A DNA stretch of 64,000 nt from Neiella litorisoli (GTDB lineage: Bacteria > Pseudomonadota > Gammaproteobacteria > Enterobacterales > Neiellaceae), in NCBI RefSeq assembly GCF_014773395.1, contig NZ_JACXAF010000023.1, forward strand, positions 1 through 64,000, read 5' to 3'. This document shows, piece after piece, positions 1 to 64,000 of the stretch (its first letter is position 1; each line of letters begins with the position of its first letter). The position numbers and the translations under genes were made by a program. The notes beneath the pieces are model-generated. The model was given only the letters and a program-made list of their open reading frames with translations, did not search any database and was not told where the DNA came from.

Positions 1-48
1 CCTTGGCATAGAGTGAATTATTGTGATCAGCAAAAGCAATATGAGTTC

Positions 49-82
49 AAAAAAAATCCCCCGATCTGCATCGAGGGATTTG
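49..82 (-). terminator. Rho-independent terminator of the bacterioferritin pair
   Basis: Read on the minus strand, a stem of about 10 bp (AAATCCCTCGAT pairing with ATCGGGGGAT, one mismatch) is followed by a run of eight T. It lies about 90 bases past the stop of the downstream bacterioferritin gene and would end that transcript. The rest of bases 1-171 shows no convincing gene. Confidence 0.75.
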
Positions 83-171
83 TGTATGAAAGACAGCGCG
101 ATGCGGGGCTTTTTTGATCGTGCCGGAGTATTTTGAATGTGCCAAAGCACTCGGCATTAACAAGTGACTGG

Positions 172-639
172 TTACATCATGGATTGCTGATAGTTAGCCA
201 GACCAATACGCTTGATGAGGCCAAGCTGTTGCTCTAACCAGTAGGCATGGTCTTGCTCGGTATCTTCGAGCAAGGTTTGCAAGATATTACGAGTTTGGTA
301 GTCACGTTCTTGTTCGCAGATTGCAATGACGTCACGCAGGGCTTCGGCTACATCGTATTCCAGATCTAAATCGCCTTGCAGCATGGATTCAACATCGGAA
401 CCAATGCGCAGGTCATCGCGCTTGGTCATGCACGGCGTGCCTTCAAGAAACAAAATGCGCTCAATCAGCAGTTTGGCGTGGCCTTTCTCATCATCAAATT
501 CGTGTGAGATGCGCTCATATAACTTAGTCAGACCCCAATCAGCATACATTTCAGAATGGATGAAATACTGATCCATTGCTGCTAGCTCTGCTGCCAATAG
601 TCGATTCAGAGAGTCGATAACTTGTTGATTACCTTTCAT
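172..639 (-). CDS. bfr: Bacterioferritin subunit, ferroxidase type lacking the haem methionine
   Basis: A 155-residue bacterioferritin, normal length for this 24-subunit iron-storage cage. It oxidises Fe(II) and deposits it as a mineral in the cytoplasm. The di-iron ferroxidase ligands are all visible: E18, E51, H54, E94, E128 and H131, the last two in the E-x-x-H motif near the C-terminus. Position 52, a methionine that holds haem between subunits in E. coli Bfr, is lysine here. The upstream neighbour on the same strand is a second bacterioferritin with the opposite pattern, 23 bases away, so the two are probably co-transcribed and co-assemble. A purine-rich ribosome site (AGAGGAG) precedes the ATG. 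Family assignment is certain; the division of labour is an inference from the residues. Confidence 0.95.
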   Translation of the reverse strand: MKGNQQVIDSLNRLLAAELAAMDQYFIHSEMYADWGLTKLYERISHEFDDEKGHAKLLIERILFLEGTPCMTKRDDLRIGSDVESMLQGDLDLEYDVAEALRDVIAICEQERDYQTRNILQTLLEDTEQDHAYWLEQQLGLIKRIGLANYQQSMM

Positions 640-662
640 GGGAATGCTCCTCTGGCTGCAGT

Positions 663-1127
663 TTATAGTTGCGCCTGTAAATAGTTTTCAGTGCCAAGTT
701 CTTTTAATTGGTGTTGCTGGGTTTCGATCCAATCAACGTATTCTTCTTCGTCTTCCAAAATCTCTTCGAGCAGCTGTCGAGAGACATAATCTGCTTTTTG
801 TTCACACAACGCGATTGCATCACGCAGGATTGGCAATTGCTCTACCTCAAATGCCATGTCGCAAGTCAACATTTCCTCTGGGTGCTCGCCAATGCGCAGA
901 TGCCCGAGTTGCTGCAAGTTGGGCAGACCTTCTAAAAACAAAATACGTTCGATCAGTTCATCGGCCTGTTTCATGTCTTTAATCGACTTTTTGTAGGCTT
1001 TGTCATTGAGCTTGGAAAAGCCCCAATTTTTAAACATTCGCGCGTGAAGAAAAAACTGATTAATTGAGGTCAATTCACTGGTAAGGACTCGGTTGAGTGC
1101 TTGAATGACTTCTTTATCGCTTAACAT
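663..1127 (-). CDS. bfr: Bacterioferritin subunit, haem type with degraded ferroxidase site
   Basis: A 154-residue bacterioferritin. I start it at the ATG at 1127 because GGAGG lies at the right distance before it; a longer reading to 1169 only adds an unconserved stretch. M52, the axial haem ligand of bacterioferritin, is kept. Three ferroxidase ligands are replaced: E51 by D, H54 by Q and the C-terminal H by Y130, while E18 and E94 remain. The subunit should therefore bind haem at the dimer interface, useful for reducing and releasing stored iron, but oxidise Fe(II) poorly. It is first in a two-gene operon with the ferroxidase-type subunit. Paired subunits of this kind are known in Neisseria and Magnetospirillum. 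A Fur-like site lies about 115 bases upstream. Confidence 0.94.
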   Translation of the reverse strand: MLSDKEVIQALNRVLTSELTSINQFFLHARMFKNWGFSKLNDKAYKKSIKDMKQADELIERILFLEGLPNLQQLGHLRIGEHPEEMLTCDMAFEVEQLPILRDAIALCEQKADYVSRQLLEEILEDEEEYVDWIETQQHQLKELGTENYLQAQL

Positions 1128-1484
1128 GTTGCCTCCAATAGCTTTTGGTATTGCTTTGGGTTGCTTCAATTTATAAGCCAGAGCTTAGTTCAAAAATTGA
1201 CATAGAACAATAAAAAACCTTTTATTTTTCATGCGCTTGCAAATGATAATGGTTGTTGTTATTAGTCGCAATGACGGGCTTGTGTGACAACTCGTTATTA
1301 ATCGGGCAGTTAGCCGATACGGCGAGGTTCCGATAAGCTTGGGGTAAATCATGGAAGGGCAACGGGCTGGTCGCCAATGGCCATCGTCGTTGGCCGCCCC
1401 GCTCAGGTCAATCTTTGTCTGGTCAGGGCTGATAGAAACGTTTAGTCTTCAATGTGATAGTAGTAAAACCAGCGAGGTAGAGAA
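1128..1484. other. Divergent intergenic region between bacterioferritin and a lipoprotein gene
   Basis: This 357-base stretch separates the minus-strand bacterioferritin pair from a plus-strand lipoprotein gene. It carries a Fur-like site at 1241-1265 and AT-rich promoter-like sequence around 1180-1225. I found no ORF with a ribosome site and no bacterioferritin-associated ferredoxin gene (bfd), which sits beside bfr in many relatives. Confidence 0.6.
1241..1265. promoter_or_regulatory. Candidate Fur box upstream of the bacterioferritin pair
   Basis: The 19-mer starting GATAATGGTT matches the Fur consensus GATAATGATAATCATTATC at 13 of 19 positions, including the first seven. It lies between the bacterioferritin operon and the divergent lipoprotein gene, so iron control of the ferritins is plausible. 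Binding is not shown. Confidence 0.45.
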
Positions 1485-2042
1485 ATGAATTGGCGATTAT
1501 CAACATGGTTGTGTTCTTTAGTACTAGTGTTGAGTGGTTGTGCCAGCACGCCGAATGTCGAGTCGGACTATACCGACGAATTCCACTTTGCCTTTCTCAA
1601 AACTTATTATCTGATCCCTGCTAACGCTCAATCCTACGAAGGACAGGCCGGTACCAACCTTGATGAACAGCGGGTTGAGCAGGCGATTAATGACGCTTTG
1701 CAAATGCGCGGCATGACGCCAGTAGCAAAAGACCAAGCTGAGATCTTAGTGGCCTACCACCTGACCAGCAAAGATCGCACTCGAATTCGCTCTTATCACA
1801 ATAATTTTAACTACTACGGCCGCTACCACCGACGCTACTGGGGCGCCGGTTGGGGCAATGATATTGATGTTGAGCAATTTACCGAGGGGCAATTACTAAT
1901 CGACTTGGTTGATCCGACGGAGAATCGAGTGGTTTTCCGAAGTATTGGCAAAAAGCGTGTGCGCCGTGCAACTGTTGAGCAGAAAATCGAATCGACCAAC
2001 ACCTACGTGCAAGCCATGTTCGCGGAAGTGCCGGGTTGGTAA
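1485..2042 (+). CDS. DUF4136-type outer-membrane lipoprotein
   Basis: A 185-residue protein with a lipoprotein signal: a hydrophobic stretch at residues 8-16 and lipobox LSGC with C19 as the lipidated residue. The next residue is A, not D, which favours the outer membrane. The mature part has the features of DUF4136 proteins: an early block on conversion of a conserved F-x-K-T-Y strand, then (E/D)-Q-R-V-E-Q-A-I-N-D-A and a basic, Tyr/Gly-rich middle. The function of this family is unknown. It stands alone with AGAGAA before the ATG. No operon partner is evident. Confidence 0.8.
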   Translation: MNWRLSTWLCSLVLVLSGCASTPNVESDYTDEFHFAFLKTYYLIPANAQSYEGQAGTNLDEQRVEQAINDALQMRGMTPVAKDQAEILVAYHLTSKDRTRIRSYHNNFNYYGRYHRRYWGAGWGNDIDVEQFTEGQLLIDLVDPTENRVVFRSIGKKRVRRATVEQKIESTNTYVQAMFAEVPGW

Positions 2043-2106
2043 CCAGACCCGAGCTACTTAAACAAGCGATGAGTTCGCCCTTTTTTGCTACAACAGGATG
2101 CTATTG

Positions 2107-2571
2107 ATGTTTGCTCGTGAAGATACGGATGACAAAACATTTTTTTCGCGTTACGACACTGCTCACCCGATGTCGAGTCACGTTGAACGCCCTTTCGAAT
2201 TAGATGGTATGACTTGGCCGACCATTGAACATTACTTTCAGGCAATGAAATTCACCGATGAAGCCCTGCGTCAGCGGATCAACCAAGCGCCGACGCCGGA
2301 ACAAGCCAGCAAAATTGGTTCGAAGTGGTACCGGCGGCCGCGCCGAGACTGGAAGAAAATCCAAACCGTGGTGATGACTCGGGCGATTTATGTTTCTGCC
2401 AAGTGTTACCCCGAACTAGCCCAAGCGCTCCTCGAGTCCCGCGGTCAAACCCTGATTGAAAACGATGCCTACGATTACTTTTGGGGATGTGGCCGGGACA
2501 AGCGAGGTGAAAACCAATATGGCCAAGTGTTGATGAATGTGCGCGACAAGCTATTTGCGGAGCAAGCCTAA
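2107..2571 (+). CDS. NADAR family protein (YbiA-like N-glycosidase)
   Basis: A protein of about 154 residues matching the NADAR/YbiA family. Recognisable parts are an opening FSRYDTAHPMSS segment, the W-P-T-I-E-H-Y-F-Q-A-M-K-F core with its conserved E and the late DYFWGCGRDKRGENQ-like motif. Known members hydrolyse N-glycosidic bonds of phosphorylated riboflavin precursors or remove ADP-ribose derivatives, so a damage-clearing role in the cytoplasm is likely. I prefer the ATG at 2107 over 2098, because AGGA sits 8 bases before it and only 1 base before the other. Its stop abuts the stop of the convergent folM. No toxin or NAD-related partner is adjacent, which argues for housekeeping rather than defence. 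Confidence 0.82.
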   Translation: MFAREDTDDKTFFSRYDTAHPMSSHVERPFELDGMTWPTIEHYFQAMKFTDEALRQRINQAPTPEQASKIGSKWYRRPRRDWKKIQTVVMTRAIYVSAKCYPELAQALLESRGQTLIENDAYDYFWGCGRDKRGENQYGQVLMNVRDKLFAEQA

Positions 2572-3315
2572 CTATTGCTTACTGGCCAATGCTCGGCCGC
2601 CGTCTAAGTCAACGCAACTACCGGTCAGATACGGGTTGTTGATGATGTAATTGATGGTGTCAATCACGACCTGAGGGCCGGGCTCAATCGCCATCAATGA
2701 CTTGCGTTTGGCTTTTTCGCGATAGCGCTCATCATCATGTTCATTGAACATGATTAAGCCAGGCGCGATGGCGTTGACCTTTACTTTTGGTGCAAGCAGC
2801 GCTGCAAACGACTTGGTCATGTTTTCCAAAGCCGATTTACTGGCGGCATAAGCAATGTGCTTTTTACTGCCGGTTTTGACGACGTAATCGGTCAGGTGAA
2901 TGATATCCCCTTGGGTTGATGTTTGTAGTAGCTCGGCTAAGGCTAAGTTCAATTGATAGGGCACCATGGCGTGGATTTGCATCATCTGATTCATGGTTTG
3001 CTGTGGCGACACGTCGGCAGATTCCGCTAACCAATCGGAGGCGTTGTGGATCAGCGCCCGAATCGAGCCGCACTTTTGGTTAATCCAACCAATGAAATCA
3101 TCGATACCTGTTTGTGACGAAAAATCGGCCTGTTGGCAGTGAATGCCCAATTCCCGCAGTTCGGTCACTGCCGGCTTCATGGTCCGGTAACTAATGACAA
3201 CGTCGAAGCCTTGTTGAGCAAGGGCAATGGCTAACGCCTTGCCGACTCGTTGCGCGCCGCCGGTAATAATGACCGCATTAGTCAATTGCTGTTGATCACT
3301 AGAGCCTGAGTTCAT
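2572..3315 (-). CDS. folM: Dihydromonapterin/dihydrofolate reductase FolM (short-chain dehydrogenase)
   Basis: A 247-residue classical short-chain dehydrogenase. It shows a TGGAQRVG cofactor loop near the N-terminus, the NAS motif (HNASDWL), and the YAASK catalytic pair in the second half. The TGGAQRVGKALA start, NASDWL and the final LDGGRAL are characteristic of FolM, which reduces dihydromonapterin to tetrahydromonapterin and weakly reduces dihydrofolate, using NADPH. I start at 3315 because GGAAGGA lies 9-10 bases before that ATG. Divergent folE, whose product starts pterin synthesis, is 170 bases away, which supports a pterin role over a generic oxidoreductase. Confidence 0.88.
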   Translation of the reverse strand: MNSGSSDQQQLTNAVIITGGAQRVGKALAIALAQQGFDVVISYRTMKPAVTELRELGIHCQQADFSSQTGIDDFIGWINQKCGSIRALIHNASDWLAESADVSPQQTMNQMMQIHAMVPYQLNLALAELLQTSTQGDIIHLTDYVVKTGSKKHIAYAASKSALENMTKSFAALLAPKVKVNAIAPGLIMFNEHDDERYREKAKRKSLMAIEPGPQVVIDTINYIINNPYLTGSCVDLDGGRALASKQ

Positions 3316-3485
3316 CGATTGCTGGTCCTTCCGATAAGCGCTTTGCGCCACATGCTATACACTTAAAATGAGTTTGATTGTTCAATTCAATCAGTTAACG
3401 ATTGAAATTGCCCTATTGATCAATCTTAACTACTGCCATTTGCGTACATCCAAACATAAAACAAAATAGAGAACAAAGGATGATG

Positions 3486-4121
3486 ATGTCGCCACAAGCC
3501 GAAGCGGTCAAACAAGCGCTCGTTGCTGCTGGGTTAGAAACACCCTTGCATGACAACGGCCTCAGCCGCGACCAAAAGTACCAGCAAATCAAGGCCAGTA
3601 TGATGCAAGTGGTCAGCACGCTTGGTCTTGATTTGAATGATGATAGCCTCGCCGAAACGCCGCACCGAATCGCGAAAATGTATGTCGATGAAATCTTTTG
3701 TGGCTTGGATTATGAGAATTTTCCGAAGATCACTCAAATCGACAACAAGATGGGTTGCGATGAGATGGTCAAAGTCCGAGATATTGCGGTGACGTCCACC
3801 TGTGAGCATCACTTTATCACCATTGATGGCAGCGCGACGGTTGCATATATCCCACGAACCAGCGTTATTGGGCTGTCGAAAATCAACCGTATTGTGCGGT
3901 TTTTCGCTCAGCGTCCGCAGGTACAAGAGCGCCTCACGCGGCAAATACTCATCGCATTGCAAACATTACTGAACACGCAAGACGTTGCGGTAAGCATTCG
4001 GGCAACCCATTATTGCGTCAAATCTAGAGGCGTCATGGATGCAAATTCGTCAACAGAAACAACTGCTTTGGGAGGCGTATTTAAAAGCAGTTCGAAAACC
4101 CGAGCCGAGTTTTTGAGCTAA
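3486..4121 (+). CDS. folE: GTP cyclohydrolase I
   Basis: Converts GTP to dihydroneopterin triphosphate, the first step of tetrahydrofolate and monapterin synthesis; a homodecamer in the cytoplasm. The zinc ligands are visible as C106 and H109 in TCEHHF and C177 in HYCVKSRG. The TPHRIAKMY helix near residue 58 and the GLSKINRIV active-site strand are typical. Length of about 211 residues is normal. Three ATG codons run in tandem; the third, at 3486, has the best spacing from AAAGG. It is divergent from folM, so the two probably share a regulatory region. Confidence 0.96.
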
Positions 4122-4227
4122 CGATTTGGCGCGATAGCAGAGAAATCATCGGGCTCTAGCTTTAGCCTGCTAAAATTTGTACAATTCCGCGCCCCAAAAT
4201 TCGGGGTGGTTGTAGAAGGGCAAGCGC

Positions 4228-5346
4228 GTGGCAGAAAAAATCAACTTACTGGATCTCAGTCGTCAGCAGATGCGAGAGTTTTTCGTCGAAATGGGCGAGA
4301 AGCCTTTTCGTGCTGATCAGGTAATGAAGTGGATTTATCACTTTGGTTACGACGACTTTGAGCAGATGACCAACATTAACAAGGTGTTGCGGCAAAAGTT
4401 GATTGAACGAGCTGAAATCAAAGCGCCGGAGGTGGCGACTGAACAGCGCAGCTCCGATGGCACCATCAAGTGGGCGCTTACCGTAGCGGGTGGTCAGGAA
4501 GTCGAAACCGTCTACATTCCCGAAGAAGGACGCGCGACTCTCTGCGTTTCGTCGCAAGTGGGGTGCGCGCTGGAATGTACTTTTTGTTCGACGGCGCAAC
4601 AAGGATTCAACCGCAACCTGTCTGTTGCTGAAATCATCGGCCAAGTCTGGCGAGCGGCTAAAATTATTGGCCCAGCAGCACTGAATGATGATCGTCCGAT
4701 CACCAATGTGGTGATGATGGGCATGGGTGAGCCGCTGCTGAACGTGAAGAACGTGGTGCCAGCAATGGATTTGATGATGGATGACTTTGGCTTTGGTTTA
4801 TCCAAACGCCGTGTCACCTTGAGCACCTCTGGCGTGGTTCCAGCGTTGGATAAATTAGCCGACCAAATTGATGTGGCACTTGCCATTTCACTACATGCCC
4901 CAAATGACGAGCTGCGTGACGAGATTGTGCCGATCAACAAGAAGTACAACATCGATACCTTTTTAGCGTCAGTGCGCAACTATTTGAGCAAGTCCAATGC
5001 TAATCAAGGTAAGGTGACGGTTGAATACGTCATGCTCGATCATGTCAATGACAGCATGGAGCAGGCTCACGAGCTAGCTAAGGTGATGAAGAACACGCCT
5101 TGCAAAATCAACTTGATTCCATGGAACCCGTTCCCGCAGGCTCCTTATGGTCGCTCGTCTAACTCACGCATTGACCGCTTCGCAAAAGTGTTAATGGAAC
5201 ACGGCTTTACCGTCATTGTTCGTAAGACCCGAGGCGACGATATTGATGCCGCTTGTGGCCAATTGGCCGGTGATGTTGTTGACCGCACCAAGCGTACGCT
5301 GAAAAAACGGATGCAAGGTGAATCTATTTCGGTCAAAATGGCGTAA
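4228..5346 (+). CDS. rlmN: 23S rRNA A2503 / tRNA A37 C2-methyltransferase
   Basis: A 372-residue radical SAM enzyme that methylates C2 of A2503 in 23S rRNA and A37 in some tRNAs. The iron-sulfur cluster motif is C113-x3-C117-x2-C120. The mechanistic cysteine near the C-terminus is C343, in DAACGQL, and C106 is the conserved cysteine before the cluster. GEP (MGMGEPL) follows at about 166. The start is GTG with AGAAGGG upstream. It heads the rlmN-pilW-rodZ-ispG-hisS-yfgM-bamB-der block found across gammaproteobacteria. Confidence 0.97.
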
Positions 5347-5371
5347 TTGCCAATAACCTACGTTATTTTTC

Positions 5372-6523
5372 ATGCGCTATTTTCTGCTGTTGTTCACTGC
5401 TTTAGCCATTGTCGGTTGTGTTACCGAGACACGCGTCGCTGGCACCAATAAGCAGGTCGTCGAACAACAGTCAGATCCAGTTGAAGCGGCTCGAACCCGA
5501 GTTGCTCTTGGCCTTCGTTATCTGCAAAACGGCGACCCCGCGCAAGCCAAGTACAATCTCACCAAAGCGAAGCAACACGCACCACAGCTGCCGGAAGTCC
5601 ATTCGGCGTTGGCATATTACTACCAACGTGTCGATGAACCTGAACTGGCTGAAAAAGCCTATCAAGATGCGCTGCGCTACGGTGCTAACGATGGCTCGGT
5701 GATGAACAACTATGGCGTGTTTCTTTGTCAGCAAGATCAGTACACCAAAGCCATTAAGCAATTTATGGCGGCCGTACAAGAACCGACTTACATCCGTGTG
5801 GCCGATGCATATGAGAATGCTGGCCTTTGTGCGTTAAGCCACTCACAGCCGCAGCATGCGCACGACTATTTTGACAAAGTATTGAGCTACGACGCAGCTC
5901 GGCCCAGAACTTTGCTGGGGCTGTCCGATGCATATCTGCAATTGGGTTTGACCGATTCTGCGGACTTTTATTTTCAGCGCTATTTGGCGCGTCATTCATT
6001 AAGTGCTGATAGTGCCGTCCTAGGCTATCGGTTAGCGGTAAAGCAAAATAATCGACAAGATATTCAAAAGTACCGGTTGATACTGCAATCGCGTTATCCG
6101 CAAGCTTACGCCGCGTTAAATAGGGCGTCAGCGGCGCCAAGCGGCACCAGTGTTCAAGCAACAGTTGCTCAAACAACCGATGCGCAAACAATGAGTGCTC
6201 AAGCAAATAGCGCTCAGTCGCCGAGCCTAAGTACAAATAGTGCAAACAGTGCAAACAATGACGCTCCAACAAGCGTGACTGACATTGTTTACAAAATACA
6301 AGTCGCAGCAAGTGTTGAGCGGTTATCGGCGGCTTATCTGAGCGGGCGGCTGAAGGATCAAAGCCTAGACATTGTTGAAGTTGAGGATGATGGCTGGTTC
6401 AAATATTTAGCCGGAAGCTATGCCAGTGTTGAAGCCGCAGAAAAAGCTAAAAAGCTCGTTAAGCCAAAGCAGGCATTTATCGTTGGTTTGACCAACGGAC
6501 AAATTGTTTATACCAAGTATTAA
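5372..6523 (+). CDS. pilW: Type IV pilus lipoprotein PilW/PilF with an added SPOR-like domain
   Basis: A 383-residue lipoprotein (lipobox IVGC, C16). Residues about 35-240 are TPR repeats of the PilF/PilW family, outer-membrane pilotins that help the PilQ secretin assemble. The family is usually near 250 residues. Here a Gln/Ser/Thr/Asn-rich linker (about 248-300, with repeated AQ-T and NSAN units) leads to residues about 305-380 that read like a SPOR domain: YKIQVAAS, then KYLAGSYASVEAAEKAKKL, then AFIVG. SPOR domains bind denuded septal peptidoglycan. Position between rlmN and rodZ is the standard site for pilW. The TPR part is certain; the SPOR call is from pattern only. Confidence 0.85.
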   Translation: MRYFLLLFTALAIVGCVTETRVAGTNKQVVEQQSDPVEAARTRVALGLRYLQNGDPAQAKYNLTKAKQHAPQLPEVHSALAYYYQRVDEPELAEKAYQDALRYGANDGSVMNNYGVFLCQQDQYTKAIKQFMAAVQEPTYIRVADAYENAGLCALSHSQPQHAHDYFDKVLSYDAARPRTLLGLSDAYLQLGLTDSADFYFQRYLARHSLSADSAVLGYRLAVKQNNRQDIQKYRLILQSRYPQAYAALNRASAAPSGTSVQATVAQTTDAQTMSAQANSAQSPSLSTNSANSANNDAPTSVTDIVYKIQVAASVERLSAAYLSGRLKDQSLDIVEVEDDGWFKYLAGSYASVEAAEKAKKLVKPKQAFIVGLTNGQIVYTKY

Positions 6524-6547
6524 TTTAAAGCACCGGATCTTTCACCT

Positions 6548-7525
6548 ATGGCAGACGATAATCACACAGCGCCTGAAACCACAACAGCTGGCCAACTATT
6601 GCAACAAGCGCGCGAGCAGGCGCAGCTCTCTGTTGCTGATGTGGCGGCGCGATTGAATTTGCGGCCCGTGGTGATTGAGGCGCTGGAAGCCGATGATAAT
6701 GACAACCTGCCGTCGAGTACTTTTGTTCGAGGCTATTTAGGCAGTTATGCGCGATTACTTGGTATCCCCGAAAGCAACGTACTCGAAGCTTATCAGGGCC
6801 AGACTGAGCAAGCGCAAATGCAGAGTTTTTCTAACCGAACGTCGACGGAGCGCTCAGACAACCGAGTGATGTGGCTGACTTATCTCATCGTGCTGGTGCT
6901 GATTGGATTTCTGGTGGTTTGGTGGTGGCAAAAACAGCAAAACGGCCAACTCAATAACAATGCGATACCAGCAAACGAAGTCGAACAGGCTGCTGACGTA
7001 ATGCAACAAACTGCTGAAGATGAGTCGGTTTCATCATGGCCGAGTTCGGCCGTTGATGGCGATGAAGCCAGCCAAGAGAGCGACGCATCTGAACTTGCGG
7101 TTGTCGCTGGTGACGCTGATTTGGCTGAGCCACAAGCTGAAATCGAGCCTGTTGAAGACGCTGATAGTTCTGCTGCAGCAGAAGTACTTGATGAAGTAGA
7201 GCGCTCACTTGACGAGCAGTTCTCAGCAGACGTTACTGAGCAGATGACTGAGGAACAGTTGCCCGCGAGTGAGCCTGCTGATGTCGCGCAAGTTCGCTTT
7301 ATGCTGTCGAAAGACTGCTGGATGCGGGTTGAAGATGCCACCGGAGAGGTGGTAGTCGAGGGGGTCAAGACGCCATCTCGAGTCGTTGAGTTTTCTGGTG
7401 TACCACCATTTCATGCGATATTTGGCGTGCCTGATGCCGTGACGATAGAATACCAAGGCGAAACTTATCCATTTGAAGTGGATAATCCACTTAAAACATT
7501 GCGTTTAACATTCCCAGCAGAGTAA
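6548..7525 (+). CDS. rodZ: Cytoskeletal protein RodZ
   Basis: A 325-residue bitopic inner-membrane protein that links the MreB filament to the wall-building machinery and sets rod shape. An N-terminal helix-turn-helix domain (residues about 15-80, [17 protein letters not shown]) faces the cytoplasm and binds MreB. A single membrane helix lies at about 108-128. An acidic Glu/Asp/Ala linker (about 140-240) precedes a C-terminal periplasmic DUF4115 domain of beta strands ending with the ISV-like TLRLTFP. All parts are in the usual order and length. It lies between pilW and ispG as in relatives. Confidence 0.95.
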
Positions 7526-7529
7526 TCAG

Positions 7530-8651
7530 ATGATTGAGAATCCTATAAAACGTCGGCAATCGACTCGCATTATGGTTGGCAATGTGCCAATCGGCGACGG
7601 TGCGCCGATCTCGGTCCAGTCAATGACCAATACCCTGACCACGGACGTCGAAGCGACAGTTGCCCAAATTAAAGCGTTGGAAAGTGTCGGTGCCGATATC
7701 GTTCGGGTCTCGGTGCCAACTATGGATGCTGCGGAAGCCTTTAAACTGATTAAGCAGCAAACCAATATTCCACTGGTTGCTGACATTCATTTTGATTATC
7801 GCATTGCCTTAAAAGTGGCTGAGTATGGCGTCGATTGCTTACGAATTAACCCTGGCAATATTGGCCGCGAAGATCGGGTGAGAGCCGTGGTTGATGCCGC
7901 TCGTGAGCGCAATATTCCCATTCGAATTGGCGTAAATGGCGGCTCTTTGGAGCGCGATTTACAAGAAAAATATGGCGAGCCAACGCCTGAGGCGTTGGTT
8001 GAGTCAGCGATGCGTCATGTCGATTATCTCGACAAGCTTAATTTCGACCAGTTTAAGGTCAGCGTGAAAGCGTCTGATGTTTTTTTAGCCGTTGATGCGT
8101 ATCGCTTGTTGGCTAAAAAAATCGATCAACCGCTGCACTTGGGGATCACCGAAGCCGGTGGCGCGCGTGCTGGTGCAGTGAAATCAGCAATTGGCCTTGG
8201 CATGTTATTGGCCGAAGGGATCGGCGATACCTTGCGGGTTTCTCTCGCCGCCGATCCGGTAGAAGAAATCAAAGTTGGTTTCGATATCCTCAAGTCCCTT
8301 CGCATTCGCTCCCGTGGTATCAATTTCATTGCTTGTCCATCTTGTTCGCGACAAGAGTTTGATGTCATTGGCACCGTCAATGAACTTGAGCAGCGTCTCG
8401 AAGATGTGGTGACGCCGATGGATGTCTCGGTGATTGGCTGTGTGGTCAACGGGCCGGGAGAGGCGCAAGTGTCTGATATCGGTGTTGCTGGTGGCCATAA
8501 ACGCAGTGGTTTTTATGAAGATGGTGAGCGTCAAAAAGAGCGTTTCGATAATGATCACTTGGTTGATCAACTCGAAAGCCGAATTCGCGCACGATTGAAT
8601 CGCGAGCTGCCAGAACACCGGATCGATGTGACCGAGATCGGTGATTCGTAA
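7530..8651 (+). CDS. ispG: 4-hydroxy-3-methylbut-2-enyl diphosphate synthase
   Basis: Penultimate enzyme of the MEP isoprenoid pathway: reduces methylerythritol cyclodiphosphate to HMBPP using a [4Fe-4S] cluster and flavodoxin. The 373-residue length is normal for the bacterial short form. Cluster cysteines are visible in CPSCSRQ and in the later [11 protein letters not shown] motif. The opening RRQST-(R)-I-(M)[19 protein letters not shown] stretch is a family signature. It follows rodZ by four bases, so translation is probably coupled. Confidence 0.97.
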
Positions 8652-8682
8652 AAAATCTCGGTACTCAGTTCCCAACGACATT

Positions 8683-8710
8683 TTGTAATGCGGCCCGGCT
8701 TCCTTATAAT
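8683..8710 (+). promoter_or_regulatory. Sigma-70 promoter of hisS
   Basis: TTGTAA and TATAAT are separated by 16 bases, 39 bases before the hisS start codon. The -10 element lies in the loop of an inverted repeat (CCCGGC at 8694-8699 and GCCGGG at 8711-8716), which could also serve as a weak terminator for ispG. Confidence 0.6.
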
Positions 8711-8720
8711 GCCGGGTCTT
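8694..8720 (+). terminator. Inverted repeat enclosing the hisS -10 box, possible ispG terminator
   Basis: CCCGGC and GCCGGG flank an 11-base loop and are followed by TCTTT. As RNA it could form a 6-bp stem ending the ispG transcript; as DNA it surrounds the TATAAT of the hisS promoter. The T-tract is short, so termination would be weak. Confidence 0.4.
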
Positions 8721-8749
8721 TAATTATCTTTCTTTGGTAAAACATCACT

Positions 8750-10039
8750 GTGGCGAAACAAATTCAAGCCGTTCGCGGTATGAACGACTGTCTTCCTGAT
8801 CAGTCTCCTGCTTGGCAGTTTATTGAACAAGGGTTGCGCGATCTGGTTGCCGGTTATGGCTATGCTGAGATCCGCACGCCAGTGGTAGAAAGCACAGACC
8901 TGTTCAAGCGTTCAATTGGTGAAGTGACCGACATCGTCGAGAAGGAAATGTATACCTTCGACGATCGCAATGGTGACAGCCTGACCTTGCGCCCAGAAGG
9001 CACCGCCAGCTGTGTTCGCGCCGGCAACCAAGGCGGTTTGCTGTACAATCAGGAACAACGCTTGTGGTATATCGGCCCAATGTTCCGTCACGAGCGCCCG
9101 CAAAAAGGTCGCTATCGCCAGTTCCATCAGTTTGGTGTTGAGTTGTATGGCCTAGCCGGTGCTGATGCTGATGCTGAAGTGATTCAGCTGACGGCCAAAA
9201 TGTGGCAAGACTTTGGTATTTCTGATCAGGTTACTTTGCAGCTCAACTCACTTGGCTCTAATCAGGCCCGAGCGGACTACAAAGATGCTTTGGTCGAATT
9301 TCTGACCGCCCATGAAGCGCAGCTTGATGAAGATAGCAAGCGCCGCTTACACAGTAATCCGCTGCGTGTATTGGATAGCAAAAATCCGCAAACTCAAGCA
9401 TTGCTGGTTAATGCGCCCAAGCTGTCCGAGTATCTAGACGAAGACAGCAAGCAGCACATGACCAAACTGTGTCAACTATTGGACGCACTGGGCATTGCTT
9501 ATCAGATTAACGAACGCTTGGTACGCGGGCTGGATTATTACAACAAAACCGTGTTTGAATGGGTCACCGATGCGCTTGGTGCTCAAGGTACGGTTTGTGC
9601 CGGTGGCCGCTATGATGGCTTGGTCGAGCAACTTGGCGGCAAAGCAACCACAGCGGTTGGTTTTGCCATGGGCATGGAGCGTTTATTGCTGTTGCTCGAA
9701 ACCTTGGGCAAGTTAGACAATTTGCCTGCGCCAGTCGATGTCTATTGCATGGCGAGTGGCGACGAATGCGTTGCTGCCAGCATGAAGCTTGCGCAACAGT
9801 TGCGGACTGAGCTGGCCGGCGTTCGCATTATGCAGCACCTTGGTGGCGGCAATTTGAAAAAACAGTTTAAGCGCGCGGATAAGAGCGGCGCTCGTTGTGC
9901 CTTGATCCTCGGCCAGCAAGAGTTGGCTGATGGCGTTGTCGGCCTTAAACATTTACGAAATCATGATCTGCCACAGGAGCAAGTTCCTTTGGCTGAAGTA
10001 GCAACACGCCTCGCGGCGGTAATGAACGAAACGGAGTAA
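8750..10039 (+). CDS. hisS: Histidyl-tRNA synthetase
   Basis: A 429-residue class II aminoacyl-tRNA synthetase that charges tRNA-His. Class II motif 2 appears as [19 protein letters not shown], the histidine-binding loop as [12 protein letters not shown], and motif 3 as [12 protein letters not shown] near residue 305. The C-terminal anticodon-binding domain follows. The start codon is GTG. A sigma-70 promoter precedes it. yfgM follows after three bases. Confidence 0.98.
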
Positions 10040-10042
10040 GGT

Positions 10043-10678
10043 GTGGAAGGTTACCAGACCGAAGAACAACAGGTTGAAGCCATTAAGGCGTTTTGGCGTA
10101 AAAACGGCAATCAAATTTTATTAGGCATTATTATCGGCCTAGGCGGCATTTACGGCTTCCGTTATTTTCAAGAGCAGCAAGTGCTTGAAAGTGCCGAAGC
10201 GGCAGATGCTTTTTCAAAAGCATTGACTGCCGAGCAATTGCAAGGCTTTGCCAGTGATTACAGTAAGTCAGGCTATGTTGCAGTAGCTGAATTGAAGTTG
10301 GCGAAAACGCAAGTCGAAGCAGGCGAGTTAGAAGCCGCCGCAGCGACGTTAAAGCAAGTGATTGCTGGCGCTGATGAAGTGGCGTTGCAACAGGTTGCTA
10401 AAATTCGCTTAGCCCGTATTCAAGTTGCCTTGAATCAGCTCGATGCCGCACTGGCCACGTTGGCTGGCGACTGGCCGCAGTCATTGCTGGGTGAGGTTGA
10501 AGTCGTTAAAGGTGAAGCACACATCGCAGCAGGCGATACCGAAGCAGCACGCGACGCGTTCCAAACCGCGCTAATGAATGTTTCGCCACAACAAGCGGCG
10601 TCAATTCAAATTCGCTTAGATGACATTGCTGCGCCCGTAGCGCAGCTTCCGCCGGTAGAGACGGCTAGCAAGGAGTAA
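10043..10678 (+). CDS. yfgM: Ancillary SecYEG translocon subunit YfgM
   Basis: A 211-residue inner-membrane protein with one N-terminal membrane helix (residues about 21-38, ILLGIIIGLGGIYGF) and a periplasmic TPR-like helical domain. In E. coli YfgM joins SecYEG and the chaperone PpiD and helps hand over exported proteins. The opening YQTEEQQVEAIKAFW is the family signature. GTG start, three bases after hisS and four bases before bamB, all on one transcript. Confidence 0.92.
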   Translation: MEGYQTEEQQVEAIKAFWRKNGNQILLGIIIGLGGIYGFRYFQEQQVLESAEAADAFSKALTAEQLQGFASDYSKSGYVAVAELKLAKTQVEAGELEAAAATLKQVIAGADEVALQQVAKIRLARIQVALNQLDAALATLAGDWPQSLLGEVEVVKGEAHIAAGDTEAARDAFQTALMNVSPQQAASIQIRLDDIAAPVAQLPPVETASKE

Positions 10679-10682
10679 GCTT

Positions 10683-11876
10683 GTGACGAACTGGTTCCGC
10701 CCATTGGCCGTAGCGGCTCTGGCGACGTTTACATTGTCAGCGTGCTCACTGTTTAGTGATGACGAAGACCAAATCATTGTTGCTGAGCTTGTCGAATTCG
10801 AACCTCAGTTCGAAGGCAAGCAGCTATGGTCGGCTTCTGTCGGCAGTGGTGTGGGTGACCATGCGTCACGCTTGCGCCCCGCAGTTGGCTACGACAAAGT
10901 GTTTGCAGCCAGTCGCGATGGTGTCGTGAAAGCGCTTGACCAAGAAACTGGCGATACCCTTTGGGAAGTCCACGTTGGTGAGCGCGATACCGACCGCTGG
11001 TTTGGCGGTTATCGCTCGGCCATGGTTTCAGGTGCGGTGACGGTTGCTTACAAGAAAGTCTTTCTGGGTACTGAGCGCGGCTTTGTGTTGGGCTTAGATG
11101 CTGAAACCGGTGAAGAAGTTTGGCGAGCCACTGTCGCTGGTGAAGTTTTAGCGCCGCCTGCGGTATCTGATGGCATCGTGGTGGCCAGCACGCTATCGGG
11201 TAAGATTTATGGTCTTGATGCCGAAACCGGTGAAGAGCTGTGGAACTTTGAAGGCGCAGTCCCGCCGTTGACGCTGCGTGGCTCTGGTACCCCAGCTATT
11301 GACAACGGCGCCGTGTTCGCTGGCACGGCTGATGGCAAGTTAACCGCTATTTTCCTTGAGCGCGGCTTCCAGATTTGGGAAGAACAAGTGACGCTACCTG
11401 GCGGCACCAATGATCTTGAGCGGATGGTTGATATTGATGCTGATGTGCTGACCGGCGGGGACACTGTCTACGCAGTAGCCTACAATGGTGACTTAGTTGC
11501 AGCAGAAATGCGCTCCGGTCGTGAGAAGTGGAAACGCCCATACTCGTCTTATCAAGGCATGGTGATGGACGGCTTTGAGATTTATCTAAGCAGTTCATCG
11601 AGCTATGTGTTTGCGATTGATCGCCGTGATGCCACTGAACTATGGGCCAACCGCGAGTTGGAAAACCGCCAAATCACGACGCCAGCATTTGTTTCTCGCT
11701 ACGTCATTGTTGGTGACTTTGAAGGTTATCTGCATTGGCTGGATGGCAATACCGGACAATTTGTTGCGCGAATGTATATTGATTCTGATGGCCTCTACTC
11801 GACGCCGGTTGTGGAAGGCAATGTTGCTTATCTGCAATCCCGAGACGGCGATGTGTACGCAATTCAGACACCTTAG
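10683..11876 (+). CDS. bamB: Outer-membrane protein assembly factor BamB
   Basis: A 397-residue lipoprotein of the BAM complex, which inserts beta-barrel proteins in the outer membrane. Lipobox LSAC with C21. The mature part is an eight-bladed beta propeller built from PQQ-like repeats, seen as recurring (G)LDAETGE(E)-(V/L)-W units. GTG start, directly behind yfgM. A strong terminator follows at 11906, ending the operon before der. Confidence 0.97.
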   Translation: MTNWFRPLAVAALATFTLSACSLFSDDEDQIIVAELVEFEPQFEGKQLWSASVGSGVGDHASRLRPAVGYDKVFAASRDGVVKALDQETGDTLWEVHVGERDTDRWFGGYRSAMVSGAVTVAYKKVFLGTERGFVLGLDAETGEEVWRATVAGEVLAPPAVSDGIVVASTLSGKIYGLDAETGEELWNFEGAVPPLTLRGSGTPAIDNGAVFAGTADGKLTAIFLERGFQIWEEQVTLPGGTNDLERMVDIDADVLTGGDTVYAVAYNGDLVAAEMRSGREKWKRPYSSYQGMVMDGFEIYLSSSSSYVFAIDRRDATELWANRELENRQITTPAFVSRYVIVGDFEGYLHWLDGNTGQFVARMYIDSDGLYSTPVVEGNVAYLQSRDGDVYAIQTP

Positions 11877-11905
11877 TGTTGCCCCGGTAGCTCGCTAGAT
11901 TTTTT

Positions 11906-11929
11906 AAAGCCCCGGCCTCGGGGCTTTTT
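11906..11929 (+). terminator. Rho-independent terminator between bamB and der
   Basis: An 8-bp stem AAAGCCCC/GGGGCTTT with a 6-base loop is followed by TTTTT, 29 bases after the bamB stop and just before the der ribosome site. Confidence 0.85.
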
Positions 11930-11945
11930 GTTGGAGAAAGAACGA

Positions 11946-13457
11946 ATGACCCCAGTGATTGCGTTGGTTGGACGACCGAATGTCGGCAAATCGACCCTGT
12001 TTAATCGTCTGACCCGAACCAGAGATGCGCTGGTTGCCGATTTTCCTGGTCTGACGCGCGATCGTCAGTATGGTCGAGCTCGGTTTCAGGAGCGTGAGTA
12101 CATCGTTATCGACACCGCAGGTATCTACGGTGATGAAGAAGGTATCGACGCATTAATGGTGGAGCAATCGCAACAGGCGATTGAAGAGGCCAATATCATC
12201 TTCTTTATGGTTGATGGCCGCGACGGCTTGACGCCAACCGACATTGAAATCGCTGAGCATTTGCGCCGTGGCGAAAAAAATGTGGTGTTGCTGGTTAACA
12301 AAATTGATGGCGTTGATGCCAACCAAGTGATGGCTGATTTCTATCAGCTTGGCATCAGTGAAATGTTCGGCATCGCTGCTGCGCAGGGCCGTGGCGTCAG
12401 TCAGGTGTTGGATGAATCGTTAGTTCCTTTGTTAAAAGAACTTGAGGCAGAGCCGAATTTTGACGATTTAGCCGATGATCTGATTGCGGATGAAGAGCTT
12501 GAAGACTTTGATGATGAGCTGTCAGAGCAAGAGCTAGCAGAGTTAGAAGAGCAAGACGAAGACGCCCAGCCATTTGAAGATCTGCCGATCAAGTTGGCAA
12601 TTGTCGGTCGTCCTAATGTCGGTAAATCGACTCTGACCAACCGCATCTTGGGCGAAGATCGAGTGGTGGTGTATGACATGCCTGGTACCACTCGTGATTC
12701 GGTATACATTCCCATGGAGCGGGACGAGCAAGATTACATTTTGATTGATACCGCAGGTATTCGCCGGCGCGCTAGAGTCAATGAAGCCATCGAAAAGTTT
12801 TCCGTGATCAAAACGCTGCAGGCTATTGAAGATGCCAATGTGGTGTTATTGGTGTTGGATGCCCACGCTGGTATTAGTGATCAGGATATGAGCCTATTGG
12901 GCTTTGTGCTCAATGCTGGCCGCTCGCTTGTGGTGGCGGTCAATAAGTGGGACGGTCTCGATACCCATGCTCGTGATCGAATTAAAGATGAGCTCGATCG
13001 CCGCTTAGGGTTTGTTGATTTTGCCCGAGTTCACTTTATCTCTGCATTACATGGCAGTGGCGTTGGTCACTTGTTTGAATCGGTCCAAGAGGCGTATCAA
13101 TCGGCGACACGTCGGGTTTCGACATCGATGCTGACTCGGATCCTGCATGGTGCGGCGGAAGATCATAACCCACCGATGGTTCGGGGCCGCCGCAGTAAAC
13201 TGCGTTATGCCCACGCCGGTGGTTACAATCCGCCGGTGATTGTGGTCCATGGCAATATGGTGACGTCATTGCCCGGCTCGTATAAGCGTTACCTGACTAA
13301 CTATTTCCGACGTTCGCTACAAATTATGGGTACACCTATCAAAATCGAATTTAAAGAAGGTGATAACCCGTATAAGGACAAAAAAAATACACTAACTTTG
13401 AGTCAAATCAGAAAAAGACGTCGTTTAATGAAGTACATCAAGGGTAGACAAAAATAA
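11946..13457 (+). CDS. der: Ribosome-assembly GTPase Der (EngA)
   Basis: A 503-residue tandem GTPase needed for 50S subunit maturation. Two complete G domains are present. P-loops GRPNVGKS occur at residues 9-16 and about 219, each with a DTAG (G3) motif, and the G4 motifs are NKID and NKWD. A KH-like C-terminal domain with a basic tail (RKRRRLMKY) follows. The linker between the G domains is long and strongly acidic (about residues 165-213). I start at the ATG at 11946, preceded by GGAGAAAGAA, rather than six codons earlier. Start and terminator positions imply that der is expressed from its own promoter or by read-through. Confidence 0.97.
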
Positions 13458-13485
13458 TAAAACAAAACTACCTCTGAGGTGACCT

Positions 13486-13740
13486 ATGACCCTACGACCG
13501 AAATGCCCGAAGTGCCAGGGCTACTTAATAGCCGACGACGGCCATCATCGTTGCGAGGAGTGCAGTTCGCAATATGAGGCGCAAGCAGTATGTGATGTCT
13601 GTGGCGACCCACTTAGCATTTTAAAAGCCTGTGGTGCAGTTGATTACTTCTGTAATCACTGCAATGAACTGAAGTCAAAGTCGGTGGTTCGACACCGATA
13701 CCTAGAAGTATCTTTTGAACCCGTGCGAGCTGGTTTTTAG
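13486..13740 (+). CDS. yfgJ: YfgJ-like zinc-ribbon protein
   Basis: An 84-residue protein with four Cys pairs (CPKC, CEEC, CDVC, CNHC) that can hold two zinc ions as tandem ribbons. E. coli YfgJ, encoded downstream of der, has the same arrangement. The function is unknown. A good ribosome site (CTGAGGTG) precedes the ATG, and the gene follows der by 28 bases, so it is probably in the same transcript. Confidence 0.85.
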   Translation: MTLRPKCPKCQGYLIADDGHHRCEECSSQYEAQAVCDVCGDPLSILKACGAVDYFCNHCNELKSKSVVRHRYLEVSFEPVRAGF

Positions 13741-13763
13741 TTTTACTCGCTTTTTCTAACTTG

Positions 13764-13788
13764 GCCGCTCCAGCTGCATAGGAGCGGC
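13764..13788. terminator. Inverted repeat between convergent yfgJ and xseA
   Basis: GCCGCTCC (13764-13771) pairs with GGAGCGGC (13781-13788) across a 9-base loop. There is no clear T-tract on either side, so it may be a weak bidirectional terminator for the two genes that end here. Confidence 0.45.
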
Positions 13789-13807
13789 ACTGCAAGTCAC
13801 TTCAGAA

Positions 13808-15154
13808 TCAATCGGCTGTTTTGTCGCTGCCGATCACCTCACTTTCTATTTGGCCATCTTCAACTAGGGTGATTAATTTTTGCCCTTGAGTCACTTGACT
13901 GACACTACGGATCACTTGCTGTTGCTCATTGCGGCTGATGCTATAGCCACGGCTTAGGGTTGCCAGTGGGCTGACAATATCGAGTTTTGCTGCCATTACC
14001 GCCAGCTTATTCTGTTGTTGTTGCAGAGTACGGCTGATTGTTGTTGCTAAGCGCTGATCGAAGTTCTGAAGCTCACTGCGTTTACGGCTGAGGGTTAGCG
14101 ATGGCCGTTGTTCAGATAGGCGGTGCTGCATTGTTAGCTGCTTATTTTTACCTTGCTCTAGGCGTTTTTGAATGGCTCGCTGAAGTCTAAAATGAAGCTC
14201 GTCTGCCCGTTGATTGTGTTGTTGAATTTGTAAGCTTGGATGTTGTCGTTCCAGTCGCTGAGCGAGTTGCGACAACACCAACTGGCGAGTTTGCTGTTGT
14301 TGGCGCCAGCCGTGATTGAGCCGGCTAACCATGTTATTAAAAGCTTGCAATCGATGTTCGGCATCTGAAGTCACTAACTCTGCGGCAGCTGATGGCGTCG
14401 CAGCTCTCAGATCGGCAACCAGATCAGCAATACTAACATCCACTTCATGACCAACCGCACTGATCACCGGTAAACGACTATTGACGATCGCTGCGGCGAC
14501 CACTTCGGTGTTAAAACACCATAAATCTTCCAAGCTACCGCCACCGCGACCAATAATCAGCAGATCCACTTCATTGCGTCGGTTGGCCATGGCTATTTGC
14601 ACGGCAATTTGTTCGGCGGCGCCTTCGCCTTGCACCGCTGTCGGGTAAATCACGACTTCAACGCTGGCATCGCGACGTGCCATCACAGTCAAAATGTCAT
14701 GAATAGCGGCGCCTGATGATGAGGTCACGACGCCGACTTTGCGAATCGACTGCGGCAGCGCCCGCTTGCGTTCATGGTCAAACCAGCCGCGCTGATGCAA
14801 GGTGCGCTTCATTTGCTCAAAAGCTTGCTGTAAGCGCCCGATCCCGGCTGGCTGCATGGCATCGATGACCAGTTGGTATTCTCCGCGCGGCGCGTACAAG
14901 CCAACTTGGGCTTTAACCAATACCGCATCGCCGACATTGGGCTGCCAGCTTAGCTGGCGGTTGCGCGTACGAAACATGGCGCAGCGGACTTGTGATGAGG
15001 CATCTTTTAGGGTTAGGTACCAGTGGCCGGAAGCGGCTCGAGTGAGCTGGCCAATTTCAGCCTCCAACCAGATGGTGCCGACCTGTTGGCTTAACAGCTG
15101 ACTGACATGTTGGTTGAGTTGCGAAACACTAAAGATATTGTCAGCAGAAATCAT
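13808..15154 (-). CDS. xseA: Exodeoxyribonuclease VII large subunit
   Basis: The 448-residue catalytic subunit of ExoVII, which degrades single-stranded DNA to oligonucleotides in repair. An N-terminal OB fold (residues about 5-110) precedes the catalytic domain with the GxG-rich motifs VVTSSSGAAIHDIL and IGRGGGSLEDLW, then long coiled helices rich in Gln. The C-terminal LSRGYSI segment is characteristic. xseB is not adjacent, as usual. It is transcribed away from guaB, with a 339-base gap between them. Confidence 0.96.
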   Translation of the reverse strand: MISADNIFSVSQLNQHVSQLLSQQVGTIWLEAEIGQLTRAASGHWYLTLKDASSQVRCAMFRTRNRQLSWQPNVGDAVLVKAQVGLYAPRGEYQLVIDAMQPAGIGRLQQAFEQMKRTLHQRGWFDHERKRALPQSIRKVGVVTSSSGAAIHDILTVMARRDASVEVVIYPTAVQGEGAAEQIAVQIAMANRRNEVDLLIIGRGGGSLEDLWCFNTEVVAAAIVNSRLPVISAVGHEVDVSIADLVADLRAATPSAAAELVTSDAEHRLQAFNNMVSRLNHGWRQQQQTRQLVLSQLAQRLERQHPSLQIQQHNQRADELHFRLQRAIQKRLEQGKNKQLTMQHRLSEQRPSLTLSRKRSELQNFDQRLATTISRTLQQQQNKLAVMAAKLDIVSPLATLSRGYSISRNEQQQVIRSVSQVTQGQKLITLVEDGQIESEVIGSDKTAD

Positions 15155-15493
15155 CGGATAGGCTCTATGGTTACGGCAGGTGTTTTAACTGGGCATTATG
15201 CCTTAACTTGACCAAATAGTTGTCGCAAAATCAGCTTGAGTATCTGGCAACAGCGCGCATTTTGGGGGCGCTGCTTATTGAGCCTAGTAGGTTGTAGGCA
15301 CATGAAGGGCCGACGCGGGTGACTCTTGGTTGCTGATAATCTGCTGATTCGTAGTGTTGCCTTTACAGGCAATTGTTAAAAACAATGGCCAAGGCGTGAT
15401 ATTCATCAAATATTTATTTGTTTCAACTCTTCCTTATCGGTAGAATACGGCCGCAACCAAATGACCGTCACTTGCTAGGTTGAGAGTTGCATC
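15155..15493. other. Intergenic region between xseA and guaB
   Basis: A 339-base divergent region. It contains the guaB promoter (15418-15446) and a short inverted repeat ATTGTT-aaa-AACAAT near 15372. I saw no ORF with a ribosome site, and no clear PurR operator. Confidence 0.55.
15418..15446 (+). promoter_or_regulatory. Sigma-70 promoter of guaBA
   Basis: TTGTTT and TAGAAT are separated by exactly 17 bases, 47 bases before the guaB start codon. The following GC-rich stretch (ACGGCCGC) would lie at the transcription start, as expected of a growth-rate-controlled purine promoter. Confidence 0.6.
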
Positions 15494-16957
15494 ATGCTAA
15501 GAATTGCTAAAGAAGCATTAACGTTTGATGACGTTTTGCTTGTTCCAGCCCACTCAGAAGTTTTGCCCAACACGGCGAACCTTCGCACCCGTCTGACCAA
15601 GACCATTGACCTCAATATTCCGATGCTGTCTGCCGCCATGGATACGGTGACCGAAGCGCGTCTTGCGATTGCGCTTGCCCAGGAGGGCGGGATTGGCTTT
15701 ATTCACAAAAACATGTCGATTGAAGCGCAAGCTGAACAAGTTCGTATCGTTAAAAAATACGAAAGTGGCATGGTTGATGAGCCAACTACAGTTGGGCCAG
15801 AACTATCGATCGGTGAGTTGATTCACTTACAGCAGAAGCTCGGTTTCTCAGGCTTCCCTGTGGTCAATGACGACAATGACTTAATTGGTATTGTCACCAG
15901 TCGTGATGTTCGTTTTGAACGTGACTTGTCCAAGCAAGTCAAACACATCATGACGCCAAAAGAAAAGTTGGTGACGGTGCACACCAGCGCCAACCGTGAA
16001 GATGTCCAGCATCTGATGCACGAACACCGAATTGAAAAGATTCTGGTTGTTCATGATGACTTCAAACTAGCCGGCATGATCACCGTCAAAGACTTCAAAA
16101 AAGCGGAACGCAAACCGAACGCTTGTAAAGATTCACAAGGCCGTTTGCGCGTAGGTGCCGCAGTGGGTGCCGGTGAGGGCAATGAAGAGCGGGTTGCTGC
16201 TTTGGTTGCTGCTGGTGTCGATGTGCTGCTGGTTGATTCAAGCCACGGTCATTCGCAAGGCGTTTTGAATCGTATTCGCGCCACTAAAGACGCTTACCCG
16301 CAGGTGCAGATTATCGGTGGTAATGTTGCCACTGGAGCTGGTGCAGTGGCGCTTGCCGATGCCGGTTGTGATGCGGTCAAAGTTGGTATTGGTCCTGGCT
16401 CTATTTGTACCACCCGGATTGTGACGGGTGTTGGTGTGCCACAAATTACCGCTGTGTCCGATGCTGTTGAAGCACTGAAAGAGCGCGATATTCCGGTGAT
16501 TGCTGATGGCGGCATTCGTTATTCAGGTGATTTAGCCAAGGCCATTGCCGCTGGCGCCTCATGCGTCATGGTCGGCTCTATGTTTGCTGGTACTGATGAA
16601 GCGCCAGGTGAGATCGAGTTGTACCAAGGCCGAGCCTTTAAGAGCTATCGTGGTATGGGCTCGCTCGGTGCGATGTCAAAAGGCTCGTCAGATCGCTATT
16701 TCCAAAGTGATAATGCGGCAGACAAGTTGGTGCCAGAAGGCATCGAAGGACGTATCCCGTACAAAGGTACATTGAACGGTATCATTCACCAGCAAATGGG
16801 CGGTCTGCGTTCATGCATGGGTCTGACCGGTTGTGCCACGATCGATGAGCTGCGCACCAAGGCTGAATTTGTCAAAGTGACCAGCGCCGGAATGGGCGAA
16901 TCTCACGTTCACGACGTGACGATTACCAAAGAAGCACCAAACTACCGTTTGGGCTAA
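15494..16957 (+). CDS. guaB: Inosine-5'-monophosphate dehydrogenase
   Basis: Oxidises IMP to XMP with NAD, the first committed step of GMP synthesis. The 487-residue protein has the TIM-barrel catalytic domain split by a pair of CBS domains (residues about 95-200). The catalytic cysteine is C305, in the [10 protein letters not shown] loop, and GGIRYSGD and the YRGMGS flap motifs follow. guaA is next on the same strand, separated by a 122-base spacer with a hairpin. Confidence 0.98.
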
Positions 16958-17007
16958 ATTAATGACTGACTGCCAGCGACGCTGATTGCAACCTCGCTGG
17001 CTATGCT

Positions 17008-17049
17008 CGAGGACGACCGCTGTTTGGAGACAGTTGCCGTCCTCGTTTT
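17008..17049 (+). terminator. Hairpin with T-tract between guaB and guaA
   Basis: CGAGGACG (17008-17015) pairs with CGTCCTCG (17038-17045), with an inner CTGT/ACAG stem, followed by TTTT. A second repeat, CCAGCGA/TCGCTGG, lies just upstream near 16972-17000. It probably reduces transcription into guaA or protects the guaB message. Confidence 0.6.
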
Positions 17050-17079
17050 GTTATTTCGCAAAGTGAGAATTGCAACATC

Positions 17080-18657
17080 ATGAGCAAAGACATCCACGAC
17101 CATAAAATTCTAATTCTGGACTTTGGTTCCCAGTACACCCAGCTTATTGCCCGCCGCATTCGTGAATTGGGTGTTTATTGTGAGCTTTGGGCGTGGGATG
17201 TGACCGAGCAGGATATTCGTGATTTCAACCCACAAGGCATCATCTTGTCAGGCGGCCCAGAGAGTGTCACCGAAGCGGGCTCACCACGGGCACCCGAGTA
17301 TGTCTTTAATGCCGGCGTTCCGGTGTTGGGTGTTTGCTATGGCATGCAAACCATGGCTCATCAACTCGGTGGCTCGGTGCAAGGCTCGGAGCATCGCGAA
17401 TTCGGTTATGCTCAGGTTGAGCTCATTGCAAAGAGCGCATTATTCGATGCCATTGAAGATCATGTTGGTGACAATGGCAATGCGTTACTCGATGTCTGGA
17501 TGAGCCACGGCGATAAAGTTGCCAGTATTCCAGAAGGTTTCACCACCATTGCTCAGACTTCATCTTGCCCGTACGCGGCAATGGCCGACGAGTCACGCCA
17601 TTTCTACGGTGTTCAATTCCACCCTGAAGTAACCCATACCCGTCAAGGTATGCGTATTTTAGAGCACTTTGTTGTTCAAATTTGCCAGTGTGAGAAGTTG
17701 TGGACTTCCGCCTCAATCATTGAAAACGCCATCGAAACCATTAAAAAGCAAGTCGGTGATGACAAGGTCATTCTTGGCTTGTCTGGCGGTGTTGATAGTT
17801 CGGTGGTTGCCATGTTGTTGCACCGCGCGATCGGTCCCAACTTGACCTGTGTGTTCGTCGATAATGGCCTGCTGCGATTGAATGAGGGCGAGCAGGTGAT
17901 GGAAATGTTTGGTGATCACTTCGGTCTCAACATCGTCCATGTTAAAGCCGAAGAGCGTTTCTTAAATGCACTTGCCGGAGAAGCTGACCCTGAAGCCAAG
18001 CGTAAAAAGATTGGCCACACTTTTATTGAAGTGTTTGATGAAGAGGCTGGCAAACAAACCGACGTCAAATGGTTGGCCCAAGGCACCATTTACCCTGACG
18101 TGATTGAATCTGCTGCTTCGAAAACCGGTAAAGCCCATGTGATTAAGTCGCACCACAATGTTGGTGGTTTGCCTGAAGACATGGAACTCGGTTTGGTCGA
18201 GCCGCTGAAAGAGCTGTTCAAGGACGAAGTCCGCAAGATCGGCCTAGAACTGGGCTTGCCGTATGACATGCTGTATCGCCACCCATTCCCTGGCCCAGGT
18301 CTCGGTGTACGGGTACTGGGTGAAGTGAAAAAAGAATACTGCGATCTGCTGCGTCGTGCCGATGCGATCTTCATCGAGGAGCTACATGCGGCTGATCTCT
18401 ACCACAAAGTGAGCCAAGCCTTTACCGTATTCCTGCCAGTCCGCTCGGTTGGTGTCATGGGCGATGGTCGCAAATACGATTGGGTGGTGTCATTGCGTGC
18501 GGTGGAAACCATCGACTTTATGACCGCGCACTGGGCACACTTGCCGTATGAATTTTTAGGTAAAGTGTCAAACCGTATCATCAACGAGATCGACGGCATT
18601 TCTCGAGTGGTTTACGACGTTTCCGGCAAGCCGCCTGCAACCATTGAATGGGAATAA
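17080..18657 (+). CDS. guaA: GMP synthase (glutamine-hydrolysing)
   Basis: Aminates XMP to GMP using glutamine and ATP. The 525-residue protein has a class I glutamine amidotransferase domain: nucleophile C86 in GVCYGMQ, and His/Glu of the triad in QFHPEV near residue 183. An ATP-pyrophosphatase domain follows with the P-loop SGGVDSSV near residue 235. The C-terminal dimerisation domain ends in the usual PPATIEWE. It sits directly after guaB. Confidence 0.98.
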
Positions 18658-18677
18658 CCGCCCTGTTGAATTGCTCC

Positions 18678-18703
18678 AAAAGCCAGCGCAAGCTGGCTTT
18701 TTT
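18678..18703 (+). terminator. Rho-independent terminator after guaA
   Basis: AAAAGCCAGC-gcaa-GCTGGCTTTT followed by further T, ending guaA 21 bases past its stop. The A-run on the other side lets it work for the convergent terC-like gene as well. Confidence 0.85.
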
Positions 18704-18710
18704 GTGGCAA

Positions 18711-19472
18711 TTATTCCGGCGCTTCGAGCTTGGCTTTGCGAGGATTGTGTAGGCGCACTGCTTTTTGTCGTTTCTTTTTCATTCGCAAGTTGAGCATTTC
18801 AACCCCGAACGAGAACGCCATGGCAAAGTAGATGTAGCCTTTTGGAATGTGTAGCTCAAAGCCTTCAGCAATGAGAGTGAAACCGAGCAGCACCAAAAAG
18901 CTCAGCGCCAGCATTTTAACCGTTGGGTGGCGCTCAACAAATTCAGCAATACTCGAAGCCGCCAGCATCATCACAACCACAGCAATGACCATGGCGATAA
19001 TCATGACAGGTACGTGTTTGGCAATCCCGACAGCCGTGATCACCGAATCAAAACTAAAGACAATATCAATCAGCACGATTTGAATAATGACGGCACCAAA
19101 GGTGGCCTGCACCGCTGAAGTTTGATGGTCTTCGTCACCTTCGAGAGAATTGTGGATTTCATGGGTGCTTTTAGCGAGCAGGAAGAGTCCGCCGCCAATC
19201 AATATCAAATCCCGCCCACTGATGGCATTTCCCATGATTTCAACCAAGGGAGCGGTGAGTCCCATCACCCAAGTGATCGACAACAGCAGGGCGATACGGG
19301 CGAACAATGCGACTGAAAGGCCTATGTAGCGAGCCTTGGCGCGAACGGCTTTAGGCAATCGGCCACATAGAATCGAGATAAAGATAATGTTGTCGATACC
19401 CAGCACGACCTCCAGCACAGTTAAAGTGCCCAGAGCGACCCACGCCTCCGGTGAACTCATCCATTCCATCAT
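18711..19472 (-). CDS. TerC family integral membrane protein
   Basis: A 253-residue protein with about seven membrane helices. The family signatures are GIDNIIFI near residue 25 and IDIVFSFDSVITA near residue 137, whose acidic residues in helices suggest metal ion (for example Mn2+) export, as known for Alx and MntY-type TerC proteins. A soluble loop with Asp/His (about 108-118) and a basic C-terminal tail (KKKRQKAVRL) face the cytoplasm. No tellurite genes are nearby, so the TerC name does not imply tellurite resistance. No PIIN/CBS domains are fused. Tandem Met codons leave the start uncertain by one to four residues. Confidence 0.88.
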   Translation of the reverse strand: MMEWMSSPEAWVALGTLTVLEVVLGIDNIIFISILCGRLPKAVRAKARYIGLSVALFARIALLLSITWVMGLTAPLVEIMGNAISGRDLILIGGGLFLLAKSTHEIHNSLEGDEDHQTSAVQATFGAVIIQIVLIDIVFSFDSVITAVGIAKHVPVMIIAMVIAVVVMMLAASSIAEFVERHPTVKMLALSFLVLLGFTLIAEGFELHIPKGYIYFAMAFSFGVEMLNLRMKKKRQKAVRLHNPRKAKLEAPE

Positions 19473-19671
19473 TTGCTTGCGACTACCTGTTATATGATTT
19501 TGTTTGCTGTTGGGAGTATGGATGGCTTTTTGCCCTTCGCAAAGGGAAATGCGGGCCTTGTTCTACAGCAGCAAATGCTGCACAGCTCAAGTCAGCGAGC
19601 TTTGGCGCTATGCTTTTGAACTTTTTTCAAATAGTCTTGCTGCAATAAAACTCTCGAAGGATAGCGAGTAA

Positions 19672-20112
19672 ATGATGACTGAGCGATTGAAATCTATAGT
19701 AATTGGTGCCATTGGATTAGCCCTGACGAGCCCCGCGTTGAGCCAAGAGCCCGAATCAGTTGACCCCAACCACCAGCTATTTGCCCGTTCAGTGATGTAC
19801 CAGTCGCTCAGTGACATGTGCTTGCAACAGAACCCACTATCTCCCATTAAAGCCGCCTATCAACAGTGGTTAGGGCAGCATCAAAGTGATATTGAACTGG
19901 GCCGACAAGCGATCACCACGATGGCGTTGGAGCAGGGCAGAACCATGGATTCGGTGGTGAACGTCTTCCTTCACATGGTTGAGCAAAACTGGGGGCAGCT
20001 TGATGAACCGGGCAGAGCGCAGCAATGTGATGAGTTGTTGAACTATTTGCAGCAAGGCCAAGTGGCGGCGGTTGTTACGCCAGCAGCCCCAGAAGCGGCA
20101 AACAGCCCCTAG
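19672..20112 (+). CDS. Small exported protein of unknown function
   Basis: A 146-residue protein with a clear signal peptide (hydrophobic residues 8-20, probable cleavage after SPALS-Q). Two cysteines in the mature part (C50 and C118) could form a disulfide in the periplasm. The rest is helical and Gln-rich, with an Ala/Pro-rich tail. I do not recognise the family. GAAGGA precedes the start. Its stop overlaps the stop of the convergent chemoreceptor by four bases. Confidence 0.7.
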
Positions 20113-21716
20113 ATTTTGTAAGCATCGACGATTGCCTCAAGTTTTTCCGAAAGTGCCACCACTTTGTCACTAATCACATTGTCGGTGGCAGCATCTTGAG
20201 CCGATTTTTCGGCGATTTGCCGGATCGCGGCTAAATGGCCATTAATCTGCTCCATGGCTTTGGTTTGTTCGTTGGCGGCTTGGGCAACTTGGGCGTTGAG
20301 TTGCGATATTTCGTCGCTCTGGGCCTCAATTGCCGTTAGCTGCTCCGCGAGCTGCTGAATACTGCCCGACGAATTCTGTGCAGATTGAATGACCTGCTCG
20401 ATAATCCCGACGACCTGATCTTTCTGGCGCCGCAACTCTTCATTGATCGATTTAATTTCGTCCGTTGAATCATGGGTTCGGTTGGCCAGAGAACGCACCT
20501 CGTCGGCGACCACAGAGAAGCCTCGGCCTTGCTCGCCTGCGCGGGCTGCTTCGATCGCGGCGTTTAACGCCAACAAATTCGTTTGCTCGGCTATTGCCGA
20601 TATCACTTCCACCACGGTACTGACTTTGTCGCTGCGCTCTTCGAGCTGCTCCAAGCTTTGGCTGGCAGAGCTCACTAGTGTTGCGAGCTGTTCAATTTGT
20701 GCTTGTACGCGCTGAGACTCGATGGCGCCACTGCGCGCCTGCTGATTGGCCGATTCTGAGCGCTCAGCGGTGTATTTGGCGTTTTGCAACACTTCCGCTG
20801 CCGATGATTCCATCTCGGTCATACTTGTTGCGACCGAGTCCGTCCCCTCTTTGAGTTCGACGACCGACTTCTCGGTCGAGGCGGCAATGTGATGGACTTG
20901 TTCGGCGGTGTCATGGAGAAGGTGGGTGTTTGAAGCCAGTTGCTTCACGCTGTGACGAAATTGCGCCAGTAATTGATCGATGGAGCGATACACTTGACCA
21001 ATTTCATCTCCGCGCTGGCCTCCTAGCTGTACTGACAAATCGGAATGCTCGGAGATGGTCGCCAGTTTACCGCGCAGATCGTTTAATCGCGCGACTACGG
21101 TGCGCTTAAATACCAGAGCCAACGCGGCAACGCCAATGGCGAAGATGAGCGTGAGCAAGCCTGATTGTTGCCATAACGCCTGATAAATTTGTTGCTCCGC
21201 GTCCGCCAATGAGTAATCGATGCGAACCGCGCCGGCGATTTCCCCTTCCTTGCTGGTTGCATGGCACATTAAGCAATTAATACCATCATGGTTTGCTGTC
21301 ATGACAATTGGCGTCAACACCGTCACTAGGGGCGTCCCCGATGCGCTGCTGAAATGCTCAATATGCTCACCGGTTAGTGCTCGGCGTTCGAGAGCATCAA
21401 GGTGAGTTGAACCTTGAGTACCGAGACCAAACATGGCAACTAACGCTTCGCCACGAATAATATCGAGGCGCTCAACGTTGGCCTGCGATAGCATTTTTCG
21501 GTGAAGCACTGGTTGTTGAGTCATCGCCCCGGAAAGCATTAAGGTATTGACCGATTCAAAATAACCATTGGCCAGAGCCGTTGCTTGTTTCGACGCCATT
21601 TGTCGAACCAGATCGCGCTCGTGCTGGTAGCTGAACGACAGTGTAATGAGGAGCAACACAAGGCCGACCAATGCCATGGTCAGGTAAAGCTTGGTTGCGA
21701 TGGAAAGTTGCTTCAT
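20109..21716 (-). CDS. Chemoreceptor with a periplasmic c-type haem motif
   Basis: A 535-residue methyl-accepting chemotaxis protein. Membrane helices lie at about 10-28 and 185-203 and enclose a periplasmic sensor of about 155 residues. The sensor contains C148-L-M-C151-H152, the CxxCH site for covalent haem c, placed close before the second helix as in haem-binding PAS-like sensors of Geobacter chemoreceptors. A HAMP domain (about 204-256), a long coiled coil and the signalling tip [24 protein letters not shown] follow. The protein probably directs swimming by redox potential, oxygen or NO. No C-terminal CheR-tether pentapeptide is seen. Haem attachment is inferred from the motif. Confidence 0.92.
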
Positions 21717-21922
21717 TGCAAGTGCACGAGTCGTGGCTAATCCTTGAAAAAACTATAATCGCTATTTGCGATTTCGGCTGTAGGGAAGGCCGGCACTGTT
21801 AAAAAAGTCACAAATAAATCAGTAAGCAACAGCCGTAAAACAGACACCAACGATCAGCAGGCTCTAGGGGGACGCGCCAAACTGTGGTTCAATAGCCGAT
21901 CTTGGGTGTTCGGGAGATAGTT

Positions 21923-22420
21923 GTGGATCAAAAGTGGATGCGGCGCGCCATCGAGTTAGCGGCGCAAGCTGAAGAGCTTGGTGAGGTGCCTGTTGGTGCG
22001 GTGCTGGTTGGCGATAATGGCGAGGTAATCGCTGAAGGGTTCAATCAGAGCATTTGTCAGCATGATCCAACAGCTCACGCTGAAATCATGGCATTGCGGC
22101 AAGCTGGCGAGCGGGTTAGCAATTACCGCCTTACTAATACTACCTTGTATGTCACCTTAGAGCCTTGCCCTATGTGTGCTGGTGCAATGGTTCATGCTCG
22201 GGTCGGCCGTCTTGTTTATGGTGCCGCAGATCCGCGTACGGGCTCCGCAGGAACGGTATTTCAATTACTTCAATCTGCGCAATTAAATCATCAGGTAGAG
22301 GTGCTCGGAGGGGTTGAGCAAGAACGCTGCGCTGAGCAGCTCAAGCGCTTTTTTCGGAACAAACGGGCACAACAAAAGGCACAGAAAAAAGCGCGTCAGA
22401 ATGATCTGTTGGCAGACTAG
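21923..22420 (+). CDS. tadA: tRNA(Arg) adenosine-34 deaminase
   Basis: Deaminates A34 of tRNA-Arg(ACG) to inosine; essential for decoding CGN codons. The zinc and catalytic residues are H52-A-E54 and P-C82-P-M-C85. The C-terminus is extended and basic, fitting tRNA contact. I start at GTG 21923, preceded by GGGAG at good spacing, giving 165 residues; the upstream TTG adds only seven unconserved codons. The stop lies in an inverted repeat shared with a small convergent gene. Confidence 0.96.
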   Translation: MDQKWMRRAIELAAQAEELGEVPVGAVLVGDNGEVIAEGFNQSICQHDPTAHAEIMALRQAGERVSNYRLTNTTLYVTLEPCPMCAGAMVHARVGRLVYGAADPRTGSAGTVFQLLQSAQLNHQVEVLGGVEQERCAEQLKRFFRNKRAQQKAQKKARQNDLLAD

Positions 22421-22536
22421 TTGTCTGCCAAAAACATGGTGTGCTGCTTTCTCAAGCGCGCATAAATATTGCGTTTAGTTCGTTTCACTTGCATGAAGCG
22501 TCGTAAGTTTTGACTTCTGGTGCGAGTTTTACGCAT
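22417..22536 (-). CDS. Small, very basic protein of 39 residues (novel candidate)
   Basis: An ATG at 22536 opens 39 codons ending in TAG. GAGG lies at proper spacing before it (ATGAGGTTGAAACC then ATG). The product begins MRKTRTRSQNLRRFM and has about 14 Arg/Lys residues and almost no acidic ones, so it would bind nucleic acid, most simply RNA or the ribosome. It lies convergent to tadA, overlapping its stop by four bases. The two genes share an inverted repeat (TTGGCAGAC and GTCTGCCAA) at their ends. I do not recognise the family. The strong ribosome site and position between tadA and mltF support a real gene; conservation is untested. Confidence 0.55.
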   Translation of the reverse strand: MRKTRTRSQNLRRFMQVKRTKRNIYARLRKQHTMFLADN

Positions 22537-22616
22537 TGGTTTCAACCTCATTTTCAGTTCTCCGCCATTACACTTGCCAATTATTACAATTCGATGAATC
22601 GAATCACCAAAACGCG

Positions 22617-24119
22617 TTATGGCTGTTCGGCTGATTCAGCCTCTGCAGCTTCCTCCAACGCGCTTTGTTGATCTTCCGGCTCCTCAAATTTCTCGATCAA
22701 TTCGGTAATGTTGGAGAAGCGGTCTTGCTGGCGCTCCAGCTCTTTTTGCCGAGATGCCTGGCGCTCTAACCACAATAACGTTTCGTAATAGCGGCGAATA
22801 TTGCGAACATAACGGACTGGCTCATCGCCGCGGGCGTAGCCAAATTTGGTTTGCTTGTACCATTGGCGCTTGCGTAGCAACGGCAAGCTCTCTTGCACAT
22901 CTAACCAAGAGTAGCGATTTCTATCACGAAGCTCGGTGATATCCATTGCATCGATCAAATGTCCGTAACCTACATTATAGGCTGCTAGCGCAAACCACAT
23001 ACGTTCATTTTCCGGCACTTTGTCAGGAATGCGCGCTAACATCTTCTCTAAGTACTTGGCACCGCCCATGATGCTTTGCTCTGGATCGAGGCGGTCAGTG
23101 ACGCCAACACCGCTGGCGGTGGCCTGTGTAAGCATCATCATGCCCCGAACGCCGGTAAAAGAAGTTGCCTTGGGATTCCAGTGCGATTCCTGATAACTAA
23201 TCGCGGCCAGCAGCTCCCAATCAATGGTTTGAGCATAACGCTCAAATAGTTTGCGATAGCGCGGCAATTTACGTTTTGTCGCGCGGATAAAAGCTCTGGT
23301 ATCGACGTAGTCAAACTCATTGATGTGACTGAAATACTTGTGCTCAATTTCGGCGAGCAGGCCCTGATCGTTGATCCAGCTGAAATATTCAATGGCAATT
23401 CCAAACAGGCTGTCGTCATCAGAGTCGGCAAATGCCCAGGCAATGTGTTGTTCGCCTTCAAGGGAAAAGGCCACCGACAATTCAGGATGAAAGCGACGCA
23501 TTGAATCCAGTTGAGTCGAGTCGACTAGGGTGTAGTCAATGTCGCCAGAGAGCACTTTCATCAGCAATGAATCGCTGTTGTCGTTGGCGCTCTCGCGCCA
23601 TTGCAAGTCGGGGTGCTGCTGTTGCTCTTCCATCAATTTTTCAGCGTGGGCACTGTTGGCCATCACGACTAATTCACCGGGCACCTGATTTAAGCTCAAC
23701 GGCCATCGATTGCCTTTTTTGAATACGACTTTTTGAGTGACCTGATAATAGCTGGGACCGAACCGGAACTGGCTACGGCGCTTTGATGTGGGGGTTAATC
23801 CGGCGGCCGCTAAGTCAATTTCATTGGCTTCGAGTTTGTTGAATAGCATGTCGATGTGATGAACCGGCACCATCTGTAACTCAACGCCAAGGTATCGGGC
23901 AAATGAATGGGCGAGATCATACTCCAGCCCAGTTTCGCCCGACTGAGCTTGCATGTAGGTGGTCGCTCCAAACAAGGTGCCAACGCGCAGAACGCCACGC
24001 TGCTGAATGAGCTGAAGGTGAGAATCGGCCTGTGGAGTTTGCGGCAAACAGCCCGCCAGCAGGGTAGATAACGCCAGAATAAGCCAAACAACATACTGCT
24101 TTGGATGCCAACTTCTCAT
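22617..24119 (-). CDS. mltF: Membrane-bound lytic murein transglycosylase F
   Basis: A 500-residue outer-membrane lipoprotein (lipobox LLAGC, C24) that cleaves peptidoglycan to 1,6-anhydromuropeptides. Residues about 38-265 form a periplasmic solute-binding-like regulatory domain (LRVGTLFGATTY start). Residues about 285-455 are the lysozyme-like SLT domain with the catalytic Glu in AISYQESHWNP and the GVRGMMMLT loop. A Glu/Gln-rich tail ends the protein. It is divergent from purL, the common arrangement in gammaproteobacteria. Confidence 0.96.
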   Translation of the reverse strand: MRSWHPKQYVVWLILALSTLLAGCLPQTPQADSHLQLIQQRGVLRVGTLFGATTYMQAQSGETGLEYDLAHSFARYLGVELQMVPVHHIDMLFNKLEANEIDLAAAGLTPTSKRRSQFRFGPSYYQVTQKVVFKKGNRWPLSLNQVPGELVVMANSAHAEKLMEEQQQHPDLQWRESANDNSDSLLMKVLSGDIDYTLVDSTQLDSMRRFHPELSVAFSLEGEQHIAWAFADSDDDSLFGIAIEYFSWINDQGLLAEIEHKYFSHINEFDYVDTRAFIRATKRKLPRYRKLFERYAQTIDWELLAAISYQESHWNPKATSFTGVRGMMMLTQATASGVGVTDRLDPEQSIMGGAKYLEKMLARIPDKVPENERMWFALAAYNVGYGHLIDAMDITELRDRNRYSWLDVQESLPLLRKRQWYKQTKFGYARGDEPVRYVRNIRRYYETLLWLERQASRQKELERQQDRFSNITELIEKFEEPEDQQSALEEAAEAESAEQP

Positions 24120-24206
24120 AAATTTTTATTTATTAATCATATAGCTGAGCTATTTATCTACGCCACATTTTAGCTTCAATAAAAGATCTTGCACTCGATT
24201 GTTGGT

Positions 24207-24240
24207 AATCGCTGCATTTGAGCGATTTTTTGCCTATAAT
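24207..24240 (+). promoter_or_regulatory. purL promoter -10 box preceded by a perfect inverted repeat
   Basis: AATCGCT (24207-24213) and AGCGATT (24221-24227) form a perfect 7-bp inverted repeat with a 7-base spacer, followed by a T-run and then TATAAT (24235-24240), 51 bases before purL. The repeat covers where the -35 box should be and no good -35 hexamer is seen, so an operator or activator site is possible. It does not match the PurR consensus. Confidence 0.45.
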
Positions 24241-24291
24241 AGCGCCCCTTAATATCGTCCACCCCATCAGATATCGAGTCCAATACCGTCT

Positions 24292-27200
24292 ATGGAAATT
24301 CTACGCGGCGCGCCTGCCTTATCCGACTTTCGTATCCAGAAATTACTGGCTGCTTGTGCTAAAAATCAGCTCCCTGTAGTTGAGGTTTATGCTGAATTCA
24401 TGCACTTCGTTGAGCTTAACGGGCAATTGAGTCCTGAGCAACAGGCTGAGTTGGCTCAGATCCTGACCTACGGCCCAACAATTGCTGAACATGAGCCAGA
24501 AGGCTTACTCATGCTGGTGACCCCTCGCCCGGGCACTATCTCTCCTTGGTCGACCAAGGCAACAGACATCGCTCATAACTGTGGCTTAGATGCCATCGTA
24601 CGCCTTGAGCGAGGCACTGCCTATTACCTTAAGGTCGAAGGTGAACTCACTGCTGAACAAACCGTTGTGCTGAAATCTTTACTGCATGACCGGATGATGG
24701 AAGTGGTGTTTGCCGATATGAACCAAGCTGAAGCTTTGTTCCAACATCATACGCCGGCGCCACACAGCTCTGTTGATGTGCTAGGCGGGGGCCGCGAGGC
24801 ATTAGCTAAAGCCAACGTTGATCTGGGTTTGGCACTGGCCGAAGATGAAATCGATTATTTGGTCGGGAGCTTCATTAAGCTTGAGCGAAACCCGAACGAC
24901 ATCGAACTCTACATGTTTGCCCAAGCAAACTCAGAGCACTGTCGCCACAAGATTTTTAATGCCGACTGGACTATCGATGGTGTTGAGCAGCCGAAATCGC
25001 TGTTTAAGATGATCAAGAACACCTACGAACAAACGCCAGATTATGTGTTGTCTGCCTATTCAGATAATGCCGCGGTGATGGAAGGTTCTGCTGCGGGTCG
25101 CTTCTTCGCTGACCCAGAAACGCGCGAGTACGGTTATCATCAAGAAGATATTCAAATCTTGATGAAGGTTGAAACCCACAACCACCCAACCGCTATTTCT
25201 CCTTGGCCGGGCGCAGCAACCGGCTCTGGTGGTGAGATCCGTGACGAAGGCGCTACCGGTAAAGGCGCTAAGCCAAAAGCTGGTTTAGTCGGTTTTTCGG
25301 TATCAAACCTACGCATTCCTGGTGCTGAACAGCCGTGGGAAACTGACTTTGGTAAGCCTGCCCGTATCGTGTCCGCCTTCGACATCATGATGGATGGCCC
25401 ACTGGGTGGCGCAGCGTTCAATAATGAATTTGGTCGCCCGGCACTGCTCGGTTACTTCCGTACCTACGAAGAGCAAGTCAACAGCCACGCTGGCGAAGAA
25501 GTTCGCGGTTACCATAAGCCCATTATGCTCGCTGGCGGTATTGGTAATATTCGCGACGAGCACGTCATTAAAACCCCATTCGAAGCTGGCTCTAAGCTAG
25601 TTGTGTTGGGTGGCCCAGCGATGAACATTGGTTTGGGCGGCGGTGCTGCTTCGTCCATGGCATCAGGCCAATCAAGTGAAGATTTAGATTTTGCTTCAGT
25701 ACAGCGAGACAACCCAGAAATGGAGCGTCGTTGTCAGGAAGCCATCGACCGCTGCTGGCAGTTGGGTGATGACAACCCAATCGCCTTTATCCATGATGTC
25801 GGTGCTGGTGGTCTATCAAATGCATTCCCTGAGCTGGTTCACGATGGCGGCTGCGGTGGTAAATTCCACTTGCGCAATGTACCAAACGATGAGCCGGGCA
25901 TGAGCCCGCTGGAGATCTGGTGTAATGAATCGCAAGAGCGCTATGTGCTGGCAATTAATCCAGATCGCTTAGATGTCTTCGAAGCCATCTGTAAGCGTGA
26001 GCGCGCACCGTTTGCTGTGATTGGAGATGCAACTGCTGAACAATCACTGAAACTGCACGACAGCCACTTTGAAAATACCCCAATCGACTTGCCACTCGAT
26101 GTGTTGCTTGGCAAGCCACCTAAGATGCACCGTGACGTTAAAACAGCGAAGGCTTCTGGGGAAGCACTGAAGTTGGATGACGTCACTCCGGCTGATGCGG
26201 CAGAGCGCTTGCTGCGCTTGCCAACCATTGCCGAGAAGACTTTCTTGGTCACCATTGGCGACCGTACGGTAACCGGCATGGTGGCACAAGATCAGATGGT
26301 TGGCCCGTGGCAGGTGCCAGTAGCCAACTGCGCGGTGACCACTGCCTCGTTCGATACCTATGCTGGTGAAGCCATGTCGATGGGTGAGCGCACGCCTGTT
26401 GCGTTGCTGGACTTTGGCGCTTCTGCCCGTTTGGCGGTTGCTGAATCAATTACCAACATCGCAGCCAATTCAATTGGTGAACTCAAGCGTATTAAGCTGT
26501 CAGCCAACTGGATGTCAGCCGCGGGTCACCCAGGTGAAGACGCTGGCCTTTACGAAGCGGTAAAGGCTGTGGGTGAAGAGTTGTGTGCGGAAGTTGGTTT
26601 GACTATTCCTGTGGGTAAAGACTCGATGTCGATGAAGACCCGCTGGGAAGAGAACGGAGAAGACAAGTCAGTAACGGCGCCAATGTCATTGGTGATCACT
26701 GCGTTTAGCCGAGTGCTGGATGTTCGTCAGTCGGTAACGCCACAACTTCGCACTGACAAGGGCGACACTGAGTTGCTGCTGGTTGACTTAGGTAAGGGTC
26801 AAAACCGCTTAGGCGCCTCTTGTTTGGCGCAGGTTTACAAGCAATTGGGTGATGTTGCGCCAGATTTGGATGACAACCAACTGCTGCTGCAATTCTTCAA
26901 CGCAATCCAAGCCTTGGTGCAAGACGAGAAATTACTTGCGTACCATGACCGCTCTGACGGTGGCTTGTTCACCACGGTGGCGGAAATGGCCTTTGCTGGT
27001 CACACCGGTGTGACCGTTGATATTGCCAACCTTGGCGACAACGACCTAGCTGCGCTGTACAGCGAAGAGCTAGGTGCCGTGGTGCAAGTCTCTGTGGCTG
27101 AGCGTGACGCAGTACTGCAAGTGTTTGCTGACAACGGCTTGGCTGATTGCGTGCACGTGATTGGTCGTTTGAACGATACCGACACCATCGACTTTGTTCG

Positions 27201-28185
27201 AGGTGACGCCACGGTGCTCAGCAACACCCGTACTCACTTCCGTATGGCGTGGGCTGAAACCACTCACAACATGCAAGCATTACGTGATAACCCTGAGTGC
27301 GCCAAGCAAGAGTTTGACGCGAAAGCGAATGCGGCCGATCCGGGGATCCAAGTTGAGCTCGGCTACGATCTAAACGAAGACGTGGCGGCCCCATACATTG
27401 GCACTGGCGCGGCACCTAAGATTGCGATCTTGCGCGAGCAAGGCGTCAACTCTCACGTGGAAATGGCGGCCGCATTTGACCGCGCAGGTTTTGCTGCGGT
27501 TGACGTCCACATGAGTGATGTTTTAGCTGGAGACATCGACTTTGACCAATTCAAAGGTTTAGTAGCTTGCGGTGGTTTCTCATACGGTGACGTATTGGGC
27601 GCTGGTGAAGGTTGGGCAAAATCAATCTTGTTCAACAGCCAAGCACGTGATGCCTTCCAAGGCTTCTTCCATCGTGATGACACCTTTAGCTTAGGCGTGT
27701 GTAACGGCTGTCAGATGATGTCGAACCTGAAAGATCTAATCCCAGGTGCTGAGCTTTGGCCTCGTTTCGTGCGCAATAACTCGGAGCGCTTTGAAGCGCG
27801 CTTTAGCACGGTGAAGATTGCAGAAAGCCCCTCTGTACTGCTCAAGGGGATGGCCGGTTCGCGGATGCCAATTGCGGTCTCTCACGGCGAAGGCCGTACT
27901 GAGTTTGCTAATGCTGACGCTCTGGCTGCACTGCAGAAATCAGGCACAGTGGCAATGAACTACGTGGATAACAACGGCCAGTTCACCGAGCAATATCCGC
28001 TGAACCCAAATGGCTCGCCAGAGGGTATTACTGCAGTCACTTCTGCTGATGGTCGTGCCACCATTATGATGCCGCACCCAGAGCGCGTGTTCCGCGCCGT
28101 AAGCAACTCGTGGGTGCCAGATGACTGGCAAGAAGATAGCCCATGGATGCGTTTATTCCGCAATGCTCGAGTGTTCGTTGGCTAA
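24292..28185 (+). CDS. purL: Phosphoribosylformylglycinamidine synthase (large single-chain form)
   Basis: Converts FGAR to FGAM with glutamine and ATP in purine synthesis. At 1297 residues it is the full single-chain form of gammaproteobacteria. An N-terminal PurS-like domain, two AIRS-like ATP-binding halves ([28 protein letters not shown]-like block near residue 290 and VGKDSMSMK near 775) and a C-terminal class I amidotransferase domain are present. The amidotransferase nucleophile is in [10 protein letters not shown] near residue 1140, and the triad His is in PHPER near 1263. A terminator follows. Confidence 0.98.
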
Positions 28186-28204
28186 AGCTAATCTCTTTGA
28201 TAAT

Positions 28205-28236
28205 AAAAACGGCGCCTATTCAGCGCCGTTTTTTTA
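28205..28236 (+). terminator. Rho-independent terminator after purL
   Basis: A 10-bp stem AAAACGGCGC/GCGCCGTTTT with a 7-base loop and a run of seven T, 20 bases after the purL stop. Confidence 0.9.
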
Positions 28237-28304
28237 TGCCCAGAGATGGACTGTATGCCGTGGGCGCACGGATGCGCAGAAGCGGCGATGTCTGCTAACG
28301 GCTG

Positions 28305-29471
28305 TTAATCGAGCTGTGGCTCTGTTGGTTTGATGTCATCGCTTGGGTAGCAGCCGAGCACTTTGATAAAGGTGGTGATGTCCTGCAGTTGCTCCATCGC
28401 CGCAGTCATATTGCTGCTTTTTACATTACACTCGACATCGACGTAGAACATTTCTTCCCACGGGTTACCAGGAATTGGTCGAGACTCCAGCTTGCACATG
28501 TTGATGTTGTTTTGCTTCAAGATCAGCAAGGCATCTACCAGTGCGCCGGGGCGCTGCTTGACCGACATAATAAAGGTTGTTTTTGCTGGAATTTGTTCTG
28601 CAACGTCGACCGGCTTGCGGGCAATTACGATAAAGCGACTGAAATTTTGGGATTGATTGGCTAAGCCGGTGCGGATCGGCGTCAGGCCATATAATTTACC
28701 GCCCTCGGCATTACCAATCGCCGCTACGTCATCTCGTTTCAAGTTTGCCACGACCTCAAAGGCTTGTGATGTGGCATCGGTGCGCTCAACAGTCACATCC
28801 GACAACATGCCAAGGTAATCACTGCATTGGGCGATGGGTTGAAAGTGAGAGTAGATAGTACGAATGTTTTCTTCGCTGGTATCGGTGGCAACCAGCAGGC
28901 AATGCTCAACGGGTACCGACAGCTCGCCGACAATATGCAAGCTGGTATGTTGCAGTACATCGTAGACTTCATTAATGCCGCCAGACGAGGTGTTTTCAAT
29001 CGGCAATAGCGCGTAATCGGCCAAACCATTTTCAACTTTGGCGATGATTTCTTTAAAGCTTTTACAGCCATGTTCAATTACTTCTTCAGCTCGACGGGCA
29101 AAATACTTGTGCGCGGCGAGGTGGCTGTATGAACCTTGTTGGCCGAGAAAAGCGACGCGTACTTTGTTGGCAATGGTTTCGGGGTTGATGTGCTGCTGTA
29201 AGTAGGCTTGCTGCAGTAATACCGAATCTTCAATCACGCTATGAAACACTTGTGTGACATAGTGCGAGTCGAGCTCTAGTGCCTTGCCTTGGTCGATGAG
29301 TTCGACCAACAGTTGTTGTTCTCGGCTGGTATCCCGAATCGGCTTGCTGCTGGCAAGCTTGCTTTTGGCAACCTCAATGCTCAATGCGCGACGTTGTGCC
29401 AATAGTTCGAGCAGTTGGCTATCCGTTTGCGAGATTTGTTGTCGAACCTCATTTAAATCAGGTGAAGACAT
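28305..29471 (-). CDS. pheA: Bifunctional chorismate mutase / prephenate dehydratase
   Basis: Makes phenylpyruvate from chorismate for phenylalanine synthesis. The 388-residue protein has an AroQ chorismate mutase (residues about 1-90, LLELLAQRRALSIEVAKSK), a prephenate dehydratase domain (FLGQQGSYSHLAA near 110; ENTSSGGI near 163) and a C-terminal ACT domain with the ESRP motif that binds phenylalanine for feedback inhibition. A leader peptide and attenuator precede it on the same strand, and raiA lies upstream, the classical raiA-pheL-pheA order. Confidence 0.97.
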   Translation of the reverse strand: MSSPDLNEVRQQISQTDSQLLELLAQRRALSIEVAKSKLASSKPIRDTSREQQLLVELIDQGKALELDSHYVTQVFHSVIEDSVLLQQAYLQQHINPETIANKVRVAFLGQQGSYSHLAAHKYFARRAEEVIEHGCKSFKEIIAKVENGLADYALLPIENTSSGGINEVYDVLQHTSLHIVGELSVPVEHCLLVATDTSEENIRTIYSHFQPIAQCSDYLGMLSDVTVERTDATSQAFEVVANLKRDDVAAIGNAEGGKLYGLTPIRTGLANQSQNFSRFIVIARKPVDVAEQIPAKTTFIMSVKQRPGALVDALLILKQNNINMCKLESRPIPGNPWEEMFYVDVECNVKSSNMTAAMEQLQDITTFIKVLGCYPSDDIKPTEPQLD

Positions 29472-29501
29472 GGTGTGTCCTTGCAGCTTTTACATCAAAA
29501 A

Positions 29502-29531
29502 CAAAAAGGCCTCCCGTTGTTTGGGAGGCCT
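29502..29531 (-). terminator. pheA attenuator terminator
   Basis: On the minus strand AGGCCTCCC pairs with GGGAGGCCT across a 7-base loop, followed by TTTTTG. It lies between the pheL leader ORF and the pheA start, the position of a transcription attenuator controlled by translation of phenylalanine codons. Confidence 0.85.
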
Positions 29532-29567
29532 GTGTTTGCTATACGCTCGATACAACACAACCACCCG

Positions 29568-29618
29568 CTATGAGGTGGTAAAAAACGAAAAAATTAGGTG
29601 TTGTTGGAGTCGTTTCAT
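29568..29618 (-). CDS. pheL: pheA leader peptide
   Basis: A 16-codon ORF starting MKRLQQH and ending with three Phe close together (IFSFF) before Thr-Thr-Ser. It is followed 37 bases later by a strong hairpin and T-run ahead of pheA. When charged tRNA-Phe is short, a ribosome stalled at the Phe codons should prevent terminator formation and allow pheA transcription. The ribosome site is weak. The placement between raiA and pheA matches E. coli. Confidence 0.8.
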   Translation of the reverse strand: MKRLQQHLIFSFFTTS

Positions 29619-29666
29619 GGCTGACAATCTAAGGAATAGGTTGCCTGCTGTCAACCAAAATTGACG

Positions 29667-29689
29667 CGAGCACGCGCTTGACGTGCTCG
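29667..29689 (-). terminator. Hairpin after raiA
   Basis: CGAGCACG pairs with CGTGCTCG over a short loop, 16 bases past the raiA stop on the minus strand. The T-tract is interrupted, so termination may be partial. Confidence 0.45.
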
Positions 29690-29704
29690 TTTAGACTTGA
29701 AGTT

Positions 29705-30007
29705 TTATGCGGCTTGAGTTCTCGCTGTGGTTTGTTTGCCCCGATGACGGATCACCTGCTGCTTCAGTTTGTCGACCAAACGATTCGTGGCCGTTTGAAA
29801 GTTCTCATGGTTTGCTTTGGCGAAGATTTCATTACCTGGAGTGAGGATACGGGCTTCGACCATAATGTCGTTGCCATCTTTTTCGATAATAACGCGAGGG
29901 TTAATCAGCTGTACGTCAAGACGTTCCAGTTTACTGAATGCATAGCTAATGTGCTCGCGGATGGAAGGGGTAACAGGCATTGTTTTACAGGTGATTTCGA
30001 TATTCAT
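29705..30007 (-). CDS. raiA: Ribosome-associated inhibitor / hibernation factor (HPF short form)
   Basis: A protein of 100 residues with the beta-alpha fold of YfiA/HPF. It binds the decoding region of the 30S subunit and blocks translation in stationary phase. Typical parts are MNIEITCKTMPVTPSIREHI at the start and the strand with ANHENFQTATNRLVDKLKQQV. The C-terminus is basic. I start at 30007, with AAGGAG before it. Position upstream of pheA follows E. coli raiA. A CRP-like site lies upstream. RaiA and HPF short forms are hard to separate by sequence; gene order favours raiA. Confidence 0.9.
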   Translation of the reverse strand: MNIEITCKTMPVTPSIREHISYAFSKLERLDVQLINPRVIIEKDGNDIMVEARILTPGNEIFAKANHENFQTATNRLVDKLKQQVIRHRGKQTTARTQAA

Positions 30008-30064
30008 CGTGGGCTCCTTTTTTGCTTGCCTCAAATTCAGAATACGAACTCAGAGCGAGAATAA

Positions 30065-30080
30065 TGTGATGCAAATCAAC
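30065..30080. promoter_or_regulatory. Candidate CRP site upstream of raiA
   Basis: TGTGA-N6-TCAAC, close to the CRP consensus TGTGA-N6-TCACA with one full half-site, lies about 60 bases before the raiA start. E. coli raiA is known to be CRP-activated. The second half-site is imperfect. Confidence 0.35.
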
Positions 30081-30242
30081 TTCGTGGCGGCACGAAAAAG
30101 TTCCCAGATTATTTGTGAGAAGGGCTGCAATAACAACGATAAAGGGATGGAAGTTTGCAACGACTTAGTTACATTGGGTTAATAACTTCAGCCGCTTGAA
30201 TGAGACGAATGGTGTTATCCGCAGCGGATGCTCGTGGTGCGA

Positions 30243-30335
30243 TTAGTTCTTCTTATTGCCGCGCAAGCCAAGACCAAACATAAACTCTAAAGCACACACT
30301 ATTGCCAACAATCCAAGCACCATATAAATCGTCAT
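30243..30335 (-). CDS. Possible 30-residue single-span membrane protein
   Basis: An ATG at 30335 opens 30 codons. The product is almost entirely one hydrophobic helix (about residues 3-23, with MVLGLLAIVCALEFMFGL) and ends in a basic RGNKKN tail, the pattern of small inner-membrane proteins with an inside C-terminus. A GTG at 30347 would add four residues. No strong ribosome site is seen, so this is only a candidate. Confidence 0.35.
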   Translation of the reverse strand: MTIYMVLGLLAIVCALEFMFGLGLRGNKKN

Positions 30336-30448
30336 CGAATCAGTCACTTTAGTCTTTAATGGTTAAAAGATGAGCTATTGAAAGGCCAAGTCGCTTTTGC
30401 TGTCAAGAATTTGGCGAACATTGTGAGATTTATGTGAGTTCTATCTCG

Positions 30449-30868
30449 TTACACTGACACAACGTTTCCAGAACGGCCGAGGTTACTGGTACCGCCTTGG
30501 GCGTTATAGGTAACCCCAGATCGCTTACTGGCTTTTGCCAATACGTTTTGCAGGCGGCCAATACTGGTCATTGCCAGCGCAATCATCCGGCCATTGCTTT
30601 CATTCAACTCTTTGCAGAGCTTCAGTAGCGACTTCGCTTTGGTGGCTTGTAGTTTGAGATCTTCGGTGTCGAGCTGATGCTTGGATAGCGCTTGGTCACC
30701 GATTTGCAGTTCTTTGAGCAGGGCAGTTTTCTGCGGAGGAATGCTGGCGAGGGAATCTAATTGGCGTTCAACCAATACACGCTGCTCTTCAATTAAGAGC
30801 TGCTGTAGTAGTTTTAGTCGTTCAAGCTGTTTTTCTAATAGGGCTGTCGCTGCGTGTTGCTGATTCAT
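30449..30868 (-). CDS. flgN: Flagellar chaperone FlgN
   Basis: A 139-residue helical protein that escorts the hook-filament junction proteins FlgK and FlgL to the export gate. Long amphipathic helices with Leu/Gln heptads (LLEKQLERLKLLQQLLIEEQ) are typical. It is the last gene of flgA-flgM-flgN, and its ATG shares one base with the flgM stop, indicating coupled translation. Confidence 0.88.
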   Translation of the reverse strand: MNQQHAATALLEKQLERLKLLQQLLIEEQRVLVERQLDSLASIPPQKTALLKELQIGDQALSKHQLDTEDLKLQATKAKSLLKLCKELNESNGRMIALAMTSIGRLQNVLAKASKRSGVTYNAQGGTSNLGRSGNVVSV

Positions 30869-31221
30869 TAGGCGCCTGTCAGATTTCCGAGTTCTTTCTC
30901 GAAAGCCTGCAGTTTTTGGGCCAATTTTTCAGGGTCAACTTTGTATTGACCTTCAGCGATAGCTTTCTTGATATTAGCAACGCGCTCTTGACTAAACGAA
31001 GGGGCATTGGCCATTGCTCGTTGCATGCTACCTAATGATTGTGCTTGTTGAGTAAGGGACACCGAATCCTTTGGCGTGGCAGGTGCTGCCTGCTGGCTGG
31101 ATTGGCTTTGCGATTGAGTTGTTTGGCGGTTTTGTTGAACCTGAGCGTCAGATTTTCCGGCAGTCGAGCTTTTAACCTGATTGCCAGGATTTCCATGCAG
31201 ACGGTTTGTGTCGATAGCCAT
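30868..31221 (-). CDS. flgM: Anti-sigma-28 factor FlgM
   Basis: A 117-residue protein that holds FliA inactive until the hook is done and FlgM is exported. The N-terminus is short on structure and rich in Gln/Ser (about 15-45); the C-terminal helices (SVSLTQQAQSL, then ERVANIKKAIAEGQYKVDPEKLAQKL) form the FliA-binding part. I start at 31221, with GGAA before it. A sigma-28 promoter lies 39 bases upstream, giving the known FlgM/FliA feedback, besides read-through from flgA. Confidence 0.93.
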   Translation of the reverse strand: MAIDTNRLHGNPGNQVKSSTAGKSDAQVQQNRQTTQSQSQSSQQAAPATPKDSVSLTQQAQSLGSMQRAMANAPSFSQERVANIKKAIAEGQYKVDPEKLAQKLQAFEKELGNLTGA

Positions 31222-31259
31222 AATTGTTTCCAACTCGAAAGATCGTTTCTCTGCCTAGT

Positions 31260-31286
31260 ATATCGGAGCAGTTAAAAAAATCTTTA
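31260..31286 (-). promoter_or_regulatory. Sigma-28 (FliA) promoter of flgMN
   Basis: On the minus strand TAAAGATT, 11 bases, then TCCGATAT, against the FliA consensus TAAAGTTT-N11-GCCGATAA. It lies 39 bases before the flgM start. Confidence 0.8.
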
Positions 31287-31295
31287 GCTAATTTA

Positions 31296-32015
31296 TCAAA
31301 TTTTTATTTGGACCTTGCCGGTGGCAACGACAACGGCATTAATTTTCCGGCCGGAACGCTTGTTTTGCACGCGAATGGTATCACCTTGAGTTCCGTTGTT
31401 CAGCGCGAGCCCCGCTGTTTTGATACGCAGGCCATTACCTGCCGCTTCGATAACAACATCCTCGCCTTTACAGACCTGACACAACGAGCGCTTTCGTATG
31501 ACCTGATTGGCACTGACCGATTGACGGGATTTTGAGCCGACGACTTCTGAAATATCGCTAAAGTGACCGCCGCGCAGTGAAAAGGTATCGCGGAACTCGA
31601 TAGCGACATCGTCAGCCTCAAGAACGTGGCCACTGGGGATGTTAGCCTTGGTGATCACTGCTGCTTGTAGCTTTTTGATTTGGGTGGGAACGTATAACGA
31701 CCAGACCACATCGCCGGATTCGGTAACGCACTGAGTTTGAATGGTGCTGTTTCGAGCCAATGACTTTTTATTGCCACTGATACGAAAACTAAGTTCGGTT
31801 GGGCATTCGGATAGCTTGATTCTTGGATCGAGGCCACGAATGTCAATTTCCCAGCGGGTGTTGTCGCTGGCTTCGACCTGGCCCTCGATGAAGGAGAGAA
31901 CTTGTGTTCGCAAATCATCAAGTGAAAATGCTGCATGTGATGCAAATGATGTGACGGAACCGACAGTCAGGATAAGCACTGCAATTAAGGTGCTAAATCC
32001 GTTTGGATTTTTCAT
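31296..32015 (-). CDS. flgA: P-ring assembly chaperone FlgA
   Basis: A 239-residue periplasmic protein that helps FlgI form the flagellar P ring. Signal peptide at residues about 8-28 with cleavage near ASHA. The C-terminal SAF domain shows PSGHVLEADDV and the ending GLALNNGTQGDTIRVQNKRSGRKI-NA-V, typical of FlgA. I use the ATG at 32015, preceded by GGGAAATC. A sigma-54 promoter lies about 85 bases upstream. Divergent from cheV, as in Vibrio and Shewanella. Confidence 0.93.
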   Translation of the reverse strand: MKNPNGFSTLIAVLILTVGSVTSFASHAAFSLDDLRTQVLSFIEGQVEASDNTRWEIDIRGLDPRIKLSECPTELSFRISGNKKSLARNSTIQTQCVTESGDVVWSLYVPTQIKKLQAAVITKANIPSGHVLEADDVAIEFRDTFSLRGGHFSDISEVVGSKSRQSVSANQVIRKRSLCQVCKGEDVVIEAAGNGLRIKTAGLALNNGTQGDTIRVQNKRSGRKINAVVVATGKVQIKI

Positions 32016-32055
32016 CTGATTTCCCATAGATTCAGCTATGATGTATAAACCCGCG

Positions 32056-32069
32056 AGTGTCGAGACACT
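32056..32069. repeat. Inverted repeat in the flgA-cheV intergenic region
   Basis: AGTGTC-GA-GACACT, a perfect palindrome, between the divergent flgA and cheV genes and near the expected flgA transcription start. Further GACAC/GTGTC half-sites follow at 32070-32096. It may be an operator. Confidence 0.35.
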
Positions 32070-32097
32070 GACACTAGCAATAACTTTTAGGGTGTCA

Positions 32098-32115
32098 CGC
32101 AAAGGCTGTGCCACC
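32098..32115 (-). promoter_or_regulatory. Sigma-54 promoter of flgA
   Basis: On the minus strand TGGCACAGCCTTTGCG: the invariant GG and GC are 10 bases apart, and the -24 part is a perfect TGGCAC. It points at flgA. Confidence 0.82.
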
Positions 32116-32143
32116 TAGTTGCACCAGAAGTGAGGTTGCATTC

Positions 32144-33070
32144 ATGGCTGGGATACTTGATTCCGTAAACCAAAGAACTCAACTTGTTGGCCAGAACCGG
32201 TTGGAGCTGCTGCTCTTCAAACTCGGTACCCGTCAGCGATATGGCATTAATGTGTTCAAAGTAAAGGAAGTGCTGCAATGCCCGACCTTGACGGCAATGC
32301 CAAAACGACACCCGTTTATCCGCGGTATCGCGCACATCCGCGGTAATACTATCTCCGTCATTGATATGAGCCTTGCGACGGGTGGTCGAGCGATTCAGGA
32401 CATTGAAAATTGCTTTATCGTCATTGCTGAATACAACCGCTCAACCCAAGGTTTTTTGGTATCCAGTGTTGAACGTATCGTCAATGTCAATTGGGAATCA
32501 ATTCAGCCACCTCCATCAGGATCTGGTCGCGCGAGCTATTTAACTGCGGTCACTGAAATTGAGAAAGAACTGGTTGAGATTCTCGATGTTGAGAAAATTC
32601 TCGATGAGATTAATCCCGTCTCTACTGAAGTCAGTGAAAATGTCATCGATGAAAACGTCGCCCAGGCAAACACCGGTCGCGCTATTATGATTGCCGACGA
32701 CTCCAGTGTTGCGCGAAATCAAATCAAGCGAGCGCTGTCACCGCTAGGGATGGAAATACACCTAGCCCGCGACGGCAAAGAAGCGTTGGAACAACTGCGC
32801 GAGTTGGCGACACAACACAGTCCATTACATGAGTGGATGCCAGTACTGATCTCTGACATTGAAATGCCAGAGATGGACGGCTACACCTTAACGGCAGAGT
32901 TGCGAAATGATCCGGCGCTGAATAAGTTGCACATCATCTTGCATACATCACTCAGCGGTGTCTTTAACGAAGCCATGGTGAGTAAAGTCGGGGCCAATAA
33001 CTTTATCCCTAAGTTCAATCCAGATGAGTTGGCCGAAGCTGTGCAGCAAGCAGTGGAAGCAGCACTTTAG
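32144..33070 (+). CDS. cheV: Chemotaxis coupling protein CheV
   Basis: A 308-residue protein joining a CheW domain (residues about 10-160) that links receptors to CheA and a response-regulator receiver domain (about 180-305). The phospho-acceptor is D238, in LISDIEMPEMDG, with the acidic pair in IADDSS at the domain start. Phosphorylation is thought to tune receptor coupling. I start at 32144, with GTGAGG before it. cheR follows by 33 bases. Confidence 0.95.
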   Translation: MAGILDSVNQRTQLVGQNRLELLLFKLGTRQRYGINVFKVKEVLQCPTLTAMPKRHPFIRGIAHIRGNTISVIDMSLATGGRAIQDIENCFIVIAEYNRSTQGFLVSSVERIVNVNWESIQPPPSGSGRASYLTAVTEIEKELVEILDVEKILDEINPVSTEVSENVIDENVAQANTGRAIMIADDSSVARNQIKRALSPLGMEIHLARDGKEALEQLRELATQHSPLHEWMPVLISDIEMPEMDGYTLTAELRNDPALNKLHIILHTSLSGVFNEAMVSKVGANNFIPKFNPDELAEAVQQAVEAAL

Positions 33071-33103
33071 GTTGGCTGTTGTAGGCGGTATTCGAGGTAA
33101 TCA

Positions 33104-33940
33104 GTGCCAAAAAATTTGACCGATGTGGAGTACAATGCGTTTAGAGAGTACTTAGAGAAGCACTCTGGCATTGTCTTGGGCGACAACAAGCAATATCTGG
33201 TTCGGAGCCGTTTGGCGCCGGTATTGACGAACTTCAATTACAAGAATCTGACTGAAGTTCTCAAGGCGCTACAGGTGCCGAGCCAACGTGAATTGCGCGC
33301 CACCGTAATCGACGCCATGACGACCAACGAAACCCTCTGGTTTCGTGATGGCTATCCATTTGAGTTACTCAAAAAGCAATTATTTGCTGATTTTCATGGC
33401 ATGAGCCGGCCAGTCCGGATCTGGTCTGCGGCTTGTTCTTCTGGGCAAGAACCTTACTCGTTATCGATGACATCATTGGAATACCAAATGTCGAAACCTG
33501 GTGCCTTGGCTCGGGGTGTCGAAATTTTGGCGACCGATATTTCAGCAACCATGCTGGATCAATGTAAAACGGCTGAATACGACGAGTTGGCCTTGTCGCG
33601 AGGTTTGTCACCAGAACGTCGGCGCCAGTTTTTCGAGCAGAACACTAATGGCACTGGTCGCTGGCGGCTGAATGCAAAAGTCCGCCAACAGGTGTCGTTC
33701 CGCTATGCCAATCTGCTTGAAAGCTATGCGCTTCTCGGCCGTTTCGATATTATTTTCTGCCGTAACGTATTGATTTACTTCTCATCTGATGTCAAAGCAA
33801 AAATTATTTCTCAGTTCGCTTCAGCATTAAATCCTGGCGGCTATCTGATGCTTGGCGCATCCGAATCGATTTCGGGCTTAACCGATAAATTTGAGATGAT
33901 TCGATGCAACCCAGGCATCGTCTACAAAGTTAAAAAATAA
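33104..33940 (+). CDS. cheR: Chemoreceptor glutamate methyltransferase CheR
   Basis: A 278-residue SAM-dependent enzyme that methylates receptor glutamates during adaptation. An N-terminal all-helical domain (about 1-80) is followed by the SAM domain with WSAACSSGQEPYSL near residue 107, DIS (LATDIS) near 143 and FCRNVLIYF near 220. GTG start. The cheV-cheR pair upstream of flgB is the common arrangement in polar-flagellated gammaproteobacteria. Confidence 0.96.
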   Translation: MPKNLTDVEYNAFREYLEKHSGIVLGDNKQYLVRSRLAPVLTNFNYKNLTEVLKALQVPSQRELRATVIDAMTTNETLWFRDGYPFELLKKQLFADFHGMSRPVRIWSAACSSGQEPYSLSMTSLEYQMSKPGALARGVEILATDISATMLDQCKTAEYDELALSRGLSPERRRQFFEQNTNGTGRWRLNAKVRQQVSFRYANLLESYALLGRFDIIFCRNVLIYFSSDVKAKIISQFASALNPGGYLMLGASESISGLTDKFEMIRCNPGIVYKVKK

Positions 33941-34012
33941 CCCTCTTTTTAAGTCATAGGGCCGGTCAACTAACCGAGCTCTATGGCACTCCTAAAGCGT
34001 CAAAAATCAGTC

Positions 34013-34028
34013 TGGCACAAACGTTGCT
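34013..34028 (+). promoter_or_regulatory. Sigma-54 promoter of flgBCDE
   Basis: TGGCACAAACGTTGCT: GG-N10-GC spacing with both TGGCAC and TTGC perfect, 30 bases before the flgB start. Confidence 0.9.
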
Positions 34029-34057
34029 TTGAGTTCTCCACTTACGGAGGATTTGCA

Positions 34058-34459
34058 ATGGCAATTAGTTTTGATAGAGCGTTGGGGGTGCACCAGCACA
34101 CGCTCGGGATTCGTTCCGAGCGGGCCGAAGTGCTTGCTTCCAACATGGCAAATGCCGATACCCCTGGCTACAAAGCTCGTGATGTCGATTTCAAAGCAGC
34201 CCTTGCCCAAGCTCAAGGTAATGCCGTTAGCCGGCAACATCTTGCCAAGACCGACGGCAAACACCTTGCCGGTTCCAGCCAGTTTTCCCCTGAATTAAAG
34301 TTTCGGGTGCCTAACCAGCCCGATACCGGCGACGGCAACACGGTTGATATGCAATCCGAACGCAATAGCTATCTGCAAAACGCATTGGAATACCAAGCCA
34401 GTGTCCGCTTTTTGGATAGTAAATTTAAAGGCTTAACCAAAGCGCTGAAAGGAGAATAG
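34058..34459 (+). CDS. flgB: Flagellar proximal rod protein FlgB
   Basis: A 133-residue rod protein, first of the hook-basal-body operon. The N-terminal SNMANADTPGYKARD motif is the flagellar rod signature, and the C-terminal helix (YLQNALEYQASVRFLDSKFK) pairs with it in the rod. I start at 34058 after GGAGG; a longer reading would overlap the sigma-54 promoter. flgC follows after two bases. Confidence 0.96.
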   Translation: MAISFDRALGVHQHTLGIRSERAEVLASNMANADTPGYKARDVDFKAALAQAQGNAVSRQHLAKTDGKHLAGSSQFSPELKFRVPNQPDTGDGNTVDMQSERNSYLQNALEYQASVRFLDSKFKGLTKALKGE

Positions 34460-34461
34460 CC

Positions 34462-34875
34462 ATGAGCTTATTTAACGTGCTGGATGTGTCCGGCTCCGCC
34501 ATGTCAGCGCAGTCGGTTCGAATTAACACCACCGCGAGTAATTTAGCCAATGCCAATAGTGTGTCGAGTAGTGCCAATGAGACCTACCGTGCGCGGCAGC
34601 CGGTATTTGCCGCAGAGCTGAATAAAGCGGTTAACGGCGATCACAGCGTGCCAGTGCAAGTACTCGGTGTGGTTGAGAGTGATCGGCCATTGAATATTGA
34701 GTATGCGCCCAATCACCCCATGGCAAATGAAGATGGTTACATCTTTAAACCTAACGTGAATGTGGTCGAAGAAATGTCCAACATGATTTCAGCATCGCGC
34801 TCTTACCAAACCAGCGTGCAAGTGGCCGATGCGGCGAAAATGATGTTGCAACGTACCCTGACTCTTGGCCAGTAA
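34462..34875 (+). CDS. flgC: Flagellar rod protein FlgC
   Basis: A 137-residue proximal rod subunit. The rod motif TASNLANANSVSS and the C-terminal helix NVVEEMSNMISASRSYQTSVQV are present. It lies two bases after flgB with GGAG before the ATG. Confidence 0.96.
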   Translation: MSLFNVLDVSGSAMSAQSVRINTTASNLANANSVSSSANETYRARQPVFAAELNKAVNGDHSVPVQVLGVVESDRPLNIEYAPNHPMANEDGYIFKPNVNVVEEMSNMISASRSYQTSVQVADAAKMMLQRTLTLGQ

Positions 34876-34889
34876 AGCGAGGGGATTCA

Positions 34890-35585
34890 ATGAGTATTAA
34901 CACAACAGTTAGCAACCCCTACTTGGACTCCATGCGACTGGAAACATCGGACGGGGCCAAATACGAAACGGAAGAAGAACGTAGTGAACTCACACAGGAA
35001 GACTTCTTTGCGCTATTGACCCAGCAGCTAGCGTATCAAGATCCGTTCAAACCGGTGGAAAATGCCGAGATGATTTCGCAAATGACATCGTTCAGCACGG
35101 CAGAGGGTATTACTCAGCTCAATGATCAAATCGGTGATATGAATGCGCTGATGAGCTCATCGCAGGCCCTGCAAGCCTCGACGCTGGTCGGCCAAAATGT
35201 GCTGGTACCGGCAAATACTGGCCACCATAGCGGTGATGGTATTGATGGCATTGTCGCGCTTGAGTTGCCGACGAACAACCTCACTATTCGCATTGAAGAT
35301 GAGACAGGGCAAGTGATTAGCACCATTGAAATGGGTGACCAATCGGCGGGCAACGTCAAGTTTGAGTGGGATGGCACAGACCTTGCTGGTAATCCAGTAG
35401 AGCCTGGCAATTACATTATCAGAGCAAACGGCTTACAAGACGGTAAGGCGACAGAGCCACCAACCGCTGTTTACGCCAATGTACAAAGTGTCAGCCTAAG
35501 TAATTCTTTGGATGGCGCCACACTTAATTTGAGTGGCTTGGGCGGCATCAAATTAAGCGACGTATTAGAAGTCGCTGAAGGTTAA
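34890..35585 (+). CDS. flgD: Hook assembly cap protein FlgD
   Basis: A 231-residue scaffolding protein that caps the growing hook and is later removed. The N-terminal signature is FFALLTQQLAYQDPFKPVENAEMISQM-like. A FlgD Ig-like domain (VKFEWDGTDLAGNPVEPGNY) and a Tudor-like part follow. Standard order after flgC. Confidence 0.95.
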   Translation: MSINTTVSNPYLDSMRLETSDGAKYETEEERSELTQEDFFALLTQQLAYQDPFKPVENAEMISQMTSFSTAEGITQLNDQIGDMNALMSSSQALQASTLVGQNVLVPANTGHHSGDGIDGIVALELPTNNLTIRIEDETGQVISTIEMGDQSAGNVKFEWDGTDLAGNPVEPGNYIIRANGLQDGKATEPPTAVYANVQSVSLSNSLDGATLNLSGLGGIKLSDVLEVAEG

Positions 35586-35612
35586 ACGAATTCCGTATAT
35601 AGGAGAGCAGTT

Positions 35613-37037
35613 ATGTCATTTAACATTGCATTGAGCGGTTTGAATGCGTCGCAGAAAGACCTCGACGTCACCGCAAACAACATCGCCAATGTGAACACCT
35701 ACGGGTTCAAAGAATCTCGTGCGGAATTTGCCGATGTATATTCCAGCAGTATCTTCACCAATAGCCAGACTAAAGTTGGTGAAGGTGTCACCACTGCGGC
35801 GGTTGCTCAGCAGTTTAATCAGGGCAGCTTTCTGTTTACTAACAACTCGTTGGATATGGCAGTTGATGGCGAGGGCTTTTTTGCGACCAGTCCCGAGTTG
35901 GGCGATCAGATCGTCAACCTGACACGCGCAGGTGCTTGGAAGCTGGATGCCGAAAACTATGTGGTGAACTCAGCGGGTGAATATTTAAGAACATTCCCAG
36001 TTAACCCTGATGGTACGGTGTCGTCAATTTCATTGGCGTCAACCCAGCCACTGCAAATCCCAAGTTCTGCGGGTGACCCAACAGCGACCGAAAATGTGGA
36101 TATTAGTGTTAACTTGCCAAGTAGCGCCGCAGCGCCAAACGATGGTGCTGCACCTCCAGGCCCAGTGCCATTTGACTGGAATGATCCAGATTCCTATAAC
36201 GCGGCAACATCGGTCACCGTGTATGACTCATTAGGCCAAAGTTACGTCCAGACCACTTATTACCGCAAAGACTTTGATGAGGCCACCAATCCAAACCGTT
36301 GGGAAGTGTATTACACCATCTCTAATGGTACTGATACTGTGCCTCTGTCGATCGATCACACGGCCAATGGTGCAGGTGATGTCTATCCGGATGGTAGTGG
36401 TTTAGAGCAAACTGGTGCGGTGACGCCTGGTCCGGGTGATACCGCTGGTCATTACATTGAGTTTAATTCTGATGGTACGCTCAACAACATCAACAACAAC
36501 AACAATGTTACCACCATTCCTATTGGTGCGATTGCTGCGCCACCGCCAGGTACGAGTCCTGGTGCCGGCTTAGATATGGGCGGTGCTGATGTAACTCAGC
36601 AAATCACCATCAATCAGTCCAATCCAACTCAGTATGCTTCAGCGTTTCAGGTCAACAGCTTGACCCAAGATGGTATTACTGTAGGTCGTTTGACGGGTAT
36701 TGATATTGCGACCAATGGCTTAGTTCAAGCTACCTATAGTAACGGCTTTACCGAACCGCTAGGTAAAATTGCCTTGGTCACTGTGGCGAATTCACAAGGT
36801 TTGGCGCAAATCGGCAACACCTCGTGGCAAACGACTCAGGCTTCTGGTGAGCCTTTGGCGGGTGAGCCTGATGCTGGCTCTTTTGGTAAGATTCGTTCCG
36901 GTACCATTGAGCAGTCAAACGTCAACCTGACAACCGAGCTGGTCGACTTAATTACTGCCCAGCGTAACTTCCAGGCCAACAGCCGAGCATTGGAAGTGAA
37001 TAATACGATTACCCAGAACATCCTGCAGATTCGTTAA
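35613..37037 (+). CDS. flgE: Flagellar hook protein FlgE
   Basis: The 474-residue hook subunit. N-terminal FNIALSGLNASQKDLDVTANNIAN rod/hook motif and C-terminal SNVNLTTELVDLITAQRNFQANSRAL helix enclose the hook beta domains. A short poly-Asn run (near residue 293, from repeated AAC codons) lies in a surface loop. GGAGAG precedes the ATG. A terminator follows, ending the flgBCDE transcript. Confidence 0.96.
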   Translation: MSFNIALSGLNASQKDLDVTANNIANVNTYGFKESRAEFADVYSSSIFTNSQTKVGEGVTTAAVAQQFNQGSFLFTNNSLDMAVDGEGFFATSPELGDQIVNLTRAGAWKLDAENYVVNSAGEYLRTFPVNPDGTVSSISLASTQPLQIPSSAGDPTATENVDISVNLPSSAAAPNDGAAPPGPVPFDWNDPDSYNAATSVTVYDSLGQSYVQTTYYRKDFDEATNPNRWEVYYTISNGTDTVPLSIDHTANGAGDVYPDGSGLEQTGAVTPGPGDTAGHYIEFNSDGTLNNINNNNNVTTIPIGAIAAPPPGTSPGAGLDMGGADVTQQITINQSNPTQYASAFQVNSLTQDGITVGRLTGIDIATNGLVQATYSNGFTEPLGKIALVTVANSQGLAQIGNTSWQTTQASGEPLAGEPDAGSFGKIRSGTIEQSNVNLTTELVDLITAQRNFQANSRALEVNNTITQNILQIR

Positions 37038-37053
37038 TGAACAATTGCTTACA

Positions 37054-37079
37054 CAGGCTGCCTTCGGGCAGCCTTTTTT
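37054..37079 (+). terminator. Rho-independent terminator after flgE
   Basis: AGGCTGCC-ttcg-GGCAGCCT followed by TTTTT, 17 bases after the flgE stop. The stable TTCG tetraloop makes it strong. It divides the flgBCDE and flgFGHIJKL units. Confidence 0.92.
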
Positions 37080-37232
37080 ATGAGGCCCATCCTCATCAGA
37101 GACATGCTCGATGAGGCATTCAAAATTAGTCCCCTAACGCTGTTTCAAATTCATCTCCTAACCCCTGCTAAATCGCCACGGAATTTTGACGCTTATTCAT
37201 TTAACTTGTTGATTAGAAAAAGTTAAAAATAG

Positions 37233-37249
37233 TTGGCGTTGATATTGCT
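37233..37249 (+). promoter_or_regulatory. Sigma-54 promoter of flgFGHIJKL
   Basis: TTGGCGTTGATATTGCT, with GG-N10-GC spacing and a perfect TTGC, 39 bases before the flgF start. Confidence 0.82.
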
Positions 37250-37287
37250 TTTGTCCGGTATAAGTTTCAACTGACAAAGGTTTGACT

Positions 37288-38034
37288 ATGGATCGCGCGT
37301 TATACATTGCCGCCCAAGGTGCCAATCAAAATATGAATGGTATTGCGGTTCGCAGTAATAACCTAGCCAATGCCCAAACCACAGGTTTTAAAGCCGATAT
37401 GGAGCAAGCCCGAGCGATGCAAGCCTACGGTGGCGGTTTGCCAACGCGAGTGTTCGCGATGACCGAGCGACCATCACAAGACTTTGACGCCGGTGCATTC
37501 ATGACCACTGACCGACCGCTCGACGTGGCGATTAAAGGTCAGGGCTGGTTTGCGGTCCAAGCGGCAGACGGTAATGAAGCATACACCCGTACGGGGGCTT
37601 TGCAGATCTCCGAAGGTGGCGTGCTGGAAAACAACCGCGGTGAAATGTTGATGGGCGAGAATGGTCCCATTGTCGTGCCGTTACCAATGGAGAAAATCGA
37701 CATTGGTATTGATGGCACCATCTCCGTATTACCCCAAGGTGCACCGCCAAACGCCATTGAAGTTGTTGGCCGAATCAAAATGGTTAACCCAGATATTCGC
37801 GAGTTGGTGAAAGGCACCGATGGCCTATTTCGTCTCCGTGAAGGTGGCGAAGCCGAAGAGAGCATTGACGTTAAGCTCGCATCAGGCGTGCTCGAAGGCA
37901 GTAACGTTAACGCCGTCAATGAAATGACAAATCTGATTAGTCTGCAGCGACAGTTCGAAATGCAGATCAAAATGATGAAAACCGTGGAAGAGATGGACTC
38001 GTCCAGCTCATCACTGCTGAGCCTTCGCGGCTAA
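37288..38034 (+). CDS. flgF: Flagellar proximal rod protein FlgF
   Basis: A 248-residue rod protein. The rod motif RSNNLANAQTTGFKAD near the N-terminus and the C-terminal SNVNAVNEMTNLISLQRQFEMQ helix are diagnostic. I start at ATG 37288, with AAAGG seven bases before it. flgG follows by 15 bases. Confidence 0.96.
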   Translation: MDRALYIAAQGANQNMNGIAVRSNNLANAQTTGFKADMEQARAMQAYGGGLPTRVFAMTERPSQDFDAGAFMTTDRPLDVAIKGQGWFAVQAADGNEAYTRTGALQISEGGVLENNRGEMLMGENGPIVVPLPMEKIDIGIDGTISVLPQGAPPNAIEVVGRIKMVNPDIRELVKGTDGLFRLREGGEAEESIDVKLASGVLEGSNVNAVNEMTNLISLQRQFEMQIKMMKTVEEMDSSSSSLLSLRG

Positions 38035-38049
38035 TAAGAGGTACTGACT

Positions 38050-38838
38050 ATGCATCCCGCTTTATGGATTAGTAAAACCGGTCTGGATTCACAGCAAACA
38101 GATATTTCGGTGATATCCAACAACATTGCCAACGTCAGTACGGTTGGTTTCAAGAAAAGCAGAGCGATATTTGAAGATCTGCTTTATCAGAATATCAACC
38201 AGCCCGGCGGCAGCTCTTCGGCCAATACCGAAATGCCATCTGGTTTGATGATTGGTGCTGGCTCTAAGGTTGTGGCGACCCAAAAAATCCACTCTCAGGG
38301 CAATATCATTACCACTGATAATTCGCTCGATTGGACCATTAACGGTAAAGGTTTCTTCGAGATCCTGCTGCCAGATGGCAATTTGGCGTATACCCGCAAC
38401 GGTCAGTTCACCCTGAACGATGAAGGCACCATTGTCACCAATGGCGCAGGTTACGAGTTGCAACCGGCAATGCAGGTTCCTGAGGATGCGCGCTCGATTA
38501 CCATTTCTGGCGATGGCCAGGTCTCCGTGCAAATTGAGGGAGAAGCGGAAGAAACCGTTATTGGCCAGCTGACCATTTCCGATTTCATCAACCCGTCTGG
38601 GTTAGAGCCAATGGGTGAAAACCTCTATGCCGAAACTGGCGCTAGCGGCGCTCCTATTCAAGGTAACCCGTCGCTCGATGGTTTGGGCAGTATCGGTCAG
38701 GGCATGTTGGAAACATCCAATGTCAATGTTACCGAAGAGCTGGTCAACCTGATTGAAAGCCAGCGAGCCTATGAAATGAATTCCAAAGTTATTTCTGCTG
38801 TCGATCAGATGCTGTCGTTCTTGAATCAGCAGCTTTAA
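38050..38838 (+). CDS. flgG: Flagellar distal rod protein FlgG
   Basis: A 262-residue distal rod subunit. It opens MHPALWISKTGLDSQQTDISVISNNIANVSTVGFKK-like, the FlgG signature, and ends with ETSNVNVTEELVNLIESQRAYEMNSKVISA. Usual length. AGAGG precedes the ATG. Confidence 0.97.
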   Translation: MHPALWISKTGLDSQQTDISVISNNIANVSTVGFKKSRAIFEDLLYQNINQPGGSSSANTEMPSGLMIGAGSKVVATQKIHSQGNIITTDNSLDWTINGKGFFEILLPDGNLAYTRNGQFTLNDEGTIVTNGAGYELQPAMQVPEDARSITISGDGQVSVQIEGEAEETVIGQLTISDFINPSGLEPMGENLYAETGASGAPIQGNPSLDGLGSIGQGMLETSNVNVTEELVNLIESQRAYEMNSKVISAVDQMLSFLNQQL

Positions 38839-38851
38839 GTTGGAGCACGTC

Positions 38852-39523
38852 ATGAAACAGTTACTTCTGATTAGTGTGGTTGCGTTGGCAGGATGCGGTG
38901 CGACAACGCAAAAGCCCATCCCCGACGATCCTTACTATGCGCCGGTACTACCGGAGATGCAGCCTAATCCGGTGATCCGAAGTGGCTCACTGTTTCAAGA
39001 TGGTTATGCGCAAAATTTGTATTCGGATATTAAAGCCCATCGCGTCGGCGACATCATTACCGTGGAACTAAGTGAGTCCACCTCCGCCAAGAAAAGCGCC
39101 AAAAATGAAATCGATAAGGATTCTGAAGTGGGGCTGCAAACTCCAATCATGATGGGCAGCCCGCTGACGGTTAATGGCAACGAGGTCAATGCTTCGATCG
39201 CTATGCAAAACTCGTTTTCCGGCGAATCCGATGCCGATCAGAGTAATAGCCTAAACGGCAAGATCTCGGTGCATGTGGTGCAAGTGATGGCCAACGGCAA
39301 TTTAGTAGTCCGTGGTGAAAAGTGGATGACGCTGAATCAAGGTGACGAGTTTATTCGGCTATCCGGCATCATTCGGCCTGAGGATATTTCGACTGACAAC
39401 TCGATTCCATCGACTCGCGTTGCCAATGCTCGAATTCAGTACGCCGGTACTGGCGCGTTCGCCGATGCACAAGAGCAAGGTTGGTTGTCGGCCTTCTTTA
39501 ATAGCCCACTGATGCCATTTTAA
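38852..39523 (+). CDS. flgH: Flagellar L-ring lipoprotein FlgH
   Basis: A 223-residue outer-membrane lipoprotein forming the L ring. Lipobox LAGC with C15. The conserved core [26 protein letters not shown] and the later [25 protein letters not shown] are present. I start at 38852, preceded by GGAG. Confidence 0.96.
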
Positions 39524-39537
39524 TGGGGGCCATTGTA

Positions 39538-40650
39538 ATGAAACAGTTGACAGGATTGCGCTCATTCATTTTGTTGCTTGCTGTGGCGTTATCGTCGCTG
39601 CCAGCAGCGAACGCCGAGCGCATCAAAGATATCACCAAGGTACAAGGGGTTCGTGACAACCAGATCGTCGGTTACGGCTTGGTTGTTGGTTTGCCGGGCA
39701 CGGGTGAGCAGAGTAATTTCACCGAGCAGAGCTTTCGTACCATGCTGAGCAATTTCGGCATTACGTTACCTTCAAGCAGCCGACCCAAGATTAAAAACGT
39801 CGCCGCGGTTGCCGTTCATGCCACCATGCCGGCTTTTGTAAAGCCCGGCCAAACATTGGATGTCACGGTATCGTCGGTGGGTAGTGCGGAAAGCTTGCGC
39901 GGCGGAACGCTGCTGCAAACCTTCCTCAAAGGGGTCGACGGTAAAGTGTACGCCATTGCTCAGGGGAACTTATCGGTCAGTGGCTTTTCCGCTACAGGTT
40001 TAGATGGTTCGAATGTTGTTCAGGATACTCCAACCGCAGGGCGCATTCCTGGCGGTGCTATCGTTGAGCGAGCCATTGAGTCGCCGTTCAGTCAGGGCGA
40101 TCATTTAACCTTCAATCTTGATCAGCCTGATTTTTCAACGGCGATGCGAGTTTCCGAAGCAATCAACGAATTAGTTGGGCCACGCACGGCCATGCCGCTT
40201 GATGCAGCATCAATCAAGGTGTTAGCGCCGCGAGATGTGTCGCAGCGCGTGGCATTTTTAGCATTGCTGGAAGATATTCAAGTGGAGCCGGCGGATACCT
40301 CAGCTCGTGTGGTAGTGAATGCTCGTACTGGCACCATTGTCATTGGTAAAAACGTGACGCTATTGCCTGCGGCCATCACCCATGGCGGTTTGACGGTGAC
40401 AATTGCTGAAACACAGCAGGTGTCGCAGGCCAACCCGTTTGCGCCAGGCGGCGATACGGTTGTCACCAATCAGTCGGTGATCGATGTCAATCAAGAAGAT
40501 TCGCGGATGTTTATGTTTGATCCGGGAACTACCTTGGATGATTTGGTTCGGGCGATTAATGCCATTGGGGTTGGTCCGAGTGACGTCATGGCAATTCTCG
40601 AAGCGCTGAAAGAAGCAGGAGCATTACGTGGCGATCTCATCATCATCTAA
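39538..40650 (+). CDS. flgI: Flagellar P-ring protein FlgI
   Basis: A 370-residue periplasmic ring protein with a signal peptide (residues about 5-25, cleavage ANA-ER). Core motifs are [22 protein letters not shown] and the C-terminal [26 protein letters not shown]. The in-frame ATG at 39523 is also possible. The C-terminus overlaps flgJ by 23 bases. Confidence 0.96.
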
Positions 40651-41599
40651 TCATGCTCAAGCTTTCGGTCAGGCCAGCAACTATAACGATCTGGCCTCAC
40701 TCGATAAGCTCCGTTCGGCGGCGCAAAAAGATGAGAAGAGCGCGCTGCGTGAGGTGGCGCAGCAGTTTGAGTCGATCTTTATGCAGATGGTGCTCAAAGG
40801 GATGCGGCAAGCCAATGCGGCATTCGAATCGGATTTAACTAACTCCAACTACACCAAGTTTTATCGCGACATGGCCGATCAGCAGATGTCGTTGAATATG
40901 GCACAGCAAGGTGCTCTGGGGCTGGCCGATGTGATGGTGCAGCAGCTTAGTCCAGAAGGAAACTTTACTCCAGCCACTGTGCTGCGAGGCGGCAGCACAC
41001 CATCTGATACGAAAACTAGCTTGGATGCCCGTGCGGTCATTGACCGAGCTGAGTTTTCTAAAGCAACCGTTCACCCGACCAATAAAGCCGCCGATACCGC
41101 GAGTGAATCGACACCAAATGATGTGAGTTTTTCCGGGCCAGAAGATTTTGTTGAAAAGCTTTTGCCAATGGCGCGTAAGACAGCGCAAGCACTGGGAGTG
41201 AATCCCACTGCGATCTTGGCGCAAGCAGCATTGGAAACCGGCTGGGGTCAGAAAATCATCCGTAATCTGGATGGCAGCAACAGCTTCAACTTGTTTAATA
41301 TTAAAGCCAATTCATCTTGGCAAGGCGCGAAGGCAAGTGTCTCCACTCTGGAATTTGAGAACGATTTGCCCGTCAAAAAAGTGGCGGCGTTCAGAAGCTA
41401 TCAAAGCCTTCAGGATAGCTTTAATGATTACGAAAATTTTCTATCTAATTCATCGCGTTACGAAGAGTCATTAAGTAAAAAAGATGACTCGGCAGGATTT
41501 TTGCAAGAGTTACAAAAAGCCGGTTATGCGACAGATCCTCGTTACGCTGAAAAGGCCGTATCTGTACTCAATAAAATCACCGGCATGATTGAACCTTAA
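40628..41599 (+). CDS. flgJ: Rod-cap muramidase FlgJ
   Basis: A 323-residue bifunctional protein. The N-terminal part (about 15-105, ending MVQQLSP) caps the growing rod. A Ser/Thr-rich linker leads to a GH73 glucosaminidase domain (about 170-320) that opens the peptidoglycan, with the catalytic Glu in [14 protein letters not shown] start with AGGAG in place, overlapping the end of flgI, indicates coupled translation. Confidence 0.96.
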
Positions 41600-41615
41600 G
41601 CCATAGGAAACTGCC

Positions 41616-43601
41616 ATGCCGGTAGATATGTACAATCTGGGCGTTGGTGGCCTGATGACTGCTCAGCAGCAGCTCACCACCACCAGCCACAACATTGCCA
41701 ATGTTGATACAGAAGGGTATACCCGCCAGCAGGTGATCCAAGGCACCCAAGGAGCACTTTGGGAAGGTGGCAACTATTACGGCACCGGCGTTTACAGCCA
41801 GGAAGTCCGCCGCATTTATGACCAGTTTGCTTATAACGAAGTCATCTATCACCAAAGCCGCTTCTCCTATTCTGAAACACTCGCCAACCGTTTGCAGGGC
41901 CTTGATGACACCATGTCCAAGGTGGGCGGCAACATGCTTGATTCTGTGGCGGAATTTTATGATGCGCTGAACTCCGTGGTGGATCAGCCAACCGATGTTG
42001 GTATTCGTCAGGTGATGTTGGATAAAGCCGAAGCCATGGTATCGGTGTTCAATTCGCTCAATTCATCCATCGAATCACAATACGAAGCGGTTAATACCGA
42101 TATTCAAACTGTTGCCAGCAGAATGAACGAAATTGCCGATCAAGTCGCCACTCTTAACCGCGAGATCGTCACTGCATCGGGCAACGGTAATGGCGCGACA
42201 CCAAATGACCTGCTCGATCGCCGCGACCAGTTAATTAATGAATTAGCTGAATACACCAATGTCTCCACGGTCGAGCAAGCCAGTGGCACCATGACCGTGA
42301 TTATTGGCAATGGTCAAACGCTGGTGGCAGATAACACTGCGTTTGGCGTTGATACCATCGCCGGCTCGCCAGATGTTCGTGATATCGAAATTGTCCTGAC
42401 TCAGAGCGGCAATGTTGTGCCGCTATCTGGCGAGAACCTTGGTGGTCAGGTTGCCGCTTTGTTTGAATATCGTGAGCAAGAACTCAAGTTGGCGCTCAAC
42501 GAGTTGGGCTTATCGGCAATTGCGCTGGCCGACGCATTTAACTCGCAGCAGGCCCAAGGGCTTGATTTGAACGAGATGTACGGCAACAACATGTTTACCG
42601 ACATCAACCAAACATCATTAGCTCAACAGCGAGTAAGGACGGATACGGATAATACCGGTGCTGCGCAGCTGCAGGTGAACATCACCGAAGTCAGCAACCT
42701 CGACGGCGATGACTATGAATTGCTGTTTGAGGGGGGCGCTTACCTGCTCACCAACATTGAGTCTGGGACCAAGTACAACCTAGGTGGTCCGGGCGCTATT
42801 ACGATGCCTGATGCCGATGGTGATGGCGTATCGGATCTCGGTTTTGATTTGGTTGACTTCGTTGTTGGCCCGCCGCTCGATGGCGATAAGTGGCTGGTGA
42901 CACCAACACGCGGTTTTGCTGGTGACATGCAGGTAGAGCTGTCCGATCCGAAACAGATCGCAGCTTCGTCAGTGTTCGAAGTTTACCCATCGGATCTGAA
43001 CGTGAGCCCTGCCAACGTCACTATTGTCGATGTTGACCCAACTGATCCGCTGTTCTCAAACAATGATCTCGATTTTACCTTTATCGAAAACCCAGCTGGC
43101 TCCGGCACTATTTTCTACGACGTGCTCGACTCCACTGGAGCGAGCCTAATCGGTGGTCCAGCCGCTTTGGGACCAACGCCAACTCAAATTTCTTATGGCG
43201 GTATTACGCTTGACGTCACCGGCAATCCGATTGGTCAGGCGCCTAACGCTCCAGAGGTTTACTCAGTGAAGTATGCCTTTGGTCCGGGTAATAACTCCAA
43301 TGCGGTTGCGATGACGGCATTTCAAACCGCCAAGATGATTAAAGGTGATTCGCTCACTATTCAGGGCGCTTATCAGAGTGTTGTTACTCAGATCGGTGTT
43401 CATACCGAAACTGCCGAAATTCTTCATTTGACCAACAAAACCACATTTGACTCCGCTACCAGCACTTACCTTGCTGCAGGTGGTGTCAATCTCGATGAAG
43501 AAGCTTCTAATTTGTTGAAATTTCAGCAGTCTTACCAAGCTGCAGCTCGCATCGTGACGGTTGCCAAAGAAATAACCGATACCTTGCTGAATAGCTTTTA
43601 A
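41616..43601 (+). CDS. flgK: Hook-filament junction protein FlgK (HAP1)
   Basis: A 661-residue junction protein. N-terminal motif NLGVGGLMTAQQQLTTTSHNIANVDTEGYTRQ and C-terminal VNLDEEASNLLKFQQSYQAAARIVTVAKEI are diagnostic. The middle is longer than in E. coli FlgK (547 residues), with extra surface domains between about 320 and 540. flgL follows by 10 bases. Confidence 0.96.
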   Translation: MPVDMYNLGVGGLMTAQQQLTTTSHNIANVDTEGYTRQQVIQGTQGALWEGGNYYGTGVYSQEVRRIYDQFAYNEVIYHQSRFSYSETLANRLQGLDDTMSKVGGNMLDSVAEFYDALNSVVDQPTDVGIRQVMLDKAEAMVSVFNSLNSSIESQYEAVNTDIQTVASRMNEIADQVATLNREIVTASGNGNGATPNDLLDRRDQLINELAEYTNVSTVEQASGTMTVIIGNGQTLVADNTAFGVDTIAGSPDVRDIEIVLTQSGNVVPLSGENLGGQVAALFEYREQELKLALNELGLSAIALADAFNSQQAQGLDLNEMYGNNMFTDINQTSLAQQRVRTDTDNTGAAQLQVNITEVSNLDGDDYELLFEGGAYLLTNIESGTKYNLGGPGAITMPDADGDGVSDLGFDLVDFVVGPPLDGDKWLVTPTRGFAGDMQVELSDPKQIAASSVFEVYPSDLNVSPANVTIVDVDPTDPLFSNNDLDFTFIENPAGSGTIFYDVLDSTGASLIGGPAALGPTPTQISYGGITLDVTGNPIGQAPNAPEVYSVKYAFGPGNNSNAVAMTAFQTAKMIKGDSLTIQGAYQSVVTQIGVHTETAEILHLTNKTTFDSATSTYLAAGGVNLDEEASNLLKFQQSYQAAARIVTVAKEITDTLLNSF

Positions 43602-43611
43602 GGGGTGATGC

Positions 43612-44850
43612 ATGCGCGTTTCCACGTTTCAGTACTACCAGCTCAACACCAACAACATCCTTGATAAGCAAAGCAAGGTAAACGACAGCATTATCAAAAT
43701 GAGCGAAGGCAAACGGGTGATCACCGCTTCCGATGACTCTGTTGCCGCCAATTCCATTTTGAACTTCAAACAAGAAGTGCGGGTTACCGATCAATACCAG
43801 CGCAATATCGAATTCGCCGAAGCACGGCTGAAAACCGAAGAAACGGCACTGGCGTCGATCGAAGATCTGATGTTGCGGATCAAGGATCTAGCCTTGCAAG
43901 GAAACAACGGCTCGCTTGGCCAAGATGCCAAGGAAGCGATTGCTCAGGAGATGGAAAACCGTCTCGAAGAATTGCTTAGTATTGCCAACACCCGTGATGA
44001 GTCTGGAAGTTACATTTTCAGTGGCTATCAAACCGAGCAGATCCCATTCTCCCAGCAGCCAGATAAAACTGTGCAGTACAACGGTGACATGGGAGTTCGC
44101 GAAACAACTATTGGCTCAAGCGTTACGGTAGAAACCAACGATCCGGGACAAGCTGTATTTATCGATGTGCCTAATAGCGTTGGTGATTTTCGCCCCGCCT
44201 ATGGCGGAACTAATAGCGGCAAAGCATTTGTTGAATCGGCAAACATTGTCGATCCGGCCAATTACGATGCCACCCTCGGCGATTACCAAATTACCTTTGT
44301 CGATCTCGATGGCGATGAGGTTATTGAGTACCAATTGTTCGATGGTGCCGGCAATCGGCTGCCGCCATTGCCAGGGCCGCCAGATTCAAATCTCTATCAA
44401 CCGGGCCAGCCGATTAGTTACAACGGTTTTGAGATTGTCATTACTGGCGAGCCGGATGTGGGCGATACCATTGATCTGACCGAGCAGCGAACCAAAGATA
44501 TTTTCTCATCTGTACAAGATGCGATTGACTGGATGCGCCGCTCGCGCGACACCGACCAGGAAAAAGCGCTACGGCAGGTGGAGATGGGCCATATCATTTC
44601 CGATCTTAACCAGTCGATGCTGCATATCACTTCGACCCGTTCCAACGTTGGTTCACGTCTGCAGGTGATCACCTCACAAGACATGATCAATGAAGACTAC
44701 AAGATCACCGTTCAAACCGCGCAATCCAACCTTGAAGATCTGGATATAGCGGAAGCGTCAACGACATTTAGCCGGCAAACAGTTGCCCTTCAGGCGGCAC
44801 AACAGTCTTTTGCCCAAGTCCAGAGTTTGACACTTTTTAATTATATTTGA
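43612..44850 (+). CDS. flgL: Hook-filament junction protein FlgL (HAP3)
   Basis: A 412-residue protein between FlgK and the filament. The N-terminal MRVSTFQYYQLNTNNIL and flagellin-like helices, and a C-terminal helix ending in TVALQAAQQSFAQVQSLTLFNYI, are typical. Last gene of the flgF operon; the palindrome AAGAGT-tttt-ACTCTT at about 44866-44886 follows. Confidence 0.95.
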   Translation: MRVSTFQYYQLNTNNILDKQSKVNDSIIKMSEGKRVITASDDSVAANSILNFKQEVRVTDQYQRNIEFAEARLKTEETALASIEDLMLRIKDLALQGNNGSLGQDAKEAIAQEMENRLEELLSIANTRDESGSYIFSGYQTEQIPFSQQPDKTVQYNGDMGVRETTIGSSVTVETNDPGQAVFIDVPNSVGDFRPAYGGTNSGKAFVESANIVDPANYDATLGDYQITFVDLDGDEVIEYQLFDGAGNRLPPLPGPPDSNLYQPGQPISYNGFEIVITGEPDVGDTIDLTEQRTKDIFSSVQDAIDWMRRSRDTDQEKALRQVEMGHIISDLNQSMLHITSTRSNVGSRLQVITSQDMINEDYKITVQTAQSNLEDLDIAEASTTFSRQTVALQAAQQSFAQVQSLTLFNYI

Positions 44851-44883
44851 TCTATTTGTTTGTAAATTAAGAGTTTTTTACTC

Positions 44884-44900
44884 TTGGCACAGTCAATGCT
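44884..44900 (+). promoter_or_regulatory. Sigma-54 promoter of the first flagellin
   Basis: TTGGCACAGTCAATGCT: GG-N10-GC spacing and a perfect TGGCAC. It lies 95 bases before the flagellin start, so the leader is long. The leader can fold (GCCG/CGGC at about 44916-44930; GGCC/GGCC near 44950-44967). Confidence 0.85.
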
Positions 44901-44994
44901 TAATTCAATGTGTCGCCGAAAAAAACGGCAATTTATTGACTCGATTAGCGGCCTTCTGCTTAAGGCCATAAAACACTGAAGTTGGAGGCTAGAA

Positions 44995-46572
44995 ATGGCT
45001 CTTACCGTACAAACCAACGTGTCGGCTCTGAATTCGCAGAGAAATCTGAACCGCACCTCTGAAGATCTGAACACGTCTTTGACTCGGCTGTCTTCTGGTC
45101 TTCGTATTAACAGCGCACGAGATGATGCTGCAGGTCTACAAATTTCAAACCGTCTGACTTCTCAGATTAATGGTCTGGGAGTGGCAATCCGAAATGCCAA
45201 CGATGGTATTTCGATGTCGCAAACTGCAGAAGGCGCATTGCAGGAATCGACTTCGGTACTGCAACGGATGCGCGACCTGGCAATTCAGGCGGCAAACGGC
45301 TCAAATAGTGCGAGCGATCGAAAAGCGATTCAAGAAGAGATCGCCCAGCTGCAAAAAGAGCTAACTCGAATCGCAGAAACCACCACTTTTGGTGACCGTA
45401 ACCTGCTTGACGGTACCTTTGGTACTGAATCCTTCCAAGTGGGTGCCAATGCCAATGAAACCATCGAAGTTGCGCTGGCAGCATTCCGCGCCTCTGACAT
45501 GGGCTCTTATCAGCAGCAATTGAGTGTCGCCTCGAACGCCGGCCAAGTTGTTACCGCTGGTTTGGGTGGTATGGTCATTGCGACAGCTGCATCAAATACT
45601 GCAGCGCCGACCAACACTGTGCTTGATAATGGCGTTGGTGTTGGTGATGTCACTATCACCAGTAATGGTAATCAGGTCGCAGCGACCATTACGGCCAATG
45701 ATTCCGCCAAAGACATTGAAGATTCCATCAACGATGTTGCCGGTGAGACTGGGGTAACGGCCGATGCTCGGACCAAAGTGCTGCTCAGTGGCTTCTCCGC
45801 TAACGACACCATTTCGTTTAAGCTGATTGGCGACAACGATGACGATATTCTCGACGCTAAAACCATTATTGCGGTTACCGGACCAAACGGTGAATTAAGT
45901 GGTTTGGCTAATGAAATCAATAAGGTTTCTGGTGATACAGGGGTCACGGCAAGGGTTAACTCCGATGGTAATATCGAATTAACCAGTGAACGCGGCGATG
46001 ATATTGCCATGGTCGATTATCGAAGTAAAAACGCAACCGATCTCGATGTGCAGGCATATGAATACGATGGCACCACCTTTGCCGGGGCCGCACAGACTGT
46101 CGCAGGGGGCGCAGGTAGTGTCACCATTGCCGGTACCGTCAGACTTGATTCGTCAACTTCATATACGGTCGATGCAACGGGTAATACGCTGGTTGGTTCG
46201 TCAGATGCAACAGGCTTGTATGGCGCGGCGATTGCATCCAACGTATCTGGTTTAGCCCAAGTTTCTGATATCGACGTCGGAACAGCAAAAGGGGCGCAAG
46301 ATGCCTTGGCCGTTATCGACGGCGCGTTGAACTATATTGACAGCTCGCGAGCGCAGCTCGGTGCGGTACAAAACCGCTTAACGTCGACGATTTCGAACCT
46401 CGATAACATTATCGAGAACCAGAGTTCTGCTCGCAGTCGAATTCGCGATACTGACTTTGCTGCTGAGACCACAGAGCTGACAAAAAATCAAATTTTGCAG
46501 CAGGCTGGCACCTCAATTTTGGCGCAAGCGCAACAATTGCCACAAGCGGCACTGAGTTTGCTGCAAGGTTAA
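44995..46572 (+). CDS. fliC: Flagellin with a long central domain
   Basis: A 525-residue flagellin. The D0/D1 ends are conserved: [17 protein letters not shown] at the start and the C-terminal [20 protein letters not shown] followed by [19 protein letters not shown]. The central part (about 185-440) is longer than in many relatives and contains two Flagellin_IN-like units ([19 protein letters not shown] and [18 protein letters not shown]). It is rich in Ser/Thr, suitable for O-glycans. GGAGG precedes the ATG. It has a sigma-54 promoter, unlike the second flagellin at 63291. A GT41 glycosyltransferase follows immediately. Arg codons are more mixed than in the second flagellin. Confidence 0.97.
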
Positions 46573-46585
46573 GTTAAATCAGGTA

Positions 46586-46613
46586 AAAAGGCAGCTGGGA
46601 TGGCTGCCTTTTT
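46586..46613 (+). terminator. Rho-independent terminator after the first flagellin
   Basis: AAAGGCAGC/GCTGCCTTT with a 7-base loop and TT-A-TTTT, just before the ribosome site of the GT41 gene. Some read-through is needed if the flagellin promoter feeds the downstream sugar genes. Confidence 0.88.
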
Positions 46614-46628
46614 ATTTTGGAGTATTGA

Positions 46629-49475
46629 ATGCTCAAACCGGGATGGCAACAGGAGTTTGGCCAACTGGCCGATTCTTGTATTCGTTTATTGTCGGAATTA
46701 GCTGAAACTGCCTACAAGCAGGGCAGCGTCACTCGCTTACGCGCAACGGTCGAGTGTTTATTAAAGCACGGCCATTGTGATGACCAACACCTGATCCACT
46801 TAGCTGAAGCCGGACTTAAAACCAGCCGTCCTCAACTTGCCGAATTTGCCCTTGGCAAACTCATCGAACGTTCTCCGCAACAAGCCGATTACTTACTTCA
46901 CCTTGCTAGTGTTCAAGCTGCGCAAGGCCAGTTCAGTCAAGCACTTGCTACCCTTGAGCAAGTTCCACAGCAATTTCACCAAGCGCCTGAGTTTACTCAG
47001 CAACAGGCTGATATTCGCTCTCGGCAGCAACAGCAACTGGAATTGCGTCAACTGATCAAAGACGTGTTAGTCAGCGATGTTGCCGCAGGGATGTCGGATC
47101 AAGATTTTGAAACCCACGGCCAGTCAATTTTGCAGGCGGCGATCAATCTTCAGGATCATCAGGCAATCATTGATGTGACCGTCGCGCTGAGTAAACGTCT
47201 GCCGTTAGAGCAAGAGTTGCTCATTCAGTTATGTCAAAGTCTCGAGCAAACTGACAATGACCAATGGATGGGGCGGTTCGTGTTGGCTTTGAGCGGTTGT
47301 GGCCAGTTCCCGCATCTGATCCGGTTTTACCTTGAGTGGATGTTGAACCGCAATCGCCAAAGTAGCTTAGTAGCCAGCAAGCCGTTGCTGCAATCGATCG
47401 TTGATCGTCATCATCCAAGTCATGTCGACGTAGTGGCTGTTTTGTTAGCTCTCAACAATGATTGGAAGGAATTTGGCCAGTGTGTGGATTTGGCCATGCA
47501 AACCATGACCAAGCCACCCGTGCTATTTCGCTATGCGGTGAGTTATTGGTTGCAAAATGGCCAAGCCGACAAACTCGAACCCTGGCTACAGCAAGCCGAA
47601 AATCTGACAGCCAATGAACTCCGATTTTTTGCCGCTGCACTGGAAGGGCAGCGGGAGCATTTGAGCACTCGCTTAGAGCTGCTTCAGCTGGCCTATGGCA
47701 AGGCCAATAATGATGCCAATATTCTCAATGACTTGGGCGATGCATTGCTCCACACCGGCAATAGTGCCGAGGCGATTCAGTGCTTCTTCAAAGCCATTAA
47801 CAATGAGCAAGAAGAAAGCTTTTATACCTGTTACAACCTCGCAGTGACATTGCAGGCCGAAGGCGATAATCGCCAGGCATTTGACTACTTTAAGCGAGCG
47901 ATCGCGGTTGATCCGCAGCAATGGCCAAGTTGGAAGCAGCTCTGTCATTTACTGGTCAGCTCTGGCACCTGGCAAATGGCCTACGATGTGGCTCGCTATT
48001 ATTTGTCCGAGCATGAAGATGACGCCCAAATATGGGGGCATTTGGCGACCGCAGCACTCAAGCTCAGCCAGATTGCAGATTCCCGCACTTACATTGAGCA
48101 GGCGCTGAAATTAAAGCCAAACGGCAGTGGTCCATTGACCAATTTAAGCCTTATTGAGATGGCTTGCGGCAATATTTCAGAGGCATTCGCCGCTAATCAG
48201 AAAGTTCTCATGAGTAGTTCGGCGCCGGATATGGTGCGCCAGAATGCGTTATCCAATATGTTGTTTTGCGGCAACTATGATCCCAATAAATCTGAGGCTC
48301 AGCTCTATAACATTTATCGCGCGGTAACGGGTCATATGCCGCGACAACAGTATTTTCCCAAGGTGCAAGATTATCAGGGCCGGCGTATTCGGATCGGTTA
48401 TGTGTCTGCGGACTTAAAGATGCATCCGGTGGCGTTTTTTGTCGAAGCGCTATTTGAACATCATGATCGCAGCCGATTTGAGATCTTTGCCTACTCGGGT
48501 GTCGGTATGGAAGATCATTATTCCGATATGCTTCGCAAGCACGTCGACCATTGGAAATACATCGGCAAGACGCCCGACCAAGAATTGGCCGAAATGATCA
48601 TTGAAGATGGCATTGATGTGTTGATGGATCTCAGTGGCCATACCGATGGCAACCGATTGAGCCTGTTTGCGTTGAAACCTTGTGCGGTGCAAGTGAGCTG
48701 GCTCGGGTTTGCCCACACTACAGGGATGCGGCAAATGGACTACTTCCTTGGTGATGAGCAATTGACGCCGCCATCTTGCGATCGTTATTTCGCTGAGAAA
48801 CCCTATCGCCTGCCGCGCGCTTCGTATTGTTTTACACCCAATGTGCGTTTTCGTGATTTTGTCCCGACAATTTCGCGTCGGCCAGACAAAGAGCCGCTGG
48901 TATTAGGTAATCTGGGCCGAGCTATTCGTTTTAATACGCCGGTATTGAAGTTGTGGAAGCGAGTGTTAGATGCGGTGCCAAATAGCATCATTAAAATCGA
49001 CAATCCCAACTTCAAAGATCAAGAAAGCCAGCAAATGATGCGGCAACGCTTTGCTGAGCACGGTATTGACAATGACCGTTTGTGGGTCGGTTTTACCTCT
49101 GATTATTGGCAATCCATTGTTGATATTGATATTGCCTTGGATGGTTTTCCGCAAAATTCAGGCACCACCTTATTTGAATTCCTTTGGTGTGGGACGCCCG
49201 TGGTGTCGCTCAAAGACCGACCGTCAGTGGGTCGTTTGGGCGCTATGGTGCTCCATGGTATCGGCCGAGATGAGTGGATTGCCGATACCGCCGAACAGTA
49301 CATTGAAATCGTCTCGCAGCTTGCTTCGGATCGTGACCAATTGCACCAAATTCGCAGCGGCCTGCGGCAGCAATTTCTTGATTCTGAGTTATGTGATGGG
49401 CCAGATTTTGCCCGTGCTGTAGAAGATGCCTATGTGGCTATGTTGAAGGAGAAATCCGCTGATGACAGTCATTGA
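46629..49475 (+). CDS. TPR-containing GT41 (OGT/SPINDLY-type) protein O-glycosyltransferase
   Basis: A 948-residue protein. Residues about 1-560 are helical TPR-type repeats, clearest at about 340-520 (AIQCFFKAINNEQEE and AFDYFKRAIAVDPQQW). Residues about 580-930 are the GT41 catalytic domain: RIRIGYVSADLKMHPVAFF, DVLMDLSGHTDGNR, QVSWLGFAHTTGM, and DGFPQNSGTTLFEFLWCGTPVVSL. Family members transfer GlcNAc or fucose to Ser/Thr. The lysine that contacts the donor phosphate in OGT (in the N-x-x-x-K-x-x-P stretch before the W helix) appears as R767. The gene is 56 bases after a flagellin terminator and first of a six-gene run with CDP-sugar genes, so flagellin is the likely target. Donor unknown. 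Confidence 0.88.
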   Translation: MLKPGWQQEFGQLADSCIRLLSELAETAYKQGSVTRLRATVECLLKHGHCDDQHLIHLAEAGLKTSRPQLAEFALGKLIERSPQQADYLLHLASVQAAQGQFSQALATLEQVPQQFHQAPEFTQQQADIRSRQQQQLELRQLIKDVLVSDVAAGMSDQDFETHGQSILQAAINLQDHQAIIDVTVALSKRLPLEQELLIQLCQSLEQTDNDQWMGRFVLALSGCGQFPHLIRFYLEWMLNRNRQSSLVASKPLLQSIVDRHHPSHVDVVAVLLALNNDWKEFGQCVDLAMQTMTKPPVLFRYAVSYWLQNGQADKLEPWLQQAENLTANELRFFAAALEGQREHLSTRLELLQLAYGKANNDANILNDLGDALLHTGNSAEAIQCFFKAINNEQEESFYTCYNLAVTLQAEGDNRQAFDYFKRAIAVDPQQWPSWKQLCHLLVSSGTWQMAYDVARYYLSEHEDDAQIWGHLATAALKLSQIADSRTYIEQALKLKPNGSGPLTNLSLIEMACGNISEAFAANQKVLMSSSAPDMVRQNALSNMLFCGNYDPNKSEAQLYNIYRAVTGHMPRQQYFPKVQDYQGRRIRIGYVSADLKMHPVAFFVEALFEHHDRSRFEIFAYSGVGMEDHYSDMLRKHVDHWKYIGKTPDQELAEMIIEDGIDVLMDLSGHTDGNRLSLFALKPCAVQVSWLGFAHTTGMRQMDYFLGDEQLTPPSCDRYFAEKPYRLPRASYCFTPNVRFRDFVPTISRRPDKEPLVLGNLGRAIRFNTPVLKLWKRVLDAVPNSIIKIDNPNFKDQESQQMMRQRFAEHGIDNDRLWVGFTSDYWQSIVDIDIALDGFPQNSGTTLFEFLWCGTPVVSLKDRPSVGRLGAMVLHGIGRDEWIADTAEQYIEIVSQLASDRDQLHQIRSGLRQQFLDSELCDGPDFARAVEDAYVAMLKEKSADDSH

Positions 49476-50253
49476 TAAGCAAATGAAAGCGGTGATCTTG
49501 GCCGGTGGCCTAGGAACCCGCATTAGCGAAGAATCGCACTTGAAGCCAAAACCCATGATTGATGTCGGCGGCAGACCTATTCTGTGGCATATCATGAAAA
49601 TATGCTCCCACTATGGCATCAATGATTTCGTCATTTGCCTTGGTTACAAGGGCTATAAAATCAAAGAGTATTTCAGCAATTACTTTTTGTATAACTCGGA
49701 TGTCACCTTCGACTTTCAATCCAACAGCATGGACGTCCACAATAAGCACGCTGAGCCATGGAAAGTCACTTTAGTTGATACAGGGGATGATTCGGATACG
49801 GGCGGCCGACTGCGGCGAGTTCGCGATTACCTTGGTGATCAACCTTTTTTATTTACCTATGGTGATGGTGTTGCCGATATTAATATCGAGCAGTTGGTGG
49901 CATTTCATCAATCCCATGGCAAATTGGCCACCGTGAGTGCGGTGCTGCCTCCGGGGCGTTATGGTGCACTTGAATGCGATGGCGATAAGGTCAACGGTTT
50001 TCGTGAGAAGCCGCGCGGCGATGGTGGCATGATCAACGGTGGCTTCTTTATTTTGAATCCGGCAGTCGTCGATTACATTGCCGATGATACGACGTCATGG
50101 GAGCAGGCACCGTTAAACAACTTGGCAGCTGATGGCCAATTGCAGGCTTACCGGCATGACGGCTTCTGGCATGCGATGGATACCCTGCGCGACAAAAACC
50201 ATCTAGATGGCCTATGGAAATCGGGTAAAGCACCATGGAAAGTTTGGCCGTAA
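49462..50253 (+). CDS. rfbF: Glucose-1-phosphate cytidylyltransferase
   Basis: Makes CDP-glucose from CTP and glucose-1-phosphate. The 263-residue protein opens with the nucleotidyltransferase motif VILAGGLGTRISEE, then KPKPMIDVGGRPILWHIMK, and has FTYGDGVADI near residue 130. These match RfbF rather than RmlA. The start overlaps the GT41 gene by 14 bases and the end overlaps rfbG by 19 bases, so the genes are translationally coupled. Confidence 0.95.
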   Translation: MTVIDKQMKAVILAGGLGTRISEESHLKPKPMIDVGGRPILWHIMKICSHYGINDFVICLGYKGYKIKEYFSNYFLYNSDVTFDFQSNSMDVHNKHAEPWKVTLVDTGDDSDTGGRLRRVRDYLGDQPFLFTYGDGVADINIEQLVAFHQSHGKLATVSAVLPPGRYGALECDGDKVNGFREKPRGDGGMINGGFFILNPAVVDYIADDTTSWEQAPLNNLAADGQLQAYRHDGFWHAMDTLRDKNHLDGLWKSGKAPWKVWP

Positions 50254-51311
50254 CGGCAGATTTCTGGCGAGGAAAACGGGTTGTTGTCACCGGCCATACC
50301 GGTTTCAAAGGTAGCTGGCTGGTCGCTTGGTTGACCAAGCTGGGGGCCAAGGTGACGGGGCTCTCATTGCCGCCAAACACTTGTCCGGCACTGTTTGACT
50401 TGCTCAGTATGGCTGCCAAGGTTGATCATCAGCTGATTGACATTCGTGATGCTGACAAGGTTCAGCAAGCGCTCACCGCGGCAAACCCTGAAGTATTATT
50501 CCACCTCGCAGCGCAACCCCTAGTGATTGATAGCTACCAGCAGCCCGTGCAGACGATGGCAACCAATGTCATGGGCACAGCTCATGTGCTCGACGCAGCT
50601 CGCCACTGTCCGGCGCTTCGAGCCGCGGTGATCATCACCACGGATAAGGTGTATCGGCCGGTGCCGAATGGCGCGCGCCATGTCGAGAGCGATCACTTGG
50701 GAGGGCATGACCCCTACAGTGCCAGCAAAGCCTGCACCGAATTGTTAGTGGATAGTTTTCGATCGTCTTTTTTTGCGAGTGATCATGCTGCTCAAATTGC
50801 CACCGTTCGCGCTGGAAATGTCATAGGTGGCGGCGATTTTGCAGAGAACCGGTTAGTGCCAGATATTTGTCGGGCGTGGGCGTCGGATCGCCCAGTTGTG
50901 ATCCGCCAGCCCGCTGCGATTCGACCCTGGCAGCATGTACTTGATGCGCTGCATGGCTACTTGTTGTTGGCCCATGGTTTGTGGCAACAACAGGGCTTGG
51001 ACCGAGCCTGGAATATTGGCCCAGCGGCAACCGATATGTGGCCTGTTGCGGAGATCGTTGAGTACATGCAAACCTTATGGAATGGGGCAAAAGGCATGAA
51101 AATCGAAGCAATGGAGTATCACGAAAACCCCAGCTTGTTGCTTAATAGTGATGCAATTACTCAAGCAACGGGCTGGCGTCCGGTATGGGGCTTGTCACAA
51201 GCCCTCGAACAGACCACTCGTTGGTATCAGTTATGGGCTGATGGTCTTGATGTCAACGATTTGACCAACTGCCAAATTGAACAATTCATGAAGGATGCAA
51301 CACGCTCGTGA
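50235..51311 (+). CDS. rfbG: CDP-glucose 4,6-dehydratase
   Basis: Converts CDP-glucose to CDP-4-keto-6-deoxyglucose. The 358-residue extended short-chain dehydrogenase shows the RfbG cofactor motif TGHTGFKGSWL near residue 19, the TTDKVY motif, and the catalytic Y161 and K165 in YSASK. It overlaps rfbF upstream and the epimerase downstream by four bases. The product is the branch point for CDP-linked 6-deoxy and dideoxy sugars. Confidence 0.95.
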   Translation: MESLAVTADFWRGKRVVVTGHTGFKGSWLVAWLTKLGAKVTGLSLPPNTCPALFDLLSMAAKVDHQLIDIRDADKVQQALTAANPEVLFHLAAQPLVIDSYQQPVQTMATNVMGTAHVLDAARHCPALRAAVIITTDKVYRPVPNGARHVESDHLGGHDPYSASKACTELLVDSFRSSFFASDHAAQIATVRAGNVIGGGDFAENRLVPDICRAWASDRPVVIRQPAAIRPWQHVLDALHGYLLLAHGLWQQQGLDRAWNIGPAATDMWPVAEIVEYMQTLWNGAKGMKIEAMEYHENPSLLLNSDAITQATGWRPVWGLSQALEQTTRWYQLWADGLDVNDLTNCQIEQFMKDATRS

Positions 51312-51883
51312 AGCAAGAATTTTCGCTTGAACCCCTGCCGTTGGCGGGGGCATTTCGTATTCGCCATAAAGTGTTTGCCGATTCGCGTGGGATGTTCAAA
51401 CGTATTGGCTGTCATCAAGCCTTACTTGAGGCTGGCGTGGATGCGCAACCGCGTCAGGTGAATTGTTCGATGACCCCGCAACAGGGAACGGTCAGGGGAA
51501 TGCATTTTCAGTTGCCGCCCGCTGCCGAAGTAAAAATTGTCAATTGCTTCAATGGCGCGCTGTTTGATGTGTTGGTCGATTTGCGTCCTGATTCTGACAC
51601 CTTTTTACACTGGTATGGAGAGCGCTTAACGGCCGACTCCCACACCAGCCTCATTATCCCTAAAGGCTTTGCTCATGGCTTCCAAGCACTGACCGATAAT
51701 GTTTTGATGATGTATTTGAACAGCACCGACTACAGCCCAGAGCTCGAAGGCGGGCTGCATCCCCAAGACCCAACGCTTGCCATCGAGTGGCCGTTGCCTG
51801 TCATTGGTTTGTCGCAGAAGGATGCCGAACGAGCATTCATTGATAACCAATTTGGCGGCATTGTGTTAGCTGAGCATGATTAG
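51308..51883 (+). CDS. RmlC-like sugar 3,5-epimerase, probably for CDP-4-keto-6-deoxyglucose
   Basis: A 191-residue cupin-type epimerase. H66 in TVRGMHFQ and Y136 in the MMYLNSTDYSPE strand match the RmlC catalytic His/Tyr, with IPKGFAHGFQ at about 117-126. rmlA and rmlB are absent here and rfbFG are present, so the substrate is more likely CDP- than dTDP-linked. GTG start overlaps rfbG by four bases. It could be a 3-, 5- or 3,5-epimerase. Confidence 0.85.
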   Translation: MKQEFSLEPLPLAGAFRIRHKVFADSRGMFKRIGCHQALLEAGVDAQPRQVNCSMTPQQGTVRGMHFQLPPAAEVKIVNCFNGALFDVLVDLRPDSDTFLHWYGERLTADSHTSLIIPKGFAHGFQALTDNVLMMYLNSTDYSPELEGGLHPQDPTLAIEWPLPVIGLSQKDAERAFIDNQFGGIVLAEHD

Positions 51884-51903
51884 CTGAGTCGTGGCTTAAA
51901 TCT

Positions 51904-52770
51904 ATGAAAATAGCAATAACCGGTGCGTCAGGATTTATCGGCCAACATGTCTTGCAAACACTATTGCAGCAGGGCCATGAAGTGGTGGCGATTGTCCATG
52001 AAAGGCCGATTGCGGTTGGTCACCCACGCTTATCAACTGTCAATCTATCACTGGCGCAATTAGCCCAATCTCCCCTTGCTTTTGCTCGGCTTCACCAGCC
52101 GGATGTGTTGTTGGATTTGGGCTGGCAGCACCTTGATGACTATGATCACCAATCTCATCTGGCCGAACAGCCGCAGTTACATCAGGCATTGGTGGAGAAC
52201 TTAGTTCGCCAAGGTTTGCCGCGTGTTGTTGGCGTTGGTACCTGTTTTGAATACGGTGACGTTAGCGGCGAAGTCGGTGAAGAGCATGCTTGCCTGCCGT
52301 TGCAAAACTACCCTCTCGGTAAGTTGCAATTACTGCAATCGTTGCAACAACTACAACAGCAAATGGCATTTTCATTGTGTTGGCTGCGGCCGTTTTATGT
52401 CTATGGTTTGAACACTGCAAGACCAACATTGTTTAACGCCATTAAAACTGCGTCTGAGCGAGGAGATGAACAATTCATACTTCGCACACCGAATGCGTCG
52501 CACGATTTTATCGAGGTCTCAATGTTGGCCGATATGATTGCACGGATAACGCTCGTGGGGCAGGATGATGGCGTGATTAACTGTTGTCGTGGGCGCTTGC
52601 GGACGGTCCAGCAAGTGGCAGATGCGTTTGTTGAAGAACATCATCTGCCTATTGAGCCAGTATCCGGCGCCAATCCAGCTCCCGCTCCGGCGAACCCATT
52701 TTTTGGCGCAGTTGGCAAATTACACCGCATTTTGCAGCGCTCTACTGAATCATTTTCTGGAGAACAATAA
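51904..52770 (+). CDS. NAD-dependent epimerase/reductase, probable 4-ketoreductase of the CDP-sugar route
   Basis: A 288-residue extended short-chain dehydrogenase. The Rossmann motif TGASGFIG is at residues 6-13, and the catalytic Y136-x3-K140 lies in NYPLGK. Following rfbF, rfbG and an epimerase, it most simply reduces the 4-keto group to complete a CDP-6-deoxyhexose. It follows the epimerase by 20 bases, and the sulfotransferase begins two bases after it. A 4-epimerase is an alternative role. Confidence 0.8.
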   Translation: MKIAITGASGFIGQHVLQTLLQQGHEVVAIVHERPIAVGHPRLSTVNLSLAQLAQSPLAFARLHQPDVLLDLGWQHLDDYDHQSHLAEQPQLHQALVENLVRQGLPRVVGVGTCFEYGDVSGEVGEEHACLPLQNYPLGKLQLLQSLQQLQQQMAFSLCWLRPFYVYGLNTARPTLFNAIKTASERGDEQFILRTPNASHDFIEVSMLADMIARITLVGQDDGVINCCRGRLRTVQQVADAFVEEHHLPIEPVSGANPAPAPANPFFGAVGKLHRILQRSTESFSGEQ

Positions 52771-52772
52771 CT

Positions 52773-53402
52773 ATGCCTGTGCTCGTCAATGGCAAGCAAC
52801 ATTTACTATTTATCCATGTGCCCAAAACCGCTGGCACATCAATGGAAATTCTGTTTCAAAAAAGTGGTTGGGGCGTTGGTTATGTTGACTATGGTTTGCA
52901 GGGCACCCTCAACCATTTACGGCCTTGCTCGCCGCAACACATGCATGCCGAAATGTTGCAGCAGCAGTTTGTACTGCATCAGTTTTCCGGCATTTTTATG
53001 ATTGTGCGCCACCCGTACGCGCGTTTCCGCTCTGAATATTGTTTTGCTAATCAGAACAAACTGGATACGTCAGCAGCTGCGGTAGAAGCTTGGACCCGCA
53101 AAGTAATGAGCGTGTACGCTGCTAATCCCCACATTCTTGATAATCATATCCGCCCCCAACATGAATTTTATCTGCCTGGCGCATCGGTTTATAAACTGGA
53201 AGAAGGGTTTGAAAAAATGAAAGCCGACTTGTCGGCCATGTATGGCATTCAGTTTAGCAATGAAGATGTTCGAGAAATGACGCGAGAGAAACAGCACGGC
53301 TTTTCGTCATCGGATGTCGAATTGAATGATAACGTCAAAGCCATGCTCGATGTGTTCTATGCCGAGGATTTCATCAAATTTGGATACGAGCGAAGCGAGT
53401 AG
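52773..53402 (+). CDS. Sulfotransferase (Sulfotransfer_2 type)
   Basis: A 209-residue PAPS-dependent sulfotransferase. The 5'-phosphosulfate loop appears as FIHVPKTAGTSME near residue 13, and the 3'-phosphate motif as IVRHPYARFRSEY near residue 75. This subtype usually sulfates carbohydrates. It is the last gene of the GT41-rfbFG-epimerase-reductase unit, starting two bases after the reductase, so its acceptor is probably the sugar made there. No membrane anchor or signal is seen; it would act in the cytoplasm. Confidence 0.87.
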   Translation: MPVLVNGKQHLLFIHVPKTAGTSMEILFQKSGWGVGYVDYGLQGTLNHLRPCSPQHMHAEMLQQQFVLHQFSGIFMIVRHPYARFRSEYCFANQNKLDTSAAAVEAWTRKVMSVYAANPHILDNHIRPQHEFYLPGASVYKLEEGFEKMKADLSAMYGIQFSNEDVREMTREKQHGFSSSDVELNDNVKAMLDVFYAEDFIKFGYERSE

Positions 53403-53419
53403 TCACAGCTTTTAATGAC

Positions 53420-53450
53420 AACCAAGGCCGCAGTGGTGGCAGCCTTGGTT
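53420..53450. terminator. Hairpin between convergent sulfotransferase genes
   Basis: AACCAAGGC pairs with GCCTTGGTT across a 13-base loop. The T-tract is interrupted (GTTGTCC), so it may be a weak terminator for the two transcripts that meet here. Confidence 0.5.
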
Positions 53451-53460
53451 GTTGTCCTCT

Positions 53461-55980
53461 CTAAACCTGCAGCCAATCTTCGACATCAATGTCAAACTGC
53501 CGCCCTAATTGGTCGGTGTCCTGAAAGTAAAAGCCGCGTAAGAACTGTCTTTGTTCAATTGATAACTGTGTTTTATGTGGCTTTTTGTTGACCGGTTTGC
53601 CCGGAATTTGCTGATGCTCGACGCCGATGAAATCGAATACGCGATTCAAGGTGTCTTGGTGCCGATAAAGCAGATCGTCGTGCTTGAGCAATAACAATTG
53701 GTCAGCAGAAAAGTACTTCAGCACATTTTGTAGTTGTTGTGCGTATAGGCCCCGCTCGAGCAACCCAGGTTTAACCGGCTGCAAGCTACGATAATCATCA
53801 ATCGCAAAATCTAAGAAATCGACGTCGCCTTGAAGCACATTGTTTCGGAACAACATATTCCAATGAGAATTGGCCCGAGCGATTGGATCCCTGAGTAAAC
53901 AAATGAGTTTCATGTCGGGGTTGTAACGGGCAATGGCAGCCATCGCATGTTCGTAACGCAGGTAAGCCGGTGTGGCCTCGCCACAAGCAAGGGTTTGTTC
54001 CGACGGCTGAAACTGCTGTTCGAGCAAACTGTAGTCGTGATTTTGTTGCTCATCATAAAAGTAATGCAGTTCTTTTTTGTCCGCGGGCATACACACCTCA
54101 GCGTGTTGTCGGAGGAAATAGTCCAGCGCGGTGGTGCCGCACTTTTGTGCGCCGATAATGACAAAATTCAGTAGCGGATGAGATTGGTTGAGCCGCTTTG
54201 GGGTTTTCACTGCAGGTTTGGTCGGCAACTGGCTGCCAACGCCGAGCGAATCGATAGGCGCAATGTGGGTGGTTGCAACAGGTGCTGAGGTATTGCTCGG
54301 TTGCGCTGGTTGTTGCCAATCATTGAGCAGTTGTTGCTCGGAATAATTAGCCATGCTTGGCGCCGTTGCGAGCACCGTATATGACCTTGCCTGCTGACTG
54401 GTAAATGTTGCCATTGCAGGGATCTCAGCCGACTCCGTGGAGCTGTGCTCAATGACCAAGGCACTATCAGAGGATGTGGTTACGACTTTGGCCGCGCGCT
54501 GTAGGAGATTTTCCAATCGTCGCTTTTGCATCAGCGCTAATATTTGGCGGCGTGGTAAATCAAGCAGGTGAGCGACTAGGGTCTGTCGCTGCGCAACGCT
54601 GAGGTCATCCTGTTTCGGCGGCTTCGCTTTGCTTGGGTGCTCAACCAGTATTAGATTGTCGGCGCCAAGCAAAGTCAGCTCCGACAAGTTGTAAATTCGC
54701 AACAAAGCCGCTACCGCAAACGGTTTAGCTGGTATCCCAGCCAAGTGAAACAATACGACTTTTTGACCACAAGCATTCAGCGCGGCGGCAGTTTCGGGCG
54801 TTAACGGCTGATGATTAAGATCGACCCAGATGAGGCCATCGCAAGCTGCGACTTGTGGGCTTTGTAAGTCCAGTTGACCGGCATCATTTACCGGACAGGA
54901 AACAAGCTCGCCAAGTTCGGCAGCAGCCAATGTATCGATCAAGTAATCGGGACAGGCCCAGCGCTGATGCGCCGATTGTTGACCCAGTAAAGGACGCAAC
55001 GATGCTGTATTTGGCAACAGTTGCAGGGCATTGTCATCGTCGATCTGACCCAGATAACGATATGCTTGGCAAAGCAGCTGCAATTGCTGCTTCGATGATT
55101 TTTTCTGGTAGCCCTTGAGTAAGGTTGCTAGTTCAGGTTCAAGTAATTGCTCGTCGTAGACGCGCTTGCCAGCTAAGTGGTTGTAATAGGCAACAAGCTC
55201 TTTACGATACACTTGCCCCCAAGGACGACGTAACAAATCGTCCATGTTGCTGATACTCAGGCTCAAGCCACCATCAATCCAGCGGACGTTGGGGAATTGC
55301 TGCCGTAATTTGAGCATCCAGTAGGTGCCAATCGTTGCGGCTTGCAGCAAAACCACCCCATGATTGTCAAACCGTTCAAGCGCAGCAACAATCTCGTCTT
55401 CAAACATGTGACGCATACAGCAGGTATTGGATGGGTGAATTTGAATGTGTTCAAAGCGCGGTAGTTTGAACAAACTGCCCAGCTCTTTGAGGTAGCCAGG
55501 CCCTACCAGCAATACGTTTTCTTGTTGCAGACGGTCAATCAGTTGATCAAATGAGAAGTCATGGATCGCCAGTTTCAGTACGAGGCCACCGTCATTATTG
55601 ATCGCCTCTTTTCCCACCATAGACTCTAGAAAAGGAACCGATTTTTCTGGCGAATGTGGGGTACCGAGAATGGCGTTGTCATTGGGCCACGCACTTAAGC
55701 CGAAATTTAAGCTTAAGCTCGGATCTTGCGCCGCCAGCGCTTGTTTTAATAGCACATCGAGTTCATCGACCAAGCCATCTTCCCAGTAGCGTCGCGGGCT
55801 ATTGCCGTTGCTTTGCTGGTATCGGATATCTGCCTGAATCTTTTGTTCTATCGTTTCGGGCCAATCAACACCGGATAACGATTCAGCCAGCTTTTCCCAA
55901 TAACCATGATTGATCTTGGTATAGGAAAAATTGGGGTATTGGTCATATTGCTCAATAAAACGATCGAGTGCTTTTTTCAC
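53461..55980 (-). CDS. Large fusion protein with a C-terminal sulfotransferase domain
   Basis: An 839-residue protein. Residues about 605-839 are a sulfotransferase domain: IIGAQKCGTTALDYFL as the PAPS 5' loop and CLLRDPIARANSHW near residue 693 as the 3' motif. Residues 1-250 resemble a sugar-nucleotide enzyme fold, with LLVGPGYLKEL, HPSNTCCMRHMFEDEI and VVLLQAATIGTYWML followed by WIDGGLSLSI; this recalls GT-D type glycosyltransferases, but I cannot confirm it. Residues about 330-480 are a second globular part and 500-600 a low-complexity Ser/Thr/Pro linker. It is last in a three-gene sulfotransferase operon (with 57025 and 56007), 26 bases after the previous gene. Confidence 0.78.
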   Translation of the reverse strand: MKKALDRFIEQYDQYPNFSYTKINHGYWEKLAESLSGVDWPETIEQKIQADIRYQQSNGNSPRRYWEDGLVDELDVLLKQALAAQDPSLSLNFGLSAWPNDNAILGTPHSPEKSVPFLESMVGKEAINNDGGLVLKLAIHDFSFDQLIDRLQQENVLLVGPGYLKELGSLFKLPRFEHIQIHPSNTCCMRHMFEDEIVAALERFDNHGVVLLQAATIGTYWMLKLRQQFPNVRWIDGGLSLSISNMDDLLRRPWGQVYRKELVAYYNHLAGKRVYDEQLLEPELATLLKGYQKKSSKQQLQLLCQAYRYLGQIDDDNALQLLPNTASLRPLLGQQSAHQRWACPDYLIDTLAAAELGELVSCPVNDAGQLDLQSPQVAACDGLIWVDLNHQPLTPETAAALNACGQKVVLFHLAGIPAKPFAVAALLRIYNLSELTLLGADNLILVEHPSKAKPPKQDDLSVAQRQTLVAHLLDLPRRQILALMQKRRLENLLQRAAKVVTTSSDSALVIEHSSTESAEIPAMATFTSQQARSYTVLATAPSMANYSEQQLLNDWQQPAQPSNTSAPVATTHIAPIDSLGVGSQLPTKPAVKTPKRLNQSHPLLNFVIIGAQKCGTTALDYFLRQHAEVCMPADKKELHYFYDEQQNHDYSLLEQQFQPSEQTLACGEATPAYLRYEHAMAAIARYNPDMKLICLLRDPIARANSHWNMLFRNNVLQGDVDFLDFAIDDYRSLQPVKPGLLERGLYAQQLQNVLKYFSADQLLLLKHDDLLYRHQDTLNRVFDFIGVEHQQIPGKPVNKKPHKTQLSIEQRQFLRGFYFQDTDQLGRQFDIDVEDWLQV

Positions 55981-56006
55981 GATGTCGTTAACCTGTTTTT
56001 TCAGCG

Positions 56007-57011
56007 TTACTTTTTGTCTTCAATGAAATGTGGCTTATTTCTGATCTCGGTGATTTTCCGATGCAGTTTGCCTCGGCGCTCGCGCTCTGCTTGCGGGATT
56101 GTCATAAACTCTGGCTTCTCGTAGGGTTCAACGGCGCTCAATTGTGCTTCTAACTCGATAAAGTCACTGTCGTTTAAACGGTCATATATTGGGTTGTAAC
56201 CCAATGAGGCCATTTCATCCCAGCATAGGTATTCGATGAATTTGATTTCATCTTGGGTGAGCCGCTTTTCAAAGGTATTGAAGTTGTTTTGCATCAGCGG
56301 GTTACCAATATTGCGCCAGTCAATGGCAACACTAGAGCTGGATTGGGTTTCCTGCTTTTGGTGAAAATTCAGCATATCCGGATGAAAGTCGATGCCCAAC
56401 AGCGCGCAGGCGTGTTGCAAGGTTTGTTGCGGTTGCTGCAATAGTGACTCGTAGCTGAAACAGGGGACTTTATCGGCGCCGATTTCATGGCGCATGGCGG
56501 TGTAGCCATGTTGGTCTTGCTTCCAGGTTCGTGCCGCTCGGACAACGCCGCCGCGAATAGCAAAACCTTGCTTCCAAGACGAGGCCATGTCGCGTGGATC
56601 GCGCATCATGTAGAGGTACTTCGCATCGGGAAAGTAACGTCGGATATAGCTGGCATAGCTGTAAATTTGATTTTCTTTGAGCAGGATATGCTGTTTGCCA
56701 TGCAGTTCACGCTCTTGTTTGTAGATCGCACTGAGCAGACTTGGAAAGTCGCCCGGTTCAGCAAAGTCCGCGATCATCTTGTTATCTAAGGTTAAGCGCC
56801 ACGCTGAATTTTTGAGTTGAAAAAGCTCTAGCGTGTCTTGGGTCAACTGTTGCCATGATTGTTTGAGATTGCCGTATTTCCATAGATTAGGAACCATGAT
56901 CTGAGCAAGGTGACTCGGGCTCGGGCCGCAAACATCAGGGTGAGCATCAAAGATTTTGGTGATTAAATTGCTTCCGCTTCGCTCGGAGCACATTAAAAAT
57001 ATTTCGGACAC
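56007..57011 (-). CDS. Sulfotransferase family protein
   Basis: A 334-residue protein with a Stf0-like PAPS loop close to the N-terminus (FLMCSERSGSNLITKIFDAHP) and the 3' motif YMMRDPRDMASSWKQG near residue 135. The second half is helical with a basic/acidic tail (KLHRKITEIRNKPHF). I place the start at GTG 57011, with AAGGA eight bases before it; a longer reading overlaps the upstream gene. Thirteen bases separate it from the upstream sulfotransferase, so the two are in one operon. Confidence 0.85.
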   Translation of the reverse strand: MSEIFLMCSERSGSNLITKIFDAHPDVCGPSPSHLAQIMVPNLWKYGNLKQSWQQLTQDTLELFQLKNSAWRLTLDNKMIADFAEPGDFPSLLSAIYKQERELHGKQHILLKENQIYSYASYIRRYFPDAKYLYMMRDPRDMASSWKQGFAIRGGVVRAARTWKQDQHGYTAMRHEIGADKVPCFSYESLLQQPQQTLQHACALLGIDFHPDMLNFHQKQETQSSSSVAIDWRNIGNPLMQNNFNTFEKRLTQDEIKFIEYLCWDEMASLGYNPIYDRLNDSDFIELEAQLSAVEPYEKPEFMTIPQAERERRGKLHRKITEIRNKPHFIEDKK

Positions 57012-57024
57012 AGTTGCTTTCCTT

Positions 57025-58035
57025 CTAAAGCACGTTGGAGCCAACGACTGGGTTGCAGTCGTTGGCTCGGCAGTGAAATTGGTAGGCGTTTAACAAGCGA
57101 CTCATATCGGTATCGCTCAGCACTTGCTTTTGTTTGGCATGAAACTGCTTGACGCCGCTGTACTGTTCGGGAATTTGATAGTCGAGGCTGGCTAGAGTTT
57201 GTCGCAATTGTTGATAGAGCGACTCTGGCGCCTGACAAAATTCATCGTAATCAATGTCTAGCGCGTGAGAGAGTTGGCCCAGCTGTGCGCGAATCGATCG
57301 ATTGGTGTAAAACACTTGGCCAGCGACTTGATGGAAGTAATCCATGGTGGCTAGCTGTTGATATTGTTTGGGTTTGACGGACCACCATTGCTCTCGGCAG
57401 CCATGATATTGCTCGCGGGCCAGCAGAATCGACTGCATATTGTGCTTCACGGACCGGTGACAGTGAATAATGACTGCGCTTTTCAGGTAGCGGCAAAGCG
57501 AAGCGAGATTGAATTGAGCCATCATAGCTTTGGTCACAAATGGCTTTTCAAAGACGTCCTGAATACTAAATAAACCCTGGCACATGCCTTGCCAGTCGAC
57601 CGCTGCGACTTCCTCTTTGGATAAGTGCGTTGGCATGTAGTGGTGGATGTACTGGCGGAAGAAATGCTGAAACTCGCAGGTAGCCAGAGCACCGCGGCTT
57701 TTACCGAGGTCGGAGTTAAAATTGACGGTCGAGCGGAGATCAGTGAAATCACCGCTTGGATCGCATTGTTGCTCGAACAACATCCGCTGAACCAGTGCGC
57801 CAATGTGTGGCGCATAAGCAAATCGATTAAGAACGTTGCTCGGATAGGCAAATAGCCCTAACGAGGCGAGCCACTGAAGCATCAGGGTGGTGCCGCTACG
57901 AGGCGCACCGACGATTAATATCGTTGGCCATTGGGTTTGCTGATGGTGGACCTGCTGTTGCTTTTGAACTGGGCCGAGCAGCGCGCTCAACTGGGCAATC
58001 ACGTGTTCAAGCTGGCTGTAGTTGTGTTCGGTCAT
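57025..58035 (-). CDS. Sulfotransferase family protein
   Basis: A 336-residue protein with the PAPS loop ILIVGAPRSGTTLMLQWL near residue 40 and a 3'-phosphate-type motif IIHCHRSVKHNMQSI near residue 190. I start at ATG 58035; an upstream TTG would add 17 unconserved residues. It is the first full gene of the 57025-56007-53461 operon. A sigma-54 promoter lies at 58206, and its leader holds a hairpin and a short upstream ORF whose stop is 10 bases before this start. Acceptor unknown. Confidence 0.83.
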   Translation of the reverse strand: MTEHNYSQLEHVIAQLSALLGPVQKQQQVHHQQTQWPTILIVGAPRSGTTLMLQWLASLGLFAYPSNVLNRFAYAPHIGALVQRMLFEQQCDPSGDFTDLRSTVNFNSDLGKSRGALATCEFQHFFRQYIHHYMPTHLSKEEVAAVDWQGMCQGLFSIQDVFEKPFVTKAMMAQFNLASLCRYLKSAVIIHCHRSVKHNMQSILLAREQYHGCREQWWSVKPKQYQQLATMDYFHQVAGQVFYTNRSIRAQLGQLSHALDIDYDEFCQAPESLYQQLRQTLASLDYQIPEQYSGVKQFHAKQKQVLSDTDMSRLLNAYQFHCRANDCNPVVGSNVL

Positions 58036-58045
58036 ATCACGCTGT

Positions 58046-58105
58046 TTATGCTTCAGGAGACAGCTGATTCTGGACGTTGCCATCAACAGTCATGGTTTCG
58101 GACAT
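58046..58105 (-). CDS. Short upstream ORF (19 codons) in the sulfotransferase leader
   Basis: ATG at 58105, preceded by GAGGTGATAGG, opens 19 codons (MSETMTVDGN start) ending in TAA 10 bases before the sulfotransferase ATG. The sulfotransferase itself has a weak ribosome site, so translation may be coupled through this ORF. The peptide shows no family features. Confidence 0.4.
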   Translation of the reverse strand: MSETMTVDGNVQNQLSPEA

Positions 58106-58130
58106 CCTATCACCTCATGTAGTTAGTGTA

Positions 58131-58162
58131 CTGACTGGTGTCGCAATATTGCGGCCAGTCAG
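58131..58162. repeat. Inverted repeat in the sulfotransferase operon leader
   Basis: CTGACTGG (58131-58138) pairs with CCAGTCAG (58155-58162), enclosing an inner palindrome GCAATATTGC. It lies downstream of the sigma-54 promoter at 58206, so it would fold in the leader RNA. It may protect or regulate the message. Confidence 0.5.
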
Positions 58163-58205
58163 GCTTTATCTGGGTGTCGAATTGCCGTGGATTATGGGAT
58201 TTAAA

Positions 58206-58222
58206 AGCATTTAGTGTGCCAA
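58206..58222 (-). promoter_or_regulatory. Sigma-54 promoter of the sulfotransferase operon
   Basis: On the minus strand TTGGCACACTAAATGCT: GG-N10-GC spacing and a perfect TGGCAC, nearly the same as the flagellin promoter at 44884. It lies between the wbqC-like gene and the sulfotransferases and points at the latter. Confidence 0.82.
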
Positions 58223-58229
58223 TAGTCAG

Positions 58230-58934
58230 TTATACCAGTTCAAATTCAGCTAAATAGCCACGAATCTGTTCCACTGAGTTGTTCATCATGACGTCAATGA
58301 TGCTCAAAAAAGGCACAAATTGATGGTTGCCAACTTGTTGGTAAACGATGTTGCTCGGTTGCAGGAAACTCAATTTGATATGTCGTTTGGCAAAGTCATC
58401 TCGATTGTATAGGGCGGTGCCGCCGATCGGATTTATGTAGTGGCTGGCGGCCATTAACTGGTTCAGTTCCAAGACTCGGTTTTGTCCGTGCAGTGCGTTG
58501 TTCTTGGCAAGCTGCGATGATGTGACGAACTCGGTGTTGATGGCCAGATATTGGCAACAGGTTTGAAGGGTATGAGTGGCAAATAGCGCCATATTGGTAA
58601 GCGGTGTCGCTAAGCTTTGAGCAACCACATCTATCGCTTGTTGGTAGTAGGGCGCTTTACCATAAGCACCTTGAATTTGCCGCAATATTTTAGCTTTGTG
58701 CTGGTCGCAGTCAGCAGATAGCTGGCGTTCGTTAATGGCTAATAACGTGGAATCTTTTTTCAACGGAAAGGTAATGTAGTGAGCTTTTCCCTGAACGAGT
58801 ATGCGATTTCGATTGATCCAGCCTCCTTTGATCCACTGGACATCATCATGAACGACGAAGCGATCGACGGCATTGATTAATTGAAAGTAGCCAATGTAAG
58901 GAAATACATAGGGCTGCATGATGGCGATTTTCAT
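58230..58934 (-). CDS. WbqC-like family protein
   Basis: A 234-residue protein of the WbqC family, found in O-antigen and flagellin-modification clusters. The signatures are MQPYVFPYIGYFQLINAVDRFVVHDDVQ at the start and the later NPIGGTALY. The chemistry is not firmly established; members are suspected of aminoacyl or formyl-type transfer to amino sugars. It is last of a four-gene unit running from 61941 with two aminotransferases and a methyltransferase, 54 bases after the methyltransferase gene. Confidence 0.87.
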   Translation of the reverse strand: MKIAIMQPYVFPYIGYFQLINAVDRFVVHDDVQWIKGGWINRNRILVQGKAHYITFPLKKDSTLLAINERQLSADCDQHKAKILRQIQGAYGKAPYYQQAIDVVAQSLATPLTNMALFATHTLQTCCQYLAINTEFVTSSQLAKNNALHGQNRVLELNQLMAASHYINPIGGTALYNRDDFAKRHIKLSFLQPSNIVYQQVGNHQFVPFLSIIDVMMNNSVEQIRGYLAEFELV

Positions 58935-58988
58935 TTAATATACGGCTGCCTCGTTGTTGAGAGTTAGCTCCAAAGCGGGTTACAACTG

Positions 58989-59783
58989 TTATTGCCAATA
59001 ATCCATGAAGCCATTTTTGAAATGCAAATATTGCCAACCTAAAGCGTGGTTGAGCTGCTCAACTCGAGGTTGCACTTCAGCGGCTGGTTCACGAAAAAGC
59101 ACCCACATTTTTGAGTGTTGATTGTATACCGAGCATTGGTATCCCCAATCCTTCATCAACAACGCCATACTTTTGTTGGTATGAAAAGCGCAGTGTACGG
59201 GGATCAAGTACATCCAATTGGGATCTTGAGGGACATTTTCGGGAACCAGAGTGTGAATGGCAAAACAGCCTTTGTCGCTGACGTAAGATTCGATTTCATC
59301 TAGGGTGTCGCGATCACGGACATGCTCGAACACGGCAGTGTTGACGACCAGATCGAATTGTCTTGGGAGCAGTGCAGTTTCATCGATCGCATTGATATGC
59401 GGCGTAAAATACTTATCGTAAGTTGATAGTTTCAGATCAAAGTAGTCGTTCAATAACTGCGATACAGCACCCACACCACAGCCCCAATCGAGCCAGTCGC
59501 CGCGATTAATCAAGCCTTGCTTGGTCATCAGTGAAAGCATTAATGATTGGTTAAAATAACGCTGGTTCCGATTATGTGGATTGTCCTCCGCATAATGGCT
59601 TTTCGAGTGATAGGCCTGGTTCAACTGATTCCAATCGTTTGGGGATAATTCAAAGTGGCTTTGAGATGCGCAAAAACCGCAGTGGGGGCATTTGCAATAA
59701 TCCACTTTTCCCAGCTCATACTCATCAAATTGCTTCGAAAAGTAATAATGCATGTGGGTATCGCAGATAAGGCATTTCATCAC
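58989..59783 (-). CDS. SAM-dependent methyltransferase with an N-terminal zinc-finger
   Basis: A 264-residue protein. C4-x2-C7 and CKCPHCGFC near residue 30 form a probable zinc site, a layout shared with sugar C- and N-methyltransferases. The SAM-binding motif I is WLDWGCGVGAVSQLL near residue 97, with VNTAVFEHV near 145. Either GTG 59783 or the next ATG could start it; AGGA fits the GTG. In its operon it follows two aminotransferases, so it may methylate the sugar or its amino group. Confidence 0.82.
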   Translation of the reverse strand: MMKCLICDTHMHYYFSKQFDEYELGKVDYCKCPHCGFCASQSHFELSPNDWNQLNQAYHSKSHYAEDNPHNRNQRYFNQSLMLSLMTKQGLINRGDWLDWGCGVGAVSQLLNDYFDLKLSTYDKYFTPHINAIDETALLPRQFDLVVNTAVFEHVRDRDTLDEIESYVSDKGCFAIHTLVPENVPQDPNWMYLIPVHCAFHTNKSMALLMKDWGYQCSVYNQHSKMWVLFREPAAEVQPRVEQLNHALGWQYLHFKNGFMDYWQ

Positions 59784-59832
59784 TTAAATCATCCTGTTGC
59801 TTGATCGTTGTTCGGGCTGCTTATGGTAAGTG

Positions 59833-60792
59833 TTACTCAGTTTGCAGCAATTGCTCAACGGCGTCAGCTAATACCGTCATCTGCACAATGGAATAGCGGT
59901 GGTCGATCGGCAAAGCTAATAAATGTTGAGCAAGATGTCGTTCTGTCGCTGGTGTTTCGGGACGCCTCGTTTCAACGTCAGCCCACAACGATGGTATGAA
60001 CAACCCTTGCTGAGAGAGCGCGGTGCGGTCGATGGCGTCTTCCGTAAGTAACGGGTAACAAAAGGGGCTAACGGGATGGCTAGGAATATCCAACTGATTG
60101 TATTTGCCTAGTCGTTGATGCAAAAGGTGGAAGTTACGCAGCCGAGATTGATACACCGCCAGCATGTCCACTTGTCGCATAAGCTGCTGACTTAAGGGGT
60201 GCATTTCAGCGATAGCACAATCAAAGCGCTGTTCGTGAGCTTGATAAAACGAATAGCCTTGTTGCACTTGTCCCGCCGCTCTTAACTCCAAATGTTGGGT
60301 CTGTCGGGCGGGAGCCGGCGTCGCAGCCACTGACGCTGATGGTGCACAGAGTAATGCGCCATCGGGTATGCCGAAGTATTTACGGAGCGAACTAAAGGAA
60401 TAGTAGGGCGAAGGTTCAAACCCAAACAGGTTGTGGGTGTCGTCAATTATCAACTGTTCCGGATGATAGCTGGCAGTGAGCTGCGTTTTGAAATCAGAGC
60501 AGATGCCAAAATAGTTAATCCACAGCAATACTGCTTGTGGCTCCAATTGAGGTAACGAGCGAGGATTGAACTGCTGATCAATTGAATAGAAATGTAGCTC
60601 AATGGCTAATTCTCTAAATGGCGCCAGCACGGAATCACAACAATAATGCGGGACGTAAGCCTGTTTCGGTTTGAGATGTTGAAGAATGGCCGTAAGGCAG
60701 GCTCGGCCACTGGCTAAACGATGTAACTCAGGCTGTTGCCAGATTGGCGCCTTGGGCTGTTCGAGCTCAAAATAACCGCCAATGTTGTGCAC
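59833..60792 (-). CDS. Divergent DegT-like PLP aminotransferase
   Basis: A 319-residue protein with the fold-type I pattern: SGRACLTAIL at 28-37 where cofactor phosphate binds, D117/D118 in IIDDTHNLFG, and K138 in SSLRKYFG as the likely Schiff-base lysine. It is shorter than typical DegT proteins and poorly conserved elsewhere, so the reaction may differ (amino transfer or dehydration of a keto sugar). It lies 57 bases downstream of a canonical DegT gene. Confidence 0.7.
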   Translation of the reverse strand: MHNIGGYFELEQPKAPIWQQPELHRLASGRACLTAILQHLKPKQAYVPHYCCDSVLAPFRELAIELHFYSIDQQFNPRSLPQLEPQAVLLWINYFGICSDFKTQLTASYHPEQLIIDDTHNLFGFEPSPYYSFSSLRKYFGIPDGALLCAPSASVAATPAPARQTQHLELRAAGQVQQGYSFYQAHEQRFDCAIAEMHPLSQQLMRQVDMLAVYQSRLRNFHLLHQRLGKYNQLDIPSHPVSPFCYPLLTEDAIDRTALSQQGLFIPSLWADVETRRPETPATERHLAQHLLALPIDHRYSIVQMTVLADAVEQLLQTE

Positions 60793-60849
60793 AAGCTACT
60801 TCCTTATTGGTGCCTTGCGAAGTTCTCTCGCAGGTTACTGTTATTAGTT

Positions 60850-61941
60850 TTAGTGCGCCGCCACTAGTTGTTGAAACAATGCACTGAGCTGCTGGTCGCT
60901 TAGATGACAAGTTTCGCTGTGACAGGGCACATTAATAATCCGGTCGTACAGAGCTTTAGCGGTTGGCGTTGCCGCCAGCGGCGTGTAGTACTTTCTCAGC
61001 GTGATATATGGATTGTTAAGCTGGCTATCGGCGATTGGCTGCGGTGCCAATAATGGCACATTGCCGTATGGCTTATCGGGTTCGAGTGGCAATAACAGGG
61101 TAAAGCCTTGTTGTTCTGCAAGTGCCGCGATTCGAGCCGCTTGCTGGGCGTAAACTGGATACCATTCAAACATTTGCTGTAGCCACGCCATAATCGATGC
61201 GGCATTAATGTCAGCCAGCTTTTCATTACTGCAATAGCGGCGCTCAATATGAGATTGGGCGCGGCCAAAGCACAACATATCTTTGATTAGTTTATCGTCT
61301 TGTTCGTTGACGATAATGCAACCACCTTCGCCAATGCCCCACGGTTTAGTTTGATGAAAACTGATCGCTTCATTGGGGGAATGTTGGTGGCGCCAACCGG
61401 AAAACAGCCCCACGGCATTATCAACAATCAGCACTTTATTAAGTTGCTTACACAGTTGCTCGTAGGCGCTAATGTCCTGACACAAACCAAAAATATTGGT
61501 GATCACAACACCGTCCCAGCTCGATTCGGGCAGTGCTTGTAATGCGTCAATACTGAGCATGCCAGAGGCATCGCAGTCGAGGATTTGGGCGTCGCTCAAA
61601 CAGCCAATATTACTGGCAATAAAGCCGAACGCGGAAATCACCCAATTGAGCTGACGGCCTGCTTTATGCTCTTCTAAGTGGACTAGCGTTTGCAAAGCCG
61701 CGGTCCCACTTTTACACATGACCGCTTTTTTGTGTGGTGGCAGGTGTAATTTCTGTTCCAGAAAGCTTTCTAAACGTTGACTTGCTGGGCCGTAATTAGC
61801 CCAGTGGTTGGACGCTTTACTATCAGAGAGTAGGGATTGAATAGCCTCAAAATCCATGGCTTTGTTTTCAATAAATGCCACTGGTTTTGCATCGGAGAAC
61901 AACTCAACTGCCGGTGTGGCTTGTGGATTTTGTGTTGCCAT
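60850..61941 (-). CDS. DegT/DnrJ/EryC1-family sugar aminotransferase
   Basis: A 363-residue PLP enzyme. S78-G-T-A-A cofactor-binding loop, D174 in LIVDNAVGLF and the Schiff-base K199 in SFHQTKPWGIGEGG are visible. Such enzymes transaminate nucleotide-linked keto sugars. It is first in the unit with a second aminotransferase, methyltransferase and WbqC protein, and has a sigma-28 promoter 64 bases upstream, placing the unit in the late flagellar class. The CDP-4-keto-6-deoxyglucose from rfbG is a possible substrate; a UDP-sugar from elsewhere is as likely. Confidence 0.87.
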   Translation of the reverse strand: MATQNPQATPAVELFSDAKPVAFIENKAMDFEAIQSLLSDSKASNHWANYGPASQRLESFLEQKLHLPPHKKAVMCKSGTAALQTLVHLEEHKAGRQLNWVISAFGFIASNIGCLSDAQILDCDASGMLSIDALQALPESSWDGVVITNIFGLCQDISAYEQLCKQLNKVLIVDNAVGLFSGWRHQHSPNEAISFHQTKPWGIGEGGCIIVNEQDDKLIKDMLCFGRAQSHIERRYCSNEKLADINAASIMAWLQQMFEWYPVYAQQAARIAALAEQQGFTLLLPLEPDKPYGNVPLLAPQPIADSQLNNPYITLRKYYTPLAATPTAKALYDRIINVPCHSETCHLSDQQLSALFQQLVAAH

Positions 61942-62004
61942 AACAATACCTTCTGGAAAATATCAGAACCAAGCAACGCTCGGCTCTATCTCTATCTGAA
62001 CTCT

Positions 62005-62031
62005 TTATCGGCCCGTAAATTTGAAAGTTGA
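62005..62031 (-). promoter_or_regulatory. Sigma-28 (FliA) promoter of the aminotransferase operon
   Basis: On the minus strand TCAACTTT, 11 bases, then GCCGATAA. The -10 part is a perfect FliA match and the -35 part matches 6 of 8. It lies 64 bases before the DegT gene. Confidence 0.8.
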
Positions 62032-62202
62032 GTTATCCTCGGTACAAAAGCGTCATATTAAGAGCCGTCGCCGAGTGACTTGTTAGGCAAGTGGCGTAGC
62101 GCATAGAGATTCGTCATTGTGCGCGCCAGCTGGCTAATGGCAGCTTTTTGACGCAACGCTTACTCGTTATAAGCGAAGCACATTACATGCCAGCGCCGAC
62201 TA

Positions 62203-62952
62203 TCAGCGCATTAATAGTTGGTGATAATTATCCAAATTAATCGTGGCGGCGATGACAGATCGTTGCTGCTCATCAAGCCCGAGTACCCGCTTTGCTTCAA
62301 TTTGTTTGCGTTTGTCGGCATTTTGCTGCCATTGCTCAAGTTGCATCGCTGGCAGTGGCAATTGCAAAGTCTGATACAAATCCTCGAGTACAGCGGTATC
62401 GCGATATAAATCTTCGTATTTGATCACGAAAATGCTGAGCTGCTGCATGGCATCAAGGGTTTTGGCAATGGATTCATTCCATTCATCAATAGCGACTCGC
62501 CAATTTCGCTCGATGGGCCAGAGGCGCTCGGCTGACTGACCTTGGGCGACTTGTTGTTGAGTTTTGTCCGCGCGTTTCTGATATGAGTCCGCGACTTCAT
62601 AGGGGTTGCGAACCATATAGATGACCTGACAGGCGGGGAAGTTGTCGATTAGCTTGTCATAGTGATTAAACAATGACGGCAATTTATCGCCGACCCATTT
62701 GGCCTGATCGAAGTATTCGACCGCCTCGCCATAATAAGCTTGATGCACTGCATGATGAGAGTCTTCGGCTTGGTAATCGATGCAGAATCGGTGCTTTGCA
62801 AATAAGGATGGGTCAAAACCGCCACTCTTTGCCAACCGCCAAGCGAACCGTTCTCGGCCCATCACAATCGCTCGATCATTCCGCAAAAAGTCGGCAATTG
62901 TTGTGGTTCCGGAACGCGAGGTTCCAGTAATGAATAAATGATGTTGGGGCAT
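62203..62952 (-). CDS. Sulfotransferase family protein
   Basis: A 249-residue protein with the PAPS loop FITGTSRSGTTTIADFL at residue 8 and the 3' motif YMVRNPYEVADSYQ near residue 125. GDK-x-P (VGDKLPSLF near 87) is also typical. I start at 62952, with GGAG eight bases before the ATG. It is a single gene with a sigma-54 promoter 51 bases upstream, divergent from the second flagellin. Confidence 0.85.
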   Translation of the reverse strand: MPQHHLFITGTSRSGTTTIADFLRNDRAIVMGRERFAWRLAKSGGFDPSLFAKHRFCIDYQAEDSHHAVHQAYYGEAVEYFDQAKWVGDKLPSLFNHYDKLIDNFPACQVIYMVRNPYEVADSYQKRADKTQQQVAQGQSAERLWPIERNWRVAIDEWNESIAKTLDAMQQLSIFVIKYEDLYRDTAVLEDLYQTLQLPLPAMQLEQWQQNADKRKQIEAKRVLGLDEQQRSVIAATINLDNYHQLLMR

Positions 62953-63002
62953 TGCTGTTGCTCCGAACGTCAGCAAGATGAAGGGGCTAGTTTACGGAAT
63001 TA

Positions 63003-63018
63003 AGCAGTCACTATGCCA
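63003..63018 (-). promoter_or_regulatory. Sigma-54 promoter of the sulfotransferase at 62203
   Basis: On the minus strand TTGGCATAGTGACTGC: GG-N10-GC spacing is exact; the -12 part is CTGC rather than TTGC. It lies 51 bases before the start codon. Confidence 0.7.
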
Positions 63019-63202
63019 ACATCAGGTAAGTGATTTGGATCATGTTTAGCCCCGTTGATGGAATATGGATAAAAAATGAGTGCGATCGTCGAGAAAATGT
63101 GAAAAGCAAGCTAAAACAATTTGATAACTCGAGGTGTTAACGCGAGTAAAGGCTTTTGCAATGCGCATTCGGAGAGATTCGATAAAAAATTAAATTTTTT
63201 TC

Positions 63203-63229
63203 TAAAGGATTTTTTTAACGGCCCGATAA
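63203..63229 (+). promoter_or_regulatory. Sigma-28 (FliA) promoter of the second flagellin
   Basis: TAAAGGAT, 11 bases, then CCCGATAA, close to the FliA consensus TAAAGTTT-N11-GCCGATAA and similar to the flgM promoter. It lies 62 bases before the flagellin start. Confidence 0.88.
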
Positions 63230-63290
63230 CCATGGTGAGACTAAAAAATACCTGCTGAGGTTTTGACCCGCAGGACAAGAGGAAAACACT

Positions 63291-64000
63291 ATGGCTCTTA
63301 CCGTTCAAACTAACGTTTCTGCGATTAACTCAACGCGAAACCTGAGCAAGGCCTCTGATGGGGTCAACACATCTCTGACTCGTTTATCTTCGGGCTTGCG
63401 TATTAACAGCGCTCGTGATGATGCAGCAGGTCTTCAAATTTCTAACCGCTTAACTTCTCAGATTAATGGTCTGAATGTTGCGGTTCGTAACGCCAACGAT
63501 GGTATCTCGATTTCGCAAACCGCAGAAGGCGCGTTGCAAGAATCAACCAACATCCTTCAGCGTATGCGTGATCTGTCGATTCAGTCGGCTAACGGTTCAA
63601 ACTCTAATTCTGACCGTGTTGCAATCCAAGAAGAGGTTGCACAGCTGCAAAAAGAATTGACTCGTATCGCTGAAACCACTTCGTTCGGTGACCGTAAACT
63701 ATTAGATGGTTCATTCGGTTCTGAAGCATTCCAAGTGGGTGCACAAGCAAACGAAACCATTGACGTGACACTGGCCGCATTCCGCTCGTCCGACATGGGT
63801 ACTTATCAGTCACAACTACGTAACTCAGACGGTTCAGGTGGTGCGGCTCCTGCGTCTGCTGGTGGTTTGGGTACAGTTGTGGTCGTAACTGGTGCAGCTT
63901 CTGCTCCTCAAGGTGTTGCGGCAGCTCCTGGTAACGGTGTTGACGGTGGCGACATTACTATCACCTCGTCTGGTGCTTCTGACACCATTACCGTTGCAGC
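63291..64000 (+). CDS. fliC: Second flagellin, N-terminal part (runs off the window)
   Basis: An open frame of 236 codons continuing past the window end. The product opens [17 protein letters not shown] and keeps the D0/D1 signature [20 protein letters not shown]. Over the first 170 residues it is very similar to the flagellin at 44995, then becomes Gly/Ala/Ser-rich as the variable domain begins. Arg codons are almost all CGT and Gly codons mostly GGT, a stronger highly-expressed bias than in the first flagellin. With its sigma-28 promoter this suggests the main filament protein. AAGAGGAA precedes the ATG. Partial at the 3' end because of the window edge. Confidence 0.96.

Follow-up and report, generated by a model that had tools for sequence, protein, structure and literature searches.

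Gene content of the flagellin island

The window analysed here is a stretch of 64,000 nucleotides from Neiella litorisoli, in which two flagellin genes form the borders of a flagellum-glycosylation island. Flagellin 1 is followed on the plus strand by a glycosyltransferase, sugar-nucleotide genes and a sulfotransferase, and the remaining genes up to flagellin 2 form an array on the minus strand. The components of the island are:

44995..46572, plus: flagellin 1 (PF00669, PF00700)
46629..49475, plus: TPR and GT41 glycosyltransferase with an FlmG-like layout, directly behind flagellin 1
49462..52770, plus: four sugar-nucleotide genes (nucleotidyltransferase, epimerase/dehydratase, dTDP-sugar isomerase, epimerase)
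52773..53402, plus: fifth sulfotransferase (Sulfotransfer_2; PF03567, E 2.1e-10)
53461..55980, minus: large protein with a C-terminal sulfotransferase domain (PF00685, E 8e-15, residues 606-790)
56007..57044, minus: sulfotransferase (Sulfotransfer_3; PF13469, E 1.4e-25)
57025-58086, minus: sulfotransferase (Sulfotransfer_3; PF13469, E 1.5e-12), loop GAPRSGTT, start at 58083 or 58035
58230..58934, minus: WbqC-like protein, directly upstream of the promoter described below (PF08889, E 6.5e-67)
58989..59783, minus: methyltransferase (PF13489)
59833..60792, minus: 319-aa conserved island protein, no Pfam or NCBIfam match
60850..61941, minus: DegT-type sugar aminotransferase (PF01041)
62203..62952, minus: fourth sulfotransferase (PF13469, E 1.3e-19), ATG start
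63203..63229, plus: TAAAGGATTTTTTTAACGGCCCGATAA, sigma-28-like promoter of flagellin 2, shared with N. marina

Late flagellins are expected to have sigma-28 promoters. The flagellin 2 gene begins at 63291 and extends past the end of the window; beyond it lie genes assigned as flaG and fliD from their position and from relatives, followed by a histidine kinase with an NtrC-type regulator on either side.

An earlier note on this DNA had placed three sulfotransferase genes behind a sigma-54 site at 58206-58222, and all three products (57025-58086, 56007-57044 and 53461-55980) indeed match sulfotransferase families. The reading frames of this unit are separated by an overlap of 20 nt and a gap of 26 nt, so that a single transcript is likely. 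The 5' phosphosulfate-binding loops read from the sulfotransferases are GAPRSGTT, CSERSGSN, GAQKCGTT and GTSRSGTT; these loops, together with Pfam matches over the cut-off, place the sulfotransferases of the array among the PAPS-dependent families, and catalysis is predicted. In the product of 53461-55980, approximately 600 residues without a Pfam or NCBIfam match lie ahead of the sulfotransferase domain. The true start of the first sulfotransferase is uncertain. Ahead of this gene there is a 19-codon frame with a good ribosome-binding site, MSETMTVDGNVQNQLSPEA (58046-58105, minus strand), at whose position the sister species Neiella marina J221 has MAETVTVDGHY; this frame may encode a translation-coupling leader peptide.

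The whole island is present in N. marina J221, with its gene order unchanged. In two other relatives (G001 and G004) the island has the same borders and different cargo, which argues for a replaceable flagellum-glycosylation island, as in Alteromonas; in G001 an array on the minus strand includes a related DegT gene and has no sigma-54 site, a point against the explanation favoured below. The proximity of a sulfotransferase to a flagellin looks uncommon: among the matches listed for 119 genomes of the order, inspected by eye, one near case was seen besides the two Neiella species (G018, at about 21 kb). N. marina has, on another contig (G002 contig 12, 93844-124721, L093-L094), a second flagellin pair with a sulfotransferase match in between and an otherwise unrelated neighbourhood, and no good intergenic sigma-54 site was found in front of that sulfotransferase.

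Predicted sigma-54 promoters of the array

The site named in the earlier note, TTGGCACACTAAATGCT, occupies 58222-58206 of the minus strand and lies 8 nt past the stop codon of the WbqC-family gene. It has the exact GG-N10-GC spacing that had been claimed, with the TTGGCA/TGC consensus at -24/-12. From the spacing of these elements the start of transcription is predicted at about 58195, and some 100 nt separate the site from the first plausible start codon in the sulfotransferase unit. Two further sites of this type are present in the array, both intergenic, one preceding the DegT aminotransferase gene and the other the fourth sulfotransferase gene. The predicted promoters, with that of flagellin 1 for comparison, are:

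58206-58222, minus: sigma-54 promoter TTGGCACACTAAATGCT, 16.53 bits, kept in N. marina
62177..62193, minus: second array sigma-54 promoter CTGGCATGTAATGTGCT, score 15.77, kept in N. marina
63003..63019, minus: third array sigma-54 promoter TTGGCATAGTGACTGCT, score 15.22, kept in N. marina
44884..44900, plus: flagellin 1 sigma-54 promoter, used for comparison by matrix score

A loose search for TGGCAC-N6-TGC with up to two mismatches was uninformative, giving 275 matches versus 269 expected; since this pattern is no better than chance, full sites were scored with a matrix based on the published consensus for sigma-54. The site at 58206-58222 is among the best sigma-54 matches of the 72-kb contig, and the likeness to the flagellin and flgB promoters proposed earlier is borne out, as its score equals that of the flagellin promoter (44884-44900) and is below that of flgB (34012-34028, 18.58 bits). 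Four places in the contig reach a score of at least 16.53, versus three in ten first-order Markov shuffles taken together. Genome-wide, where the counts are those of pattern searches, the strict pattern TTGGCAY-N6-TGCW gave 22 matches versus 6 with the reversed control, and about half of the 22 directly precede genes, including flagellin 1 and a presumed flrB, the histidine kinase gene. The genome also carries rpoN, identified by a profile match (PF04552, E 5.3e-72).

In N. marina J221 the equivalent site, TTGGCATGTAACATGCT, has the same position in front of the first sulfotransferase. All nine core bases are identical between the two species versus two of eight at the other positions, and the identity is 52-65% in the flanks and 52% in nearby DNA. 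The other two array sites likewise keep nine of nine core bases each; given the regional identity, the chance of core identity is 0.018, 0.010 and 0.015 for the three sites taken separately. None of the four other GG-N10-GC strings in the intergenic regions of the array is conserved in N. marina, and an equally strong plus-strand site inside coding DNA (57577-57593), which has no counterpart there, provides an internal check on chance matches. The footprint of conservation is shallow because the array is common to only two species. In another genus of the same family, the identical 17-mer TTGGCACACTAAATGCT is found upstream of a flagellin gene (L069). Distant homologues of the first sulfotransferase (L004, 38% identity; L005, 29%) have no sigma-54 site of comparable score in front of them and therefore neither help nor refute the assignment, whose weight rests on the quality of the full consensus, the intergenic position, the correct orientation and the conservation, all of them properties of the sequence.

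Other motifs were seen in the vicinity of sigma-54-like sites. Directly upstream of the third array promoter, ATGATCCAAATCAC (about 63025-63050, minus strand) resembles an FNR/CRP-type site and is kept in N. marina. Elsewhere in the window a weaker sigma-54-like site (37233-37249, plus strand), also kept in N. marina, precedes the gene at 37282, and CCACGG...TTTTGACGC lies upstream of it in both Neiella species.

Sigma-70 and sigma-28 promoters were rejected: no minus-strand sigma-70 match was found between the WbqC gene and the operon, and no sigma-28 match at the site, though flagellin 2 has one. A leader hairpin formed by CTGACTGG...CCAGTCAG was rejected as an attenuator or conserved RNA element, given that its outer arms are not kept in N. 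marina and that it folds with an unremarkable energy (z -1.3); its inner part, CGCAATATTGCG, is conserved in N. marina and is part of the activator motif described below.

A candidate activator motif downstream of the start

The flagellin 1 promoters of the family have in common the motif GGCAA-N5-TGAC, located about 15-30 nt past the predicted start of transcription. The copy at flagellin 1, the matches in the array of a matrix trained exclusively on four flagellin sites, and one further copy noticed by eye are:

44926..44942, plus: CGGCAATTTATTGACTC, motif copy past the start of flagellin 1, from the comparison of flagellin promoters
58138..58154, minus: CCGCAATATTGCGACAC, candidate site for an FlrC-like activator, at +42 to +58 from the sulfotransferase promoter
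58173..58187, minus: second, degenerate motif copy CGGCAATTCGACACC, +9 to +23; weak, noticed by eye in an alignment, with a different spacing
62138..62154, plus: TGGCAGCTTTTTGACGC, candidate activator site at +13 to +29 from the DegT promoter

The match CCGCAATATTGCGACAC has a p-value of about 0.01 per 110 bp, and its copy in N. marina is identical and at the same offset. For TGGCAGCTTTTTGACGC, after the DegT promoter, the p-value is 0.012, and 0.0015 in N. marina. These p-values are mildly optimistic because the sites had been noticed by eye before the matrix was built. After the third promoter (63003-63019) the flagellin-derived matrix found no match.

Near the island, by fliD, a histidine kinase and an NtrC-type response regulator lie behind a second NtrC-type regulator, as in an flrABC-like cluster; no FlrC-specific family model gave a match above its cut-off among these regulators. 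The FlrC sites of Vibrio, usually found past the start of transcription, work as true enhancers (PMC6504787). Judging from these sequences FlrC is a likely activator of the array promoters, which would likely belong to class III; the tie between the motif and FlrC is one of position and of the flagellin promoters, and the sites are candidate sites.

Interpretation and alternative explanations

The sequence itself supports the promoter elements and their conservation, and the gene content as well. The sigma-54 reading and flagellar tie put forward in the earlier note are also supported, since all sequence tests applied to the site agree with them: the score, the intergenic position, the orientation, the conservation across species, the identical 17-mer at a flagellin gene of the family and the flagellin-derived motif downstream; rpoN and nearby NtrC-type regulators are present too. 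To that note it can be added that 58206-58222 is one of three conserved sites of the array and that the genes belong to a flagellum-glycosylation island. In the explanation that we favour, a genuine sigma-54 promoter at 58206-58222 would start transcription at about 58195 and drive the three closely packed sulfotransferase genes, and the three sigma-54 promoters would together serve the minus strand of the island. Most likely the array would be activated, along with the hook and flagellin genes (class III), by FlrC, the local response regulator, from sites just past the start, so that the sulfotransferases, the sugar-modifying enzymes and the TPR-GT41 glycosyltransferase would be made when flagellin is made and the flagellin glycan would become sulfated. 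Taken as a whole this explanation seems probable to us; dependence on RpoN and FlrC, co-transcription and flagellin as the substrate are the steps that we infer.

The least favoured alternative is that 58206-58222 is a chance match, or binds sigma-54 without transcription, and that a promoter further upstream supplies the transcript. Chance alone would give about 0.3 sites of equal quality per 72 kb, and the plus-strand site at 57577-57593 is just such a match, equally good, coding and unmatched in N. marina; moreover, no terminator-like site was found between the WbqC gene and the operon, so that readthrough from WbqC could also supply the transcript. Against this, the site is intergenic and correctly oriented, its core is conserved and it is repeated at the starts of two more units, which makes this alternative very improbable. 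It could also be that the promoter is real and that its activator is another one, either FlrA, as in class II, or an NtrC-type nutrient regulator, in which case the genes would not be FlrC-dependent members of class III. Strict sigma-54 sites do precede non-flagellar genes as well, e.g. a NirB-like gene (named from its translation), the motif is matched with moderate strength (p about 0.01) and one promoter is without it; nevertheless, the position of the site between two flagellins, a motif learned from flagellin promoters and an identical site at a flagellin promoter make a different activator unlikely.

The remaining alternative accepts a flagellar promoter and directs the sulfotransferases to another surface glycan, such as LPS or capsule, with timing as the only thing in common. 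The WbqC and DegT families, which O-antigen clusters also contain, are compatible with it, but the location of the island between flagellins, the TPR-GT41 enzyme directly behind flagellin 1 and the block-wise replacement in relatives speak against it, and we regard it as rather unlikely. Returning to flagellin as the substrate, the conserved promoter and the two more like it suggest that the cell probably sulfates flagellar sugars during assembly of the flagellum. The more specific proposal of a sulfated filament, in which the five sulfotransferases of the flagellin island act at a time set by dedicated sigma-54/FlrC promoters, is a tentative one, about which we are somewhat doubtful. Should it prove true, sulfation of the cell surface would belong to the programme of flagellar assembly, and Neiella would make it possible to test a sulfated flagellum in a bacterium, with possible effects on phage binding, host or algal recognition and motility in seawater. 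Flagellin-type sigma-54 promoters with the downstream motif would also offer a simple rule for spotting glycan genes that serve the flagellum.

Comparison with known systems

In the open-access literature, which omits most subscription journals and is thus weak evidence on this point, neither a sulfotransferase under sigma-54 flagellar control nor a sulfated bacterial flagellin was found. Sigma-54 control of a flagellin-glycosylation gene is already known from Helicobacter pylori; a sulfotransferase module under sigma-54 was not found in the literature searched. In the H. pylori flaB-jhp0106 operon, the glycosylation gene is under RpoN control, which was tested with a mutated RpoN site (PMC5368276). 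The Neiella array resembles it in the RpoN-type (sigma-54) promoter, its control being predicted from sequence; unlike the array, which has three promoters of its own, jhp0106 is cotranscribed from the flagellin promoter, encodes a Maf-type enzyme and involves no sulfotransferase.

The archaeon Halobacterium salinarum has sulfotransferases that act on sugars in the N-linked tetrasaccharide of glycoproteins (PMC11980604), and the archaellins of this organism are N-glycosylated (PMC6591318). The system differs from that of Neiella in being archaeal and N-linked, with another filament and another regulation. In Caulobacter, FlmG combines TPR and GT-B glycosyltransferase domains and acts on flagellins (PMC7591256); the product of 46629-49475 is likened to it by layout only, and FlmG adds pseudaminic acid. 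The flagellum glycosylation island of Alteromonas is a block of flagellar glycan genes that can be replaced (PMC4033161, PMC5864184), and Neiella is similar in having glycan genes of replaceable content within the flagellar cluster; the difference is that these accounts of the Alteromonas island mention neither sulfotransferases nor internal sigma-54 promoters.

A close regulatory precedent for the explanation favoured here is found in Vibrio cholerae, where the class III promoters under FlrC and sigma-54 include those of flaA, flgB and flgK (PMC6504787, PMC7064773). Both systems have sigma-54 promoters, a flagellin promoter in the set and activator sites, candidate ones in Neiella, that typically lie downstream of the start. 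In V. cholerae these promoters serve structural flagellar genes, whereas the Neiella array, with a putative activator, would drive sulfotransferase and sugar genes.
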